NCBI RefSeq assembly: GCF_001529295.1
Contig: NZ_LLWK01000028.1
Span: forward strand, 1 to 64,000
Source: Flavobacterium sp. TAB 87
Lineage (GTDB): Bacteria > Bacteroidota > Bacteroidia > Flavobacteriales > Flavobacteriaceae
DNA: 64,000 nt
Direction: 5' to 3'
Under the pieces are notes generated by a model that saw only the letters and a program-made list of their open reading frames with translations, had not been told where the DNA came from and ran no database searches. The position numbers were made by a program, and so were the translations under genes. Of the stretch, positions 1-64,000 are shown one piece after another. Each line of letters opens with the position of its first letter. The first letter of the stretch is position 1.

Positions 1-680
1 GCAGTGGCAACATTTCCTGCGCCATCTGTAACTGTCCAAGTGACTGTGGTAGCTCCTAAAACAAAAGCAGTAGGGGCATCATTTGTTACTGTGGCTACGG
101 AACAATTATCGGCTGTAACAGGAGTTCCTAAAACTACACCAGTCGCGGTACAATCTGTATTGGTCACCGTGGCAACGGCAACAGGAGCGGTTATAGTCGG
201 TAAAGTGGTGTCAGTAACTGTTACTACTTGGGTAGCAGTGGCAACATTTCCTGCGCCATCTGTAACTGTCCAAGTGACTGTGGTAGCTCCTAAAACAAAA
301 GCAGTAGGGGCATCATTTGTTACTGTGGCTACGGAACAATTATCGGCTGTAACAGGAGTTCCTAAAACTACACCAGTAGCGGTACAATCTATATTGGTCA
401 CCGTGGCAACGGCAACAGGAGCGGTTATAGTCGGTAAAGTGGTGTCAGTAACTGTTACTACTTGGGTAGCAGTGGCAACATTTCCTGCGCCATCTGTAAC
501 TGTCCAAGTGACTGTGGTAGCTCCTAAAACAAAAGCAGTAGGGGCATCATTTGTTACTGTGGCTACGGAACAATTATCGGCTGTAACAGGAGTTCCTAAA
601 ACTACACCAGTAGCGGTACAATCTATATTGGTCACCGTGGCAACGGCAACAGGAGCGGTTATAGTGGGTAAAGTGGTGTC
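1..680 (-). repeat. Tandem 234-bp (78-residue) HYR-domain repeats
   Basis: The same 234-bp unit begins at 1, 235 and 469, with only a few substitutions between copies (for example cagtcgcggt versus cagtagcggt). The third copy diverges at about 680. Each unit encodes one HYR module, read leftwards on the minus strand. The array continues beyond the left edge. Near identity at the DNA level points to recent duplication or gene conversion. Confidence 0.93.
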
Positions 681-2639
681 GCCAAATGTAACCGTAAAAT
701 TCGTAGAGGCTGTAGTCGTATACGAATCAGTTACCACCACTGTTATTATTGCTGTACCAACTTCATCGGTGGTTGGAGTAACAGTTACAATTCTAGAAGC
801 TCCCGTTCCTGAAAACTCTATATTTGCATTAGGTACTAAAGTCGTATTAGAAGAGGTTCCGCTTATTATCAAATCGCTCAAGGCTGTGTTTTCATCCCCA
901 ATAGTAAAACTTAATGGATCTGTTGCAGAATTTGGGCAAACAATTGTTGGATTAGCTATGCCAGAAATTGTTGGAACTTGATTTAAAACAATTACGACAC
1001 TTTTTATATCGGATATAGATATGCAGGGTTCATTTGGCATACCGCCATATTCAACCACATAACCTTGAATTTGACCAGATAGACTTAATGGATAATCATT
1101 CCATTGACCATTTGCTAAAAAGTGGCCATAATCTTCGTCACCTTGATTATTAGGTTCTCCCGAAGCCCATTTGTTGTAAAATCCATTAACTGGGTTACCA
1201 GAACTTGTTCCTTGCCAAAATTGTTGACCTGTCTCTGGTCCTGTCATCCATTTCCAATTGCCCTCAACAGCTACATCTGATGCGCCAAACCATCCTTGGC
1301 CGCTCAGTTTAGAGGAAATAAAATCATTTTCAGGAGCACTGGTAATAGTGGCTAAATATCCTTGCAATCCATTGAACAGTAAAGCATCTGCAGCAGTTTT
1401 TGCAGCAGTCCACGAAATATTTGGTGCAGTAACAAACTCGTAATAATGATTGTTACCCTCAAAAGGTAACGCATTTCCAGCTAAAAAGGTTATTTCTCTA
1501 CTTTGTATGTTGGTGGACGAAGTTCTAATTTTTACGTTTCTAAAGATATTCTCCAATTCCACTGGAGTTACAGACCCTGTAAAGGTAAGCACGCCCGTAG
1601 CAGCATTAAACTCATTAGTAACACCTGTGGGTAATGTACCTGTATATTCCAAAATGTCACCGGATACAAATCCTGTACTAAAGAAAACTTTTGCATTTGT
1701 GACATTGGTAGAAGCATTGATTGTTATCGCATTATCAACAAAAACTGATGCTGCATTGACAATCACAGTAGTTATTCCATTAGAGGATACTACCTTATTT
1801 TGATCCACAGTAACGATAAAACTCCGTGTTGTAGTTTTTTCATTCGTGTCTTTAATGGTTAAAGTAATTGTACTAGTTCCAAATTGACCGGCTAAAGGAG
1901 TTATAACAACAGTTCTGTTAGCTCCTGATCCGCCTAAAACGATATTAGTATTTGGAACTAATGCTGGATTGCTTGATGTTCCTGAAACTAATAAATCAGC
2001 AACTGGAGTAACATCATCTGAAACCACTAGACTTAAACTATTCGAAGATGTTCCGGCACATAAATTAAGATTAGAAATTGTAGAAACGGTAGGTGGCAAA
2101 TTACTTTTTATGGTAACTACCAAATTTTGCGTGGTACTAATTCCATACAAATCGGTTGCCTTGACAGTTACTAAATAAGTATTGTTTGCATCACTATCTG
2201 AAGGGGTGTCATAATTTGGAGCCACGTTAAATGCTAAGACGCCTGTGCCACTATTGATGCTAAATCGAGCTTGATCACTACCACCCGCTAAAGCCCAAGT
2301 AACGGATTCATTTGCAACATAACTATAAATTGTTGTACTAAGTTCATACTGAGTTAAGGCTGCATTGACAGTAGTATTAGAGCCAGGCCCTGTAATAATT
2401 GGAGCTGGATTTGGATCTAGTACAGGTTGCGTAGAACCCGTTCCGGTGGCACTATCAAAAGTACAAGTACCCATAACAGCACTATTTTGTGGATTTACAA
2501 ATTCGACAGTATAATTTCCTGTAGTAGGTAAATTAAAATTATAGAAGCAATAGGTTAAAAGGTAGTCTCCTCCTACAGTAGTAATTGCAGAAGGTGGTCC
2601 CGCTTGAACACCACTTAAAACACCATTTTCTGATATCAA
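1..2639 (-). CDS. HYR-repeat / C-type-lectin-like surface protein, 5'-truncated, C-terminus outside window
   Basis: An unbroken minus-strand frame runs from 2639 off the left edge. In order it holds a cadherin/Ig-like region (NYDTPSDSDANNTYLVTVKATD), further Ig-like segments, and a C-type-lectin-like domain encoded near 1450-1030 (WFGASD, EGNWKWMTGPETG, WASGEPNN, GQWNDYP). Next come another Ig-like segment and tandem HYR domains (TVTDGAGNVATA, PTITAPVAVATVT). Such proteins are secreted adhesins or matrix proteins in Flavobacteriia. A TAA lies immediately upstream (2640-2642). The frame would have to begin at a TTG with no signal peptide, so the 5' end has probably been lost. The type IX sorting signal expected at the C-terminus lies outside the window. 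Domain calls rest on visible motifs; the truncation is an inference. Confidence 0.75.
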   Translation of the reverse strand, partial: MISENGVLSGVQAGPPSAITTVGGDYLLTYCFYNFNLPTTGNYTVEFVNPQNSAVMGTCTFDSATGTGSTQPVLDPNPAPIITGPGSNTTVNAALTQYELSTTIYSYVANESVTWALAGGSDQARFSINSGTGVLAFNVAPNYDTPSDSDANNTYLVTVKATDLYGISTTQNLVVTIKSNLPPTVSTISNLNLCAGTSSNSLSLVVSDDVTPVADLLVSGTSSNPALVPNTNIVLGGSGANRTVVITPLAGQFGTSTITLTIKDTNEKTTTRSFIVTVDQNKVVSSNGITTVIVNAASVFVDNAITINASTNVTNAKVFFSTGFVSGDILEYTGTLPTGVTNEFNAATGVLTFTGSVTPVELENIFRNVKIRTSSTNIQSREITFLAGNALPFEGNNHYYEFVTAPNISWTAAKTAADALLFNGLQGYLATITSAPENDFISSKLSGQGWFGASDVAVEGNWKWMTGPETGQQFWQGTSSGNPVNGFYNKWASGEPNNQGDEDYGHFLANGQWNDYPLSLSGQIQGYVVEYGGMPNEPCISISDIKSVVIVLNQVPTISGIANPTIVCPNSATDPLSFTIGDENTALSDLIISGTSSNTTLVPNANIEFSGTGASRIVTVTPTTDEVGTAIITVVVTDSYTTTASTNFTVTFGDTTLPTITAPVAVATVTNIDCTATGVVLGTPVTADNCSVATVTNDAPTAFVLGATTVTWTVTDGAGNVATATQVVTVTDTTLPTITAPVAVATVTNIDCTATGVVLGTPVTADNCSVATVTNDAPTAFVLGATTVTWTVTDGAGNVATATQVVTVTDTTLPTITAPVAVATVTNTDCTATGVVLGTPVTADNCSVATVTNDAPTAFVLGATTVTWTVTDGAGNVAT

Positions 2640-2718
2640 TTACAGCTTATACATCTATTCTGTTGGTTTGATGATATTCTAATAGCCTGTTGTTCTTGAA
2701 AATGTATTTTTTATGAAT

Positions 2719-2824
2719 TTAATACCATAGATTTTCCTGAAAAGTTTCTGCAGGTGTATTTCCTCGCAATGATACTTGTTGACGAATTCTATTATAAATT
2801 AACCCGTTGGGTGAAATTACTTGT
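2719..2824 (-). pseudogene. C-terminal remnant of a DDE transposase (probable)
   Basis: A frame of about 34 codons on the minus strand ends at a TAA at 2719. It reads PNGLIYNRIRQQ followed by VSLRGNTPAETF. This resembles the C-terminal end of rve/DDE transposases, which typically carry (F/Y)N-x-IR-x-H-x-x-L-x-G-x-TPAE. A TGA lies just upstream and no inverted repeats or intact transposase are seen. It is best read as debris of an insertion sequence between the truncated surface-protein gene and the integrase. The similarity is short, so the call is tentative. Confidence 0.45.
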
Positions 2825-3059
2825 GTTCAACTATCTAAGATAAAATTTATGATAAACGCGCTGCGTGATATAGTACAATAAAAAATCCTCTAGTGCGTGT
2901 AGTAGTACAATAGAGGAAAACCAACTCAAAAAAGTTTTCTTTTTAATTTTTAATAAATTCTCGTTTGTAATTTTACATTTATTGTCCCCTATTTTAACCA
3001 GTTAAATTCGAACTGATATTTCCTTTGTATTTATCTCTATAGACTGCTCATTTTTAATA

Positions 3060-3429
3060 TTAAAAATGAAAATGGAAATTTGCTTCGGCCATGCTATTTA
3101 TTATAATTGATTTGATCACTTCTCCACTTCCTACATATAACGCATCTTGAAGAAGATTCGAAAACAAATTCAAGTTACTCTCAGTATTAATTGTAACATC
3201 TTTTGCATTTTGTAAAGTAGTTCTTTTTTCAGGTAATACTTTTTACAGAATTTGCATCAGTTGAATTATTGAAGAAATCAAATGCTATTTTAAAAACATT
3301 TACTACACAAGCGCTTGGCAAATCATACCAAGAATCTCCTATTCTAAAACGCATTCTTTTCATTCCTGGTGTTGTTGCTAATGCTATAGTAATCGATCTT
3401 TTTACTTGTTCTAGAATCGATCGATTGTT
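3060..3429 (-). pseudogene. Frameshifted remnant of an extracellular-protein gene
   Basis: Minus-strand coding texture covers two frames. The first reads SITIALATTPGMKRMRFRIG and on to about 3242. The second picks up there with LPEKRTTLQNAKDVT and continues to a TAA at 3060. The PGMKRMRFRIGDS stretch recalls the GEVED-type region of flavobacterial secreted proteins (x-PG-x-x-RMRVRM). A stop at 3430-3432 closes the upstream side and there is no start codon. This is a decayed fragment, possibly of the neighbouring surface-protein gene. The plus-strand reading here is a shadow. The remaining sequence between 2825 and 3702 shows nothing else recognisable. Confidence 0.4.
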
Positions 3430-3702
3430 CTACTTAAATTTGCTTAAGCTGAATTTTCTTCTCCACACTCATTGATCTCATCATCATTATTAAATCAATC
3501 CAAGCCTATAATCTAGCATGCAATCGCACCCAAATTGGTACATAGTTTTGCAGTATAAATGAAAATAAACACCCTTGTGCTAGACTTATGTATGAAAAGT
3601 TATGTTCGACATGCCACTCTAATAATAAATAAATTAAACTTAAAATGTTTTAATATTATAATTACATGTAATTTGACATTAATTAAGGTTTACACATAGA
3701 TT

Positions 3703-4845
3703 CTAATCCAACGAAATTCGATCACTAGCATCTCTTTTTTTCTGATCCAGTACTTTGACGTATATCTGAGTAGTTTTAACATTTTTATGACCAAGCATCT
3801 TAGATATTGTAAAAATATCAGTGCCAAGTGATAATTGCAAAGTTGCGTAAGTATGCCTAAAACAATGAAAAGTAATGTGTTTGTTTATTCCAGAACTAGC
3901 AAGCCATATTGGCAAAGTTCTATCTACATCCCACTTCTTTAAACCTTCAAAAATTTTTTGAAAATCTTGTCCTCTTCTGCCAAGAATTCTAAAAGCTTCT
4001 TCCGATATAGGAAATGTTACTGCTCCGTCAGTTTTCTTTTGCCTAAATCGTATATAATAACCATCACTTTCAATATATTCTACTTCACTCCATTTTAATT
4101 TAGCAATATCTGAATATCTTAAACCAGTTAAAACAGAAAACATAGAGATTTGAAGCACTATGTTTTTGGGACAAGGAGTTGAAAATAATTTTTTGGCTTC
4201 CTCCAAAGTAAGAAAATTACGTTGAGACTCCTGTTCTTTAATGATTCCAATTCGAGAATTAATATCTATTTTTAACTTATCTTCTTTATATGCTTTTTTT
4301 AAAGTTGCTTTAATCTTATTATAATACGACAACGCTGTATTTCTTGATAAACTACTGCCAGTTTCTCTTAAACTTTTTGCATTCAATAAGTACTCTTTGT
4401 AGTCCTCAATAAGAGAAACCGTTACATCACCAAAACAAAGATCATCGCCTTGTAAAAATTTTTCAAAATGAATTATTGCACACTTCCAAATGCCAAGATT
4501 ATTTCCTATTTTTTTTTCACCTAAAACTTTAAAATATTTTAAAAATGACTCGCGACCAATAGCTTGTAGGGTTAGCTGCTCCTTTTCAAATGTATTGTAT
4601 ATTTCTGCTTTACTTAATTCATTTTGTCTCCTAGCCATTATAAGCTCAGCTATACGCAAATTTTCTAAATTTGATCGCTTTTGAAATTGATTTTCGGGCT
4701 TTTGAAATATGTATAATTTTAGAAACTCTCTTCTGCTCAAAGCATTGCTTTTATGATCCCATATAGCTGGATAAAAATCAAGATACAATGACAAGCGACC
4801 ATTTGAAATATTTTTTTTTCTCAATGTTACTATACTTTTACTCAT
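3703..4845 (-). CDS. Tyrosine recombinase (integrase), Bacteroidota type
   Basis: 380 aa, the normal length for the family. It has an N-terminal arm-binding region, a SAM-like core-binding domain (about 90-190) and a C-terminal catalytic domain. The catalytic residues are all visible: R243 in TGLRYSDIAKLKW, H327 and R330 in HCFRHTYAT, H353 in MLGHKNVKTTQ and nucleophile Y362. It should therefore be active in site-specific strand exchange. Its start overlaps by 8 bp the excisionase-like gene upstream, forming a two-gene int-xis-like unit transcribed away from the mnmE 3' end. This suggests a small island integrated at mnmE, though no second attachment site was found. Its specific target is unknown. 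Confidence 0.9.
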   Translation of the reverse strand: MSKSIVTLRKKNISNGRLSLYLDFYPAIWDHKSNALSRREFLKLYIFQKPENQFQKRSNLENLRIAELIMARRQNELSKAEIYNTFEKEQLTLQAIGRESFLKYFKVLGEKKIGNNLGIWKCAIIHFEKFLQGDDLCFGDVTVSLIEDYKEYLLNAKSLRETGSSLSRNTALSYYNKIKATLKKAYKEDKLKIDINSRIGIIKEQESQRNFLTLEEAKKLFSTPCPKNIVLQISMFSVLTGLRYSDIAKLKWSEVEYIESDGYYIRFRQKKTDGAVTFPISEEAFRILGRRGQDFQKIFEGLKKWDVDRTLPIWLASSGINKHITFHCFRHTYATLQLSLGTDIFTISKMLGHKNVKTTQIYVKVLDQKKRDASDRISLD

Positions 4846-5407
4846 TGCTAACGGAATTAAAAATTAAATCAAGATCATGTTTTGCAACATATGTAAATTT
4901 CCCCAAATTATATTTCATTATACCTTGTCGCTGAATTATTAAATATAGAGCACTAGGGCTAATATTAAAGGATTTTTGAGCCTCAGTAATTGTATAACAT
5001 TTTTCAATTCCAGGAAACTTTTGCGTAACCTCATTTATTATTTTACTTGTTTGAGGAAGAGCAAAGAAATTATCCATATCACACCTTCTTATTATAGTTC
5101 TACTTCCAAGTTTGGCTACATCTAATTCTCCTCTTTCAATAATTCTATATAGAGTCCTTTTGCTTATACCAAATAATTCGCAAGTATCTTTTATGCTCAG
5201 AAATTCAAGCTTCTTAAGTAATTCTACATCTCCATAACGCATTTTGTTTGTTTCTTCATTGCTAATGTTAATTTTCTTCTTTCGCGTCGCTATTTTATAA
5301 TTTTTACTGCCGCATTTTAGCGAACAATATTTTGTTTTGGTCGTTTTAGCGGTAAACTCAATATTACAAAATTGACAAATTCTGGTGATTTTAATGTTGG
5401 AACTCAT
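4838..5407 (-). CDS. Helix-turn-helix (excisionase/MerR-like) DNA-binding protein with N-terminal zinc finger
   Basis: 189 aa. Residues 10-35 carry a CxxC...CxxxC zinc-binding pattern (CQFCNIEF, YCSLKCG). About 70-115 is a winged helix-turn-helix of the excisionase class (FLSIKDTCELFGISKRTLYR, RGELDVAKLGSRTIIRR). A second, weaker HTH-like stretch follows (YTITEAQKSFNISPSALYLI). Proteins of this kind direct recombination or regulate the integrase. It overlaps the integrase gene by 8 bp and very likely shares its mRNA. It acts as a cytoplasmic DNA-binding protein; the exact role (excisionase or repressor) cannot be settled from sequence. Confidence 0.75.
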   Translation of the reverse strand: MSSNIKITRICQFCNIEFTAKTTKTKYCSLKCGSKNYKIATRKKKINISNEETNKMRYGDVELLKKLEFLSIKDTCELFGISKRTLYRIIERGELDVAKLGSRTIIRRCDMDNFFALPQTSKIINEVTQKFPGIEKCYTITEAQKSFNISPSALYLIIQRQGIMKYNLGKFTYVAKHDLDLIFNSVSNE

Positions 5408-5579
5408 AATTAAATATATTTATGTGTCCTACTATCAATATTTATTTTAATACTATTATCTATGTTTCATTCAAGTATAGTTTGCATTGCGAATTAACGC
5501 CTCAACATGTCCAAATGTGTCTGCCTGTGGCTAGACGTGCCATAATGTGTCCATTTAAAAATTTTAATTACTCTTTTAA

Positions 5580-5623
5580 AAATAAGGTACAAATAAGGTA
5601 CAAATAAGGTACAAATAAGGTAC
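5580..5623. repeat. Four perfect 11-bp direct repeats (aaataaggtac)
   Basis: The unit aaataaggtac is repeated four times head to tail without change, about 170 bp upstream of the excisionase-like gene and next to the mnmE terminator. One helical turn per unit suggests a binding array for a recombinase, excisionase or regulator; slipped-strand expansion is the alternative. The rest of 5408-5672 holds no gene. It does contain three ATGTGTC motifs (near 5421, 5514 and 5543) of unknown meaning. Confidence 0.8.
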
Positions 5624-5672
5624 AAATATAATCCAATTAACACGAAAAATCGAAAATTGCAAATCACAAAAA

Positions 5673-5711
5673 AAAGAGATAAAATGTTAATTGTCAACAT
5701 TTTATCTCTTT
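5673..5711. terminator. Bidirectional terminator hairpin downstream of mnmE
   Basis: Perfect 16-bp inverted repeat (5673-5688 against 5696-5711) with a 7-nt loop. On the minus strand the stem is A/T-bounded and runs into a T-rich tract, so it terminates mnmE. Confidence 0.85.
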
Positions 5712-5744
5712 AACTTATAGATACTTTGTAGTACTTTGTGCTAT

Positions 5745-7145
5745 TTATTTGCCGATACAAAAATTAGCAAATATATTTCCTAACAATTCATCGTTGGAAA
5801 CTTGGCCGGTAATCAAGCCAAATTGATACAAGGCTTCGCGGATGTCTAAGGCAATTAAATCGCTAGAAATATTGGTTTCGAGGCCGTAATTTACATTCTG
5901 AATTTCGTTTAGCGCTTTGAGTAACGAGTCGTAATGGCGGGTGTTGGTGACGATGGTTTCGTTATTGCGCAACGCTCCGGTATTGACAAAAGAAAGCAAG
6001 GTGTTTTTGAGCGCGTCGATTCCGATTTTTTCTTTGGCCGAAATTGTTTCCAAAATTACATTTAAGGGCAGCAATTGCTTTTTAATTTCGGCCACTTCGG
6101 CTGCTGTTAATAATTCGATTTTATTGATAATTACAACCAGTGGTTTCAGTGGAAATTGATTTTTTATCTTCTCAATTTCCACGATATATTCTGAACTTTG
6201 AACTTTGAATTTTAAACTTTCAAACAAATACAAAACCACTTGCGCTTGCTCAATTTTTTCGAAGGTTTTCTTGATTCCGATACTTTCGATATGGTCTTGG
6301 GTTTCGCGAATTCCGGCGGTATCAATAAATCGAAAACCGATTCCGCCAATTACCAATTCGTCTTCGATGGTGTCGCGCGTCGTTCCCGCGATGTGAGATA
6401 CAATAGCGCGTTCTTCGTTTAAAAGTGCATTTAACAATGTTGATTTTCCCACATTGGGTTCACCAACAATAGCGACTGGAATTCCGTTTTTAATAACGTT
6501 CCCAACCGCAAACGAATCGATTAATCTTTTTAAAACAAACTCGATTCGGTTTAACAATTCATGAAATTGTGTGCGATCCGCAAATTCTACATCTTCTTCG
6601 GCAAAGTCCAATTCGAGCTCGATTAGTGAAGCAAAATTGAGCAATTCCTCACGAAGTTTGGCAATTTCGTTAGAGAAACCACCGCGCATTTGCTGCATGG
6701 CAATTTGATGCGATGCTTCATTGTCTGACGAAATTAAATCGGCAACGGCTTCGGCTTGAGATAAATCTAATTTTCCGTTCAAAAAGGCGCGCAACGTAAA
6801 CTCACCTGCATCGGCCATTCGGCAGCCTTTGCGAAGCAATAACTGAATAATTTGCTGTTGAATATAAGTAGATCCGTGACAAGAAATTTCGATTGTATTT
6901 TCGCCTGAATACGAATTTGGCCCTTTGAAAACAGAAACCAAAACTTCGTCTAAGGTTTTATTGCCATCTACAATGTGGCCCAAATGCAGCGTATGCGATT
7001 TCTGTTTGGTTAAATCTTTGTTTCTAATCGATTTAAAAACACCATTTCCTATAGTGATGGCATCGTGCCCCGAAATACGAATAATAGCAATCGCTCCAGC
7101 GCCCGAAGGTGTTGCTAAGGCTACAATAGCATCTTGATTTATCAT
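5745..7145 (-). CDS. mnmE: tRNA uridine-34 5-carboxymethylaminomethyl modification GTPase MnmE
   Basis: 466 aa, full length. With MnmG it installs the carboxymethylaminomethyl group at wobble uridine 34 of several tRNAs, using methylene-tetrahydrofolate, GTP and FAD. The N-terminal TrmE folate-binding domain begins INQDAIVALATPSGAGAIAIIRISG. The G domain shows the P-loop GEPNVGKS (228-235), GTTRDT, DTAGI and NKIE. The protein ends with the conserved CIGK, whose cysteine is needed for modification. A housekeeping gene transcribed alone. Its 3' end borders a tyrosine-recombinase island, and the 3' end of this gene is a known integration site elsewhere (SGI1-type islands). Confidence 0.97.
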   Translation of the reverse strand: MINQDAIVALATPSGAGAIAIIRISGHDAITIGNGVFKSIRNKDLTKQKSHTLHLGHIVDGNKTLDEVLVSVFKGPNSYSGENTIEISCHGSTYIQQQIIQLLLRKGCRMADAGEFTLRAFLNGKLDLSQAEAVADLISSDNEASHQIAMQQMRGGFSNEIAKLREELLNFASLIELELDFAEEDVEFADRTQFHELLNRIEFVLKRLIDSFAVGNVIKNGIPVAIVGEPNVGKSTLLNALLNEERAIVSHIAGTTRDTIEDELVIGGIGFRFIDTAGIRETQDHIESIGIKKTFEKIEQAQVVLYLFESLKFKVQSSEYIVEIEKIKNQFPLKPLVVIINKIELLTAAEVAEIKKQLLPLNVILETISAKEKIGIDALKNTLLSFVNTGALRNNETIVTNTRHYDSLLKALNEIQNVNYGLETNISSDLIALDIREALYQFGLITGQVSNDELLGNIFANFCIGK

Positions 7146-7325
7146 GCCGCAAAGGTATAAAATTTTGACAGATTGTTTTAGTTTAGATTTATGCTCTTCA
7201 AGAAAAAAATGCTACTGAAAATCTTCTTTATTTGAGTAATAAGGCAAATCTCAATTTGGTTTAATAATTCTCCTTAAATTATAAAAAATCTAATAATTAT
7301 CATTTAAAAACCTACAAAAATAATG

Positions 7326-7333
7326 TATATTTG
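7326..7333 (+). promoter_or_regulatory. Bacteroidota -7 box (TATATTTG) of the stress-protein gene
   Basis: A perfect TAnnTTTG box places transcription start near 7341. That rules out a TTG at 7331 and fixes translation at the ATG at 7358. The rest of 7146-7325 shows no gene. Confidence 0.65.
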
Positions 7334-7357
7334 GTAACAACGTTAAGTTTTACTCCT

Positions 7358-8191
7358 ATGAAAAAGATCCTTTTCCCTACTGATTTTTCTGATACTGCGC
7401 AAAATGCTTTTGTGCATGCTCTAGAATTTGCCAATCATATCAATGCTGAATTATTATTGCTTCATACCTTTGAATTGCCAATTTATGACAGCCAGTTTTT
7501 TCCAGAAAATTATGGTGCAATTTACAATTCGATTGAATTGTCGCAATTTAATATGTTCAAAGATGAGGTGCCAAAACTTAGGGCGATTGCCAAAGAGCAA
7601 AACTTAGAAAACATCCAGATTCAGCACCGTTTGATGGATGGTAATTTAATTTACAATATAAAAAAAGCAATCGAAGAAGAGCATATCGACTTTGTTGTAA
7701 TGGGCACTTCGGGTGTTTCAGATTGGACAACTTTCTTTATCGGATCCAATACAGAATCGATTATCTCGGCAGTAAATGTGCCAGTTTTGTGTATTCCTGC
7801 TGAAGTGCGCCACCAGAAAATAGAAATTATCGGTTTTACCACAAGATTTAGAGACAAGGATAAAAATGAGTTGATCAAAGTGCTTAAAATTGCAAAACAA
7901 CTGAAAGCGCAGGTCAAATGTTTGTATGTGAAAACAAATGATTCTGATGTAAAGGACGAAACCATAAAAGAATGGGCCATGGAGTTCAGCGATGAACCTG
8001 TTGTTTTTTCTATTATTCCAGACGATGACGTTAAAGAAACCGTACTGGATTTTGTGCTTTATAAAGAAATTGACGTCTTGGCCGTTATTGCCTACAAGCG
8101 CAACTTTTTTGAGTCGATAATGAATCCCAGTTTTTCAAAAAAAATCGTCAAAGAAGTCCAAATTCCAATTTTGATTATGCATGAACATTGA
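7358..8191 (+). CDS. Tandem universal stress protein (UspA family)
   Basis: 277 aa from the ATG at 7358, which starts MKKILFPTDFSDTAQNA. Two Usp folds lie in tandem. The first contains the strand-helix start ILFPTDFSD and the ATP-loop-like VVMGTSGVSDWTTFFIGSNTE. The second half (about 145-277) has IIGFTTRF and LAVIAYKRNFFESIMNPSFS, with a weaker nucleotide loop. Proteins of this family are cytoplasmic and linked to stress survival. The ligand is not determined. It is monocistronic with its own TATATTTG promoter box. Confidence 0.9.
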   Translation: MKKILFPTDFSDTAQNAFVHALEFANHINAELLLLHTFELPIYDSQFFPENYGAIYNSIELSQFNMFKDEVPKLRAIAKEQNLENIQIQHRLMDGNLIYNIKKAIEEEHIDFVVMGTSGVSDWTTFFIGSNTESIISAVNVPVLCIPAEVRHQKIEIIGFTTRFRDKDKNELIKVLKIAKQLKAQVKCLYVKTNDSDVKDETIKEWAMEFSDEPVVFSIIPDDDVKETVLDFVLYKEIDVLAVIAYKRNFFESIMNPSFSKKIVKEVQIPILIMHEH

Positions 8192-8256
8192 TCTTATTTT
8201 TAAAATAAAAGTTTAAACATTCTGTTTATTTGTGCGGGTTATCAAGGATTGAAAGT

Positions 8257-8264
8257 TATATTTG
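8257..8264 (+). promoter_or_regulatory. Bacteroidota -7 box (TATATTTG) of the MutS-like gene
   Basis: Perfect TAnnTTTG match with a TTG at 8230-8232 serving as the -33 element. Transcription would begin near 8271, so translation starts at 8275 or, more likely, 8308. Confidence 0.6.
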
Positions 8265-8307
8265 TAGGAATAAAATGTTTTTTAATTCCCGAATATCAGT
8301 TTCAATC

Positions 8308-10080
8308 ATGACGATTTACAAAAATAAAATTACGGACTACAGCTCCCAGCTTCATACTTGCAATAAAAAGTACAACACGATTAGTATTTTAAGAACTTTG
8401 AGTATTCTTGCAATTCTTGTAATGGGCTACTTTTACTTAGATAGCAGCGATAATTTATATAGTATTGCTGCTATTTCTTTTTTTATTGGTTTTTTTATTC
8501 TGATGAAAATACATGCTAAATTGTCTTTTCAGAAAAAAATTCTGACCGCTTTAGTCAACATCAATCAAAATGAAATTGATTTTTTAAATAGAGAAAAACT
8601 TCCTTTTGAAAATGGTGTAGAATTTATCGATTTCCAGCATCCTTATGCTTACGATTTGGATATTTTTGGCGAACATTCTTTGTTTCAAAGCCTGAACCGC
8701 ACGGCTACTCATATTGGAAAAACGACATTGGCTAATTTGCTTTTAAAAGTACAGCCCAATTCGGCAATTCTGGCCAATCAAAAAGCGATTCAGGAATTGG
8801 CAACTAAAATAGATTGGCGTCAAGAATTTTTGGCTTTGGCCAAAGTAGGTCAAGATTCAAAATCACAATATGAGGTTTTATTGCGTTGGAACAAGCGCGA
8901 TAATTTTACTTTCTCCAAGTGGATGACATTTTTGATGTTTGCAGTTCCGGCCTTATTTATCGGTTTTATTGTGGCTTATTTCATTACCTCAAATTTGGTT
9001 TTGTTATCGTATGTTACCTATGTATTTATTCTAAATATGATCATTTTAGGCCGGTACATGAAGCAAATTCAGGCAGAAATCTCTCAAACCTCAGCCATAG
9101 ATGCTATCATCAATCAATATAGTTTGTTGGTTCAAAAAATAGAAAAAGAAAGTTTTCAATCTCCTAAATTGCTTGAATTACAGGAGAAATTAAAATATAA
9201 AAATGCAACTGCAAGTAATCATTTAAAAAAGCTTTCTGAGTTATTCTCTAAAATGGATTCAATTAACAATTTTGTAACCGCCATCTTTTTTAACGGAACT
9301 GTTTTGTTCAATCTGCATGTTCTAAAAGCCTTGCTAAATTGGAAAAAAGAGCACCATGAAGTCTTAGAAGACTGGCTGGAAGTGGTTGGCGAATTTGAAG
9401 CGTTGAATAGTTTGGCCAATAACAGTTACAACAATCCAGATTTCGCTTTCCCTACTTTAAATACCGATTATAAAATTGATTTTACAGAGTTGAGTCACCC
9501 GTTGCTGAATCCAGAAACACGCGTTGGTAATGCTGTTTCTTTTCATCCGCAGTCGTTTGTAATTTTGACGGGCTCGAATATGTCGGGAAAAAGTACCTTT
9601 TTAAGAAGTTTGGGTGTCAACATGGTTTTAGGTGGTATTGGCGCTGCTGTTTGTGCAACCCAAGGAAATATTCATCCGTTACCGATTCTGGTTTCCATGC
9701 GATTGTCGGATTCTTTATCCGATAGCGAATCGTACTTTTTTGCAGAAATAAAACGTTTGAAACAAATTATGGATGCCTTAGAAGAGCAACCTGCTTTCGT
9801 CTTATTAGATGAAATCTTAAGGGGAACTAACTCTGATGACAAGCGAGACGGAACAATTGAAGTAGTTAAGAAAGTGATTGCTAAGAAAGCAATTGGCGCC
9901 ATCGCAACCCACGATATTGAAGTTTGCCTTACGACCGATAATTATCCAGATATCTTAAAAAATCAATGTTTTGAAGTAGAGATCGTGAATGATGACTTGC
10001 ATTTTGATTACAAATTGCGCGACGGAATTTGCCGAAATAAAAGTGCTACTTTCTTAATGCAGAAAATGGGCGTGATTTAA
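8308..10080 (+). CDS. Membrane-associated MutS-family ATPase
   Basis: 590 aa from the ATG at 8308 (MTIYKNK); an in-frame ATG at 8275 is possible. Two hydrophobic segments near the N-terminus (TLSILAILVMGYFYL; IAAISFFIGFFILM) and two more mid-protein (FAVPALFIGFIVAYF; LLSYVTYVFILNMII) suggest membrane anchoring. The C-terminal third is a MutS-type ATPase: Walker A GSNMSGKST (422-430), Walker B FVLLDEILRGTNSDD and the H-loop AIATHDIE. MutS domain I, the mismatch reader, is absent. Such short MutS relatives are common in Bacteroidota and their substrate is unknown. They should not be assumed to do mismatch repair. Its 3' end overlaps the convergent lipoprotein gene by 35 bp. Confidence 0.82.
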   Translation: MTIYKNKITDYSSQLHTCNKKYNTISILRTLSILAILVMGYFYLDSSDNLYSIAAISFFIGFFILMKIHAKLSFQKKILTALVNINQNEIDFLNREKLPFENGVEFIDFQHPYAYDLDIFGEHSLFQSLNRTATHIGKTTLANLLLKVQPNSAILANQKAIQELATKIDWRQEFLALAKVGQDSKSQYEVLLRWNKRDNFTFSKWMTFLMFAVPALFIGFIVAYFITSNLVLLSYVTYVFILNMIILGRYMKQIQAEISQTSAIDAIINQYSLLVQKIEKESFQSPKLLELQEKLKYKNATASNHLKKLSELFSKMDSINNFVTAIFFNGTVLFNLHVLKALLNWKKEHHEVLEDWLEVVGEFEALNSLANNSYNNPDFAFPTLNTDYKIDFTELSHPLLNPETRVGNAVSFHPQSFVILTGSNMSGKSTFLRSLGVNMVLGGIGAAVCATQGNIHPLPILVSMRLSDSLSDSESYFFAEIKRLKQIMDALEEQPAFVLLDEILRGTNSDDKRDGTIEVVKKVIAKKAIGAIATHDIEVCLTTDNYPDILKNQCFEVEIVNDDLHFDYKLRDGICRNKSATFLMQKMGVI

Positions 10081-10501
10081 TACTAATTTCTTTTTTAGAA
10101 TTAATTTTCACAACCGTGTACGGGTAGGTAATATTTTGTGTGACCATTGCATCTGTAGGTGGTGTACTTTCTTTTACTGTTAGTATTATGCTAGTTGCAG
10201 TTTCTTCGGCGTTGACAACGGTTATGCTGTAACCGCCCGAATTTCTTTCGCCCATATTTAAAACAACGAAATTTGATTTTACAATATCTTTTTCATCGAT
10301 TTTATCTTTCAGCAACTCGTCGTTCATCAACATTCTAATTTCACGTGGTTCTGATAATATTTCATAAAATTGAATGTTTCCACCACCATTTGATTGTTCC
10401 GTCAATACTTCATACAACTTACCAGTTTCAGCACTTACTTCTTTAGTACCAGTGCAAGAACTAAGTCCCACAAGTAGCAAAAGCAAAATTGATTTTTTCA
10501 T
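10046..10501 (-). CDS. PrcB-like lipoprotein
   Basis: 151 aa from the ATG at 10501. A lipoprotein signal peptide is clear: MKKSILLLLLVGLSSC, with lipidated Cys16. The C-terminal half carries the PrcB-type pattern FVVLNMGERNSGGYSI followed by TPPTDAMVTQNITYPYTVVKI. In Treponema, PrcB partners a surface protease, but most homologues are uncharacterised. It likely sits in the periplasm, lipid-anchored. The gene is convergent with the MutS-like gene and overlaps it by 35 bp. It lies 18 bp downstream of bshA on the same strand, so co-transcription is likely. Confidence 0.7.
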   Translation of the reverse strand: MKKSILLLLLVGLSSCTGTKEVSAETGKLYEVLTEQSNGGGNIQFYEILSEPREIRMLMNDELLKDKIDEKDIVKSNFVVLNMGERNSGGYSITVVNAEETATSIILTVKESTPPTDAMVTQNITYPYTVVKINSKKEISIKSRPFSALRK

Positions 10502-10519
10502 AACAAACAAAATTAGAAC

Positions 10520-11653
10520 TTATTTATAATCGTTTATGGCTTTTTCATACAAGGCTTCATATTTCGGAAGAATATTATGAATGTCAAACTTCTTAGCCAC
10601 TTCAAATGCATTTCGTTTAAATTCCTTTAAAACTTCCTCATCTCTTAAAATTCGTAACGCATTTTCTGCCATCTCGTCTACATTACCCACATCACTTAAA
10701 AACCCAGAAACCCCGTCATGATTCACTTCAGGTAAACCACCAGAATTACTAGAAATGACAGGAACGCCCATCGACATTGCTTCAAGAGCCGCTAAACCAA
10801 AACTTTCTGTTTCTGAAGGTAGTAAAAACAAATCAGTAAAACACAAGATTTTATCAATTTCATTACTATTTCCAAAGAAAATAACTTTGTCGTGTATCCC
10901 CAATTCATGACACATCTGTTCGGCAACTTCCTTTTCAGGTCCGTCACCAACCATCATCAATTTGGCTGGAATTTCTTGTTGAATTTTATAAAAAATCTTG
11001 ACAATATCTGGAATTCTCTTTACTTTTCGAAAGTTACTAATGTGGGTAATAATACGCTCATTTTCATGCGCCATTACGTAACGGTGACAAGGTGCATCAG
11101 GATCTTTTCTGATTTTAGCAATCTCAATGAAATTTGGAATCACCTTAATTTTATTTTTGATTTTAAAGAGCTTCAGTGTGTCGGCTTTTAAGCTTTCTGA
11201 CACAGAGGTAACATAATCTGATTTATTAATGCTAAACGTGACAGCAGGCTTGTAAAAAGGATGATTTCCTACCAATGTAATGTCTGTACCGTGCAATGTA
11301 GTAATCATCGGAATATAGATTCCTTCGTTTTTTAGCATTTGTTTAGCCATATAACCCGCGTAAGCGTGAGGAATGGCATAGTGAACATGCAATACTTCGA
11401 TCTTATAAAGTTTTACCATGTCAACCAATTTGCTCGATAAAGCCAATTCGTATGGCTGATAATGAAACAAAGGATACTCAGGAACGTTTACTTCGTGATA
11501 ATGCACATTTGGATTTAATAAAGCCAAACGAACTGGTTGGCTGTACGTTATAAAGTGAATTTCATGTCCTCTTCGTGCCAGTTCCAATCCTAATTCGGTT
11601 GCAACAACACCACTTCCTCCAAATGTTGGGTAACAAACTATTGCTATTTTCAT
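10520..11653 (-). CDS. bshA: N-acetyl-alpha-D-glucosaminyl L-malate synthase BshA
   Basis: 377 aa GT4 glycosyltransferase. It joins UDP-GlcNAc and L-malate, the first step of bacillithiol synthesis. The N-terminus MKIAIVCYPTFGGSGVVATE is the BshA signature. Other family marks are LHVHYAIPHAYAGYMAK, TTLHGTDITLVG and the nucleotide-binding EX7E region SETESFGLAALEAMSMGVPV. Length is typical. Bacillithiol is the main low-molecular-weight thiol of many Bacteroidota, so this is a housekeeping redox gene. The later genes bshB and bshC are not nearby. Confidence 0.95.
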   Translation of the reverse strand: MKIAIVCYPTFGGSGVVATELGLELARRGHEIHFITYSQPVRLALLNPNVHYHEVNVPEYPLFHYQPYELALSSKLVDMVKLYKIEVLHVHYAIPHAYAGYMAKQMLKNEGIYIPMITTLHGTDITLVGNHPFYKPAVTFSINKSDYVTSVSESLKADTLKLFKIKNKIKVIPNFIEIAKIRKDPDAPCHRYVMAHENERIITHISNFRKVKRIPDIVKIFYKIQQEIPAKLMMVGDGPEKEVAEQMCHELGIHDKVIFFGNSNEIDKILCFTDLFLLPSETESFGLAALEAMSMGVPVISSNSGGLPEVNHDGVSGFLSDVGNVDEMAENALRILRDEEVLKEFKRNAFEVAKKFDIHNILPKYEALYEKAINDYK

Positions 11654-11779
11654 CTATCATTTTTAGAATTACGAAATTAATTAAAAATGACGCAATCATT
11701 CGTTAAATAACGTTAAATATTACATGATGATCAATTACCCAAGAGCTGAGAAGATGCTTTTTTCGGTTTAAAATAATTG

Positions 11780-14700
11780 TTATACAATTGAAACTGGTAA
11801 ATAAATATCAAAAGTAGCTCCTTCATTCAGCACACCTGTGGCCGTAATTACTCCGTTGTGATTGTCTACAATTTTTTTAACAATTGCTAATCCGATTCCT
11901 GTACCGTCAAACTTTTCCTTTCCGTGCAAACGCTGAAAGACTTCGAATATTTTTTCATTGTACTCTTCTTCAAAACCAATTCCATTGTCTTGAATACTTA
12001 TATGGCAATACTCCTTATTCTTATTCAATTTATCATTTGGCAAATCAGAACCTAAGGCAAAGTTGCATTCAATTACAATTTTGGGAATCGTACCTTCTCT
12101 AGTAAATTTTAAAGAATTACTAATTAAGTTAAAAAGTAATTGTCTGAATTGAAACGGAATCACTTCAAGAGAACAATCTGTAACTACTGTTATAGTTGTA
12201 TTTTTATCTAATGAATCTTGCTCTAAATCTTCCTTTACTTCTTCAATAATTTCTGAAAGTGTTGCTTTTTCGAAGATACGCTCTTGCACACTTGTTCTTG
12301 AATACGCTAATAAATCTTGTATCAGCATTTGCATTCTATTGGCTGCATTTTGCATTCTTCTGAATTTATCCTTTCCATTATCTGATAAATTCTCTGCCTC
12401 TCTTTGATTGATTTGTGTAGCAAAGGTTTGAATTTTACGCAAAGGTTCCTGTAAATCATGACTCGAAATATAAGCAAAAGACTGCAACTCCCTGTTCATT
12501 TTTTCAAGATCATCATTCTTTTGATTCAGCTCTTTTGTGCGTTCCAAAACTTGTTTTTCTAACTCATTTGTAAACATTTTTTGATCCTGAATATCGGTAC
12601 TCGTTCCTACCCACATCGTAATTTTACCATCGGGATCGCGTTGCGGAATCGCTCGGCTTAACTGCCAACGATACGTGCCGTCATTTTTACGAAAACGGTG
12701 TTCGATAAGAAAGTCTTTTTCGGTACAAATCGATTCCATCCACTTAATGGTGTTTTCTTCTCTTTCATCAAAATGTACAATTTGCAACCATCCTTTTTCG
12801 GTTATTTCTTCTCTCGATATTCCCGAAAAATCAAAAACCGACTGGTTGAAATAGTTTAATTTTCCTTCAGGATTTGCAGTCCACACGAATTGTGGCATCG
12901 AGTCTGCTAATAATCTAAATTTTTGCTCTCGCTCGACTAATTGCGACTGAATATTTTTTTCGTCGCTCACATCACGTAAGGTTCCAAGCATACGAATCGG
13001 TTTTTTGTCTGCGTCGTAAAAAACTTTTCCTTTGGCTTCAATCCAATGTATTACGTCGTCTACAATAGTTCTAATTTCATAATGTAAAATACTGGTTTGC
13101 AAGGCTTTTTCAAAAGCAGCTTTTCGGATGCCTAAATCATCGGGATGCATCTTACTCATCAATTGCTCATGGCTCTCAAATTTTTCATTTGCCAATCCTA
13201 AAACTTCGAGTGCTTGATCTGAAATTGTTGTTTCATAGGTTAGTAAATCCAATTCCCAAACGCCTAGCTCACTAGCCTCAATAATAATACTTAGCCTTTG
13301 CTCATTTTCTTTTAAAGATTTTTTTGCCACAACATTGGACGTAACTTCTGTCGCTACGACCATAATACCTGTAACAACATTTCCTTCTTTTAATGGATGA
13401 TAGACAAAGTTAAAATAGGTGATTTCTTTTTTGCCATAGCGCACTAAGGTAACGGGAAACTCATATCCATAATATGCATTTTCTGTTTCATAAATACCGT
13501 CGATAATTGGCTTAATTACCTCCTCTACTTCTGGTAAGGATTCAAATAATGGTTTGCCTAAAAATTCTTCTTCAGTTTTATCTACTAATTCTAAATACGG
13601 AGTATTCACCATATCTACAACATTGTCTTTTCCTCTAAAAATAACCATAGCCGTTGGTGCTTGTTGCACAGCATCGCGGAAACGTTTTTCACTTTCTTCA
13701 ATTTTTTGTTTGGCTTCATGCAGTGCGGTCACTTCGGCCGCGGTATTCATTACACCGTATATATTTCCAGTAGAATCTCTTAGCGGCGTAAAACTATAAT
13801 TAAAATAAAACGCTTTTAAAATACCGTTTATTTCTATCTCTACTTTTTGATTTTTGGCATGAAATGCTATTCCTGATTCAAAAACACCTTCAATTTGTTT
13901 GTAAATATTTTGATTTTCAAGTTCTGGTAAGATTTCGGTATACAACTTCCCTATTACATCGCCTTGTTTCCCCCAAGCATCTATAATTGCTTGATTGGCT
14001 AAGGTGATTCTCATTTCTTTACCCGTGTAAACCCCTATTGGAAATGGTGCACTCTCGACCAAACTACGTATACTTTGCTCACTTTTTTCTATTTCTTGTC
14101 GAGCCAAAACTTGTGCCGTTACATCAAATCCAATACTCATAACGCCGTTAATATTGCCTTGCAGATCAAAAAGTGCTTCGTATGAAAAATTCACGTAAAC
14201 TGTTTCTAATTGACCAAAACGCATCAGTTCCACTGGAAGCTCAGTAGTAGAAAAACTATTTCCAGTTGCGCATACATCATCCAAAAGTTCTCTTACACCT
14301 TGTGATTTTAACTCCGGCAGTACTTCAAAAATAGACTTATTGAGCACTTGTTCTTCTGTTCTATTCCACAGTTCTAAGGCATTTTTATTGGCAATTTCTA
14401 CTGTGTAATCTGTACCACGCATAATCGATATAGCAATTGGCGCTTGCAAAATCATTAGCTTTAGGCTGCGTTCACTTTGCTCTAATTTTTTACGCGAAAT
14501 AGTTTGTGCTGTTATGTCTTCAACCGTTCCATTTAACTTAAAAGCTTGCTTGTTTGCATTAAACAATGCTTTTCCTTTGGCATGTAAGGTGATTTCTTTC
14601 TTTGAAACGGGATTAATGATATTATAAGTCATTTCATAATTTCCGCCCGAAGAATAGTCCAGAGATTTCGTAATTGCATGTACTACTTTGGCGCGATCCT

Positions 14701-15748
14701 CATCGACAATTACGTTTGTTGCTACGTTTAAATTAATTTCTTCATCGGCAGAAAGTCCGAACCATTTTTTTAAACGGCTGTTGGCAGAAAATTTATCTGT
14801 GATCGGATTATAGTCGAAAGTTCCTAATTTAGCGGCTTCGATAACAAATTCTATTTCGTTTTTGCTTTCCAGCAGCGCTTCTTCCGCTACTTTTTGTTCT
14901 GTAATATCTGTATTAGTTCCAAACCAAGTACTTATATTTCCGTCCTCATTTTTTACAGGAAGTGCTCTTGTTAAAAATTGACGGTACATACCGTCTGCGC
15001 GTCTAATTGGATAACTCATCTCGAAGGGAACCCCTAATTCTAAGGACCTCTTCCATTCGTCTACAACAGTAAACAGCGCATCTTGCTTATAAACCGATTG
15101 CCAACCCCAACCTTGCATGTCTTCAAAAGTGGTGCCTGTATATTCGTACCATTGTTTGTTGTACCAATATACTGCACCATCAGCGTTCGCCATCCAAGCA
15201 AGATTTGGAATATTATCTGCCATTGCCTTAAAACGCTCTTCACTTTCGATTAAATTATCTTGCGCTACTTTTTTTGTAGTAGTTTCGATGGCATTAACTA
15301 AAACGCCACCCACTTCTCCATTTTCTAAAAGAATTGGACTGTAAGCAAAATCAAAATATGAGTTTTTAGTAGATTCATTCCCATCAAGGACAACTAGAAA
15401 GTCGGGAAGAATTCCTGGATTTCCCATCATTGCCTGGTCAAAATTTGACGCAACACTTTCCCAGATTTCTGCGAAAGAGTCTCGGGTACTATTTCCTACT
15501 ATACGAGTATGGTTTACTTTTCCTAAAATCGGAATATAGGCATCGTTATAAATCTGAGTGTACTCTTTTCCCCACGCAATGTACATTCCGAAAGGATTGT
15601 TTAATAAAACCGAGACCATCGTTTTTAAACTATTTGGCCAGTTTTCAGGACTACCTAAAGGTGTTTGAGTCCAGTCTTTAGCGCGAATTAACTCGCCCAT
15701 TTCGCCGCCGCCATTCAAGAAATAGTGTTGATCGTTTGAAGTAATCAC
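11780..15748 (-). CDS. Multi-PAS hybrid-free sensor histidine kinase
   Basis: 1322 aa. About seven PAS/PAC modules follow one another (repeated phrases such as TDITEQ, WFGTNTDIT and WVGTSTDIQDQ mark PAC ends). A coiled linker then leads to a HisKA domain with phospho-acceptor H1097 (SSHDLQEPLRK). The HATPase domain follows, with N-box LLFNLISNSLKF, DNGIGF and GTGIGLAIVKKIV. There is no transmembrane segment or receiver domain, so it is probably a cytoplasmic kinase. Its partner is the response regulator 12 bp upstream on the same strand. The N-terminal module (KDWTQTPLGSPENWPNSLKTM) is typical of phytochrome-like/PAS kinases. The stimulus is unknown. Confidence 0.9.
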   Translation of the reverse strand: MITSNDQHYFLNGGGEMGELIRAKDWTQTPLGSPENWPNSLKTMVSVLLNNPFGMYIAWGKEYTQIYNDAYIPILGKVNHTRIVGNSTRDSFAEIWESVASNFDQAMMGNPGILPDFLVVLDGNESTKNSYFDFAYSPILLENGEVGGVLVNAIETTTKKVAQDNLIESEERFKAMADNIPNLAWMANADGAVYWYNKQWYEYTGTTFEDMQGWGWQSVYKQDALFTVVDEWKRSLELGVPFEMSYPIRRADGMYRQFLTRALPVKNEDGNISTWFGTNTDITEQKVAEEALLESKNEIEFVIEAAKLGTFDYNPITDKFSANSRLKKWFGLSADEEINLNVATNVIVDEDRAKVVHAITKSLDYSSGGNYEMTYNIINPVSKKEITLHAKGKALFNANKQAFKLNGTVEDITAQTISRKKLEQSERSLKLMILQAPIAISIMRGTDYTVEIANKNALELWNRTEEQVLNKSIFEVLPELKSQGVRELLDDVCATGNSFSTTELPVELMRFGQLETVYVNFSYEALFDLQGNINGVMSIGFDVTAQVLARQEIEKSEQSIRSLVESAPFPIGVYTGKEMRITLANQAIIDAWGKQGDVIGKLYTEILPELENQNIYKQIEGVFESGIAFHAKNQKVEIEINGILKAFYFNYSFTPLRDSTGNIYGVMNTAAEVTALHEAKQKIEESEKRFRDAVQQAPTAMVIFRGKDNVVDMVNTPYLELVDKTEEEFLGKPLFESLPEVEEVIKPIIDGIYETENAYYGYEFPVTLVRYGKKEITYFNFVYHPLKEGNVVTGIMVVATEVTSNVVAKKSLKENEQRLSIIIEASELGVWELDLLTYETTISDQALEVLGLANEKFESHEQLMSKMHPDDLGIRKAAFEKALQTSILHYEIRTIVDDVIHWIEAKGKVFYDADKKPIRMLGTLRDVSDEKNIQSQLVEREQKFRLLADSMPQFVWTANPEGKLNYFNQSVFDFSGISREEITEKGWLQIVHFDEREENTIKWMESICTEKDFLIEHRFRKNDGTYRWQLSRAIPQRDPDGKITMWVGTSTDIQDQKMFTNELEKQVLERTKELNQKNDDLEKMNRELQSFAYISSHDLQEPLRKIQTFATQINQREAENLSDNGKDKFRRMQNAANRMQMLIQDLLAYSRTSVQERIFEKATLSEIIEEVKEDLEQDSLDKNTTITVVTDCSLEVIPFQFRQLLFNLISNSLKFTREGTIPKIVIECNFALGSDLPNDKLNKNKEYCHISIQDNGIGFEEEYNEKIFEVFQRLHGKEKFDGTGIGLAIVKKIVDNHNGVITATGVLNEGATFDIYLPVSIV

Positions 15749-15760
15749 AAGTCAGTAATT

Positions 15761-16198
15761 TTAAGATTCAATGATAAAGTCGGCAAGGTCCGGTTGTTGC
15801 ATTTTATTTTTTTTCAGTCGAATAATGGCTTCGTGAATGACCTTTTGTAGAATATTAAAATCCCCTGGCTTACGAACGTAGTAGTTCGCACCTTTGTCGT
15901 ACAATTTATTGACGACATCTTTATCCAATGAAGTTGAAAATATAACAATAGGAATTTCTTTTAAAGCTTGGTTTTCTTTTATTTCTGCCAAACACTCAAA
16001 ACCAGATTTGCGAGGCATATTTAAATCTAAAAACAATGCATCGGGCAATTGTGTTCCCTCAGTAGTTAATAGTTCCATTAATTGAACACCGTCACTTACA
16101 GTTGTTAAATTAGTCGAAAGACGCAAATCTTCGAGTGCTTCTTGAAAAAATAGGCAGTCGTCCATGTCATCATCTGCAAGCAAAAGTTGGTGTATCAT
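15761..16198 (-). CDS. Single-domain response regulator (Rcp1-like)
   Basis: 145 aa CheY-like receiver with no output domain. The acidic pair is in LLADDDMDDC, the phospho-acceptor is D58 in LFLDLNMPRKSG, and the switch residues are in VIFSTS and the lysine of YVRKP. The family (Rcp1/phytochrome type) relays phosphate from soluble PAS or phytochrome kinases. The downstream gene, 12 bp away, is exactly such a kinase, so the two form a two-component pair. The 145 bp upstream (16199-16343) has no gene. Confidence 0.92.
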   Translation of the reverse strand: MIHQLLLADDDMDDCLFFQEALEDLRLSTNLTTVSDGVQLMELLTTEGTQLPDALFLDLNMPRKSGFECLAEIKENQALKEIPIVIFSTSLDKDVVNKLYDKGANYYVRKPGDFNILQKVIHEAIIRLKKNKMQQPDLADFIIES

Positions 16199-16343
16199 TT
16201 TTTATTGTTTGAGGAAATAGTATTAAGAGAAAACTAAACAGCTACAGGTAATTTATAAAATAAAATCTTCTCAAAAATAAGAAAAAATATCTTCAAAAAT
16301 ATAGGTTAACAAATAGCTGCTTATTACTAATTTTTAATAAATA

Positions 16344-17540
16344 TTAGCTTATAAAATCCTGCAAATACTCAAATCTCTTGGTTAATTTTCCGTTCTCTGT
16401 CACTTTAGCTCTCGCTAAAATCCCGTCTTTATCATTATTAAAAAAAGCAGGCAAAACGTGTTCTAAAAATTGCTCGCCAAATCCAAAACTAGCATCTTTA
16501 GGAATTTCACATGGTAGATTATCTACAGCCATAACCACAATTGCTGCAGGATGAAAAACATCGACTTCTTTGTTTTCGCTAGCTAAATAACCATATAATG
16601 GCTCTGCAATTGTCGAAGAACGCAACGTTGCTGCGATTGGTCCATTGATGTCACATGAAATATCGGCAATCACACGAATATTGCAATCAATTGCTTGCAA
16701 CATCTCTCGTGTCAAAATTATTGGAGCTTCGGCTGCATAAAAATGAGCGGCAACAAAAATATCAGAGACTTTAGTAAAAGTATCAAAACTAGATTCGTAT
16801 TCGGTGGGGTTTTTATAAAAATCAGTATAGGCTAACTGTTTACCATCTTTACGGACATTGTAATCTAAGACATCCAGCTGTACATAAACAGGCTGCGCAT
16901 ATTTTTTAGTCAAGTAATTTTCTTTACTTACTTCTTTGACTTTTATAGCATCTAAAATTTCTTTAACACCGCCACCCACTTTTCCGGTACCCGTAACGAC
17001 AAACTTGATAGGCGGCAAAGTGATGCGTTTGAGTTGTTTTAGCAATCCTTCCCTTCCATCTAATGTCTCGGCTTTAGGCAATTTAAACAGTTCAAATTTA
17101 AGTCCGAAGGCACGAATTCCGTTATAAATACCAACCATTCCAGCGTATCTACCAAAACCAATTAGTCTGCGGTTATTAGCATCTACAATAGTTTCGTGAT
17201 CGTATAAGGTGATGTTTTTTTCTAATATCGAGCGCAAAAGATCTCTATTGTACGGTTGTTTTTTTATAGTATGAGAAAAGAAAAAATAAGATTTATTTGG
17301 AATTAAGTTCGTAATTGGCACTTCTTTCACTCCAATCAAAACATCACAGTCACTAAGATCATCAGTCACTGAAACGCCCATATTTGTATAGGCTACGTCT
17401 GGAAAAATGCGAATGTCTGAACTTTCTACAACAAATTGCGCTGTTGTAAATTGTTGTTTGATTTTTGCTAATTCGTCCGGAGCAAAAACAACTCTGCGAT
17501 CAGGTGGGTTTTTTCTTTCTTTTATAATTCCAAATTTCAT
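16344..17540 (-). CDS. Saccharopine/alanine dehydrogenase-like NAD(P)-dependent oxidoreductase
   Basis: 398 aa. The N-terminal substrate domain reads MKFGIIKERKNPPDRRVVFA. It contains FFFSHTIKKQPYNRDLL and LYDHETIVDANNRRLIGFG, patterns shared with saccharopine dehydrogenase (lysine-forming) and alanine dehydrogenase. The nucleotide-binding loop reads VVTGTGKVGGGVKEI. The family reduces or oxidises amino acids with NAD(P). In Bacteroidota this branch is widespread and its substrate has not been firmly assigned. It is monocistronic and divergent from the beta-lactamase-fold lipoprotein gene; 17541-17737 holds their promoters only. Confidence 0.75.
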   Translation of the reverse strand: MKFGIIKERKNPPDRRVVFAPDELAKIKQQFTTAQFVVESSDIRIFPDVAYTNMGVSVTDDLSDCDVLIGVKEVPITNLIPNKSYFFFSHTIKKQPYNRDLLRSILEKNITLYDHETIVDANNRRLIGFGRYAGMVGIYNGIRAFGLKFELFKLPKAETLDGREGLLKQLKRITLPPIKFVVTGTGKVGGGVKEILDAIKVKEVSKENYLTKKYAQPVYVQLDVLDYNVRKDGKQLAYTDFYKNPTEYESSFDTFTKVSDIFVAAHFYAAEAPIILTREMLQAIDCNIRVIADISCDINGPIAATLRSSTIAEPLYGYLASENKEVDVFHPAAIVVMAVDNLPCEIPKDASFGFGEQFLEHVLPAFFNNDKDGILARAKVTENGKLTKRFEYLQDFIS

Positions 17541-17737
17541 AATACCTTTTTTATTTTGCGACTTATTCGTTTTGTTTTGTTAAAAATATAACAAATTGAG
17601 TTAATTTTTTGTTGTTATTTTAAGAAAAAAATCAGTGATAGCAGCAAATCGTTGCAGTTTCAAATAGAAAATCAATTAAATTGTTAAAACACTATCTATT
17701 TTACAATTTCACAAATTTTAAAAACCATACATTTTGA

Positions 17738-17745
17738 TATATTTG
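17738..17745 (+). promoter_or_regulatory. Bacteroidota -7 box (TATATTTG) of the serine-hydrolase gene
   Basis: A perfect TAnnTTTG match. It lies 22 bp before the ATG at 17767, so a TTG at 17734 cannot be the start. Confidence 0.6.
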
Positions 17746-17766
17746 CCAACTTTAGCATCAAAAAAC

Positions 17767-18963
17767 ATGACCTTCCTTAAAAATACAAATATACCACAAA
17801 TACTTTTCCTTCTTTTAGTTTTAAGCTCTTGCGGAAAAGATAAACAGAAAGAAAAAACAGCAATTGTAGTTGTTGAAGATACGCTTGCTAAAATGAAGCC
17901 CTTCCTTAATGAAAAAAAACTCAGTGCTAGTTACGTTGCTTCTGTGAAACCCAGAATCAATCACTTTTACGAGAAAACGTGGCCGAACAATAGTATGAAC
18001 GGTGGCTTTTTGGTCGCTCGAAACGGAGAAATCATTTTCGAAAAGTACGATGGCTACGCCGATAGAAGTAAAAAAACGGATATTACAAAAGACACCCCTT
18101 TACATATTGCATCGGTAAGTAAAGTTATAACCGCTTCTGCAGTACTAAAATTAGTTGATGCAAATAAAATTGAATTGGACCAGAAGGTAAACACTATTCT
18201 AAAAACATTTCCGTATCCTGAAGTTACTGTACGATCTTTACTGAATCACCGCAGTGGTTTACGCAATTACTCGTATTTTACAGACCGCGACAAAAAGATT
18301 TGGGATCGTAAAAATCAATTGACTAACGCCGATATTTTAGACATAATGGCCACAAAAGGTATTACGCTAGAATATAAAACTGATACACGCTTTATGTATT
18401 GCAATACCAATTATGCGATGTTGGCTTTAATTATCGAAAAAGTTACCGGACTTTCTTATCCTGTAGCCATGCAGGAAATGATTTTTAAACCTCTGGGAAT
18501 GAAAAACACTTTCGTATTTGATTATGAAAAAGATCGAAAAACAGCAGTTCCTTCGTATCGCGGAAATAATACGCAAATCGGTTGGGATTATCTTGATACC
18601 GTTTACGGAGATAAAAATATTTATTCTACACCTCGCGATTTACTTAAATTTGATAGGGCACGTTATGCTGCCGATTTCTTAAAGCCCGAGTTACTGAAAG
18701 AAATTTATGTAGGATATAGTAACGAACATCGCGGTGAGAAAAATTACGGTCTAGGAATTAGAATGATCAATTGGTTTTCGGGTCAGAATTTTTATTTCCA
18801 TAACGGTTGGTGGCACGGCAATACATCGTCTTACGTTACTTTGCAAAAAGAAAATGTGACTATTATATCACTCTCTAATAAATTTACTAGAAAGACGTAT
18901 GCCGTTAGAAAATTATCTCCCATTTTTGGAGATTATCCTTTTAATATCAAGGATGAAGATTAA
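17767..18963 (+). CDS. Beta-lactamase-fold serine hydrolase, lipoprotein
   Basis: 398 aa from the ATG at 17767. The signal peptide ends in LFLLLVLSSC, so the protein is lipidated and exported. The beta-lactamase/transpeptidase motifs are SxxK in HIASVSKVITAS, YxN in MYCNTNYAM and HNG in FHNGWWHGNTS, near the usual KTG position. This is the class C/esterase EstB/AmpH-like family, which includes peptidoglycan and ester hydrolases. A resistance role is not implied. It stands alone with its own promoter and is followed by ssrA. Confidence 0.88.
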   Translation: MTFLKNTNIPQILFLLLVLSSCGKDKQKEKTAIVVVEDTLAKMKPFLNEKKLSASYVASVKPRINHFYEKTWPNNSMNGGFLVARNGEIIFEKYDGYADRSKKTDITKDTPLHIASVSKVITASAVLKLVDANKIELDQKVNTILKTFPYPEVTVRSLLNHRSGLRNYSYFTDRDKKIWDRKNQLTNADILDIMATKGITLEYKTDTRFMYCNTNYAMLALIIEKVTGLSYPVAMQEMIFKPLGMKNTFVFDYEKDRKTAVPSYRGNNTQIGWDYLDTVYGDKNIYSTPRDLLKFDRARYAADFLKPELLKEIYVGYSNEHRGEKNYGLGIRMINWFSGQNFYFHNGWWHGNTSSYVTLQKENVTIISLSNKFTRKTYAVRKLSPIFGDYPFNIKDED

Positions 18964-19035
18964 TTAAAAATTGGAATGCTGTTTGCAATAAGATTGATTA
19001 AAAAATTGTAAGTTTGCACTCTTACAAAAAACAAT

Positions 19036-19429
19036 GGGGTCGACTGGTTTTGACAGCGAGTCGAATTGAACAGTAAGCACGTCGAGCATTGAGACCTTGC
19101 TCGTAAATATAAGATCTTACAATTTTACACGGCGAAAATAACTACGCTTTAGCTGCATAATCCGAACTATAGTACGATTACGCCAAGTTCCTATCAGATA
19201 GGAAAGCTGGATTCTCCTTGAAAGCCTTGGTTTGTGGCGTTCAGTCCAGGAGAACCGTAAAAATAGACCTAGATTACCATAAGCTTCGGGTGGTTTTCAA
19301 AATTAAGAAGATAAGTGGTAAGTGGCTGTTTCTGGCCTAGCTTACTAACGAAAATCCAATCAGGAAATAAACGTGTAGAAAGCTCTTTAATTGCTTGTTT
19401 GGACGGGAGTTCGATTCTCCCCGACTCCA
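19036..19429 (+). ncRNA. ssrA: Transfer-messenger RNA (tmRNA)
   Basis: The 5' end GGGGTCGACTGGTTTTGACAG and the 3' end GGGAGTTCGATTCTCCCCG-ACTCCA form the tRNA-like domain; the acceptor stem pairs over seven positions with one G-U. The CCA is not encoded. The tag frame, near 19129, reads GENNYALAA followed by TAA, a typical Bacteroidota proteolysis tag. The RNA rescues stalled ribosomes with SmpB. The 3' end is the boundary of the conjugative element: the serine recombinase gene runs antisense into it. Confidence 0.96.
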
Positions 19430-20943
19430 CTGGATGGGATGATTGGAAAATCATCCCTTTTTTTATTGTAAATCAACAAGCCTTTTTCCTTCATTATCAA
19501 GTGATTACGAGACATAATTGGTATCATCGTAGGTGTTCGATAGACACCTTCCTGATAGTATAAATTGCTGTCGAACACCAATTTGACAAATTCCCTTTTT
19601 TGGATAATATTTGCATTATTATATATAGATTTTAGATCTCCGAGTAAGTGTAATTTTTTCTGTAACATTTTGAATGCATGTGTTTCAACTTTACTTAAAC
19701 GCTCAATTGCATCTTTACATGAATGGATAGTACTGTTATAAGTAGCATACCATCTATCATAAGTATCTTTTGAAATCTCATTTTTAATCCACTTTTCTTC
19801 TACAGAAAACATTTTTTCTTGAGTCTCTTTTAACATGAGTTTCTTTTGTTCTATTGTCAGTTTATTAGATTTTAACTTTTCTTCTATTGCCACATTGGAA
19901 GACTGTTCTATTTCAGACAAAATATTTTCTGGGAGACTCATTAATTCTAATATTTCCGCAAGCTGTGTATGGGCTTTTATTGCACTTATATTATTATGCC
20001 TTGAAGTCTTACACTTATAATAATTAAAATACTTGCCTGATTTCCCTCTTGATGGAGCACCTGTGAGTAGGTTTCCACAATGACATTTTAAGATTCCCCG
20101 AAGTGGTAAATTTTCATCCAATACTGCTCTAACTTTTTCAGGCTTTTTCATCTTGTTTTGTACTATTTGCCAAGTTGCTTTATCTATAATAGCTTCGTGT
20201 ATAGCTGGGAAAATCCCGCCAGGATACTCTTTAAATCCTTGTACTTGCAACATACCTGCATACACAGGATTTGATAGCACTCTCTCAACAGCAGTATTTC
20301 CTCTTGCTTTAAATCCTAATTTAAATACTTGTTCTTTAATTATATAAAGTGGTGTATCATGTATATAAGCATCATACATAAACTTGACAACCTTTGCTTC
20401 TGTTTCTTCAATTATTAACTTCCGTTCCTTTCCTTCACCAAACTTTATATAGCCATAAGGTGGTTTTATTCCGATGTAACGGCCTTCTTTCGCTCTAGCG
20501 GTATAGAGTCCTCCTCTAATCTTAATACTCCTGTTTATATTATCCTCTTCAGCAAGCAATAGTTGTAATCCTGCTCTGAAAAAACTTCCGGGAGTATCAT
20601 AGTCGAATGTTATTCCCTCGGTTACACTGACGACCTGAATGTTGTATTTTCGCTGAAGCATTTTTACCATACTCATTGCTTCTCCAGCATCCCTACTAAA
20701 TCTGTCCATTTGATCTACCAAAAGATAGTCAACAGTTTTAAAATGTTTACTGATAAACTCTTGAAGTTTAATAAAGTCAGGTCTATCAAATGTCTTAGCA
20801 CTTCTCCCTCGATCAATAAAAGTATCAGTTAATTCAACATTGTTAAATTTCAACCATTGATCCGTATAAAGCTCCTGTCTTTCAATGGAACCATTACTTT
20901 GTCCCAACTGACTAAACCTTAAGTATCTAATCGCTCTTTTCAT
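19387..20943 (-). CDS. Large serine recombinase (integrase of the element)
   Basis: 518 aa. The N-terminal resolvase domain begins MKRAIRYLRFSQLGQSNGSI, with nucleophile Ser11 and VDYLLVDQMDRFSRDAGEAM. The recombinase domain follows (GIKPPYGYIKFGEG, SNPVYAGMLQVQG), then a zinc ribbon (ILKCHCGNLLTGA and YYKCKTSRH) and a long coiled coil (about 350-430). Proteins of this class move large elements between att sites without accessory factors. The last 15 or so codons are antisense to the 3' end of ssrA (SSGVGENRTPVQTSN), so the attachment junction falls at or in this gene end. Its first 17 bp overlap a 49-codon gene with a strong ribosome site. Confidence 0.93.
   Translation of the reverse strand: MKRAIRYLRFSQLGQSNGSIERQELYTDQWLKFNNVELTDTFIDRGRSAKTFDRPDFIKLQEFISKHFKTVDYLLVDQMDRFSRDAGEAMSMVKMLQRKYNIQVVSVTEGITFDYDTPGSFFRAGLQLLLAEEDNINRSIKIRGGLYTARAKEGRYIGIKPPYGYIKFGEGKERKLIIEETEAKVVKFMYDAYIHDTPLYIIKEQVFKLGFKARGNTAVERVLSNPVYAGMLQVQGFKEYPGGIFPAIHEAIIDKATWQIVQNKMKKPEKVRAVLDENLPLRGILKCHCGNLLTGAPSRGKSGKYFNYYKCKTSRHNNISAIKAHTQLAEILELMSLPENILSEIEQSSNVAIEEKLKSNKLTIEQKKLMLKETQEKMFSVEEKWIKNEISKDTYDRWYATYNSTIHSCKDAIERLSKVETHAFKMLQKKLHLLGDLKSIYNNANIIQKREFVKLVFDSNLYYQEGVYRTPTMIPIMSRNHLIMKEKGLLIYNKKRDDFPIIPSSGVGENRTPVQTSN
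19436..19465 (+). terminator. Rho-independent terminator of ssrA
   Basis: Perfect 9-bp stem (GGGATGATT against AATCATCCC) with a GGAA loop and seven or more Ts. It lies inside the recombinase reading frame on the other strand. Confidence 0.9.
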
Positions 20944-21076
20944 TTAATTCATTTAATGTTATAGAAACAATAATTTCAATAAGTAAATTTACGAATTTTT
21001 GCTCATTTAGCTTTTCAATATCAAACTTTAACTCATCTATCTTTCCATCAATCAAGCTCTTATCTTCCTGTTCCAT
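20927..21076 (-). CDS. 49-residue acidic/coiled protein upstream of the recombinase
   Basis: Begins MEQEDKSLIDGKIDELKFDI and ends NELNEKSD. It is charged in the first half, with a short hydrophobic helix (VNLLIEIIVSI). The start is decided by a canonical AGGAGG 6 bp upstream, and the stop lies 17 bp inside the recombinase gene, so the two are translationally coupled. No family is recognised. Candidate roles are a recombination directionality factor or simply a leader that couples recombinase synthesis. Confidence 0.65.
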   Translation of the reverse strand: MEQEDKSLIDGKIDELKFDIEKLNEQKFVNLLIEIIVSITLNELNEKSD

Positions 21077-21082
21077 TATTTA

Positions 21083-21088
21083 CCTCCT
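21083..21088 (-). promoter_or_regulatory. Canonical Shine-Dalgarno (AGGAGG)
   Basis: AAGGAGG stands 6 bp before the 49-codon gene. Strong SD sites are rare in Bacteroidota, so this supports the start and hints at foreign origin. Confidence 0.7.
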
Positions 21089-21201
21089 TTGCTCCTTATG
21101 AAAATGAATTCTATTTTACTTTGTGAATTTTATAATAACGCACATAAATAAATTTACAGCAAGGCCAGTAAATCGGATGGGAATGTCAGGTCAGGGCTCT
21201 T

Positions 21202-21222
21202 TTTGACTATTAGTGGCATTTA
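21202..21222 (-). promoter_or_regulatory. Shared element motif, copy 1 (upstream of recombinase operon)
   Basis: On the plus strand it reads TTTGACT, three bases, then AGTGGCATTTA. The same sequence with two mismatches in 21 bp stands upstream of traE at 32865. Both copies face a minus-strand operon. It is a candidate regulator or promoter site for the element's transfer functions. Confidence 0.45.
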
Positions 21223-21461
21223 ACATCAGTCGATATATTTCTATCACTCCTACTACTTAACTATTTCCTTTCCAAATTTCAGGACCGAAAAAATTAACTC
21301 AATAAACAATCTATATAAATTGTTTCTTTCAATACTTAGTACTAATGAATATATTTCTCTTTCTTGTGGATAGATATCCTTTAACTATGCATTATTTACT
21401 TAATTTTTAAAATGCAGCTCAGACTTTAAGAACGCTCACATTTTTGTGCGCAGCACAATCC

Positions 21462-21950
21462 TCAAAGCACATATATAAATTCTGCTACGCTCCATTATAA
21501 AAGAGCTTAGTCGGATATCTGATAAAATAATCTTAAAAAATACTGGCGTTATACTATTCATTATTTTAAAAGATCCTTTTAACTCGATTTCGAAGCCAGG
21601 TATTATAATAAAATATAATTCAATTGAACTTTTAAAGTTGATCATCAAAGCACATTTATAACTTCGCTACGCTCCATTATAAAAGATTTTGTCGGATATC
21701 TGATAAAATAGTCTTAAAAAATACTGGCGTTATACCATTCATTTTTACTTAAGATCCTTTTATCTGGCTTTGGAACCAAAATATTATAATAAAATATTAT
21801 CGAATTGAACTTTTAAAGTTGATCATCAAAGCACATTTATAATTCCGCTAAGCTCCATTATAAAAGAGCTTTTTCAGATATCTGATAAAACAATTTTGAA
21901 AATTAATACCACTAACTGCGTATAATTTTCAAGATCCTTTTCCATGGCTT
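21462..21950. repeat. Three imperfect ~190-bp tandem repeats
   Basis: Copies begin at 21462, 21645 and 21836 (spacings 183 and 191 bp). Each contains TCAAAGCACAT, GCTCCATTATAAAAGA, GGATATCTGATAAAA and AAGATCCTTTT in the same order. The first two also share AATACTGGCGTTATAC; the first two end with TTTAAAGTTGATCA. The open frames inside them are not conserved between copies, so the array is probably non-coding. An origin, a transfer site or a repeated small-RNA gene are possibilities. Around it, 21089-21461 and 21951-22163 show no gene. Confidence 0.75.
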
Positions 21951-22163
21951 ATATATCCATTTTGTTATTCCCAAATATTATCAGATTAGAACCATCAGAC
22001 ATTATTTCTAGTCGATTATCTTCTTTCTTTACCATCACACTTAATGCGCTGGACAACCTTACTTCCATCCTATCTGTATTCAAAAGCCAATATGCTAATT
22101 GTCCCATTTCAAGAGCAAAGGTATACTAGTGTTTTTAACGCAAAAAAAAGGTCAAGCCCTACG

Positions 22164-22218
22164 GGTTTATCAAAAAATCTCCATCCGCCGAGGCGGATAG
22201 TATTTATTTGATAAAACC
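22164..22218. other. Nested inverted repeat (cruciform-like)
   Basis: An outer arm GGTTTATCAAA (22164-22174) pairs with TTTGATAAAACC (22207-22218, one extra A). An inner perfect hairpin ATCCGCC-GA-GGCGGAT sits at 22183-22198. A similar CCGCC/GGCGG hairpin lies in the oriT candidate near 42385. It may be an attenuator or DNA-processing site ahead of ssb. Confidence 0.55.
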
Positions 22219-22410
22219 TTGTTTTTGCTAAACACTAACCTTTTATGCTCTCGAAACGAAACATAGCATACTCCGACTCTTTGGACGAATAAAAAAAATG
22301 TCAACAATGAAATTTAATACCATTTACATTGGAATTAGAGTGAAACAAAACAGCTCCTCCTCTCATTACCGAATAAATTAATTTAAAAAATAATCCTAAA
22401 TATAAAAATC

Positions 22411-22803
22411 ATGAACATCATCGGAAGACTGACAAGGGATGCGGAAGTACGCACAACGTCACAAGAGAAACAAGTTGTAAACTTTTCGATAGCTATCAAT
22501 GACAGCTATCGCAACAAACAAGGCGAACGCATAGAGCAAACAAGTTATTTTGATTGCTCCTATTGGATAAGTCCAAATGTAGCGAAGATACTCACCAAAG
22601 GCGCTTTGGTAGAGCTTACAGGTAGAGCAAGCACTAGAGCGTGGACAGCTAATGACGGGGAATTAAGAGCAAGTTTAAATTTTCACACTACTACTATCAA
22701 ATTGCATGTAGGCGGTAAGAAAACAGACAATATACTTGAAATCTCAAATCAAGAAAAGAGGAAAGTTACAGAACAAGAAACGGTCGATGACCTACCTTTT
22801 TAA
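22411..22803 (+). CDS. ssb: Single-stranded DNA-binding protein
   Basis: 130 aa. An OB fold begins MNIIGRLTRDAEVRTTSQ and continues VVNFSIAINDSYRNKQG and YFDCSYWIS. The last residues DDLPF form the acidic tip that recruits partner proteins. Shorter than chromosomal SSB but complete, as usual for conjugative elements. It probably coats the transferred single strand in donor or recipient. It lies 45 bp before the DUF932 gene in the same direction. Confidence 0.93.
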   Translation: MNIIGRLTRDAEVRTTSQEKQVVNFSIAINDSYRNKQGERIEQTSYFDCSYWISPNVAKILTKGALVELTGRASTRAWTANDGELRASLNFHTTTIKLHVGGKKTDNILEISNQEKRKVTEQETVDDLPF

Positions 22804-22848
22804 CACCTTTTATTTAATCATTTTTCAACCTTTTAAAATTTTAATATC

Positions 22849-23922
22849 ATGGCACACAATTTAAATTTCAACGAAAGAACAGGACGTTATTCATTTTTTA
22901 GCGTACAAGAAAAAGCATGGCACGGTTTAGGACAAATCGTAAAAGACTATCCTACAAGTTCGGAAGCTATTAAACACGCTGGACTTGATTATGAGGTAAT
23001 AAAAAGCCCTCTTTTCACAAAAGGCTCAAATAGTATTGAAAATACAAACGCTAGCGAAATTAGATATAATGAGCTGGAAGTTCCTAATTATTTTGCTACT
23101 ATCCGCAATGACAATAATACGGTATTGGGTGTAGTAGGCAAAGAGTATCATATCGTACAAAATCGAGAGGCCTTTAGTTTTTTTGATTCTATTGTAGGAG
23201 GTACAGATGGAATCATGTACGAGACTGCAGGCGCATTGGGCAATGGGGAACGAATCTTTATTACTGCAAAATTACCTGACTATATTCGTGTGGGTAATGG
23301 TGACGATGTCACAGAAAAATACATTTTCCTTACCACTTCTCATGATGGTAGTGGAAGTATAACGGCAGCTTTTACTCCTGTTAGAATTGTTTGCCAAAAT
23401 ACGCTTAATGCTTCGCTTCGTAATATGAGCAATGTGGTACGCATTCGCCATACTTCGGGTGCTAAACAACGTTTGGATAACGCTCATAAAGTAATGGGAT
23501 TAGCAAACGAATTTAGTAATCAACTAGAGGGGATTTTTAATGAATGGGCAAAAGTAAGAGTAAATGACAACGAGGCAAAAAAATTGATACAATTAGCACT
23601 ATGTCCCAACAAGGAAACCTTACAGCATATTAAAAGCGGGAATGAGGACGAAATATCCACCGTTTTTAAAAACACGGTTGAAGATGCTTTTGCTTATGCT
23701 ATGACGAGCGACTCACAACAAATGGAAACTACAAAAGGCACTTTATTTGGAGCTTATAACGCAGTTACAGGCTACTACCAAAATGTACGTAGCTACAAGG
23801 ATAATGAAGCCAAATTACAATCTATCATTTTGGGCGGTACTGCACAGATAAAATCACAAAAAGCTTTTGAACTATGTGCCTCATTTCAAAAAATAGGTAC
23901 TGACGTTTTCAACTTCAATTAA
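22849..23922 (+). CDS. DUF932 / phage-plasmid-like protein
   Basis: 357 aa. Typical DUF932 features are an N-terminal WHGLGQIV, then VVGKEYHIVQNREAFSFFDSIV, FTPVRIVCQNTLNASL and RIRHTSGAKQRLDNA. The family is found on plasmids, phages and conjugative elements next to ssb and other single-strand DNA genes. Its biochemical function is unknown, though a DNA-maintenance role is often suggested. It is the last gene of the ssb unit and is followed by a strong terminator. Confidence 0.88.
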   Translation: MAHNLNFNERTGRYSFFSVQEKAWHGLGQIVKDYPTSSEAIKHAGLDYEVIKSPLFTKGSNSIENTNASEIRYNELEVPNYFATIRNDNNTVLGVVGKEYHIVQNREAFSFFDSIVGGTDGIMYETAGALGNGERIFITAKLPDYIRVGNGDDVTEKYIFLTTSHDGSGSITAAFTPVRIVCQNTLNASLRNMSNVVRIRHTSGAKQRLDNAHKVMGLANEFSNQLEGIFNEWAKVRVNDNEAKKLIQLALCPNKETLQHIKSGNEDEISTVFKNTVEDAFAYAMTSDSQQMETTKGTLFGAYNAVTGYYQNVRSYKDNEAKLQSIILGGTAQIKSQKAFELCASFQKIGTDVFNFN

Positions 23923-23937
23923 ACAAATTTTAAAATT

Positions 23938-23972
23938 AAAGGCGACTACCCACTAAAGCAGTCGCCTTTAAT
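23938..23972 (+). terminator. Terminator of the ssb operon
   Basis: 10-bp perfect stem (AAAGGCGACT against AGTCGCCTTT) with a 12-nt loop, followed by a T-rich tract. Confidence 0.88.
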
Positions 23973-24014
23973 TATTTTTCTTATTTTTCAGAATAAAGTT
24001 TTTCTTTAAATCTT

Positions 24015-24133
24015 AAGGATTTTGGGACACAACCTTTTCCGGTTGCTTTACTCCAAAATTTGGCTGCAAAAAGACACTCCCTTCCCATGGTCGGGAAAGT
24101 CTTTTTGCAGGAAACGGTGCAACCATTTTAGTA
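24015..24133 (+). other. Short conserved-looking stretch without start codon
   Basis: A plus-strand frame reads TTFSGCFTPKFGCKKTLPSH, then GRESLFAGNGATILVKQQ and stop. It has no ATG and is about 40 codons long. The same kind of peptide is, as far as I recall, frequent in elements of this family, so the DNA may be conserved for structure: the arms AAAAAGAC and GTCTTTTT surround it. No function is claimed. The remainder up to 24299 is AT-rich with no gene. Confidence 0.3.
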
Positions 24134-24299
24134 AAACAGCAATAACGCAGCTATCCATTGCTCTTGCTATTTCACCAAAAAGGTCGCGTTTATTATATAG
24201 GATATTCATTATCCTATCTTTTTTACTGGACTTCTTTTCTTTCAACATAAGCGTCAAAAGAAAAGAAGCAAAAGAATGCCGCTTTATTTTCTTCTGGTT

Positions 24300-24578
24300 T
24301 TAAACGTGTTTATACGAAACCTCTTCTTGAATCATCTTTTTACTATCTTTATTTTCTCTTGAATAGCTCCACAAAAAAAGTAGTCCAAAAATAATTAGAA
24401 TATAGGATATCCATTTTCCTGTACGTTCCAGAAATAAAATAAAGACTGATTTTTCATAACTTGAAAAACCTTCTGCACCCAAAGGACTTCTTCTATAAAA
24501 TTTTCTTCTGTTAATCCAATAACGAATCCCCAAACAACTTAGCAAAGCTAGAATACTTAAAACTAATGTTGCATACAT
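24300..24578 (-). CDS. Small two-helix membrane protein of the element
   Basis: 92 aa with two transmembrane segments: TLVLSILALLSCLGIRYWI and WISYILIIFGLLFLW. Between them lies the hydrophilic stretch RRKFYRRSPLGAEGFSSYEK. Homologues sit near tra genes of Bacteroidota elements and are sometimes misnamed as molybdenum ABC permease. It is on the tra strand, 215 bp after traN, where traO-traQ would be expected. The role is unknown; it is probably in the inner membrane. Confidence 0.65.
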   Translation of the reverse strand: MYATLVLSILALLSCLGIRYWINRRKFYRRSPLGAEGFSSYEKSVFILFLERTGKWISYILIIFGLLFLWSYSRENKDSKKMIQEEVSYKHV

Positions 24579-24793
24579 AATCTGATTATTTTAATTTTCA
24601 GTTTCTAAATTTACTCAAAATTATTTTTTAAAAAGTTCAAGATATTGATTTAGAGCTAATTAATTAAGACAAATATGTCGATCTAACAAAAAAAGGATCT
24701 GTCATTACGAGTGACACAGCCTGCTTTCCATTTTAATATTTTGAAATCTAATAGAAATTAATTTTCAAACAGTTCCCTTCAAAAGCATCTATT

Positions 24794-25696
24794 TCAGTCA
24801 TGTGACTTACTGTTCGTTATTAGTTTTGACTTGACCAAATCTGAATTTTTAAGTTTTAATACCTGATGTCTGTCACCGTTTTTTTCGTAAATTTCTATTA
24901 GCAGTACTTTATCATTGGCAATAGTAAATTGATCCAGCATAAATACATTTGGCTCTACTGTTTTACCTTTAATTGCGCCCAATGGCTTATAAACTTTCAG
25001 TGGATTCAACGTCCTTTCTTGTATAACTGTGCGTTTAGCTAGCTTTTTGTCCACTACTTTAAAAGCAACAAAATCGATATTAAAGGAGACATGACTGAAG
25101 TTAGTAAGCTGAGTATGGAAATAGAATTTGCCATCATCTATATAGAGTCCTTTCAATAAGAATTCGATACCAAAACTTCTAGCACCCTTATTTTTTATTA
25201 TACGTTTGTCTTTTTTATATATCGTTTCCATTAAATCGCTTACCAATGAAGGCGAATTCTTTCCGAGTTCCTCAAAAAGAACATCATTTGTAGGTGATCT
25301 ACTAATCCCTTTCTGCATTCCTAAAAGATTATAATTCAGATCCACAGCTATAGGATTGTAATCCACATTGAAATTATAAAAATGACCATCTTCGGTAATT
25401 ACTGAAAAGTTGGTTTCCTCTTCAAAATTGCGCACTGAAGCTTTTACCCGTAAAACATTTTCCGCATCTTCTGCTTTGCTTGCAATCAAATAATCACTTC
25501 CTAAATCTACGTATCGGATTGCAGCAGGAAATAGTAGATGTGAAGTTTTATTGTAAGTTACCTCTATTTTATATGGGTCGATTTTTTCTAAACTCAATTT
25601 TTGGGCATTATTAACAGTCACTTGCCCTTCTGATTCCGTACTGTATCCTAAAACTAAGACCAGTACTAGTATTAAAGCTTTTATTGTTGTTTTCAT
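24794..25696 (-). CDS. traN: Conjugative transfer protein TraN (DUF4138)
   Basis: 300 aa from the ATG at 25696, chosen because it gives a signal peptide (MKTTIKALILVLVLVLGYST). The body has the TraN features YNKTSHLLFPAAIRYVDLGS, FNVDYNPIAVDLNY and GARSFGIEFLLKGLYID. This is the VirB9-like outer-membrane-core component of CTnDOT-type secretion. An alternative upstream ATG at 25729 directly abuts the traM stop. It is the last recognisable tra gene; 24579-24793 downstream has no gene. Confidence 0.9.
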   Translation of the reverse strand: MKTTIKALILVLVLVLGYSTESEGQVTVNNAQKLSLEKIDPYKIEVTYNKTSHLLFPAAIRYVDLGSDYLIASKAEDAENVLRVKASVRNFEEETNFSVITEDGHFYNFNVDYNPIAVDLNYNLLGMQKGISRSPTNDVLFEELGKNSPSLVSDLMETIYKKDKRIIKNKGARSFGIEFLLKGLYIDDGKFYFHTQLTNFSHVSFNIDFVAFKVVDKKLAKRTVIQERTLNPLKVYKPLGAIKGKTVEPNVFMLDQFTIANDKVLLIEIYEKNGDRHQVLKLKNSDLVKSKLITNSKSHD

Positions 25697-25729
25697 ATTT
25701 TTTTTATTAAGTTTTATCAAGGGGAGCAT

Positions 25730-27031
25730 TTAATTTTTTGAGACTAGAAACACTTGAAGCCCTGACTTCAATGTTACTTTTGGAGTTTTCATTTTTTTTG
25801 AAAAATAACCTGATATACCTTGTACCAGACCACGGCTCAAATCGCCTGCTATCTGTTGCCCAGGGGAGCTTGAAAGCATAATACTGCTTCCTGAACTTAG
25901 CCCCATATTGGCAGCCATGTCTTTTACAGCGCTCATTTCTGGGGAATAGGGTACAAATAATCCTTTTTGTCCATCTAATCCATAAATAGTAAGATTAACC
26001 GGAAGAATAGTACCATCCAACTCAATGGAAGTAATTTTCATTTGCAGCCTTCCTTGATTAAATTTTGAATTTGCCGTCAATACTGTCCCTTGTGGAATAA
26101 TACGGTTTTGCATTTTGGCAGGCTCTAACAAACGTAAACGAACATTACTTTCCACTGATACCACCTGTGTGGTTTGGATGACGGCACGAACACTATTTTT
26201 GCGTTGTGACTCTTGTTCTATTTTGCCAACTGTAAAGAATCCTCGATTGCGACTTTCGCTCCAATTGGCTATAAAAGTGCTATCAGGAAGATCTCTATGC
26301 AATGACGAAACCGCACTTTTACTTGCAGGAATAAGTGAAACAAACGACTCCATTTGGCTCAAAGAGCTAGCAATACTTCCCGTTTTCTCCTTTGATTGTT
26401 CCGTTGATGCTGTATTCGTAGGCAAGTATTTTGCAGCCATCTGATAGGATTTTTCCATTAGCTCCAATTGGGTATCTACTGGATTCATAGGCGCTTCGTC
26501 TTTTCTAGCCAGTTGTGCTTTTAATTCATCCAGTTGTTTCTGCAATTCTTGTGTCTCAGCAGTATCGTTTTCATAAAAAGTACCGAGTGTTTTTTGTGCA
26601 TTGCGATAACTATTCAGCGAAATATTGGCATTAGCTTCTTTTTCAATTTCAGGACCATTATCAACAGTTTCATGGGTGTTACCTTCACTCCAGTAATCAG
26701 AAAGCGAGCTTAGCGCATTTTGTTTTTCTTGATTTTTTTCGTCCATCAATTCTTGTTCATAGGCTTTTTGTTTATCATGTTGTAAACCGACAGTAGAAGC
26801 CTGAGGAACTGAATCATTAAGACCTACTGCTTCTTTCTTTTTTACGTCTTCCGATGGTTTAAAAATTAAATACATACAACCAAGAAATACTATAATCATC
26901 AACGCGAACAGGATTGGCTTTTTAAATTTTTCTAATTTATGATCTGAATGTTCTCGTACTGTATCTGTACTTTCATTTAAGTTACCATCCGTAACCAAGA
27001 CCGTGTTTTTTTTGTTTTCACTTTCTTTCAT
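25730..27031 (-). CDS. traM: Conjugative transfer protein TraM (VirB10-like)
   Basis: 433 aa. One transmembrane segment near residues 38-60 (PILFALMIIVFLGCMYLIF) follows a cytoplasmic N-terminus. A long charged, coiled region comes next (QKQLDELKAQLARK). The C-terminal domain (FFTVGKIEQ, IIPQGTVLTANSKFNQGRLQ, GTILPVNLTIYGLDGQKG) is the VirB10/TraM fold that links inner and outer membrane complexes. It overlaps traL by 14 bp. Confidence 0.92.
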   Translation of the reverse strand: MKESENKKNTVLVTDGNLNESTDTVREHSDHKLEKFKKPILFALMIIVFLGCMYLIFKPSEDVKKKEAVGLNDSVPQASTVGLQHDKQKAYEQELMDEKNQEKQNALSSLSDYWSEGNTHETVDNGPEIEKEANANISLNSYRNAQKTLGTFYENDTAETQELQKQLDELKAQLARKDEAPMNPVDTQLELMEKSYQMAAKYLPTNTASTEQSKEKTGSIASSLSQMESFVSLIPASKSAVSSLHRDLPDSTFIANWSESRNRGFFTVGKIEQESQRKNSVRAVIQTTQVVSVESNVRLRLLEPAKMQNRIIPQGTVLTANSKFNQGRLQMKITSIELDGTILPVNLTIYGLDGQKGLFVPYSPEMSAVKDMAANMGLSSGSSIMLSSSPGQQIAGDLSRGLVQGISGYFSKKMKTPKVTLKSGLQVFLVSKN

Positions 27032-27305
27032 GTTTTCTATTTTTTATAATTAATAGTAATGAATCCCTTAGCGATGCTGTGGATTCGTTCTTTTTGATAA
27101 GAGCGTTTTCAATACGCTCCGCATCCAGCTTGCTACTGTGTTTTCCGGTTTCAAACCAAACGCTAAGTGTAACAACTACCGTAAGAATCAAATAACTGAT
27201 AAAACAATACAGAATGTACTTGTACTGTTTCTTTAAAGGAAATACTCTCCAGCCTGCATCAATCTGTATTAACCATAAGTGAATATTTGTTCGTAAATTT
27301 TCCAT
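27018..27305 (-). CDS. traL: Conjugative transfer protein TraL
   Basis: 95 aa with a single transmembrane helix (YILYCFISYLILTVVVTLSV) after a short basic N-terminus, followed by a charged tail. Called by size, topology and position between traK and traM. It overlaps traM by 14 bp. It is an inner-membrane component whose precise role is unknown. Confidence 0.75.
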   Translation of the reverse strand: MENLRTNIHLWLIQIDAGWRVFPLKKQYKYILYCFISYLILTVVVTLSVWFETGKHSSKLDAERIENALIKKNESTASLRDSLLLIIKNRKHERK

Positions 27306-27316
27306 CTTAGTTTATT

Positions 27317-27940
27317 TTAGCGTTCTATAATTTCTAAATCATTATTCTGCACTACAGTAAACTTTTCTATGTTGAAGCCTTGCGGATTAGTATCTGAACG
27401 AACCGAATTCACAAGATAGCAGGAGGTAATTAGATTGCGTTTAGTTACATTACTTGAGCGAATGATGATTTGTTTAGCATAGGTTTTTACAGCATAAGGA
27501 TAGGTTTCGAAGTTGCAAACCACACTATCTACTTCAAGTCGCTGTTGTACATTACCTGAAATAATCCGATTGTAATATCCCTTTTCCTCTAAGTCTTTGT
27601 AATAATTAAAAGCGCTCTTGTCTGCTAGATTAAAGGCTCTTTTCACATTATTTTCTATAGCATCCTTGTCAGGTGCGAGCGTAAAAAAAAGCTCATGAAA
27701 TCGGCGTACATGCTCACGAGCTTCTACAGGACGATTGATTGAGGCATCTTGCGCCAGCGCTAGCATTAATGATTTTCCGTTATCCAATACATAAACTTTT
27801 TGACGCTGCAATTCTGCAAATCGATACGATTCCCAAATTGCATATCCTGCTACTCCAACACAGAGTACTGCAAATACTATGGCATACAGTCTGATTTGCT
27901 TGAAGCTATTTTCGATGTTTCTTAATGTTTTAAATTCCAT
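27317..27940 (-). CDS. traK: Conjugative transfer protein TraK (VirB8-like)
   Basis: 207 aa. The N-terminus MEFKTLRNIENSFKQIRLYA is followed by one transmembrane segment (IVFAVLCVGVAGYAIWES). A periplasmic domain carries HVRRFHELFFTLAPDKDAIE and RLEVDSVVCNFETYPYAVKTY. These are TraK signatures; the fold is VirB8-like and nucleates assembly of the secretion channel. Confidence 0.93.
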   Translation of the reverse strand: MEFKTLRNIENSFKQIRLYAIVFAVLCVGVAGYAIWESYRFAELQRQKVYVLDNGKSLMLALAQDASINRPVEAREHVRRFHELFFTLAPDKDAIENNVKRAFNLADKSAFNYYKDLEEKGYYNRIISGNVQQRLEVDSVVCNFETYPYAVKTYAKQIIIRSSNVTKRNLITSCYLVNSVRSDTNPQGFNIEKFTVVQNNDLEIIER

Positions 27941-27959
27941 TTTTTTCGATTTTAAATTA

Positions 27960-28952
27960 TTACTGCATTAATCTACCGCCAATATTTCCGGCAACTGCTC
28001 CTGTGCCAGCCCCAACCATATTTCCTGTTTTGGTGGTAGTTTGGTTTAGGTTACGCATAAAGTTACCTGCTCCGCCAGCCTGAATAATCCAACCGGTCAC
28101 AGTAGGAATTGTGAAGTAGCCAATGATGCCAATAATCATAAAGATGATGTACACTGTACTGGATGAATCTGGAATAAAACTGGGATCGGATAAACTGTCA
28201 ATATCCTTCTGCAGTATTAACGACTGGAACTTGGACAACATCGCGCTAAAAAGATCAGAAACGGGCAACCAGAGATACACACTAATGTATCGGGTAAACC
28301 ACTGCGTCAGCGTGGACTGAAACCCATCCCAGACTGAAATAGCAAAAGCTATAGGTCCTAAAATTGATAGCACAATCAAGAAGAAAGTTCGTATCGTATC
28401 AATTACCAGTGCAGCAGCTTGAAAAAGCACTTCTAAAAACTCTCGAAAACTATCGCGAATCATTTTCTTGATACTATACATTTCTCTTTCAATATACATA
28501 CCCGATATGGTTGCCAAATCAGCAGGTGACCAACCTATTTCATCCAATTTCTTATCAAATTCTTCATTCGAAACTAAATAAGCTGTCTCAGGATTGCGCA
28601 GCATAGCCTCTCTTTCCAATTGGTCTTTTTGCTGTTGCAAAGCATTTAAATCCAGCACTTGGTTTTCTAATATACTATGTGTTCCTTTTACAATTGGACT
28701 AAGCACGCCGTTAAGCGTTCCTAAAACAATCGTTGGAAAAAACATAATACAGAGGCCTAATGCAAATGGCCTAAGTAACGGAAAAACGTCTATCGGTTCT
28801 GCACTACTGAGTGCCTGCCACACTTTTAACGCTACATAAAACAAAGCTCCCAATCCAGCTAAACCTTTTGCTACTGCTGCCATATCTGCTGATAGAGGCA
28901 GCATCTCATCATACAGCGAACGCAGTACTTCGTGAAGATTACTAAATTCCAT
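27960..28952 (-). CDS. traJ: Conjugative transfer protein TraJ (VirB6-like)
   Basis: 330 aa polytopic membrane protein with about six hydrophobic segments (LGALFYVALKVWQAL; FALGLCIMFFPTIVLGTL; FLIVLSILGPIAFAISVWDG; YIIFMIIGIIGYFTIPTV). The C-terminus is Gly-rich (GNMVGAGTGAVAGNIGGRLMQ). This is the typical TraJ/VirB6 inner-membrane channel subunit. It is 2 bp from traI, in the same operon. Confidence 0.92.
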   Translation of the reverse strand: MEFSNLHEVLRSLYDEMLPLSADMAAVAKGLAGLGALFYVALKVWQALSSAEPIDVFPLLRPFALGLCIMFFPTIVLGTLNGVLSPIVKGTHSILENQVLDLNALQQQKDQLEREAMLRNPETAYLVSNEEFDKKLDEIGWSPADLATISGMYIEREMYSIKKMIRDSFREFLEVLFQAAALVIDTIRTFFLIVLSILGPIAFAISVWDGFQSTLTQWFTRYISVYLWLPVSDLFSAMLSKFQSLILQKDIDSLSDPSFIPDSSSTVYIIFMIIGIIGYFTIPTVTGWIIQAGGAGNFMRNLNQTTTKTGNMVGAGTGAVAGNIGGRLMQ

Positions 28953-28954
28953 GA

Positions 28955-29587
28955 TTACCAGTATTTTTGGTTAGCAGTTCCATAAAGCTCCAATACCCTT
29001 TGACTACTGTTTGCTTTCTTAGCTCGCAGATAACTAACCGAAATATTTTTATTCGTGAAATAGCGAACCAAATTATGATACTCTTTTACTTTTATATACA
29101 CACTGTCAATAATGTCCATTCGCTCCTTATCCGTAAGCGACAAGCTGGAAGAGCTTACAATTTGCTTTAGCTCTTTTAGAAGTTCAGTACTTTCATTCAG
29201 TAAGATGGAATACCCATTAGCAATAGCCGTTAATTCTTGTTCATTGAAATTAGTATCGTTCAACATTTTTCCAAAATTCTTTACATACATCTCAGAAACA
29301 TCACCAACAAGTAGTACAGTCTGTTGAACTTTTCGAGCATCCTTCACAAGGTTGTTTACTGCCTTTAGCTTATCATAGTATTCTTTTCCTTGATTATAGA
29401 CTTTTTGGACTTCTTTAAAGTTGTTAATCATATTAGTCGCAGTGCGCGAAGTCTGTATGATCTGTCTTGCTGAATTGACTATTCCTTGAGCCAAATTCGT
29501 AGGATCTGTTACCACCCATTGTGCCTTAGCAGTCGGTATCACAGCAAATAAAATTACTATGCACACCATAATTTTTAAATTTTTCAT
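28955..29587 (-). CDS. traI: Conjugative transfer protein TraI (DUF4141)
   Basis: 210 aa exported protein. The signal peptide MKNLKIMVCIVILFAVIPTAKA is followed by QWVVTDPTNLAQGIVNSARQ, which is the DUF4141 start. A helical, VirB5-like body follows. It probably contributes to the periplasmic or pilus-like part. It should not be confused with the relaxase TraI of F plasmids. Confidence 0.9.
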   Translation of the reverse strand: MKNLKIMVCIVILFAVIPTAKAQWVVTDPTNLAQGIVNSARQIIQTSRTATNMINNFKEVQKVYNQGKEYYDKLKAVNNLVKDARKVQQTVLLVGDVSEMYVKNFGKMLNDTNFNEQELTAIANGYSILLNESTELLKELKQIVSSSSLSLTDKERMDIIDSVYIKVKEYHNLVRYFTNKNISVSYLRAKKANSSQRVLELYGTANQKYW

Positions 29588-29611
29588 TTTTACTCTTTTT
29601 TAAAATGTTTA

Positions 29612-32116
29612 CTATTTGTTTTCTTTTTCTCTTTTTTCAAGAGCTAATCTTTTGATGGCTTGCTCTACATTTCCATCCAGTTCTCCAGCAAGACGCATCA
29701 CTTCTAACTTTTCGGTTTCTTCTGTGGTATAGGCTAAATATTCTTCAAGACTCACTTCTGTAGCATATACTGCTGAATGCGTACCTCCTAATCCAATCCA
29801 AACTTCTTTGTATAACCTATTGGAATCATTGTTCATATTGATCGAAAGTACCTGTGCTTTTTCTTTTTCAGTCAGACCAAGCATGGCTTGGATATCATCA
29901 AATTTGTTCATGTACTTCCGTTGGTCAAGGAGTATCTTACAATCCGAATTATTGATGATACTTTCTTTCACAATTGGAGATTGGATGATATCATCTACTT
30001 CTTGGGTTACAACAATGGCTTCTCCAAAGAACTTCCGTACGGTTTTAAAAAGGTATTTGATGTACTCTGCCATTCCCTCTTTTGCAATAGCTTTCCAAGC
30101 TTCTTCAATCAGAATAAGCTTCCGAACTCCTTTCAAACGTCTCATCTTATTGATAAAAACTTCCATTATGATAATGGTCACAATTGGAAAGAGGATTTTA
30201 TGATCCTTAATGGCATCAATTTCGAAAACAATAAATCGTTTGGAAAGTAAGTCGAGTTGCTTTTCGGAATTTAGCAGATAATCATACTCACCGCCTTTGT
30301 AGTAAGGTTCTAATACATTCAGGAAGTTGGCAAGGTCAAAGTCTTTTTCACGCACCTGCTTTTCATGTAATACTTTTCTATAGTCCCCTTTTACAAATTC
30401 ATAAAATCCATTGAAGGACGGAAAATCGGCAGTCCGTTTAATCCTTTCAATATAACCGCTCACGGCGTTGGACAATGCGACTTCTTCTGAACGTGTTGGT
30501 GGTTCATCATCCCGTTTCCATAATGTCAGAATCAACGTTTTGACACTTTCTCTTTTCTCAATATCGAATACGCCATCATCGGTGTAAAATGGATTAAAGG
30601 CAATAGGATTATCCTCAGTGTAGGTGAAATAAACCCCATCTTCTCCTTTGGTTTTTCCTTTGATGAGTTCGCACAAACCTTGATACGAATTTCCCGTATC
30701 CACTAATAACACATGCGCACCTTGCTCGTAATATTGTCTGACCATGTGATTGGTGAAAAATGACTTTCCAGAGCCTGAAGGCCCCAAAATGAACTTATTC
30801 CTATTCGTGATAATACCCTTTTTCATTGGCAAATCAGAAATATCCAAGTGAATCGGTTTTCCTGTAAGTCGGTCAGCCATTTTAATTCCGAAAGGAGACG
30901 GTGAACTTTTATAATTCGTTTCCTCCGTAAAAAAACACAGCGCAGGTTCTATGAAAGTATAAAAACTTTCTTCACTCGGGAAATCTCCTGCATTGCCTGG
31001 CATTCCTGCCCAATAAAGCGTCGCAACATCGGTAGTGTTGTGCCTTGGTTTGCATTCCATCAACGCCAAAGCGCTACCTGTGTCGTTCTTTAACTGTTTT
31101 AGTTCAGCTGGATTGTCAGACCACGCCATCACGTTGAAATGAGCCCGAATAGAGGCATGTCCGAAAGAATGTGCTTCGTTCAAATAGCGTTCTATCCATT
31201 CTTTGTTGATTTGATTGGCTCTGCTATACCTTGCCAAAGAATGCATGTTTCTTGCTGATTTCTCAAATTTCCGAAGTTTGTCCTCACTGTTATCCAAAAA
31301 AAGATACTGGTTGTAGATGTGATTGCAAGACAACAATAATCCGACAGGTGCGGCAAAAGACAAGAGACAATCACTCCTATCGGTGGACAGTTTTTCATAT
31401 CGAGTTTCTGCAGAAACCGAACTAGGTAGATCATCGGTATCGGACAACGTATGCAGACAAAGTCTTTTGTTTCCAATACGAACTTCTTCCGCTCCCAAAG
31501 CAATATCTTGCATTGGTGTTCCCTCCTCTCTTGAAAGACTTAGGTATTGTTCCATTAATCCTTGTTTGTCATTTGTGCCAATGATGTCTTCCTCACTCAA
31601 TCGCTCCAATTTTATAAAACCGGAATCATTCACGATACGTTCAAATTGTGCTACCGATTCCATAAAACGCGAAATGGTTTCTTTATCTCTTATTTCTTTT
31701 GGAATAAGTACCCCTTTGCAAAGCGAAGAGAAATTACTCTGCATTCGCATGCGCTCTTTGGTCGTTTTTGTTAAAAACAGATAGCAATAATGATTGAGAA
31801 ACGGACGCTCATTAAAATGTTGCTGATATGATTTTGCTAAAAAACTCAAATCTTCTTTTGCAATATCCAGAGCATAATTTTCCCTGATGTACCAATCCTG
31901 TTTGTGTACCACTGTATAATCAGGCAAAGTTTTTACTGCCTTGTGCCAAGCGGAATGAATGGCTTCATATTCCGCAGAGGCTACTGTGAAAAGTTCTGGT
32001 AGCTGTACTCGAAAACATGCGGTGATATCAGCATCCTTTGAGATAATACAATTATGTTCTACTGCCAACAACGGAAACTTAGATTCCAATGTAGTTGCTT
32101 TTGATTTATTTCTCAT
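29612..32116 (-). CDS. traG: Conjugative transfer ATPase TraG (VirB4-like)
   Basis: 834 aa. The TraG N-terminal region begins SKFPLLAVEHNCIISKDADI. Walker A is GPSGSGKS (445-452), after KFIL. Walker B is KLILIEEAWKAIA, and IVVTQEVDDII follows. This is the VirB4-type motor of the type IV secretion machine, working at the inner membrane. Its start overlaps the traF stop by 4 bp. Full length for the family. Confidence 0.95.
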   Translation of the reverse strand: MRNKSKATTLESKFPLLAVEHNCIISKDADITACFRVQLPELFTVASAEYEAIHSAWHKAVKTLPDYTVVHKQDWYIRENYALDIAKEDLSFLAKSYQQHFNERPFLNHYCYLFLTKTTKERMRMQSNFSSLCKGVLIPKEIRDKETISRFMESVAQFERIVNDSGFIKLERLSEEDIIGTNDKQGLMEQYLSLSREEGTPMQDIALGAEEVRIGNKRLCLHTLSDTDDLPSSVSAETRYEKLSTDRSDCLLSFAAPVGLLLSCNHIYNQYLFLDNSEDKLRKFEKSARNMHSLARYSRANQINKEWIERYLNEAHSFGHASIRAHFNVMAWSDNPAELKQLKNDTGSALALMECKPRHNTTDVATLYWAGMPGNAGDFPSEESFYTFIEPALCFFTEETNYKSSPSPFGIKMADRLTGKPIHLDISDLPMKKGIITNRNKFILGPSGSGKSFFTNHMVRQYYEQGAHVLLVDTGNSYQGLCELIKGKTKGEDGVYFTYTEDNPIAFNPFYTDDGVFDIEKRESVKTLILTLWKRDDEPPTRSEEVALSNAVSGYIERIKRTADFPSFNGFYEFVKGDYRKVLHEKQVREKDFDLANFLNVLEPYYKGGEYDYLLNSEKQLDLLSKRFIVFEIDAIKDHKILFPIVTIIIMEVFINKMRRLKGVRKLILIEEAWKAIAKEGMAEYIKYLFKTVRKFFGEAIVVTQEVDDIIQSPIVKESIINNSDCKILLDQRKYMNKFDDIQAMLGLTEKEKAQVLSINMNNDSNRLYKEVWIGLGGTHSAVYATEVSLEEYLAYTTEETEKLEVMRLAGELDGNVEQAIKRLALEKREKENK

Positions 32117-32445
32117 AGTCCGTACAGTTTAGATTTCAACTTGAAATAACGATGTACAGGCTTGCGGCAGATAATGTATCGCGGATGTCGTTTTTTCGCT
32201 CCTACTTTCATCAAGCCATGTTCACCATACTTTTTGTTTAGTGAAAATGTTTGCCACACTAGTAATGACCCACCACCGATTCCTATAAACAGACACAGAT
32301 AAGAATTGACTCCTGTCATATACAAGATCATTATTAGGATAAGCATCCCAAGCAAACTGCCTACAAATAGGAACAAATATTGTGCTTTCAGTCCTTTGAA
32401 TTCAACCGTCCTTCCAATCCCTTTATTAATATTGTAAGTATTCAT
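32113..32445 (-). CDS. traF: Conjugative transfer protein TraF (DUF4133)
   Basis: 110 aa. It opens with YNINKGIGRTVEFKGLKAQY, then two transmembrane segments (FLFVGSLLGMLILIMILYM; YLCLFIGIGGGSLLVWQTF), then a basic tail. This is the VirB3-like DUF4133 pattern. It overlaps traG by 4 bp and lies 10 bp after traE. Confidence 0.93.
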   Translation of the reverse strand: MNTYNINKGIGRTVEFKGLKAQYLFLFVGSLLGMLILIMILYMTGVNSYLCLFIGIGGGSLLVWQTFSLNKKYGEHGLMKVGAKKRHPRYIICRKPVHRYFKLKSKLYGL

Positions 32446-32455
32446 AAGACAATAA

Positions 32456-32758
32456 TTAAAGGAAGAAGGAACGTAAGACAGTTGCCGCTACAATCAAAAA
32501 GATACAAGCACCAAACCAACTCGCTGCCGTCTTGCTAGTATCAGGATCACCACTACTAAACTTGTTGTACACCTTAACCCCGCCAATGAGACCCACTACT
32601 GCGCCAATAGCGTAGATAAGTTTTGTAGCAGGATCAAAATACGAAGTTACCATTTGCGTCGCTTCTGTAATTCCTGCTGTTCCGTTTCCTTGTGCCATTG
32701 CACCAAGTGTTGATAGTAGAGTCACTACCAACACTAGTTTTTTTCTTTGATTTCCCAT
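32456..32758 (-). CDS. traE: Conjugative transfer protein TraE (DUF4134)
   Basis: 100 aa VirB2-like pilin-type protein. It has a signal peptide (KKLVLVVTLLSTLGAMAQG), a hydrophobic segment (LIYAIGAVVGLIGGVKVYNK), a short SSGDPDTSK loop and a second helix (ASWFGACIFLIVAATVLRSFF). It is the first gene of the distal tra operon, now detached from traA-traC/D by the GTPase cassette. Confidence 0.93.
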   Translation of the reverse strand: MGNQRKKLVLVVTLLSTLGAMAQGNGTAGITEATQMVTSYFDPATKLIYAIGAVVGLIGGVKVYNKFSSGDPDTSKTAASWFGACIFLIVAATVLRSFFL

Positions 32759-32864
32759 GATTTAAATAGTTTTTTTGTTCTCTATTCCTACGCTTTGCAG
32801 GATTTATGGACAAATATCTTTTGCAATTATTAAGGTTATTATAAAGTGGCAGTTAAGGGAATTC

Positions 32865-32885
32865 TTTGACTTTGAGTGGCATTTA
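32865..32885 (-). promoter_or_regulatory. Shared element motif, copy 2 (upstream of traE)
   Basis: Reads TTTGACT, three bases, AGTGGCATTTA on the plus strand, 19 of 21 positions as at 21202. A further AGTGGCAGTTA stands at 32845-32855. Both are within 130 bp of the traE start. No gene is seen elsewhere in 32759-33429. Confidence 0.5.
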
Positions 32886-33429
32886 TAAATAGAATTTTAA
32901 TATCTTAATACTCTAATTACATGTAGGTTAACATAGTTCATCTTGTGGATGGTAATAAGGCTAAAATGATTTGGGCAGGTATAATGAGTAGCGTAAAAGG
33001 AAGTCGGAAAATTTAGAGAGGCGTATCAATGTTTTAGGAATTGAATATTAAGGTCAACTTTCACATTTAGTGGTTTAATATTAGATATAATATAATTGGA
33101 CATAATAATAAAATCTTAATTAGATGTTTTGAATAAATTCTAAATCATCTGTAAAATGATAAATTCCCACTATTTTTCTACTCTGCTATATTTCTTGGGT
33201 AAGTCTTACATCTTTTCCTATAGTTTTGTAAAATGTTTCTGCTTGTTAATACTTATATTATACTCTGCAAGTCCAAATTTAATTACGCCTTTTTTAAAAA
33301 AAACTGAAATTCTTAAATTGATAGTTCTTAAAGATTATCTTTCATGAATTAACTGAGTTAAGAATATTGAAAAGCATAAATTATTTGGATGATTTTATAA
33401 TGTGTCCTGATGTCTTTAACTTATTATGT

Positions 33430-33437
33430 TATATTTG
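33430..33437 (+). promoter_or_regulatory. Bacteroidota -7 box (TATATTTG) of the GTPase cassette
   Basis: Perfect TAnnTTTG, predicting transcription from about 33444 and a ~48-nt leader before the first gene. It gives the cassette its own promoter, opposite to the tra operon. Confidence 0.65.
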
Positions 33438-33491
33438 TAGGTATATATAGTAAAATTTTCTATAAATAATAATTAAAAAAAATATGTTAAT

Positions 33492-34637
33492 TTGGAAATA
33501 GAAAAGTCATTTGATGAAGTGAGGGAATTAATTCCACAAATCAATCTACTCTTAATAACTGCAAATGAAATTGAAACTTTTCATGTTAGGCAAGCTTTAT
33601 TGCCTTTAAGTGAGGATGCCGATGTAATAAAAGTTCCTCATGGCCTGCAAACTTATTTTATTGGGATTTTTGGAGAGTATTTAGCTGTTCACGTTCAACT
33701 TGGTAAAATGGGTTCATCAAGTTATGCCGGAGCAATATTAACTGCTTTCGAATCTATTAATAATTGGAAACCCAAAGTAGTATTAATGATTGGTGTGGCT
33801 ATGGGTGTTGATGATAAAAAACAACGAATAGGAGATGTTTTACTTTCCGATACAATTATATCGTATGAAAATCAAAGGTTATCAAAAGGAGGAATTACAC
33901 AGCGTGGATCAATTGTAGATGGAGGTGCATTACTTTTAGATAGATTTAAAAATGTAACATGGACTAGTCCTATTGATGATGGTTTGTTTTCTAAAATTTT
34001 ATCCAGCCAAATACTTTCCGGCGAAAAACTTATAGATAATCTGAAGGAAAGAAATAAAATATTAAAGGTTTTTCCCCAAGCATCTGGAGCTGAAATGGAA
34101 GGCGCTGGAATCTATGCCGCTTGTAAAAGAGCTAGCATAAATGAATGGCTTTTAGTTAAGGGCATTTGTGATTACGGAGATGGAAATAAAGATGTAGATA
34201 AGGAACAAAGACAAAATTTGGCTGCACAAAGTGCAACGTCTTTATCCGTCAAAGTTTTTAGTTCGAAGTTCGGATTTGCAGATATTGGTTTAGAACCAGT
34301 GAAAAAAGTCAAGAAATCAAACAAAAGTCTGAGTAATATACAGTCCGATAAAATCGAAAATGAAATTGTTGCCATTGTTGAAGTAAATCAAAAACCAGAA
34401 ATTATGCATTCCGCAGTTCAACTAACCGTAGCAGCATTTCTAGAATTAAGTTCTTATCAAAAAGCAGAGGTAATTGATTCTCTTGATCTTTCTTTGAATA
34501 ATTTCATAAATTTAAGTGCTCACGAAATGAATAAGGAGCTTTTTCGTCAAGTTCGAGAGAGAAATCTTTTGCCAGCTTTATGGAACGCTATTAACAATAT
34601 AAAACCTTTTGAAAACAGTATTAATCCATTTGTATGA
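33492..34637 (+). CDS. Nucleoside phosphorylase-domain effector with C-terminal effector-associated domain
   Basis: 381 aa starting at a TTG (MEIEKSFDEVREL); no in-frame ATG occurs before residue 70. Residues ~15-260 are a purine-nucleoside-phosphorylase/uridine-phosphorylase fold: VVLMIGVAMGVDD, RIGDVLLSDTII, SGAEMEGAGIYAACKR and VKGICDYGDGN. In biological-conflict loci this fold is a predicted effector that cleaves nucleotides or nucleosides. Residues ~305-381 form a small helical domain (LSSYQKAEVIDSLDLSLNNF, RERNLLPALWNAINNIKP), which I read as an effector-associated adaptor. The stop overlaps the next start (ATGA), so it is coupled to the four following genes. The effector role is inference from family and context. 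Confidence 0.78.
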   Translation: MEIEKSFDEVRELIPQINLLLITANEIETFHVRQALLPLSEDADVIKVPHGLQTYFIGIFGEYLAVHVQLGKMGSSSYAGAILTAFESINNWKPKVVLMIGVAMGVDDKKQRIGDVLLSDTIISYENQRLSKGGITQRGSIVDGGALLLDRFKNVTWTSPIDDGLFSKILSSQILSGEKLIDNLKERNKILKVFPQASGAEMEGAGIYAACKRASINEWLLVKGICDYGDGNKDVDKEQRQNLAAQSATSLSVKVFSSKFGFADIGLEPVKKVKKSNKSLSNIQSDKIENEIVAIVEVNQKPEIMHSAVQLTVAAFLELSSYQKAEVIDSLDLSLNNFINLSAHEMNKELFRQVRERNLLPALWNAINNIKPFENSINPFV

Positions 34638-35686
34638 GCAAAAATTACACCTGCGAAGATCACTTCCCAACTTGGTACAAAGCAATAGAAATAACATTAA
34701 CTCAAGAAATTCTCCAAAAAAGAATTAGTGCTATAGAAAAAATAATTGAAGAAGAAAATGCAGAATTATGGCTGGACATTGTCAAATTGGCACATGGAAT
34801 AGCTAATGGAAATCCAGAACATAAAGATCTTTTAGTAAGCATATTTAAAGAATTTGACCTTTCATTTCCTATCCAATCGAATAATAACATTATAAAGGTC
34901 TTATCAGAAATTTGTCTTTGTTTCTTATTTGAGTCTAGCAATGATTTAAGGCACATTATAAGCCTTGCAGTTATAAATCTTAACTTCTTTGAGCAATATT
35001 CTGCGACGGAAGTTCCTTTCTATGAATTAGCTTACAAAGCAAATGTCGTAGATGAAACAACAGATAACTTTGATGTTGACGGAACGGTAGAAAATTTAAG
35101 GGTAAAAGCAGAAGCTTTTGAAGAAGACGAGGATGGTGAAGAAGTAATGGAAAATGAGGACTCCCAAAATTTAATAAATTTACTAACTTACATCAGCAAG
35201 GAAAATAAAAAATTAAAGGAAGAAACAAATGTTCTATGGTGGCTATTTACACAGTATAGCACATCAAACAAAGCATATTTTTATGAACTTGGTTTGTCTA
35301 AAATAGTAGTTTCCAGTGCTTATGAGCTATTTCAAATCACTAAGTTTACTGGTTTTTTAATTTCTTCTAAGCATATTTTGCATAAAGCTTTAATGATAAG
35401 CAATGGTAATAAAAGTAAACTAAAAGAATTGTCGCTAGCAGATATTATTAATGACACAGTGCAAAAAGTAAAGGGAGAAATTCTATTACTTGGACAGCTC
35501 AATGAATTTACACCTTTTTTGCATGCTTTAAGTTTAGAGGAATCATTAGGAGATGTGCACATATGGAAAGGTGCATTCAATAAAAAATTTGGTGCTGGAA
35601 CTTGTGAAAAAAAGTTCAAACCAGAAGATTTAGCATTCCAATTTTATACTGAAATGATGTTTCTCAAATCCTTTCAATCTCTATAG
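34634..35686 (+). CDS. All-helical GTPase-system protein (GASH-like)
   Basis: 350 aa, predicted almost entirely helical, with a highly acidic linker (AEAFEEDEDGEEVMENED) in the middle. It begins YTCEDHFPTWYKAIEITLT; the body has NVLWWLFTQYSTSNKAYF and TPFLHALSLEESLGDVHIW. Length, position and the WW-L-tq-ys pattern match the GTPase-associated all-helical protein (GASH) described in comparative-genomic work on NTP-dependent conflict systems. It overlaps the effector gene by 4 bp and ends 1 bp before the first GTPase. No catalytic motif is seen, so an adaptor or sensor role is likely. Confidence 0.68.
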   Translation: MSKNYTCEDHFPTWYKAIEITLTQEILQKRISAIEKIIEEENAELWLDIVKLAHGIANGNPEHKDLLVSIFKEFDLSFPIQSNNNIIKVLSEICLCFLFESSNDLRHIISLAVINLNFFEQYSATEVPFYELAYKANVVDETTDNFDVDGTVENLRVKAEAFEEDEDGEEVMENEDSQNLINLLTYISKENKKLKEETNVLWWLFTQYSTSNKAYFYELGLSKIVVSSAYELFQITKFTGFLISSKHILHKALMISNGNKSKLKELSLADIINDTVQKVKGEILLLGQLNEFTPFLHALSLEESLGDVHIWKGAFNKKFGAGTCEKKFKPEDLAFQFYTEMMFLKSFQSL

Positions 35687-35687
35687 T

Positions 35688-36704
35688 ATGAGTGAAGTAA
35701 AAGCATGCTCGCAAGTTGGTTGTGATATTCGAAATGACGGTAAGTGTTTGGAAGGACTTGATCAAGAATGTCCTCATTTTTATTGGGATGACAATGCGGA
35801 TGATGAAGAGATCGCAGAAAATGAAAGTCCATCAGTGGTAAAAAAGTCTTCAACGAAAATCGAAGTTTTTAAAGGTGCAGAACTGAGTCTTAAAGAAATG
35901 TTATCAATAACTCAAAGATACCCATGCGATTTTGTGACAATTTTAGGGGATTTAGATTGTGGAAAAACTACTCTTTTGGCAACGATTTTTGACCTCTTTC
36001 AAATTGGACAATTTAAAAAGCACTTATTTGCGGGATCATTAACTCAAAAAGCATTTGAGGTAAGAAGTCATCTTTCTAGAATGTCATCGGGTTCAATCAA
36101 AGCAGATACAGAGCGAACAAAAACTCTTGATTTTAGAATTTTGCATATAGCAATTTCGAATTTCGATTTATCTTTAAAAAAGCATTTTTTACTATCTGAT
36201 ATATCTGGTGAAACTATTCAGCTGGCAAGAAGTTCTGGATCAGCAATGAAAGAGTACCTTGGAGTGGTAAAACTAGCTAACCATATAATTTATATAATCG
36301 ATGGGGAGAAACTAGCAGGTTCCGAAAAAACCGCAGCATTACATGATGCTCAATTATTTATTCAATCAGCATTAGATAATAAAATCTTTAATAGTGAGAC
36401 AGTTCTGAATGTCCTTATTTCAAAATGGGACCTTTTAGAAAACTTGGCCACTTTTAATTTAGAGGAGTTAGTTGTAAATAAAATTAATAAACGTTTTTCA
36501 GCAAAGCTAAAGGCAATCAACTATAAAAGAATAGCTTCTAGGCCACATGACGAAAACTTGACAGCAGTTGATATGGGATTTGGATTACAAGATTTAATTG
36601 AGGACTTGATGAACTTTCCTTTACTTCAAAAAAGGTTAACTTTGCAATCGGAAGTTTCAGAACGATTTATCAATAACTATAAAGTAAATGAAAATGAACG
36701 ATAA
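35688..36704 (+). CDS. Conflict-system GTPase with N-terminal zinc-binding segment (double-GTPase type)
   Basis: 338 aa. Residues 6-30 hold four or five cysteines (ACSQVGCDIRNDGKCLEG, QECPHFYW), a likely zinc ribbon. The P-loop is GDLDCGKTT (87-95). The DxxG-like switch is LLSDISGETIQLA, and ISKWDLL supplies the base-recognition NKxD-type motif. It resembles the second of the paired double-GTPases that accompany GASH and GAP1 proteins. The next gene, another GTPase, starts 17 bp inside its end, so the two are probably made together and may dimerise. Confidence 0.75.
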   Translation: MSEVKACSQVGCDIRNDGKCLEGLDQECPHFYWDDNADDEEIAENESPSVVKKSSTKIEVFKGAELSLKEMLSITQRYPCDFVTILGDLDCGKTTLLATIFDLFQIGQFKKHLFAGSLTQKAFEVRSHLSRMSSGSIKADTERTKTLDFRILHIAISNFDLSLKKHFLLSDISGETIQLARSSGSAMKEYLGVVKLANHIIYIIDGEKLAGSEKTAALHDAQLFIQSALDNKIFNSETVLNVLISKWDLLENLATFNLEELVVNKINKRFSAKLKAINYKRIASRPHDENLTAVDMGFGLQDLIEDLMNFPLLQKRLTLQSEVSERFINNYKVNENER

Positions 36705-37548
36705 AGGTATATTGTTTTCTGGTTTGCCTGAATCAGGTAAAACTACGTTTTTAGCTGCTTTATGGTATTATGTTTTCAATGCTGTTGATGAAGGAGAATT
36801 TGAGTGTGATAGTCTTGAAAATAGTGAATTAGAGTACCTGAATCTGATTAGTAGGAATTGGGCAAGCTGCAATAGTGTTATTCGAACAAATCAAAGTAAA
36901 ATTGAACATGTTAATATTAAACTTGTTAATAAATTTACCGGAAGTTCCATGATATTAAATATCCCGGACATTTCTGGTGAAACTTTTAAAACACAGTTTA
37001 CTGACAGAGAATGGAACGAAGAATTTGATAATCTGCTGCAAAATGTTCACGGCATTTTACTTTTTATTGATCCAAGGGATGTGAAAAACAAGCCAAGGTT
37101 TATATATCACGAAAATCAAAATTTTAAATATTTTGGAGAGGATATGATTAATACTACCTCGGAACAGCCATGGACAGAGGATTTAGTTCCAAGTCAAGTT
37201 AAATTAGTTGATTTTTTACAAATGGTTGATTTTAATACACCAGATGTTTTACGCAAAATTTCGGTTGTTATATCTTGTTGGGACTTAACGGATGGTAAAG
37301 AAGACCCTGAAATTTGGTGCAAAAATGAGTTACCACTTTTACATCAATATCTCACAACGAACAAAGATCTTTTTAAAGTAAAATACTATGGGGTAAGTTC
37401 CCAGCGAGGAGATTATGAAAATTCTAATATTAAAGACTCTCTTCTTTCTAAAGATGCACTTGAACGAATTAAAATTGTTGAAGGTTCAGAAATTTCAAAT
37501 AATATTTTAAGTCCGATACTTTGGATAACGAATGAAGATACAGATTGA
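36688..37548 (+). CDS. Conflict-system GTPase (double-GTPase type)
   Basis: 286 aa (ATG at 36688; a second ATG at 36694 is equally plausible). The P-loop GLPESGKTTF lies at 12-21. The switch II equivalent is LNIPDISGETFKTQF, shared in form (DISGE) with its neighbour, and SCWDLTDG is the specificity loop. It overlaps genes on both sides by 17 bp. The matching DISGE motifs suggest both GTPases arose by duplication and act as a pair. The role is probably a regulated switch controlling the phosphorylase effector. Confidence 0.76.
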   Translation: MKMNDKGILFSGLPESGKTTFLAALWYYVFNAVDEGEFECDSLENSELEYLNLISRNWASCNSVIRTNQSKIEHVNIKLVNKFTGSSMILNIPDISGETFKTQFTDREWNEEFDNLLQNVHGILLFIDPRDVKNKPRFIYHENQNFKYFGEDMINTTSEQPWTEDLVPSQVKLVDFLQMVDFNTPDVLRKISVVISCWDLTDGKEDPEIWCKNELPLLHQYLTTNKDLFKVKYYGVSSQRGDYENSNIKDSLLSKDALERIKIVEGSEISNNILSPILWITNEDTD

Positions 37549-39613
37549 TCAAACGCTCCATGGCTACCAAAATGGCCATCAATTACTAATGTCATCTTCG
37601 CCACTGTCTAGTGAAGCGAAGAAGGTTCTATTGGTCCAGTCTGATTTATCAGGTTCAAATATTGATGATGGATTTAAAGTATATATTAGTGGATACCCAT
37701 TAGCAACTCACTACGCATTTAGTAAAACGTGGTATGCAGATGAAATGAAAAGACCTGGATGTGTTTGGACGCACACTTTATTAATTCAATTTTCGGATTT
37801 AGGAAAAATACCAGATTTAGATCAACTATTGGCGTATTTTGTTCGTCCATTGAAAGATGATTATGGAGATTATTCAATGCCTATATTGTTTGAAAAGGAT
37901 GAATTTAAAAACTCAAGTACGTTTTTTGATAACTATTTAACTGCTAAACCGTTATTAACTGCTCTATACGATTATCCTGAAAAAACTATTATTTGTCCAG
38001 CCTATAATTCTATGGATTTTGAAAAGGATATAGTACAGGTGTGGAGTAATCAATGGCCCCGATTAAGAAGGAATTTTTCTTTTTGTACAGGATCATTAAA
38101 TTTAAAAATTATTGATGGTGCTGAATTTGATTTTCAAATTGTACCTGCACGAAATATAAGCTCAATAGAAAAGCAAAGTTTGAACTGCTATACTATAAAT
38201 AAAGAAAATGACCAAATAGAGGATAAATGGTCTGATCTTTTTTGTAATAGTTCAAAAAATAAGTTGCGCAAATTTCTTTGGTTTTATGGATCAGATATTA
38301 ATGGTTTAAGAAGAAATTACAAACCTTTGCTTCAATTATTTATGTTTTCAAATATAAAAGATTCTCCATTCTTTTCTATTAATAAGTTAGTTTCAGATGT
38401 ATTCGCGGATAATGAAGGCCTATTAATCAAAAAAGAGGTTTATAATGATGGACAACTTTTTAATTTCGAAGAGAAAGATCTTTTGCATTACTTTGCTTCA
38501 CAAATAAATACTGTTAATAACATCAATATAAGTGAAAGGTTGCTAAGTGCTGTTAAATCTGGTAAGATTACTATTGATGAATTTATTGATTTTTATTTTA
38601 GTTTTGGACCTGAATTAATTAGCCAAAATATTTGGAATACCATATCAATTGAACCATCAGAAATTATTAATCTCATACTGAGAGATTCTCGTTTAATTTC
38701 AGTGTTTTCAAAAAAAATACCTGAAATTGCGACTAAATACAAAACATGGAAGTTGCCCAATGCCGTTCAGTTGCAACTGATAGAAGTGTTAGAAAATTCA
38801 ATTAATGTTAACTGGGAAAAAATAATTCAGTCAATATTAGAATCTAAAAGTTCGATTCTTTTCCATTTGTTAAGGAATAATGATCCAAGATTATATTATT
38901 TAATAAAAATTTGTAACAATAATAAATTTATTAATTGTTCACCAGATGTTGTATCATTAGTTTTTAATAATAAAACCGTTTTAAAGGATTTTATTCGGAA
39001 GAATGTTGAGATATTGAGTGAGCAATTTTGCTGTAAGATATTTCAGAATCTAAACTATCATCATCTACATTCTATAAACTTAGATTCGAGTCAATGGATA
39101 ATTATTTACAAAAAAATTAATGATGACCATACGAGAATTTTCGCATCATGTGCATTACTTTCTATTGGTTTTAATAGAAAAATTTCCAATCCAGTACCAA
39201 TAATTTCAGCATGTTTTAATGACGTTTATAATTTTGCCAAAAATTCAAAGATTAATTATAATGAATGGCAAATGATTCCTATCGATGCATTTGAGCAAGA
39301 TGATCAAGACACTTTGTCCTCATTTTTTAGCTATTTATTTGCACCAAAGAAACCTGATGTGCCGAGCTGGGATTACTGTGAATTATTGATTAGAACATTA
39401 GTAAATAAATTTATTAAATTTCGTTGGCCATTAAATTACTTTCTTGACAGTCTGAAGACATTTGAAACAACTAAAAGTGCATTTAGTTATGCTCTAGGTT
39501 TTAAAAAAGGGAGAAAATTTCTTAAAGATATTTTGGTTAATACCGATAAAAGAAAGATAACTATAAGCAGAGATCAGATTAAGTTAGTCAATTATTTGAG
39601 AAAGGAATTATAG
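37532..39613 (+). CDS. GTPase-associated protein 1 (GAP1-like)
   Basis: 693 aa. The N-terminal GAP1-type domain begins QIDQTLHGYQNGHQLLMSSS and continues LVQSDLSGSN, YISGYPLATHYAFSKTWYA and KRPGCVWTHTLLIQFSDLG, the family's most conserved stretch. The middle and C-terminal parts (about 250-693) are helical repeats without recognisable catalytic residues. Such proteins are predicted scaffolds or regulators of the paired GTPases. The gene overlaps the second GTPase by 17 bp and ends the cassette. Lower GC and heavy AT codon use match the cassette rather than the tra genes. Confidence 0.8.
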   Translation: MKIQIDQTLHGYQNGHQLLMSSSPLSSEAKKVLLVQSDLSGSNIDDGFKVYISGYPLATHYAFSKTWYADEMKRPGCVWTHTLLIQFSDLGKIPDLDQLLAYFVRPLKDDYGDYSMPILFEKDEFKNSSTFFDNYLTAKPLLTALYDYPEKTIICPAYNSMDFEKDIVQVWSNQWPRLRRNFSFCTGSLNLKIIDGAEFDFQIVPARNISSIEKQSLNCYTINKENDQIEDKWSDLFCNSSKNKLRKFLWFYGSDINGLRRNYKPLLQLFMFSNIKDSPFFSINKLVSDVFADNEGLLIKKEVYNDGQLFNFEEKDLLHYFASQINTVNNINISERLLSAVKSGKITIDEFIDFYFSFGPELISQNIWNTISIEPSEIINLILRDSRLISVFSKKIPEIATKYKTWKLPNAVQLQLIEVLENSINVNWEKIIQSILESKSSILFHLLRNNDPRLYYLIKICNNNKFINCSPDVVSLVFNNKTVLKDFIRKNVEILSEQFCCKIFQNLNYHHLHSINLDSSQWIIIYKKINDDHTRIFASCALLSIGFNRKISNPVPIISACFNDVYNFAKNSKINYNEWQMIPIDAFEQDDQDTLSSFFSYLFAPKKPDVPSWDYCELLIRTLVNKFIKFRWPLNYFLDSLKTFETTKSAFSYALGFKKGRKFLKDILVNTDKRKITISRDQIKLVNYLRKEL

Positions 39614-39976
39614 GTTTTACAAGCAAAATTTTCTAAGTCTAAGTGATTTTATGTTCTTAAAAATCAAAGAGCTGCAATGTTTTATTTTACTTCGTACTAT
39701 AAGTTGGAATTAAAATTTTATAAAGTTAGATAAATTCTGGATTATCGAAGAATTTACGAAGTCTAGAGATTTGTTTTGTTCGATTTTTCCTAAAGACTCA
39801 ACAATTCTGGAAAATGAGCTACAAACCACGTGAATAAATGAAGTTGAGAAAATTATTTATACGTTTAATAAGGGGTTAGACCTGAATAAAAATGAAACGA
39901 CACAGGATATTTCTTCTTTGTCCCATTATGTGACCACGATTGGCTTTGAACTAAATTAATTTTATTTACAAATTAC
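39614..39976. other. Gene-free stretch with decayed coding texture
   Basis: AT-rich. A short plus-strand frame near 39845-39958 (VEKIIYTFNKGLDLNKNETT, ending IGFELN) has no start and is preceded by a stop, so it may be a gene remnant. It is the right-hand junction of the GTPase cassette with the tra operon. No repeat or attachment site was found. Confidence 0.3.
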
Positions 39977-40639
39977 TCACACAAACTCCCCAATATCAAA
40001 CCCCTCCAAATCATTTTTATGCAAAAAAGAAGAACCAAAATCCGTTTTTGAAAGTGTACTGTCTAATAGCATGGCTATTTTTTGAGAAGCATCTTCGATA
40101 GAATTTTCCAATAGGTCGAATAATTCGGTTCCTTGTATTTTCTGAAGTAGGACTGTTGCTGTTTCCTGTTGAGAGGGTCTCATTTTCTCTTTTTTTAACA
40201 ACTTTTTTACAGTGCTTAATTCTTCGAAGGTAACCCCTTGGGCAAAACCATTATCGCCATCGGATAATCCATAGCTATTCCATTCTTCTTCTTCCTCCTC
40301 AAAATCAGGTACATTCCCAAAAACTTCATCCAGCTCTTCTGTTAGCATTTGTGAATCGACTTTTTCTTCGTCGATATCAATATCAAAATTACCATTAGTT
40401 TGTTCCTGCTTTTGCTTTTGACTTTCAGCGGCATTGCTTGGCACTAAAAGGCTTCTTTGAGGCTTGGGTTGTCCCATAATATCAGGTAGCTTCGGATTGT
40501 TTTTATCCTGTATTGGCTTTTGCTCCTGATATTTCTTGATGACAATTTTGTCCTTTGCCAATAGGATAATGACGATAATCAGACAAATAACGATTACTGT
40601 TTCCATAACATCATTATAAAATTGGTTTGTATTTATCAT
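39977..40639 (-). CDS. Conjugative transfer protein TraC/TraD-like (membrane-anchored, acidic)
   Basis: 220 aa with one N-terminal transmembrane helix (VIVICLIIVIILLAKDKIVI) followed by an acidic cytoplasmic tail (DFEEEEEEWNSYG). GVTFEELSTVKKLLKKEK is a family-like segment. Position after traA and traB, and this topology, match the third gene of CTnDOT-type tra operons (DUF4122-like), but I cannot distinguish traC from traD names. Its start overlaps the traB stop by 26 bp. The next tra gene, traE, lies 7.2 kb away beyond the inserted cassette. Confidence 0.65.
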   Translation of the reverse strand: MINTNQFYNDVMETVIVICLIIVIILLAKDKIVIKKYQEQKPIQDKNNPKLPDIMGQPKPQRSLLVPSNAAESQKQKQEQTNGNFDIDIDEEKVDSQMLTEELDEVFGNVPDFEEEEEEWNSYGLSDGDNGFAQGVTFEELSTVKKLLKKEKMRPSQQETATVLLQKIQGTELFDLLENSIEDASQKIAMLLDSTLSKTDFGSSFLHKNDLEGFDIGEFV

Positions 40640-41039
40640 TAAAACTCTTGATTATCTGCTCTCCAAATTCCTTAAAATGATAATCCAGCAAATTGTCTAA
40701 ATACGCATAGATAGTGATCTTGTCTTCGCCTATCACCTGAACGATACGGGAAAGTTTTTCGTGAAAATTGGGTCTGATATAGACCGTTTTTCCGTCACGA
40801 GCATTGGTATCGATTCTTTTGAAAAAGATACTTTCGTAAGCATCTTCGCCTCCCCTTTTGCCCCTACTCTTTTCCTTACTTATAGATTTTTCTTTTGGAA
40901 ACTCTTTAGAATTGCTGTTTTCTATTTCCTTTTCTACTGGAATTTGTAATCCTTCCTTTTTTATACCATCAACCATCAGGTTCATCATCAACTCCTCATT
41001 AATTTCGGGAGTGTTTTGTTTCTTGTTTTCTTTCTCCAT
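40614..41039 (-). CDS. traB: Conjugative transfer protein TraB (DUF3408)
   Basis: 141 aa. The N-terminal half is charged and disordered. The C-terminal half is a DUF3408-like ribbon-helix-helix region (FFKRIDTNARDGKTVYIRPN, HEKLSRIVQVIG, AYLDNLLDYHFKEFGEQI). It is often paired with a ParA ATPase as a DNA-binding partner, and lies 4 bp after traA here. It could bind the GTAC-rich stretch upstream of traA. Confidence 0.8.
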   Translation of the reverse strand: MEKENKKQNTPEINEELMMNLMVDGIKKEGLQIPVEKEIENSNSKEFPKEKSISKEKSRGKRGGEDAYESIFFKRIDTNARDGKTVYIRPNFHEKLSRIVQVIGEDKITIYAYLDNLLDYHFKEFGEQIIKSFNDKYKPIL

Positions 41040-41043
41040 TAGA

Positions 41044-41811
41044 TTACAATTGAATGATTTTTAAAAATTCGTTCATAAATTGATCTAACTGACAAGCTTT
41101 CATCAAACGTTCATCAGGAGGCATTACAGTAGAACGAAATACGGTTTTGCTATTCTCTTCGCTTTCTTTGCGGAAGCGAGTACTGTTCTTGATTTGGCTT
41201 TGCATAAGACTTAATCCCAACTGCTCGATAAGTTGGTTGTAAACATTGTACAAAGGGGTACTTTCCCTGCCATCGACCTGATTCCAAAATAGATTAATAG
41301 TTTCAATAGAAGTTGCTCCTTTTTTCATAATTACATCTTTTAAAAGTTGTGTAAAAATGAGCGTACTCTCCATTACCAAGCGGTCAGCCGTAATAGGAGT
41401 AAAAATGTGGTGCATTCCCGCCAAAGCATTCAGGATACCGGGAGTGTTTACCGTTCCAGGGAGATCAAAGAATATTACATCTATCGCAACATTAGAGGTA
41501 TTTAGAAATTCTTGTGCCGCTTCCAATACGCTTTCCGCTTTGTGCTGAATAATTGGATAGGCTTTTTTGTTGATAGTCGTGAATTGTTTATACGCTAGCT
41601 TTTTCAAATGCTCATTTTCCATTACCATCGCAAGGTCCCGAGATTTCATTTTTATCAAACTGTGCTGTGGAAAATCGGCATCAAATACGGCAACATTGTA
41701 ACCCAATCGATAGTGCATGGTACTTGCAACCAAGGTCGTAAAGGTACTTTTTCCGACACCGCCTTTTTGAGAAGAAAAGGCGATAAATTTTGTTTTGTGA
41801 TTTGCATTCAT
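41044..41811 (-). CDS. traA: ParA/MinD-family ATPase TraA
   Basis: 255 aa. The deviant Walker A KGGVGKST spans 16-23. DADFPQHS gives Walker A' and VIFFDLPGTVNT Walker B. The family positions DNA or secretion complexes and is the first gene of CTnDOT-type transfer operons. It is transcribed away from the mob genes. It is the lead gene of traA-traB-traC/D. Confidence 0.9.
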   Translation of the reverse strand: MNANHKTKFIAFSSQKGGVGKSTFTTLVASTMHYRLGYNVAVFDADFPQHSLIKMKSRDLAMVMENEHLKKLAYKQFTTINKKAYPIIQHKAESVLEAAQEFLNTSNVAIDVIFFDLPGTVNTPGILNALAGMHHIFTPITADRLVMESTLIFTQLLKDVIMKKGATSIETINLFWNQVDGRESTPLYNVYNQLIEQLGLSLMQSQIKNSTRFRKESEENSKTVFRSTVMPPDERLMKACQLDQFMNEFLKIIQL

Positions 41812-41839
41812 ATTTCTATTGTTTTAACTTTTTATATAT

Positions 41840-42180
41840 TCAATTACTTGTACATGTACATCTTCACTTATTTGCATAGTACAGTACATCTATTCCTCGC
41901 TACCTATGGTTTTAAGTAGTCAATTAGTTACTTAACAAAGTATCTATACATTTATCTGTGCCTTTAAATCTATAGGTAAATAGATAAATATTGACCCGCA
42001 GATGTACTTAGAAACCTAAATAGGTCTGTACTTAATCTTATAGTTAGGTAGTACAATCCATAGCTAATTATAGCTATATGAAAGTACTTTTCTACAGTAC
42101 TACATGCGTAGTTATGTTGTTACTCCCGTACCTAAATATGTATTTATGTTTGTTTATGAGTACAAATAAAGGAGCTAATA
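41840..42180. promoter_or_regulatory. GTAC-rich control or centromere-like region upstream of traA
   Basis: Eleven GTAC tetramers occur in about 340 bp, where about one is expected at this base composition. They include the dyad TGTACATGTACA (41849-41860) and two AGTACT palindromes at 42083 and 42096. No open frame fits. The segment separates the divergent traA and mob operons. It may be a TraA/TraB partition-type or operator site. Confidence 0.5.
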
Positions 42181-42336
42181 CATCTATGTTTTAGCAGAAG
42201 GTATTTATTGGCTTTTACTGGCATTGTTTGGCAATGCTTCCTAATACAACATTTTAAAATTCTATTATTTACTTTGTTTAAATACAAATTAAATGAACCA
42301 ATGAAAGGATCAAATCAATATTTGGCTAAGAACTGG

Positions 42337-42517
42337 AACGGCCTTAAGCCGTTTATTCCCTGCTCTACTAAATCCTGTTCCGCCGAGAGGCGGACGGATT
42401 ATCTGTTCACCAGAACAGAGCAAGTTGTGTTTTGAGGCACTCGAAATGAATTCCGTGCCTCAAAACAACTTGCCCCCTGCGGCGGGGCTAAAAACTCCCT
42501 CCGAAGTCGGGGTTTTC
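42337..42517. other. Cluster of five inverted repeats, oriT candidate
   Basis: Perfect or near-perfect hairpins follow one another. They are AACGGC/GCCGTT (42337-42353), CCGCC/GGCGG (42379-42394) and CTGTTC/GAACAG (42403-42418). A long arm pair of 18-20 bp follows (42421-42440 with 42455-42472, two extra bases), then GCCCC/GGGGC (42472-42488). A weaker AAAACTCC/GGGGTTTT follows before mobA. Such stem arrays immediately upstream of the relaxase operon are typical of oriT. The nick site itself is not identified. Confidence 0.6.
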
Positions 42518-42534
42518 TAAAAATTACAAATGGA

Positions 42535-42984
42535 ATGATGATGGAAGCTCAAGAAGATAATAAACGAAACAAAGTCGGTAGGAATCCCAAAAAGGATCCT
42601 AGCATCCATCGCTATGTTTTTCGTTTAACGGATCAGGAAAATGCTAAATTCCTTTCTCTTTTTGAAGCTTCAGGAGCAGACAATAAAGCTCGTTTTATTA
42701 CTTCCGTGCTGTTTGAAAAGCAAATAAAAACGGTAAAAGTAGATATGGCAGCAATGGATTATTACATGCGATTGACCACTTTGTATGGTCAGTTTCGTGC
42801 CGTTGGCGTTAATTACAATCAAATTGTCAAGATATTGTACCGTAATTTTTCCGAAAAAAAAGCAGCCGCTTATCTCTTCAAATTAGAGAAACAAACAATA
42901 GAACTAGCGCATTTATGTCGTGCCATTATGCAATTGACTGAAGAATTTGAAGCTAAACATTTGATTAAAAAAGAAGAAATATGA
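42535..42984 (+). CDS. mobA: Mobilisation accessory protein MobA (ribbon-helix-helix)
   Basis: 149 aa. Basic N-terminus, then KDPSIHRYVFRLTDQENAKF and NYNQIVKILYRNFSEKKAAAY. This is the relaxosome accessory protein (MobC-like in other systems) found before the relaxase in Bacteroidota elements. It binds oriT and helps the relaxase load. It overlaps mobB by 4 bp. Confidence 0.85.
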   Translation: MMMEAQEDNKRNKVGRNPKKDPSIHRYVFRLTDQENAKFLSLFEASGADNKARFITSVLFEKQIKTVKVDMAAMDYYMRLTTLYGQFRAVGVNYNQIVKILYRNFSEKKAAAYLFKLEKQTIELAHLCRAIMQLTEEFEAKHLIKKEEI

Positions 42985-44285
42985 TAGCAAAAATAGGTCG
43001 TGGAGCAAATCTAATTGGAGCACTTTCTTACAATCAGCTGAAAGTAGATCAAGAAAATGGGGAAGTATTAGCAACTCATAGAATAAGAGAAACAGTTAAT
43101 GGAAACTATACCGTCAATCAATTATATAGCTCATTTGAACCGTATCTAATCGCTAACAAACGAACAGAAAAACCAGTTTTGAATATCTCTCTCAATCCAA
43201 ATCCCAAAGACAACGTAAGTGATGAAGACTTTAAAAAGATTGCAAAAGAGTATATGGAACTTATGGGCTATGGAGATCAGCCCTATGTCGTATTCAAACA
43301 TACAGATATTGAACGCACTCACATTCATATTGTTTCGACCTGTGTAGATCGTTACGGTAAAAAACTACCTGATTCCTATGAAAAATTACGTTCGATGCAA
43401 GCTTGCCGTTCATTAGAACAGCAATTCCAATTACAACCTGCAACTGCAAAAAATCGAAATCCAAAAGAAGCAATTTTCAAACCAGTTGACTACAAAGAAG
43501 CTAATGTAAAGAGCCAAATAGCATCAGTAGTGAGGCATCTGCCAAAGTATTACCAGTATCAAAGTTTAGGAGCGTATAACGCTTTAATTTCTCTTTTTAA
43601 TATAACCGCTGAAGAAGTAAAAGGAGAGCTCAATGGCATACCAAAGCAAGGCCTTGTCTATTTTGCATTGAATGAAATGGGACAAAAAGCAACTAATCCA
43701 TTTAAATCCTCTCTTTTTGGAAAACAAGCTGGAATGGATGGTTTACAAGAATATTTCGAAAAATCGAAAGAAAAAATGAAAACTGAACCTGCAAAAGAAA
43801 TCCTAAAAAAAACGATCGAAGTTGCGATTCATACCTCTTATGATGAAACCGATTTTAAGAAACAGCTACTAGAACAAGGAGTTAATACGGTCGTTCGAAG
43901 AAATGAGCAAGGACGTATTTACGGAATGACTTTTATCGACCATGAATCACGTACCGTTTGGAATGGATCACAATTGGGCAAAAATTTATCTGCTACTATT
44001 TTTAACGACTGTTGGAAAGAAACAACATCTCATAAACCTCAGGAAACTATAAAAAGTTCATCGTTCGAATCTAAAAATGAAACCAAGATAGAAACAGAAA
44101 AACCACATTCACTTTTTGATTTTGTTGATAGAAATCAGTCAACCCATTCTGTTACTAATTTTGGACTTACAGAAAGCCTTGCTAGTTTATTGCCCGACTC
44201 ACAAGATGAAGATTACGAAGAACAGGCATTTGCGAATCAAATGAAGAAAAAGGCGAAACGAAGAAATTATCGAGGAAAGAAATAG
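42981..44285 (+). CDS. mobB: Relaxase MobB (MobP-type mobilisation nuclease)
   Basis: 434 aa. N-terminal relaxase domain: MIAKIGRGANLIGALSYNQL, LNISLNPNPKDNVSDEDF, YMELMGYGDQPYVVFKHTDI and the metal-binding HIHIVSTCVDRYG. It nicks oriT and leads the transferred strand. The C-terminal tail is charged and disordered and ends in a basic KKKAKRRNYRGKK. It lies between mobA (4-bp overlap) and mobC (62 bp). Confidence 0.93.
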   Translation: MIAKIGRGANLIGALSYNQLKVDQENGEVLATHRIRETVNGNYTVNQLYSSFEPYLIANKRTEKPVLNISLNPNPKDNVSDEDFKKIAKEYMELMGYGDQPYVVFKHTDIERTHIHIVSTCVDRYGKKLPDSYEKLRSMQACRSLEQQFQLQPATAKNRNPKEAIFKPVDYKEANVKSQIASVVRHLPKYYQYQSLGAYNALISLFNITAEEVKGELNGIPKQGLVYFALNEMGQKATNPFKSSLFGKQAGMDGLQEYFEKSKEKMKTEPAKEILKKTIEVAIHTSYDETDFKKQLLEQGVNTVVRRNEQGRIYGMTFIDHESRTVWNGSQLGKNLSATIFNDCWKETTSHKPQETIKSSSFESKNETKIETEKPHSLFDFVDRNQSTHSVTNFGLTESLASLLPDSQDEDYEEQAFANQMKKKAKRRNYRGKK

Positions 44286-44312
44286 ATTCTTAAGTTCTTC
44301 TACAGACAAATA

Positions 44313-44330
44313 GTGCCACTAAAAGCCATT
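44313..44330 (+). promoter_or_regulatory. Shared element motif, weaker copy 3 (upstream of mobC)
   Basis: GTGCCACTAAAAGCCATT resembles the reverse complement of the 21202 and 32865 motifs (TGCCACTAATAGTCAA). It sits 18 bp before mobC on the coding strand. Confidence 0.35.
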
Positions 44331-44347
44331 TTAAGTCACTTCATTTT

Positions 44348-46402
44348 ATGGATTTCTCTTATCTATTAAATTCACTTGCTGAAATTTTAACTAGTTTAAA
44401 CATGCAAGGAGAAGACGATTTAAGAGGGCTCGCCAAAATAATGGCTTTCATGCGTGCGGTAAGCATTCTATTATTATTGATGCACTTTTACTGGTTTTGC
44501 TATAGCTTTTTCTTAGAAAAAGGTTGGACCCTAGAAATCATTAATAAAATACTAGGCAATTTTCAGCGGACTGCAAGTCTGTTTTCTCACACCCTTTACA
44601 CCAAGATTTTTGCTTTGGTGTTGTTAGCTTTAAGCTGTTTGGGAACGAAAGGAGTAAAAAACGAAAAAATTAGTTGGTCTAAAATATCCGTTGTCTTAAT
44701 TATTGGTTTTATTCTTTTTTTTTTCAATACACCATTACTCAAGCTATCCGCAAGCCTAGCTACTTCTTTATATATCGTGACCACCTCATCAGGTTATATT
44801 TCGTTAATGATGGCTGGCGTTTGGATTAGCCGTTTGCTTCGTACCAATCTCATGAACGATGTATTTAATAACGAAAATGAAAGTTTCATGCAGGAAACCA
44901 AATTGATGCAAAATGAATATTCCGTTAATCTGCCTACGCAATTTTATTGTAAGGGCAAATGGAATAAAGGATGGATTAATGTGGTAAACCCTTTTCGAGC
45001 TTCTATTGTTTTGGGAACACCTGGATCGGGTAAAAGTTATGCAATTATAAATAACTATATCAAACAGCATATCGAAAAAGGATTTTCAATGTATATCTAT
45101 GATTTTAAATTCGATGATCTTTCCACTATTGCTTACAATCATTTACTAAAGCATAGCGATAAGTACAAGGTAAAACCAAAGTTCTATATTATCAACTTTG
45201 ATGACCCTAGTAGAAGCCATCGCTGTAATCCTATAAATCCGGATTTCATGACGGATATCTCAGATGCTTACGAATCGGCTTATACGATTATGTTAAACCT
45301 CAACCGAAGTTGGATACAAAAACAAGGAGATTTCTTTGTCGAATCTCCAATTATATTACTAGCCGCTATAATCTGGTACCTGAAAATTTATGATAATGGA
45401 AAGTACTGTACTTTTCCGCATGCTATTGAATTACTGAACAAGAAATATGTTGATGTATTTACCATCCTTACTTCCTACCCTGATCTCGAAAACTATTTAT
45501 CGCCGTTTATGGATGCTTGGCAAGGTGGTGCTCAGGATCAGTTGCAAGGGCAAATCGCTTCCGCAAAAATTCCTTTGTCTAGAATGATTTCACCTCAACT
45601 GTATTGGGTGATGACTGGAGATGATTTTTCGCTGGACATTAATAATCCAGATGAACCTAAAATTCTTTGCGTTGGAAACAATCCCGACAGACAAAACATC
45701 TATTCGGCGGCCTTAGGCTTGTATAATTCGCGAATTATAAAACTCATCAATAAGAAAGGTAAATTAAAAAGTTCAGTTATAATCGATGAATTACCAACGA
45801 TCTACTTTAGAGGATTGGATAACCTGATTGCCACAGCTAGAAGTAATAAAGTAGCGGTCTGCTTGGGATTTCAAGACTATTCGCAACTGACACGAGATTA
45901 TGGCGATAAGGAAAGTAAGGTGATCCAAAATACAGTGGGTAATATCTTTAGTGGACAAGTTGTAGGAGATACTGCGAAAAGCTTATCGGAACGCTTTGGG
46001 AAAGTATTACAAAAACGTCAAAGTCTAACCATTAATCGAAACGATAAATCAACTTCGATTTCCACACAATTAGACAGCCTGATTCCAGCTTCTAAAATCT
46101 CTACACTTACGCAAGGAATCTTTGTAGGAGCTGTTGCAGATAACTTTGACGAACGTATTGAACAGAAAATTTTCCATTCTGAAATTGTAGTCGATAATGA
46201 GAAAGTAGCTGCAGAAACAAAGGCTTATAAGAAGATACCCGTTATCTTATCTTTCGTTGATGAAAATGGAGAAGATAAAATGAAAGCAGAAATTGAGGCT
46301 AATTATAAACAGATAAAACGGGATATTGTTCTGATTATTGAAACCGAACTGGAACGCATCAAAAATGATCCTGATTTGCAGCATTTGGTACAGGAGGGGT
46401 AA
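44348..46402 (+). CDS. mobC: Type IV coupling protein MobC (VirD4/TraG family)
   Basis: 684 aa. Three or more N-terminal transmembrane segments (AVSILLLLMHFYWFCYSFF; IFALVLLALSCLGTKGV; VLIIGFILFFFNTPLLKL) lead to a cytoplasmic ATPase domain. Walker A is GTPGSGKS (223-230). VIIDELPTIYFRGLDNLIAT is the Walker B region and VCLGFQDYSQL follows it. It couples the relaxosome to the secretion channel. Full length. Confidence 0.93.
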   Translation: MDFSYLLNSLAEILTSLNMQGEDDLRGLAKIMAFMRAVSILLLLMHFYWFCYSFFLEKGWTLEIINKILGNFQRTASLFSHTLYTKIFALVLLALSCLGTKGVKNEKISWSKISVVLIIGFILFFFNTPLLKLSASLATSLYIVTTSSGYISLMMAGVWISRLLRTNLMNDVFNNENESFMQETKLMQNEYSVNLPTQFYCKGKWNKGWINVVNPFRASIVLGTPGSGKSYAIINNYIKQHIEKGFSMYIYDFKFDDLSTIAYNHLLKHSDKYKVKPKFYIINFDDPSRSHRCNPINPDFMTDISDAYESAYTIMLNLNRSWIQKQGDFFVESPIILLAAIIWYLKIYDNGKYCTFPHAIELLNKKYVDVFTILTSYPDLENYLSPFMDAWQGGAQDQLQGQIASAKIPLSRMISPQLYWVMTGDDFSLDINNPDEPKILCVGNNPDRQNIYSAALGLYNSRIIKLINKKGKLKSSVIIDELPTIYFRGLDNLIATARSNKVAVCLGFQDYSQLTRDYGDKESKVIQNTVGNIFSGQVVGDTAKSLSERFGKVLQKRQSLTINRNDKSTSISTQLDSLIPASKISTLTQGIFVGAVADNFDERIEQKIFHSEIVVDNEKVAAETKAYKKIPVILSFVDENGEDKMKAEIEANYKQIKRDIVLIIETELERIKNDPDLQHLVQEG

Positions 46403-46535
46403 TTGAAAAGAATATCGACTATTTAGCAGACTTATATATAATCTTCAAATAGTGTAACTAAGCATTCTGTTTATATAAGACCATTCAAGAAACAATCGCA
46501 AAATGTTTGTTATTATGTGCAAATTTATTGTTTGT

Positions 46536-46551
46536 GTTCATATTAACGAAC
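46536..46551 (+). promoter_or_regulatory. Dyad upstream of hipB (possible HipB operator)
   Basis: GTTC-ATATTAAC-GAAC, 11 bp before the hipB start. HipB-type antitoxins repress their own operon at such dyads. The rest of 46403-46535 has no gene. Confidence 0.35.
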
Positions 46552-46561
46552 GTTTGTAAAA

Positions 46562-46852
46562 ATGAGTGCGAAAAAACAAATCTTGTTCCCTAAACACCAA
46601 CTCCTTCTAGAGCAAATGGGTGAGAATATCAAACTATCTCGAAAAAGAAGAAAATTAACTGCTATACAAGTTTCTGAAAGAGCCGATATTGAAAGAACCA
46701 CATTATATCAAATAGAAAAAGGAAATTCTAGTGTGGCAATAGGTGCTTATTTCAATGTACTAAGAGTATTAGGGTTACAAGATGATTTTTTAAAACTAGC
46801 CGCGGATGATGAACTAGGAAGAAAACTTCAATATCTAGACTTACTAAAATAA
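46562..46852 (+). CDS. hipB: XRE-family antitoxin HipB-like
   Basis: 96 aa. The helix-turn-helix (GENIKLSRKRRKLTAIQVSE, RADIERTTLYQIEKGNSSV) begins near residue 23. Such proteins repress the operon and hold the HipA kinase in check. The gene just downstream is a HipA relative, so this is a hipBA pair. The partner is damaged, so hipB may now act only as a DNA-binding protein. Confidence 0.85.
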   Translation: MSAKKQILFPKHQLLLEQMGENIKLSRKRRKLTAIQVSERADIERTTLYQIEKGNSSVAIGAYFNVLRVLGLQDDFLKLAADDELGRKLQYLDLLK

Positions 46853-46871
46853 TCAATTTGCCTCATAATTC

Positions 46872-46886
46872 CCCTCCAATGGAGGG
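46872..46886. other. Small CCCTCC/GGAGGG hairpin between hipB and hipA
   Basis: CCCTCC-AAT-GGAGGG is GC-rich in an AT-rich context. It lies where the hipA translation start should be and looks like an inserted palindrome or REP-like unit. Confidence 0.4.
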
Positions 46887-46949
46887 CTGCCCATTAGACA
46901 TGGTGGAAAAAAATATTTAAAAACAATACTCAACACGTCTCCAGCCTAA

Positions 46950-48188
46950 ACCGATATTTACGTTTATTCGTATTGGCAACAAATGCAGAAACCTAAAATA
47001 AGAGGTGTTGAAAGAACTAAACAAGCCAAAGAAAAAAAGGCATTTAGTTTTGAATATGATAAAACTTGGTTAAAAACCGAACAAAAATTTCTCTTAGATA
47101 CAGACATACAATTATTCGGTGGTCTGTAATAAACCAATCAAAAACAAAATTTCGGAATCTTTCTAGACAGTATGCCAGACAATTGGGGACGTACCTTAAT
47201 GAAACGTCGCGAAACCCAACAAGCTAGAGAACATAATGAAAAACGAAAAACACTTTATGATATTGATTTTCTATTGGGTGTATATGACGAAAGTCGTATG
47301 GGAGCGTTACTATTTAAAACTGACCCAAATGGAGATTTCTTAGACAACAACAAAACCAGTTCTACTCCACCTTGGTCTTCCATTCGAGAATTACAAAATG
47401 CAGCTTCTCTATTCGAAAATGATAACGACGATGAAGAAGTGAATAAATGGCTAACAATACTCATGGCACCAGGTTCTTCTTTGGGTGGAGCAAGACCAAA
47501 AGCAAATATTTTAGATAATGATAAAAGCCTTTGGATTGCCAAATTCCCATCCAAGACAGATACCATAGACAAAGCAGCTTGGGAATTTTTAGCGTATCAA
47601 ATAGCAATTAATGCTGGAATCAATATGGCACCCTGCCGTATCGATAAAATCATGGGAAACCATCACACTTTTTTCACGAAACGCTTTGACAGAGAAAATG
47701 GTACGAGAATTCATTTTGCATCAGCCATGACCATGACAGGCAACAATGAAGATACTATAAGAGATAATCCTGCTAGCTATTTAGATATAGCCGAATTCAT
47801 CAGCAATCATGGGGCAAATGTAGAAGCTAATCTGTACCAATTATGGAGAAGATTAGTCTTCAATATAGCTATTTCTAATACTGACGACCATTTACGCAAC
47901 CATGGATTTATCCTAAGCAATCAAGGTTGGATTCTATCTCCAGCTTACGACCTCAATCCCTCTATTAACAAATATGGTTTAGCCCTCAATATTGATATCG
48001 ATAATAACGAACTCGATTTCGAATTGGCTAGAAGTGTGGGAGAGTATTATAGATCAAATAATTCTCAAATGGACAAGATCTTTGCTGATATACATAATGC
48101 GTTAATAGACTGGAAATTGATAGCTAAAGAAATTGGGATTTCTAGATCAGAACAGGAATTGATGACAAAGGCTTTTCTATTTAATTAG
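46950..48188 (+). pseudogene. hipA: HipA-family kinase, disrupted
   Basis: Reading from 46950 in the frame of the downstream ORF gives TDIYVYSYWQQMQKPKIRG, then AFSFEYDKTWLKTEQ and DIQLFGGL. Two adjacent TAA codons follow (47127-47132), then QNFGIFLDSMPDNWGRTLMK in the same frame. This is the normal HipA N-subdomain interrupted by a double stop. An in-frame TAA at 46947 and no ATG mark a lost start. The rest is intact: GGARPKANI (P-loop region), FTKRFDR, NIAISNTDDHLRNHGF (catalytic Asp) and AYDLNPS. Internal starts at 46983 (48 codons) and 47172 (338 codons) could give a split product resembling HipS/HipT, but decay is simpler. Function is doubtful. Confidence 0.75.
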
Positions 48189-48360
48189 TTTCATATAATA
48201 CTAAGTTGTTTTGTAAATTTGTTTCCTAATAAATATACAAAAAAACCTTTCGTAAGAATGACCAGTTTCAAAATTCCAGTCAAAATTTGAATAGGTTCAT
48301 TTGGTTAATTTTTCTAGATTTACAAATTACTACTTTAAATTGGTTAGTCTAAATTAAAAT

Positions 48361-49371
48361 ATGTCAACTACAAAATATCAAATTATTAGGTATAATAGAT
48401 TAGATCGATGCTTTCAAAACTTTGGAAAAGAATATACTATTGATGCTCTTTTAGCTAATGTAAACCAAGCGATTATTGACTATGATTCTAAAAGTGCAGG
48501 AATACAACTTAGAACTTTAAGAAAAGACATTGCATTTATGCGTTCGGAAGCGGGATACAATGCACCTATAGAAACTTATAAAAGCAGTAATGGAATTAAT
48601 TATTATCGATATGATGATAAAATTTTTTCTATAAATAAAAGTCCTTTAAATGATACTGAAGCTGAACAATTAAAAAATGCTATTTCTATTTTAAGCCGTT
48701 TTGAAGGCAGTCCAGAATTTGAATGGGTAAATGAAATTGCTCCTTTACTTAATGATAAATTTGGATTAAAAAGTCAAGAAAAGAAAGTAATGTCTTTGGA
48801 ATCTAATATTGATTACAGCGGTTACGATTATATTACCCCATTATTTAATGCGATCATTAATAAAACTGTAGTTAAAATAAATTACGAGCCATTTGGCAAA
48901 GAACCTTTTGATGTGATATTTCATCCTTATTTTTTAAAACAATATAACAATCGTTGGTTTGTATTAGGTTATAATGAGTTTAACCAAAGTCTTCATTGGA
49001 ACTTAGCCTTAGATAGAATAAAAGGTGAAATCTCAACTACTTCTTATAAATATAATATCGACACAACGGACTGGGAAGAATATTTTGAGGAGATAATTGG
49101 AGTTACAAAACCTATAGGAAACAAAGTGACAGAAGTTAAATTATTATTCAGCAAAGAGCAAGCTCCTTATATTAAAACAAAACCGATACATAGTACACAA
49201 AAAATTAAAATACAGGAGGATGGTACTTTAGAAGTTCGGATCAATGTTATTCTAAATTATGAATTAGAAACTAGAATACTTTCCTTTGGAGAAAAGGTAA
49301 AAGTTGTAGAGCCAGCTGTATTACTCAATATTATTTTAAATAGAATAAATAGGCAATTTGAAAGTTATTAA
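48361..49371 (+). CDS. WYL-domain transcriptional regulator
   Basis: 336 aa. N-terminal winged-helix region (RYNRLDRCFQNFGKEYTID, RTLRKDIAFMRSEAGYNAPI), then a WYL-like domain (VVKINYEPFGKEPFDVIFHP, QYNNRWFVLGYNEFNQ) and a C-terminal extension. WYL proteins of this build (BrxR/CapW-like) repress defence operons and release on a nucleic-acid or nucleotide signal. Here it precedes the restriction island. A palindrome that may be its operator lies 7 bp after its stop. The 170 bp before it (48189-48360) holds no gene. Confidence 0.85.
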   Translation: MSTTKYQIIRYNRLDRCFQNFGKEYTIDALLANVNQAIIDYDSKSAGIQLRTLRKDIAFMRSEAGYNAPIETYKSSNGINYYRYDDKIFSINKSPLNDTEAEQLKNAISILSRFEGSPEFEWVNEIAPLLNDKFGLKSQEKKVMSLESNIDYSGYDYITPLFNAIINKTVVKINYEPFGKEPFDVIFHPYFLKQYNNRWFVLGYNEFNQSLHWNLALDRIKGEISTTSYKYNIDTTDWEEYFEEIIGVTKPIGNKVTEVKLLFSKEQAPYIKTKPIHSTQKIKIQEDGTLEVRINVILNYELETRILSFGEKVKVVEPAVLLNIILNRINRQFESY

Positions 49372-49377
49372 TGAACT

Positions 49378-49394
49378 GTGCACTCATAATGCAC
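49378..49394 (+). promoter_or_regulatory. GTGCA/TGCAC operator-like dyad, copy 1
   Basis: GTGCACTCATAATGCAC: perfect 5-bp arms with a 7-bp spacer, 46 bp before the methylase-kinase start. A copy with 15 of 17 identities stands at 63627 before the HNH gene. It is a good candidate for the binding site of the adjacent WYL regulator. Confidence 0.6.
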
Positions 49395-49439
49395 AAATAG
49401 TTAAGACCTTTGAACTGTAATTAAAAAACAATTGATTTT

Positions 49440-52040
49440 ATGGCGAAAGTAGTATACTCAAACCCAGTGGAAGTTATCTCATTCAAAATTTTTGGTATTT
49501 TCGATGCTTTTAGAACAAATCCTAAATTAAGTCATTTAGAGGATTCTGTACCAGTTGTTCTTTTGCTTGTATCATTATATAAAGATGGTGTAATTTGTGA
49601 AAAAACGTTCACTAATAATTTCAGTCTTTCAGATCTTAAAACACTCATTTTTGAGTCAAATCTAGATAAAGAGACTAAGGATACTTATTTATTGATTTTT
49701 GATGTACTTAGTGATTCTTTGTCAAAAGTATTTAGTCAACCACTTGGTTATCTAAACTTTCATCTTTTTCAAAACGGGAAAGAAATGCTTTCAGAAAATT
49801 TTTCAAATGTAATAGACGACATTATTTATAAGATTTCTAAATCGCAAGGGCGTCATGCGGGTGAATTTATTCAACCTTTAGAATTGACTCGATTAATGTG
49901 TGGCTTAGCAAACTTAAGTATGAATTCAAAAGTATTCAATCCTTTTGCAGGTTTAGCTTCGTTTGATATTTATCTTAATAAAAATCAAGAATTTTTTGGC
50001 CAAGAGCTAAATAAAAAGACCTGGGCACTTGGTGCTTTAAGACTTATGGCTTACGGTAAACGAGTAAGTTCAGAATATATTTGCGAGGATTCTATTTTAA
50101 ATTGGCCTAAAAATACAGAAAAGTTTGATTTGATTATTTCGAATCCTCCTTACGGTGTTAGATTTGGCAATAATTATAAAGGTGTTGAGCATGAATTTAG
50201 GACTATTGAACAATTTTTAATTAAAAATGGAGTAGATTCTTTATCTGAAAATGGCAAATTAATTGTCCTTTTACCACAAGGTTTTTTATTTAGAGGAATG
50301 CAAGAAGAACGATTAAGAACGTTGCTAATTGAAGAAGATTTAATAGACACTATTATTTCCTTACCCGGAGGCTTGTTATTAAATACGGGAATACCATTAA
50401 TTATTTTAGTTCTTGATAGAAACAAGAAACTACCTGGTAGAGTAAAATTTGTTGATGCTAAGAATTTTGTCAATCTTAAAGGACCAAGAGAAAAGGTATT
50501 GAATGACCAAGAATTACTTAGTCAAATAATGGACACTTCAATTATCGATTATTCTGACAATCAAAACGTGGTTAATGAACCTTCTGAAACATATAATTCA
50601 ACTAGTTCAGCAAAGATTAATTATTTAGTTCGTTTGGTTGACAACAGTCAAATAAAAGAAAATGATTACAATCTGAGTGTTACACGCTATTTCCAAGAAC
50701 ATATTGAAGGTGTAAAACTTAGAGATATTATTGAACCATACAGAGGGCTACGAGGAAATCTTCCTGAAACTGGAAAGCTAATTCGTATTCGTGATTTAAA
50801 AGATGATAATGTAAATTTTTTATTAGATGATAAAGCTGTTGAAGAAACAGAATTGAATAGACACATGATTCACCAAATTGATGAATCATGTTTATTATTG
50901 GCAATACGTTGGAAAACATTAAAGCCTACTTTTTTTGAGTATAAGGGTAGCCCAATTTTCAAAAGTCAGGATATTTTTTCAGCCAAAATTAAACAAGTAA
51001 AAATTGATGAAGTTAACATAGCTTATTTAATCAATGAGCTTCAATCAGAATATGTTCAGAAGCAATTGGATTCATATCGCTTGGGTGCTACTATTCCTTT
51101 TATTCGTCAGGTTGATTTACTCAATGTGGTAATTAAATTACCTTCATTGGAGGAACAACATGCAAAAGTTAGTGGAATTATTGAACTTTCTTCAAAACTA
51201 AAGGAACTTGAGGTAGAGAAAGAAAATTTATTAAAAGGTATTAAAAAAGAAGAAACCGAAAGTTCAACTTCTTTAAGTCATATTTTAGGAAAACCTTTAT
51301 TAAGTATAGGATCTTCTCTTGAAATAATTCAAAATACTTTATCTAAAGTATATCCAGAATGGAAAGATTTATTAATTAGTGAAACCAAACAATTTTATAT
51401 GATTGATGCATTTGAATCCATTTCTAAAAATGTCAAATATATTCAAGAACTAGCAGATGAAAATACTGCTTTAGTAAGTGTATATTCATTCAATTTAATA
51501 GAAATTAATTTTCTGAAATTTCTATCTGAATTCGTCAAAAATGAAAAGAAAAGTCTAAAAAACAATATTGACATTAAACTAGATATTCATGAAGATATAA
51601 AAGAACAAATGAACAATAAAGTTTTCGTTTTTGGTAACGAACAAAAACTAAAAATTGTTTTGATAAACCTTATCGATAATGCTAAAAATCATGCTTTCAT
51701 AGAGCCAGACATGGAAAATAAAATAAATATTGAAATACTTCCTTTTACCAGAAATGAAAGAGAGGCCTATTTGTTAAATTATGATATTAATGGACGAAAA
51801 TCATATGTTGAGATAAGAATTTCAAATACAGGAAAACCTTTTCCAAAAGATTTTACATTAGAAGACTACACAAGAAAAAATTTTGCTGTTGGAAAAACTC
51901 GTAACAGAGGTTTGGGTGGTTATGAAGTTAATGAGATAATTAAAGCTCACAATGAAGGAAAAAAAGCGCTGAATATATCTTCTTCAGAAGATGATAAAAA
52001 ATACAGTTCAACTGTTTCATTTTTAATACCAATAATTTAA
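49440..52040 (+). CDS. N6-adenine DNA methylase fused to a specificity-like region and a histidine-kinase core
   Basis: 866 aa. Residues ~120-400 form an N6-adenine methylase of type I M class: VFNPFAGLASFDIYL (SAM motif), catalytic N235PPY in DLIISNPPYGVRFG and LIVLLPQGFLFRG. Residues ~410-600 look like one HsdS-type target domain with a terminal helix (KLRDIIEPYRGLRGN, PFIRQVDLLNVVIKLPSLEE). After that comes a HisKA-like H-box SHILGKPLLSI (H614), the N-box LKIVLINLIDNAKNHAF, a G1-like ISNTGKPF and the G2 box RGLGGYEVNEII. This is a complete kinase core, not a GHKL fragment. The receiver gene lies 2 bp downstream. I know of no named system with this architecture. The order is read from motifs and the function is inferred. 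Confidence 0.8.
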   Translation: MAKVVYSNPVEVISFKIFGIFDAFRTNPKLSHLEDSVPVVLLLVSLYKDGVICEKTFTNNFSLSDLKTLIFESNLDKETKDTYLLIFDVLSDSLSKVFSQPLGYLNFHLFQNGKEMLSENFSNVIDDIIYKISKSQGRHAGEFIQPLELTRLMCGLANLSMNSKVFNPFAGLASFDIYLNKNQEFFGQELNKKTWALGALRLMAYGKRVSSEYICEDSILNWPKNTEKFDLIISNPPYGVRFGNNYKGVEHEFRTIEQFLIKNGVDSLSENGKLIVLLPQGFLFRGMQEERLRTLLIEEDLIDTIISLPGGLLLNTGIPLIILVLDRNKKLPGRVKFVDAKNFVNLKGPREKVLNDQELLSQIMDTSIIDYSDNQNVVNEPSETYNSTSSAKINYLVRLVDNSQIKENDYNLSVTRYFQEHIEGVKLRDIIEPYRGLRGNLPETGKLIRIRDLKDDNVNFLLDDKAVEETELNRHMIHQIDESCLLLAIRWKTLKPTFFEYKGSPIFKSQDIFSAKIKQVKIDEVNIAYLINELQSEYVQKQLDSYRLGATIPFIRQVDLLNVVIKLPSLEEQHAKVSGIIELSSKLKELEVEKENLLKGIKKEETESSTSLSHILGKPLLSIGSSLEIIQNTLSKVYPEWKDLLISETKQFYMIDAFESISKNVKYIQELADENTALVSVYSFNLIEINFLKFLSEFVKNEKKSLKNNIDIKLDIHEDIKEQMNNKVFVFGNEQKLKIVLINLIDNAKNHAFIEPDMENKINIEILPFTRNEREAYLLNYDINGRKSYVEIRISNTGKPFPKDFTLEDYTRKNFAVGKTRNRGLGGYEVNEIIKAHNEGKKALNISSSEDDKKYSSTVSFLIPII

Positions 52041-52042
52041 TT

Positions 52043-53224
52043 ATGAGTAAAATATATAAAATACTTTGGATAGATGATGAACATGATGACGATGCATTAT
52101 TACCATTTATTCTTCAAGCTGAAGCTCAGGGCATTATATTAGAAGGATATGGTTCCTTTAAAGAAGGTTTTTATGCGCTTGAATCAAATATAAATAATTA
52201 CGATCTTATTCTTCTTGATGCATTATTTTTTGAAGATGAAACATCAGAAACTCCTAACCCTGCAGGTTTAGGCTCTGCTATTCAGAAAATACATGAATTA
52301 AGAAGCAGAAAAACATTTCCATATTTTGTATTGTCTGGACAAACTCATTTTACGGATGTTACCAATCCTATACTTGAAGCTTTCAAGATTAGATGTTACA
52401 ACAAAAAGAATCCCGATGATGTTAAAGAGTTGTTAATCAATATTAAGACTGAAGCGGATAATCAAATTGTAACTCAAATTAAGCATGAAAATCAATTACT
52501 TTTTAATGTTTTAAAAGAATATCCCGACGAAGTTAGAGACACATTTATTACTATTTTCAGAAATCAAAAAGAAGGTAATAATCAATTTGATGATCAATTA
52601 TACTTTACGCAATTAAGAATTATTTTAGAACATTTATTTAGAAAAGCAAACGATATTGGAATACTGCACGATGCCTGTGTTCAAAAAGGAAATAATCAAG
52701 TTAACTTAACAGAGTCAAGTTTGTTTTTAGCTGGTTTTGATACAAAACATTTGAATGTTAACTGTGCCATAACCCATTTTCCGAAGTTAATCGCTGAAAA
52801 TGTAAAAAACATAATTTATACCACAGGAGCTGCATCTCACACTTCTAATGTCAATGTAACTCAAAATATCGATATACAAGCTTACAGAAAGGACATAATA
52901 TCACCATACCTCTTATATTCTTTAGCTTTCCAATTAATGGATGTTTTATTATGGTTTGATAGCTATAGCAAAACCAATGATGATATTGCATTAAATCGAT
53001 CATTGTGGAAAAGTTTTAATAGAGACCAATTTGGTAACAAAATTGAGATAGAAAAAATAACAAACATTACTCATAGCGGTTGGGGAACAGTTGAAATCAA
53101 TAACGGAACTAAAAAAATTAGTATACACAAAGATGCTATTACGCAAAGTAATTTGGCTGTCGGAGATCAAATTAAGTTCAATGTTAAAGACTCTTCTTTA
53201 GCACAAAACATAACAAAAATTTAA
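52043..53224 (+). CDS. Receiver-domain protein with a cold-shock-like C-terminus
   Basis: 393 aa. Residues 1-130 are a receiver-like fold: acidic ILWIDDEHDDD, phospho-acceptor D59 in LILLDALFFED, and PYFVLSGQT for the switch residue. The middle (about 150-330) is a helical domain of unknown family with RIILEHLFRKANDIG and AFQLMDVLLWFDSYSK. The last 55 residues (GWGTVEINNGTKKISIHKDA, LAVGDQIKFNV) read like a cold-shock/OB fold (G-x-G-T/F ... I-HKDAI ... GD-x-(I/V)-x-F). It is 2 bp from the methylase-kinase, so they are almost certainly coupled. A phospho-switch that binds nucleic acid is the simplest reading, but it is inferred. Confidence 0.72.
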   Translation: MSKIYKILWIDDEHDDDALLPFILQAEAQGIILEGYGSFKEGFYALESNINNYDLILLDALFFEDETSETPNPAGLGSAIQKIHELRSRKTFPYFVLSGQTHFTDVTNPILEAFKIRCYNKKNPDDVKELLINIKTEADNQIVTQIKHENQLLFNVLKEYPDEVRDTFITIFRNQKEGNNQFDDQLYFTQLRIILEHLFRKANDIGILHDACVQKGNNQVNLTESSLFLAGFDTKHLNVNCAITHFPKLIAENVKNIIYTTGAASHTSNVNVTQNIDIQAYRKDIISPYLLYSLAFQLMDVLLWFDSYSKTNDDIALNRSLWKSFNRDQFGNKIEIEKITNITHSGWGTVEINNGTKKISIHKDAITQSNLAVGDQIKFNVKDSSLAQNITKI

Positions 53225-53243
53225 AATAAATACAATAATACCC

Positions 53244-54962
53244 ATGATAACAGGCGACCTCAAATCATCAATAGACGCAATATGGAGCACCTTTTGGACA
53301 GGAGGAGTTACCAACACCATAACAATCGTAGAGCAACTTACATACCTCATCTTCATTAAAGATTTAGACGAGTCAGAGGTAAGAAACGAGTTAAAAGCAC
53401 GACACGGTTTCAAATACACACCTATTTTTAACCAAGAACAACAACAGTTCCGTTGGAAAAATATAAAAGAACTAGATGTAAATGCACGACATAATCTCTT
53501 TACCAATACAGTTGATGGAATTTTTCCATTCATTCGTTCCTTAGGGAAAGAAACAAGTCTTTTCGCTACCCACATGAAAGGAGCGACATTTGGCATTTCT
53601 AAACCTGCTGTATTGGACCAAGTAATGGAGAAGCTAGAAAATATCGACATGTCTAAGCAAGACACAAAAGGAGATATTTACGAATACCTATTGTCAAAAT
53701 TAGAAGGCGGTGGAACAGCTGGACAATTCCGTACACCACGACACATTATTAAATTAATGGTAGAGCTGATGCAACCTACTTTAGAAGACACAGTGTGTGA
53801 TCCATCAGTAGGGACTGCGGGGTTTTTAGTAGCTGCCAAAGAATACATCGACAAACACAACGACGTCACTAAATTGGACCGATACGCAAACCACATCAAT
53901 ACAAAGATGTTCAACGGTACAGAATTCGATGCGACGATGTTGCGTATTGCTTCTATGAACTTATACCTGCACGGTGTTGAAGAACCAAATATTATAGATG
54001 TCGATGCTGTTTCTAAAGACAATACAATTTCAAATGCCTATACCTTAGTATTAGCAAATCCTCCGTTTAAAGGAACAATCGACAAAGAAAGTATTGCTCC
54101 GGGATTAAAAAATGTTACCGATACCTCGAAAACCGAATTGTTATTTTTAGCCCTTATGCTTCGACAATTAAAAACCGGTGGTCGTGCAGCAGTAATTGTA
54201 CCTGATGGTGTATTATTCGGAAGCGGAAAAGCGTACAAAAGTATTAGAGAAGAAATCATAGCTAATAACAAACTAGAAGCAGTTATCTCAATGCCTAGTG
54301 GAGTTTTTAAACCTTATGCCGGAGTAAGCACTGCCATAATCATTTTTACAAAAACAGGAACTGGTGGAACTGATAATGTTTGGTTCTACGATATGCTTGC
54401 CGATGGAAAATCATTAGACGACAAACGTAGTTTATTAGTAGACGAAGACTTATTCATGGATTTTGCCTTTGGTGATGCCTTTTCAAAAAGAAAAGAAATT
54501 ATTAAAGATGCAGATGCAAGTACTCCAAAAAAAGGAGACAACGACAGTGAAGATGAGTTTGACTTTTTGCCTAATAAAAAAGAAAAACAAGATACCCTAC
54601 ACGCTAAATTCAATTTACCGCAAATTCTTGATCATTACCGTTATTTAAAAAGTGATTATTTCAAAAAAATGCACGGTAAAAACGGAGAAGTGTTACATGT
54701 TCATGATGTACCAGAAAATTTAGGATGGGACAAGTTTATGAACGGTACGTGTACCCACGATTACAGCGACAGAACCTCTCAAAGTTTCTTAGTGCCTTTT
54801 AAAGAAATAAAAGAAAACGATTGGGATTTATCGATAAACTCATACAAGAAAATAGTGTATGAAGAAGTCGTATACGATGCGCCTAAAATTATTATCGATA
54901 GAATATTAGAAACTGAAAAGGAAAGAGCAAAATTAATGTCTAATCTAAAAAGTAATTTATAG
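53244..54962 (+). CDS. hsdM: Type I restriction-modification methylase subunit HsdM
   Basis: 572 aa. N-terminal HsdM helical domain (LKSSIDAIWSTFWTGGVTN, YLIFIKDLDESE). SAM-binding PSVGTAGFLVAAKEYI and the catalytic N272PPF in VLANPPFKGTID follow. GQFRTPRHIIKLMVELM is the usual HsdM anchor. It modifies adenine at the site chosen by HsdS. It shares 1 nt with the hsdS GTG start. The gene starts 19 bp after the receiver gene; the neighbour's own methylase is separate. Confidence 0.93.
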   Translation: MITGDLKSSIDAIWSTFWTGGVTNTITIVEQLTYLIFIKDLDESEVRNELKARHGFKYTPIFNQEQQQFRWKNIKELDVNARHNLFTNTVDGIFPFIRSLGKETSLFATHMKGATFGISKPAVLDQVMEKLENIDMSKQDTKGDIYEYLLSKLEGGGTAGQFRTPRHIIKLMVELMQPTLEDTVCDPSVGTAGFLVAAKEYIDKHNDVTKLDRYANHINTKMFNGTEFDATMLRIASMNLYLHGVEEPNIIDVDAVSKDNTISNAYTLVLANPPFKGTIDKESIAPGLKNVTDTSKTELLFLALMLRQLKTGGRAAVIVPDGVLFGSGKAYKSIREEIIANNKLEAVISMPSGVFKPYAGVSTAIIIFTKTGTGGTDNVWFYDMLADGKSLDDKRSLLVDEDLFMDFAFGDAFSKRKEIIKDADASTPKKGDNDSEDEFDFLPNKKEKQDTLHAKFNLPQILDHYRYLKSDYFKKMHGKNGEVLHVHDVPENLGWDKFMNGTCTHDYSDRTSQSFLVPFKEIKENDWDLSINSYKKIVYEEVVYDAPKIIIDRILETEKERAKLMSNLKSNL

Positions 54963-56206
54963 TGATAGTTGATTTAAATTACGTTCCAAAAGGTTGGAAA
55001 AAAATTAAAATACCTAAAGTCTTATTTTTTCAAGAAGGACCAGGTGTTAGAAATTGGCAGTTTACAGAGACAGGTGTCAAATTACTTAATGTTGGTAATA
55101 TCAATCTAGGAAAGATTGATTTAAGCAAAACAAGTATTCACTTATCCGATGAAGAAGCTAATGGAAAATACAAGCATTTTCTAGTGGATGATGGCGATTT
55201 ATTAATTGCTTGCTCTGGCATTGTTGTAGATAATTTTCATAACAAAATTGCTTTTGCTAAAAAAGAACATTTACCACTGTGTTTAAATACAAGTACAATG
55301 CGTTTTAAAGCATTGAATGATAAGGTAGATTTAAATTATTTCAAATATTATTTACAAACAGTTCATTTTACGGCACAATTAAGAAAATTAATTACAGGTT
55401 CTGCACAACTTAATTTTGGTCCAAGCCATATCAAGAAAATTGACTTGTTATTACCTCCACTAGAAACACAAAAACACATCGCACAAATTCAAGACGATGC
55501 AGCTGCTTTACGCGATAAAACAGAGCAACTTCTTAAAGAATATGATGCTTTAGCACAATCTATCTTTTTAGACATGTTTGGAGATCCAGTTATTAATCCT
55601 CAAAATTGGGAAAAAAGAAAGTTGAAAAATGGTATTATTAATCTCCAATCAGGTTTAAGTTTATCTGGTGAGGAAAGAGACTTGAAAGAAGGAGAAATTG
55701 CAGTATTGAAAATAAGTGCAATTACAACTGGTGAATTTATTAATACTGAATATAAAGTTGTTGATAAAACCAACATCAGTAAATTCCTTGTTTTTCCTAA
55801 AAAAGGAGATTTATTATTTTCCAGAGCTAATACAAAAGAAAAAGTTGGTGCTATTGCAACTGTAGATAGAGATTATAATAATATTTTTATTCCAGATAAA
55901 TTATGGAGAATAGATACTAACCATCTTTTGAATAAAACGTTTTTAAAATTTATATTATCACATAGTGGTTTTAGATATAATATTGAGAAAGTATCTACTG
56001 GAACATCTGGATCAATGGTTAATATTTCAATGTCAAAATTTCTTAAAATTGAAGCTCCTTTTCCACCCATAGATCTCCAAAAGCAATTCGCAGAAAAAAT
56101 AATATTAATCGAAAAGCAAAAAGAATTAGCAAAACAAGAGCTTCAAGAAAGCCACGATTTGTTTAATTGTTTGTTGCAAAAAGCGTTTAAAGGAGAATTA
56201 GTGTAA
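54962..56206 (+). CDS. hsdS: Type I restriction-modification specificity subunit HsdS
   Basis: 414 aa from a GTG that overlaps the hsdM stop by one base. Two target-recognition domains are separated by a conserved helix (DKTEQLLKEYDALAQSIFLD, MFGDPVINPQNWEKRKL); a second helix ends the protein (FAEKIILIEKQKELAKQELQ). The first TRD starts YVPKGWKKIKIPKV and the second LKNGIINLQSGL. Its recognition sequence cannot be read from the window. It completes the methylation half of the type I complex. Confidence 0.92.
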   Translation: MIVDLNYVPKGWKKIKIPKVLFFQEGPGVRNWQFTETGVKLLNVGNINLGKIDLSKTSIHLSDEEANGKYKHFLVDDGDLLIACSGIVVDNFHNKIAFAKKEHLPLCLNTSTMRFKALNDKVDLNYFKYYLQTVHFTAQLRKLITGSAQLNFGPSHIKKIDLLLPPLETQKHIAQIQDDAAALRDKTEQLLKEYDALAQSIFLDMFGDPVINPQNWEKRKLKNGIINLQSGLSLSGEERDLKEGEIAVLKISAITTGEFINTEYKVVDKTNISKFLVFPKKGDLLFSRANTKEKVGAIATVDRDYNNIFIPDKLWRIDTNHLLNKTFLKFILSHSGFRYNIEKVSTGTSGSMVNISMSKFLKIEAPFPPIDLQKQFAEKIILIEKQKELAKQELQESHDLFNCLLQKAFKGELV

Positions 56207-56225
56207 AATCATAATTAAAAAAAAA

Positions 56226-58310
56226 ATGAAAATGAAAGACACTTTCTCTTTACAAGATATTGCAAACTGGCAATTAGATTCCGGAAACTCAACTGTTGAA
56301 TTGCCTTCTATTCAGCGTGGCTTTGTTTGGAAACCCAAACAAGTAGAAGATTTATGGGATTCTCTTTTACGAGGCTATCCTATTGGTTCTTTTTTGTTTT
56401 CAAAAACAAGCGACAAGCTCCATTTAATGGATGGCCAACAAAGAGCAACATCTATTTTTTTAGGGCATTTCAACCCCTACAATGCGACAGATGCTACCAA
56501 AGCATGGTCAATAAAAGGGGAATTACCCGTTTTATGGTTGGATATTAAGCATTTAGCAAAGCCAACCACAAGCAAATATTTATTCCGTTTAACAACCCGC
56601 TCACATCCCTGGGGATATCAGGCAAATAACAATGATGCAAAATTAACCGTATCAGAAAGACGCAAAGCATTAGAACTATTCAAGCAACATCCTGATAATA
56701 CTGGTGGCTATACTTCGTTTAAAAACACCACAACCTTTCCGTTTGATGCTGCGCATCCAATACCTCTAACTTTTATTTTGGAGGCAAAAAACACGGATGA
56801 AGTGATAGAAATGGTAGAACAATATTTACCAGATTATTTTGCTACCTTAAGAGGGAACTTTCAAGATAAAAGTGAATTTATTACTTTACTCAAAACAGAA
56901 TTAAAACCAGAGTTAGACAATATTTTTGAGAATGTAAAACATCTTAATCAATTACTGATTAAGTCAAACATTATTGAAGATCGAGTTTTACAAGAAGAAA
57001 ACGAGACCGAAAACCCCACTCTTTTTGTAAGGATAAATTCTTCAGGAACCACTTTAAACGGTGACGACTTAATCTATTCGATTTACAAAGCAATTTTTCC
57101 AGAAGCCAAAACTTTGATGGAAAATATAGGGTTAGATTTTATTGCACCTACACAAGTCCTTTCATTAGCATCTCGTATAGTTGCTTCTGATTTAAGTGAA
57201 AATGCCTTTGTAAAAAAAATTAATGTTAGAGATTTTCAACGTAGAATAAAAAACGAAGAATTTAAAGAAGGCTTAAAAAATCAAATTCAAACACAACAAT
57301 TAAAAGAGTTATTCGCTCAAGCAATAGGTATTCTATCCTGTGAAGATAATTCCTTGTTTGACGGTAAAATTCCTCCAGTCATTATCAAACAGTTCATCAA
57401 GAGAAATCAAGATTTGTTTTTATTTTTAGTGTATTGGTTACACATCAACAAGATAGAGCTAACCGATCAGACTAAACTTAAAATGGTGGCTAAGCTAATG
57501 GCATTTGCTTGGTTTGATTTTGACAATATTCCTCGTTTATGGAACGAAAAAATCAGCAATAAGAACTTCTGGGAGGAACCACTGAATGAATTAATGTGGT
57601 GGGATGATAAGTATGGTATACACTTTCTAATCAAACCAGATTTATTGCGAGAATATTATTTACAACCAAAGGTTGAGAACAGGTTTATAACTGAGGATAA
57701 AGATAGATGGGGACTTTTGGAGGAAGGCGCCGGTTCTAAAATAATAAAGTATTACAATAATGTGAAAACGCAAAGCTATGATTTCGCAATTGCGAATGAA
57801 TATTTCTATAATTTCATTGGAAGAATCCAACATAACAGGCAACTAATTTTATTAGCGCAAAGACAATATATAAATACCACTTTTGGTGACTATAACCAAA
57901 TGGATGATATGGATGACACTAATGTTCCTTGGGACTGGGACCATATATATCCAAACGAATGGGTTTATCGAAAAGAGTACTGCAATAGAAGTATCAGAGA
58001 TTGGAATAACACAAATGGTAATTTCCGTGCGATGTCGCTAGAACAAAACAGAAGTGAAAGTAATTCAGCTTCTCCAAAAGAGCGACTTGATCTTGCAGAA
58101 ATTAGAGAATGTTCATTTGTAAAAGAGGACTGGCAGTATTGGCAGAATTTAGAAAAAAGAATTTGGGATAATAAAGTAGAAAATCATTTTCGAGCAATAA
58201 CTACACGTATGATTAATATTTATGAGATATTCTGGAATGATTTTAAAATAGAAGAATTAATTGATTCAAATACCATCCCAAATAAAGTCTCAGAAAACAT
58301 AGCTAATTAA
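56226..58310 (+). CDS. DUF262/HNH (GmrSD-like) protein
   Basis: 694 aa. N-terminal DUF262 (ParB-like nucleotide-binding) domain: LPSIQRGFVWKPKQVEDLWD, YPIGSFLF and the D69GQQR motif. The C-terminal part resembles DUF1524/HNH: WDWDHIYPNEWVYR and NTNGNFRAMSLEQNRSESNS. Together these are the GmrS- and GmrD-like halves of type IV modification-dependent nucleases, fused as in many single-chain versions. It sits inside the type I operon, 19 bp after hsdS. Its target (modified phage DNA) is inferred from the family. Confidence 0.83.
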   Translation: MKMKDTFSLQDIANWQLDSGNSTVELPSIQRGFVWKPKQVEDLWDSLLRGYPIGSFLFSKTSDKLHLMDGQQRATSIFLGHFNPYNATDATKAWSIKGELPVLWLDIKHLAKPTTSKYLFRLTTRSHPWGYQANNNDAKLTVSERRKALELFKQHPDNTGGYTSFKNTTTFPFDAAHPIPLTFILEAKNTDEVIEMVEQYLPDYFATLRGNFQDKSEFITLLKTELKPELDNIFENVKHLNQLLIKSNIIEDRVLQEENETENPTLFVRINSSGTTLNGDDLIYSIYKAIFPEAKTLMENIGLDFIAPTQVLSLASRIVASDLSENAFVKKINVRDFQRRIKNEEFKEGLKNQIQTQQLKELFAQAIGILSCEDNSLFDGKIPPVIIKQFIKRNQDLFLFLVYWLHINKIELTDQTKLKMVAKLMAFAWFDFDNIPRLWNEKISNKNFWEEPLNELMWWDDKYGIHFLIKPDLLREYYLQPKVENRFITEDKDRWGLLEEGAGSKIIKYYNNVKTQSYDFAIANEYFYNFIGRIQHNRQLILLAQRQYINTTFGDYNQMDDMDDTNVPWDWDHIYPNEWVYRKEYCNRSIRDWNNTNGNFRAMSLEQNRSESNSASPKERLDLAEIRECSFVKEDWQYWQNLEKRIWDNKVENHFRAITTRMINIYEIFWNDFKIEELIDSNTIPNKVSENIAN

Positions 58311-58312
58311 AA

Positions 58313-59521
58313 ATGATAAATATAGATTTTAAATTTCGCGCTGTTGGCCAAGGTGCTTTTTATACTGGTATTTTTAAACACTTCAATGGCAAACAGTTTT
58401 CATTTGTTTACGATTGTGGAACGGACTCATCGCGACAATATATAGAGAAAGAGATAACAAACTTTGTAAGTGAAACTAATAATCAAAAAATTGACATTCT
58501 TTTTATTTCTCATTTCCATAGAGATCATATCAATAAAATTGGAGAATTATTAAATCAAACTGGAGGGGCAAATTTAGCAATACTACCCTACTTAACTCCT
58601 GACGAATTAGTATTAGCTTATATCGATATCAATTTATCTGGAGGCATCGATCCTGATACCTTAGCTTTCATTCAAAATCCAGCAGGATTTTTACAAGAAA
58701 GAAAAGTAGATAAAATAATTTTTATCCACCCAAGTGATGAAGGTGATTCTGATTCTGAAGACGAACCGCAAGAAATAAAAACAGATCTTGATTCTCCAGA
58801 TTTTGATTTTATAATCTCAAACACTTTAAAACCTAATAATGATATTTTAGAAAATAATCCAAAAGTGGAACATTATTATGACAAAGGTAACTTCTCAATT
58901 GTAGGTTTCTGGGAATTCAAGTTTTTTAATAAAACAAGAGATATTACTACTCTCAATAACTTATGCCAAGAAGTGCAAAATCTTTTAAGTTTACCAACAT
59001 TTAATTTAAGTGATCTAGCAGATTATATAACAAATAATGAAAATACTTTTGAAACTGATTTCAATCAAATCTATTCTCGAAATTTTGGATATGGTCAATT
59101 AATCAATGATACTAGTATAGTAATCTATCATGGAGCAATAAAAACAAGAAAGTACCGAAAATGGTTTGGAAGATTACCAGGATGGTTTGGAAGTGGATTC
59201 ACAGGTACTTTATTAACTGGAGCCATACGGTTTAATCAAGATAGTTTAAATCAAATTCAAAGTAAGTGGTTAAATCAAAAATATTTTAAAAAAACAAGTG
59301 TTTTTCAAATTCCACACCATGGAGCAAATAACTATATTGAATCAACAGTGATATCCTCTTATCCAAATGTTAAATGGTGGGTAATAAATTTTGGTTTAGG
59401 AAACACACATAAACATCCTAGACAAGAAATTATCGATATAATTGAAAATCACAAGATCCAAGGAAATATCTTTCCTAATACACAAATAAACACAGTAGAA
59501 TATAAAGGACTATACAGATAA
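58313..59521 (+). CDS. Metallo-beta-lactamase-fold hydrolase (ComEC/Rec2-like branch)
   Basis: 402 aa, no signal peptide. N-terminal VGQGAFYTGIF and VYDCGTDSSR, the metal site S66HFHRDH and the C-terminal IPHHGANNYIESTVI are the typical ComEC-like MBL marks. These domains are often nucleases or phosphodiesterases when found alone in defence islands. It lies 2 bp after the DUF262 gene and 3 bp before the GIY-YIG gene. Cytoplasmic; the substrate is unknown. Confidence 0.8.
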   Translation: MINIDFKFRAVGQGAFYTGIFKHFNGKQFSFVYDCGTDSSRQYIEKEITNFVSETNNQKIDILFISHFHRDHINKIGELLNQTGGANLAILPYLTPDELVLAYIDINLSGGIDPDTLAFIQNPAGFLQERKVDKIIFIHPSDEGDSDSEDEPQEIKTDLDSPDFDFIISNTLKPNNDILENNPKVEHYYDKGNFSIVGFWEFKFFNKTRDITTLNNLCQEVQNLLSLPTFNLSDLADYITNNENTFETDFNQIYSRNFGYGQLINDTSIVIYHGAIKTRKYRKWFGRLPGWFGSGFTGTLLTGAIRFNQDSLNQIQSKWLNQKYFKKTSVFQIPHHGANNYIESTVISSYPNVKWWVINFGLGNTHKHPRQEIIDIIENHKIQGNIFPNTQINTVEYKGLYR

Positions 59522-59524
59522 CAA

Positions 59525-60088
59525 ATGAGTAACATCGAACAATCCTATCCAGAAGACTTACAAGAAATACTCAATTACGCAGAGGAATTGTCAATATCAA
59601 TTATAGATAAACTGAACCATTTTGATGCTAAAAAAGTCAATGACTTTTATACTGTCACAAATGAAAAAATAATCAGGAATAAAGCTTTATTTAATGAACT
59701 AGGATATATTCCAAATACAATTTCAAGTAACAGCAAAAACGAACAACCCAACGAATTCAAAGGTTTATATATTTTTGGTGAAAAAACAAATGGAATAATA
59801 GTTCCAGTATATGTTGGAATTAGCCGTACCATTTTCAGAAGATTAAGACAACACGCTTGGGGTAAAAATCACAACGAGTGTACTCTTGCCTATTTGAAAA
59901 CAAAACACAGTAATAAAGCTATTACCAGAAAAATAGTAACAAGTGATGATATGCTTCCGGCAAAAAGCAAAATTCAAAATTACACAGTAGTTTTAATCCC
60001 TGTTCCAAATGATTATGATTTATATTTTCTAGAAGTAGTTTTAGCAGGAAAATACAAGACAAAATGGAATAGTTTCAGAACACATTAG
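59525..60088 (+). CDS. GIY-YIG-type nuclease
   Basis: 187 aa. The GIY-YIG core appears as GLYIFGEK and PVYVGISRTIFRRLRQHA, with the family Arg, and a C-terminal Glu in LYFLEVVLAGKYKTKWNSF followed by the Asn. The first 70 residues are helical and unassigned. It may be part of a nuclease module with the MBL and DUF262 genes. Its spacing to hsdR is 12 bp, so all are one operon. Confidence 0.78.
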   Translation: MSNIEQSYPEDLQEILNYAEELSISIIDKLNHFDAKKVNDFYTVTNEKIIRNKALFNELGYIPNTISSNSKNEQPNEFKGLYIFGEKTNGIIVPVYVGISRTIFRRLRQHAWGKNHNECTLAYLKTKHSNKAITRKIVTSDDMLPAKSKIQNYTVVLIPVPNDYDLYFLEVVLAGKYKTKWNSFRTH

Positions 60089-60100
60089 TATATTAGCTTT

Positions 60101-63100
60101 ATGGAAACAAACTTTCAATTTTTAGCAGAGGAATGGGCTGACTTTCACCAAAGAAGTGTAAAAGCAGAACAATCGGTAGTTACAGATCCGCGTACTTCAT
60201 TGACATATTCTCGTATGGCATTAGAAATTGCTATCAATTGGATGTTTACAAATGATGAAGAACTTACGCTTCCTTATGACACTACCTTAAACTCTTTGAT
60301 GAAACAAAGAGAGTTTCAAGAACAGTTTCCGCATAAATTATACAATGAAATCGATTTAATTCGAAAAGCAGGAAACTTAGCGATACACAACAAACAGGTT
60401 ACAAAAGCAGATGCGGAGAAAATAATAGAAAACCTTTTCTATTTTTCAAGATGGTTTGCGCAATCCTATGCTCAGAATAATGTAGATACCATTCCAATGT
60501 TCAATTGGGAATTAATTCCTACCGAAGGACAAGAAGCACTTTCTAAAAAAGACTATAAAAAAGTTGAAGATAAATTTGAAACCGATCTTGGAAAGTTCAA
60601 ATCAAAACTAAAACAAGAAGCAGAAAAAAATACAGCCTTAGCCAGCGAAAATGAACTATTTAAAAAACAAATAGAAGCATTACAAGCACAAATTGAGACA
60701 AATAAAAAAGAGGCAAATACAGCCGACATCACAAATCATCCTCGTAACGAAGACGAAACACGTAAATATTTTATAGATGTATCTCTTCGTGAAGCAGGTT
60801 GGGATTTATCAGGAAGTAAAGACAAGGAGTTTAAGGTACAATTCATGCCTAAATCAACAAATGTTTCCGAAACAGGTTATGTAGATTATGTACTTTGGGA
60901 CGATGATGGTTTACCATTAGCAATAGTCGAAGCTAAAAAAACAATGGAAAGTGCGACAAAAGGTGAAAATCAAGCCCAATTGTATGCCGAATGTATTGAA
61001 GAAATGTACGGTCGCCGTCCGGTGATGTATTATTCAAACGGTTTTGAAACCTACTTATGGGATGATCAATTCTATAAAAAATCAAGAATAGTCCATGGTT
61101 TTTACACCAAAAAAGAACTACAAACTTTAATGTTTCGCCGAGAAAACCGAGAAGACATTAGAGAGCAACCAATTGATACGACCATAACAGACAGAGCATA
61201 CCAATTAAGAGCCATCCGTTCAGTAGCTGCACATTTTGCAGGAAATGATAAAGCAAACGGCAAACTTCTTGGAACACATAGAGCTGCCTTATTAGTCTTA
61301 GCTACAGGAACTGGTAAAACTCGAATTAGTATTGCTATCTCTAAATTGTTATTAGAAGCCAATTGGGCAAAAAGAATATTGTTTTTAGCCGATAGAAAAA
61401 GTTTAGTCAGTCAAGCTAAAAATAACTTTGTCAAATTAATGCCAGAACATTCTAGTGTCAATTTATTACAAGAAAAGGACAACGTCGAAGCTCGTATTGC
61501 TTTTTCAACCTACCCTACCATGATGGGTCTTATCGATGGTTCTAAAGAAAAAGACAAACGTTTTTATGGTGTAGGTCATTTTGATTTAATCATTGTAGAT
61601 GAAGCACACCGTTCTATTTATAAAAAATACCAAGCTATATTTGATTATTTCGATGCCTTATTTTTAGGATTAACAGCAACTCCTATAGAAATTATCGATA
61701 AAAATACCTATGCCAGTTTTGGATTAGCTGATAAAGCACCAACGGACGCTTATACCTTTGAAGAAGCGGTTGCTAATAAACATTTAGTGCCTTACAATAC
61801 AATAGAAGTGCCGACTAAATTTTTGAGACAAGGTATCCATTATGACGATCTAACAGAAGAAGAGAAAGAAGAATTTGAAGAAGAAATTTTAGACGGTGAA
61901 GAAGCAACAGGCCAAGAAATCATTCCGGCAAACGAATTAAATACTTGGTTGTTTAATAAAGATACAGCAATTAAAACGCTGCAATATCTTTTAGATAAAG
62001 GAATAAAAAAAAGAGGTGGTGATGAAATAGGGAAAACTATAATCTTTGCCAGAAATAGAAAACATGCTCAATTCTTAAAAAACATGTTCCTTGAATTAGA
62101 TCCAGAACGTTATGGAAATGATTACGTAAAACTAATAACCCATGGAGAACCAAAAGCGGAAGAATTTATTCAACGCTTTTGTGATGAAGAAAAAGAAAGG
62201 TTGCCACAAATCGCCATTTCAGTAGACATGATGGACACAGGAATTGATGCTCCTAGTTGTGTGAATTTGATGTTCTACAAACCAGTTAAGTCCAAAGCTA
62301 AATTTTGGCAAATGATAGGAAGAGGTTCTCGTTTACGTCCAAATTTATTTGGAGAAAACCAAGACAAAGAGAACTTTTTGATTTTTGACTTGTATGGAAA
62401 TTTTGAATACTTTAAAGAAAATTCAAAAGGTATTGAAACTGGATCGCAAAAAAGTTTAACTGAAATTGTTTTTAGTTTAAAATTGCAATTAGCCTTATAC
62501 CTAAAAGAAGATAATTTTAAAGAGGACCACGAACTTCAAGAATATAGTGAACGACTTTTAAATGAATTGTATAACTCCATTATTGAATTAAACAAAGAAC
62601 GTTTCGATGTGAAAATGAAAATCGAAACGGTGATGGATTTCTCAAAAAGAGAAGTATGGAATCATTTAGATAAGAAAGAGTGCAAAACAATTTTAGATAT
62701 TTTAGCTCCATTAGTAAGATCGTCAAAAGCAGACTCAGACACCGCTCGTTTCTATGATAAGATGATATATACACTTATGATAGAACGCGTTGAAACACCT
62801 AACACGGAAGAGTTTTTAGCAACCTTAAACGTTCCAATTACAAAAGCAGCCATCATCTCCAAAAAGCTATTGAAGAAAACCTCAATACCAGAAATAATTG
62901 ACAATCTAGAAATAGTAAAACTACCTTTGGATGAAGATTTTTGGAAAAGTAGTGGTTTAAATCATTTAGAAAAAATCCGTGCAGGCATTCGTGAATTAGT
63001 AAAATACATGGATCCTGTGGACCAAAGATATGTCACAACTAATTTTGAAGATGCAATTCTGGAAGCTGAAATTATAACTTCAGCTTTTGGAGAGGAAAAA

Positions 63101-63586
63101 TCAGAATCTTATACCAATCCTTTCGCTAATAACACACATCGTTTAGAAGAAATTATTAGAGAAAACAAAAACAACATTACCATCGGCAGAATCCAAAACG
63201 GAGAACCTATTACCGAAGAGGAATTAAAATCATTAGAAAAGCTACTTTTTTCGAATAAAATCCAAAAGGAACAAGTCGAGAAAGAAATAGGACATCGTTT
63301 AGATTTAGTAGCATTTATAGTTGGTTTAATAGGCTTATCTCCAGAAAAAGTGAATGCCTCTTTTGCAGACTTTATTAATAAATACCAATTAACAGCAGTC
63401 CAAATTCAATTTTTAGATACCATCAAATTGTTTCTTACAAACAATGGTAAAATAGATCCTTCAAAATTATACGACTCCCCTTTTAAAAGCTACCACAGTC
63501 TAGGTATAGACGGGGTTTTTAATGAAGAGCAATCAACTAATATTTTTGGTATTCTAGATACTTATAACAGAAATAATTTGGGATAA
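60101..63586 (+). CDS. hsdR: Type I restriction endonuclease subunit HsdR
   Basis: 1161 aa, full length. A DUF4145-like N-terminus (TSLTYSRMALEIAINWMFTN, IRKAGNLAIHNKQ) and a coiled segment lead to the nuclease domain VDYVLWDDDG...LAIVEAKK (D, E277xK279). The SF2 helicase follows: ATGTGKT (401-407), IIVDEAHRS (500-503) and LTATPIE. ARNRKHAQFLK and MIGRGSRLRP lie in the second lobe. It cuts unmethylated DNA after translocation. The subunit is separated from hsdM-hsdS by three accessory genes. Confidence 0.94.
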   Translation: METNFQFLAEEWADFHQRSVKAEQSVVTDPRTSLTYSRMALEIAINWMFTNDEELTLPYDTTLNSLMKQREFQEQFPHKLYNEIDLIRKAGNLAIHNKQVTKADAEKIIENLFYFSRWFAQSYAQNNVDTIPMFNWELIPTEGQEALSKKDYKKVEDKFETDLGKFKSKLKQEAEKNTALASENELFKKQIEALQAQIETNKKEANTADITNHPRNEDETRKYFIDVSLREAGWDLSGSKDKEFKVQFMPKSTNVSETGYVDYVLWDDDGLPLAIVEAKKTMESATKGENQAQLYAECIEEMYGRRPVMYYSNGFETYLWDDQFYKKSRIVHGFYTKKELQTLMFRRENREDIREQPIDTTITDRAYQLRAIRSVAAHFAGNDKANGKLLGTHRAALLVLATGTGKTRISIAISKLLLEANWAKRILFLADRKSLVSQAKNNFVKLMPEHSSVNLLQEKDNVEARIAFSTYPTMMGLIDGSKEKDKRFYGVGHFDLIIVDEAHRSIYKKYQAIFDYFDALFLGLTATPIEIIDKNTYASFGLADKAPTDAYTFEEAVANKHLVPYNTIEVPTKFLRQGIHYDDLTEEEKEEFEEEILDGEEATGQEIIPANELNTWLFNKDTAIKTLQYLLDKGIKKRGGDEIGKTIIFARNRKHAQFLKNMFLELDPERYGNDYVKLITHGEPKAEEFIQRFCDEEKERLPQIAISVDMMDTGIDAPSCVNLMFYKPVKSKAKFWQMIGRGSRLRPNLFGENQDKENFLIFDLYGNFEYFKENSKGIETGSQKSLTEIVFSLKLQLALYLKEDNFKEDHELQEYSERLLNELYNSIIELNKERFDVKMKIETVMDFSKREVWNHLDKKECKTILDILAPLVRSSKADSDTARFYDKMIYTLMIERVETPNTEEFLATLNVPITKAAIISKKLLKKTSIPEIIDNLEIVKLPLDEDFWKSSGLNHLEKIRAGIRELVKYMDPVDQRYVTTNFEDAILEAEIITSAFGEEKSESYTNPFANNTHRLEEIIRENKNNITIGRIQNGEPITEEELKSLEKLLFSNKIQKEQVEKEIGHRLDLVAFIVGLIGLSPEKVNASFADFINKYQLTAVQIQFLDTIKLFLTNNGKIDPSKLYDSPFKSYHSLGIDGVFNEEQSTNIFGILDTYNRNNLG

Positions 63587-63626
63587 GAACTAATTCTTTA
63601 CAGCTCAAAAACATTTTTATTTCACT

Positions 63627-63643
63627 GTGCACTTATAATGCAT
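63627..63643 (+). promoter_or_regulatory. GTGCA/TGCAT operator-like dyad, copy 2
   Basis: GTGCACTTATAATGCAT, 15 of 17 bases as in the copy before the methylase-kinase gene at 49378. It stands 45 bp before the HNH start. Both copies also follow the bases CT. A shared repressor site is the simplest reading. Confidence 0.55.
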
Positions 63644-63658
63644 AGTTGGTTCTTTTCT

Positions 63659-63685
63659 TTACAGTATAATTATTAAATACTGTAA
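63659..63685 (+). promoter_or_regulatory. Perfect 8-bp inverted repeat at the HNH start
   Basis: TTACAGTA and TACTGTAA, 11-bp spacer, ending 2 bp before the start codon. It could be an operator or affect translation. Confidence 0.5.
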
Positions 63686-63687
63686 TA

Positions 63688-64000
63688 ATGAATAAAAATT
63701 TAGTTGTAAGAGCACGAAAAGCAATACCTCAAGGTACTGCTAGAAAACTTTGGGTGAAATCTGGCGGTCGGTGCCAATATGATGGCTGTAATATTCCACT
63801 TTGGAAAGACAGCTTAATGCAAAAGGATTTGAACAAGTCCTATATATCTCATATTGTAGCTGCAAGTGAAGAGGGGCCTCGTGGTGATGCTATTTTGTCT
63901 CAACAACTAGAAACCAACTTTGATAATTTATTACTTCTTTGTGATGAATGTCATCGTAGGATTGATAAGCATGAAGTAGAAAATCATACAAGAAAGTCAC
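63688..64000 (+). CDS. HNH endonuclease-domain protein, cut by window end
   Basis: 104 codons are visible. VRARKAIPQGTARKLWVKSG, GRCQYDGCNIPLW, then ISHIVAASEEGPRGD and NLLLLCDECHRRIDKHE. This is an HNH/zinc-type nuclease head (Cys pairs, H in SHI, N in NLL, CH). HNH heads of this kind are found on effectors such as SAVED-domain nucleases, but the C-terminal sensor part is outside the window. It is preceded by the second dyad, so its expression may be linked to that of the restriction island. Confidence 0.78.
   Translation, partial: MNKNLVVRARKAIPQGTARKLWVKSGGRCQYDGCNIPLWKDSLMQKDLNKSYISHIVAASEEGPRGDAILSQQLETNFDNLLLLCDECHRRIDKHEVENHTRKS

Follow-up and report, generated by a model that had tools for sequence, protein, structure and literature searches.

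The locus raises the question of what a DNA methylase fused to a histidine kinase, and followed at once by the gene of a receiver protein, does among restriction genes: does it modify DNA, or does it control its neighbors? The fusion and its partner occupy the following positions in the window, i.e., the whole stretch of 64,000 nucleotides that was analysed.

49440-52040, + strand: methylase-kinase fusion of 866 residues, comprising a methylase fold, one S-like recognition region and a histidine kinase core
49800-50699, + strand: N6_Mtase fold, residues 121-420, with the atypical motif I NPFAGLASF (Pfam E value 4.1e-42)
50142-50153, + strand: methylase motif IV, N235-P-P-Y238, canonical in the window fusion and non-canonical in 15 of 23 family members
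50727-51164, + strand: single S-type target-recognition region, residues 430-575 (PADLOC Specificity_I; hhalign)
51237-52037, + strand: DHp-like helix region and HATPase (GHKL) domain, residues 600-866 (Pfam HATPase_c; profile matches to solved histidine kinases)
51279-51281, + strand: codon of H614, the predicted phospho-accepting histidine (present in 23/23 fusions)
52043-53224, + strand: receiver protein of 393 residues, with a REC domain (about 1-135) and a C-terminal output part (profile to solved response regulators)
52217-52219, + strand: codon of D59, the predicted phospho-accepting aspartate (present in 26/26 receivers)

Translation of the two open reading frames confirmed the residues that a sequence-only reading had placed here, N235-P-P-Y238, H614, N747 of the N-box and G824-L-G-G827 in the fusion and D59 in the receiver, together with a receiver ATG located 2 nt after the fusion stop codon.

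Relatives were sought in genomes sampled from the Bacteroidota and, beyond this phylum, in plasmid and phage searches. The genus search returned 19 of 299 genomes (E value up to 1e-3), of which four, including that of the window, have cassette receivers; G556 carries two. Among the other 15, 13 gave weak, short matches and two were fetched (L065, L066), whose HATPase_c_3 + HATPase_c pairs were considered as members of the same family and rejected, the profile similarity being confined to REC in the receivers (94% probability) and to the ATPase in the kinases (93%). The class search returned 18 of 395 genomes (E value up to 1e-5), 14 of them strong, with four already known (G000, G053, G138, G150); weak matches in G774, G037, G958 and G1004 were set aside. 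A search starting from the kinase returned 58 of 395 genomes (E value up to 1e-15), in which the 12 matches of 149 bits or more were assigned to the family and the weaker ones, at 78 bits or less, were presumed to be ordinary kinases. In the plasmid search, P0002 and two further receivers retrieved only the same three Myroides records, counted here as one locus (L067), and a fourth receiver retrieved none. The phage records gave no match, and none of 19 pattern-matching stretches of viral contigs encoded a receiver relative. The alignment of 23 fusions leaves out L084 (a cut contig with only the kinase end), L099 (fusion in pieces), L104 (contig lacking the fusion) and L125 (found later). The L125 fusion was inspected apart from the alignment; its H, N and G boxes and motif I were viewed, and its motif IV is lost.

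The C-terminal part of the window fusion matches HATPase_c at residues 732-864 with an E value of 5.7e-5 and 24 bits, below the Pfam gathering score of 26.4. A profile built from 16 kinase regions, in turn, retrieves solved histidine kinases, the best being 3a0r_A (E value 3.2e-16, profile positions 70-269); in the match to 4i5s (E value 2.7e-14), H614 is aligned with the H-box histidine. The results from these profile comparisons indicate that the C-terminus is histidine kinase-like and includes an H-box, rather than being an unrelated GHKL domain. Among the 23 aligned fusions, whose median identity is 21%, H614, N747, G798, G824 and G826 are invariant; apart from H614, none of the 12 histidines in the window fusion is conserved in every row. 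The phospho-accepting histidine of the H-box and the N-box and G2 box of the ATPase are thus present in 23/23. The textbook form of the G1 box is D-x-G-x-G, and an acidic residue usually stands directly after the H-box histidine. In the window fusion the G1 box reads N-x-G-K-P, position 796 being N in 22/23 fusions and D in 0/23, and the acidic residue is absent there and found in only 4/23 (L022, L023, L024, L067). For these two reasons the earlier description of a "complete" histidine kinase, sound for the H-box, N-box and G2 box, is slightly too strong. The solved kinase 3a0r likewise has N in its G1 box in the profile alignment, so that the unusual forms represent departures within the kinase group and not exclusion from it. 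Structure models predicted from the window and L016 sequences only were of a confidence too low for use (mean pLDDT 40.1 for the kinase region and 37.3 for the receiver).

On its own, the window receiver gave no Pfam match better than an E value of 0.03; a cold-shock-like (CSD) end (E value 0.052) was considered and not taken as evidence. A profile of 16 receivers, however, matched response regulators in 9 of 12 cases (E value up to 1), including 3jte (E value 8.7e-5). Across 26 receivers with a median identity of 23%, D12, D59 and K121 are the sole invariant positions of 393, and position 98 is S or T in every one, so that the acidic pair, the Asp, the Ser/Thr and the Lys of a receiver are present in 26/26. 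By these alignments, the conserved motifs of kinase and receiver are not attributable to chance. In 15 of the 16 members scanned, the C-terminal part matched no Pfam family convincingly; the sole recognised output domain is AlbA_2 in the L064 receiver (E value 4.5e-17), which the L125 receiver resembles by eye.

The two genes form a conserved unit. The fusion directly adjoins the receiver in 24/25 relatives found through the receiver, the exception being a CRISPR locus, and the receiver adjoins the fusion in 12/12 strong matches found through the kinase, window included; a receiver without conserved linkage to its partner, which would have spoken against a functional pair, was thus not what the searches revealed. 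Over 16 loci, the identities of kinase and REC domain are correlated with r=0.91, and with r=0.75 in the 116 of 120 pairs having a kinase identity below 50%. Between kinase and HsdM (one row per locus, extra hsdM-like matches in L018, L025 and L100 being unused), the correlation is r=0.49 and falls to 0.10 once near pairs are set aside, although, while lower, it still exceeds that of shuffles (p 0.001). In the window and L102, HsdM is 77% identical, compared to 19% for the kinase and 22% for REC. Judged from these identities, the fusion-receiver cassette is exchanged as a unit. In the window it is surrounded by the following genes.

48361-49371, + strand: gene of a WYL/WCX-domain regulator, lying shortly upstream of the fusion (Pfam WCX E value 4e-13, WYL E value 4.6e-8)
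53244-54962, + strand: hsdM, neighboring type I methylase with motifs I and IV intact (Pfam E value 9e-60)
54962-56206, + strand: hsdS (Pfam Methylase_S E value 1.2e-17)
56226-58310, + strand: GmrSD_N-type gene (Pfam E value 4.7e-27)
58313-59521, + strand: metallo-beta-lactamase-fold protein (Pfam Lactamase_B E value 1.5e-5)
59525-60088, + strand: GIY-YIG nuclease-like protein (Pfam E value 5.3e-5)
60101-63586, + strand: hsdR (Pfam ResIII E value 4.4e-36, EcoEI_R_C E value 1.6e-20)

A relative of the WYL/WCX regulator is present in the fetched stretches of 16/25 loci found through the receiver. Annotation of chosen genes revealed that the kind of module adjoining the cassette is exchanged, and includes type I restriction-modification (RM), GmrSD (window, L020, L021, L024, L098), Druantia III (L061, the only locus to which Druantia models were applied; L062 has genes of equal or almost equal length) and McrBC (L125). 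At the Druantia III and McrBC loci the fetched stretch contains no type I enzyme. Of 21 loci with a recognised module, window included, 18 have the pair and then the module on one strand, while the module is upstream of the pair in L018, L063 and L100. In L103, a gene for an OLD-like ATPase is located nearly 6 kb downstream of the pair.

Because the pair recurs next to different anti-phage genes in the Bacteroidota, it is probably a controlling switch and not a DNA-modifying enzyme. Based on sequence analysis, we consider it likely that the fusion and its receiver constitute a soluble two-component system controlling the defense module next to them, with the mostly degenerate methylase head serving as sensor. 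In the proposed pathway, the type I methylase/specificity-like head would have been retained as a binding module that recognises DNA in some state or a phage product, and binding of this ligand would alter the ATP-dependent autophosphorylation of the fused kinase at the predicted site H614. The phosphate would then be transferred to D59 of the receiver encoded alongside, whose output part might switch the neighboring restriction genes through expression or by direct contact. The homology of kinase and receiver, together with their conserved adjacency, supports the earlier prediction of a phospho-signaling pair within a restriction or defense locus.

A possible variant concerns the head. Ocr and ArdA are DNA mimics among the anti-restriction proteins with which phages attack M-S complexes. 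The degenerate M-S-like head could be an integrated decoy, i.e., bait for such proteins, with the fused kinase reporting the attack by phosphorelay to whichever module adjoins, be it type I RM, GmrSD, Druantia III or McrBC. We regard this as unlikely; if true, it would be a bacterial counterpart of the integrated-decoy immune receptors of plants, built from a two-component system.

Other readings assign the fusion a different role. It might be an active second modification enzyme with M and S combined in a single chain, like the type IIG enzymes, in which case the kinase would tune methylation at a fixed site and the output would be methylation instead of a control of restriction. The window fusion does retain NPPY and a strong N6_Mtase match, and the conservation of its recognition region among relatives is what a single fixed site would predict. 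Across the family, however, canonical motif IV ([NDS]PP[FYW]) is present in 8/23 fusions as against 16/16 neighboring HsdMs, and the HsdM form of motif I (DPxxGx[AGC][GS]) in 4/23 as against 16/16, the other 19 departing from it mostly through N replacing D; both motifs in HsdM form occur together in 0/23 fusions and in 16/16 HsdMs. The methylase part moreover diverges faster than the kinase in close relatives (52% vs 74% identity between the window and L016). An active enzyme is therefore distinctly unlikely, and the earlier designation of a DNA methylase holds for the fold, whereas activity is doubtful for the family. That the fusion arose by recent duplication of the local hsdM was also considered and rejected; within its own genome, the fusion has its best match other than itself on a different contig (28% identity over residues 114-421), and the local hsdM is absent among the six own-genome matches listed. 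The sequence-only reading had further suggested that target recognition or methylation state could become a phospho-signal; in the form considered here, the fusion would read the methylation state at the neighboring RM enzyme's own site. The head shares its superfamilies with HsdM and HsdS, and alignment of 16 fusion recognition regions with 11 HsdS by hhalign gave a probability of 98.2% (E value 6.2e-14). Yet between L097 and L098, hsdS is 40% identical while HsdM is 94% and the fusion recognition region 96% identical, so that the RM enzyme has probably acquired a new target without a change in the fusion's reader; in this pair of loci, the recognition region does not vary with RM specificity. 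This mismatch, the cassettes beside Druantia III and McrBC, the loss of motif IV and the correlation of only 0.10 between HsdM and kinase without near pairs weaken the proposal, which now appears quite improbable.

It is very improbable that the C-terminal domain is a GHKL ATPase that transfers no phosphate, acting as a structural switch of the paraMORC/MutL type with the receiver as a mere binding partner. Such a switch would accord with the replaced G1 Asp, with the missing acid after the histidine in 19/23 fusions, and with a profile similarity to HATPase_c_3-type pairs that spans the ATPase only, but it leaves unaccounted for the universal conservation of H614 and of D12, D59, S/T98 and K121 at the low identities given above, as well as kinase profile alignments that take in the H-box. 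The pair could finally be a passenger on mobile defense islands, functionally unlinked to the neighboring systems: the window has conjugation genes around it, a mobilizable plasmid of Myroides carries one relative, and in L025 (where most genes are unannotated), L064 and L103 the annotated genes include no recognised module immediately next to the pair. The recurrent order of pair and module on one strand argues against it, as does the absence of any terminator-like site in 48000-53400, although chance alone would give just 1.5, and we find it extremely improbable. A promoter scan found 39 sites compared to 30.9 expected.

The controller can be compared with several known systems. One is the RM-linked pair HEF_HK/Response_reg_2 (PF19191/PF19192), which likewise consists of soluble kinase-like and receiver-like neighbors near RM genes and has the same receiver residues (PMC8011034). 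Most of these pairs have the form HATPase_c_3 + HEF_HK + HATPase_c, with emphasis on type II C5-methylases, and, unlike in the cassette, the accessible part of that report describes no methylase fusion (PMC8011034). Neither PF19191 nor PF19192 exceeded its cut-off in any of 15 genomes (0/15 for each), and no listed weak match fell at a cassette; by these profiles, the cassette falls outside the family. In CapK/CapS, a GHKL kinase and its substrate are encoded together beside diverse immune operons, following RM genes directly in 88 of 443 cases, and the kinase is activated by ssDNA, as described in the portion available of PMC13373217. CapK, with the architecture HTH-STAS-GHKL, phosphorylates its repressor partner CapS (STAS-wHTH) on a serine (PMC13373217). 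The cassette instead combines a methylase-headed kinase having an H-box with an Asp receiver, and would work in a similar way without being a member. Neither window protein had a STAS or HTH domain among its Pfam matches (E values up to 1). Type I HsdM/HsdS shares the methylase fold and the S-type recognition region; the fusion differs by having a single recognition region, a fused kinase and mostly degenerate motifs, and by being untied from the RM specificity subunit. The NxD-branch McrBC systems also combine restriction with two-component genes and methyltransferases in their operons, but the McrB-like protein of L125 has the ordinary NxxD form (NTAD), and no methylase-kinase fusion is described in the accessible text of PMC11090510. 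With MADS (MAD2, MAD5) the cassette shares methylase and S-like genes and a weak profile similarity (PADLOC mad2, 61 bits for the fusion); no MADS model exceeded its cut-off, the fusion having no NCBIfam MADS match and the neighboring HsdM scoring 93 bits where the cut-off is 720.

No description of such a methylase-kinase fusion within a defense locus was found in the accessible parts of the literature searched, which included few subscription papers and no bioRxiv preprints. The earlier statement that no named system of such architecture is known stands within these searches, and should be read beside the related HEF_HK/Response_reg_2 (PMC8011034) and CapK/CapS (PMC13373217). The latter work counts CapK/CapS as the third family of immune-operon regulators activated by DNA damage (PMC13373217). 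The pair would add a controller based on His and Asp residues, with a sensor derived from a retired restriction-modification head, standing beside at least four unlike kinds of defense genes, and it raises the testable question of what a methylase-like head senses once methylation is no longer needed. It also calls for caution, in that proteins annotated as "N-6 DNA methylase" next to RM genes may be sensors; the cassette relative on the Myroides plasmid bears exactly this label.

The fusion protein (866 residues) comprises an N6-adenine methylase fold, a region resembling a type I specificity subunit and a histidine kinase core. It is followed directly by a receiver protein of 393 residues, in which a REC domain precedes a C-terminal output part. 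Both genes are intact open reading frames:

49440-52040, + strand, fusion gene
52043-53224, + strand, receiver gene

They lie in an operon, all on the + strand, in the order WYL regulator, fusion, receiver, hsdM, hsdS, GmrSD-type, metallo-beta-lactamase-fold, GIY-YIG and hsdR. A scan of 48000-53400 gave no terminator-like site (1.5 expected by chance).

In the fusion, the N6_Mtase fold occupies residues 121-420 (Pfam E value 4.1e-42) and a GHKL ATPase residues 732-864 (E value 5.7e-5, slightly below the Pfam gathering score). The single S-type recognition region between them matches PADLOC specificity models, and 16 of these regions, combined in a profile, aligned with an 11-member HsdS profile at 98.2% probability. 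Two related fusions, L025:6695-9508 and L063:10093-12891 (L-numbers denote relative loci fetched), have a HARE-HTH match at the N-terminus (E value 4e-5, just under the cut-off, and 1.3e-6, respectively); the window fusion has none.

The C-terminal part of the fusion and its partner are, by homology, a kinase and a receiver. A 16-row kinase profile retrieved the solved histidine kinases 3a0r_A (E value 3.2e-16, profile positions 70-269), 4i5s (E value 2.7e-14), with H614 aligned to its H-box, and 2c2a (E value 1.5e-11). The corresponding 16-row receiver profile retrieved response regulators (3jte, E value 8.7e-5), which account for nine of its 12 matches at E values up to 1. The usual histidine kinase has D in the G1 box and an acidic residue directly after the histidine. 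Among 23 fusion rows, 22 have N instead of D, as does the solved kinase 3a0r, and an acidic residue follows the histidine in only four.

Only three of the 393 receiver positions, D12, D59 and K121, are invariant across 26 sequences with a median pairwise identity of 23%. The 23 fusions (median 21%) share nine: H614, N747, G798, G824 and G826 in the kinase part, and L453, K495, Q542 and Q573 in the recognition region; none falls in the methylase domain. Canonical motif IV ([NDS]PP[FYW]) is present in eight of the 23 and the HsdM form of motif I (DPxxGx[AGC][GS]) in four; no fusion combines the two, whereas both occur in every one of the 16 HsdM-like proteins encoded at these loci. The window fusion may itself still be an active methylase, since it retains NPPY and the commonest motif I change, N for D, is mild.

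The receiver query matched in 10 of 395 phylum genomes, including the window's own. An 84% identical receiver occurs in Chryseobacterium echinoideorum (L016), and relatives are carried on three Myroides odoratimimus plasmid records; receiver profile searches at genus and class level added further genomes. The sequence-only reading had looked to a conserved gene order, and this was borne out from either direction. A fusion directly adjoins the receiver in 24 of 25 relatives fetched through it, counting L084, whose contig carries only the kinase end, and L099, whose fusion is fragmented. A kinase-profile search of the 395 genomes gave 12 matches of at least 149 bits, window included (the next at 78 bits), all 12 with an adjoining receiver. 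L099 (1762-3997) is a decaying copy, its fusion in several pieces and its receiver an intact ORF. The sole exception, L104, is a 5.4-kb contig without a fusion, where a family receiver (421-1311) adjoins Cas6-like, RT-Cas1 and Cas2 genes (neighbours to 4850); it is possibly a phospho-controlled CRISPR locus.

Among the annotated genes of each locus, an HsdM-like gene is found in 16 loci, window counted, and GmrSD-type genes in the window, L020, L021, L024 and L098. Druantia III stands beside the pair in L061 (DruE3 2435.6 bits, DruH3 98.5 bits), and L062 carries genes of equal or almost equal length; McrBC accompanies the pair in L125, and AAA, PLD-like, radical SAM and UvrD-type genes neighbour it in L022. 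In 18 of 21 loci with a recognised module, that module lies 3' of the pair and is encoded in the same direction, and in L018, L063 and L100 it lies upstream; no recognised module directly adjoins the pair among the annotated genes of L025, L064 and L103. The output part of the receiver also changes between family members: the receivers of L064 (8758-9690; SLFN_AlbA_2, Pfam E value 4.5e-17) and L125 (2438-3385; judged by eye) bear a Schlafen AlbA_2-type output half. In two divergent members an additional gene lies immediately 5' of the fusion, encoding a radical SAM protein with B12-binding (L101:13009-14271) or a DUF2130 protein (L102:5612-6868).

In the 16 loci with HsdM (120 locus pairs), kinase identity correlated with REC-domain identity at r=0.91 and with HsdM identity at r=0.49; in the 116 pairs below 50% kinase identity, the values were 0.75 and 0.10. 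All the correlations tested were higher than most shuffles gave (p 0.001-0.009); the link between HsdM and kinase is thus weaker than that between REC and kinase, not nil. Unlike cassettes (fusion plus receiver genes) occur with similar restriction-modification modules: HsdM is 77% identical between the window and L102 (kinase 19%, REC 22%) and 91% between L021 and L098 (kinase 34%, REC 49%). Conversely, the cassettes of L097 and L098 hardly differ (96% identity in the recognition region) and their HsdM is 94% identical, yet hsdS is 40% identical. Together, these identities and correlations indicate that the cassette moves as a unit and that its recognition region does not track the restriction-modification specificity subunit.

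The sequence-only reading had proposed a phospho-signal, and this idea stands. The analysis demonstrates the parts and their homology, the invariant residues, the linkage and co-divergence of the two genes and the exchange of neighbouring modules; we infer the phosphotransfer itself, as well as the ligand and output. The idea that the restriction-modification enzyme's own site or methylation is read has been weakened, the recognition region of L097 and L098 not tracking hsdS. Most likely, a sensing head would signal to the kinase, the kinase to the receiver, and the receiver to the adjoining defence module.

Nearest in working is CapK/CapS, a kinase-substrate pair adjoining diverse immune operons and responding to ssDNA (PMC13373217). 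Nearest in parts is HEF_HK/Response_reg_2 (PMC8011034); the Pfam models of that pair did not match the cassette. Architecture resembling HEF_HK, a HATPase_c_3 plus HATPase_c kinase-like protein with a receiver-like partner, was seen at L065:7163-10583 and L066:7462-10756, in whose genomes nothing exceeded the cut-off for PF19191/PF19192. No description of a methylase-headed histidine kinase fusion in a defence locus was found in the literature searched. Kinase-based control of defence operons is already known; the pair of methylase-headed histidine kinase and receiver adds a new form.

Just 5' of the operon (46562-48188) lies a probable HipBA-like toxin-antitoxin pair, consisting of a small gene that looks helix-turn-helix-like by eye, together with a HipA_C gene (Pfam E value 1.8e-50). 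DO-GTPase1 (double-GTPase) and GAP1-N1 genes are located at 36688-39613, with more same-strand genes upstream from 33492. The island is probably carried by an integrated conjugative element whose insertion site may be a tmRNA gene: the stretch 19036-46402 contains this gene, followed by genes for a TraG-type ATPase, a relaxase and a coupling protein.
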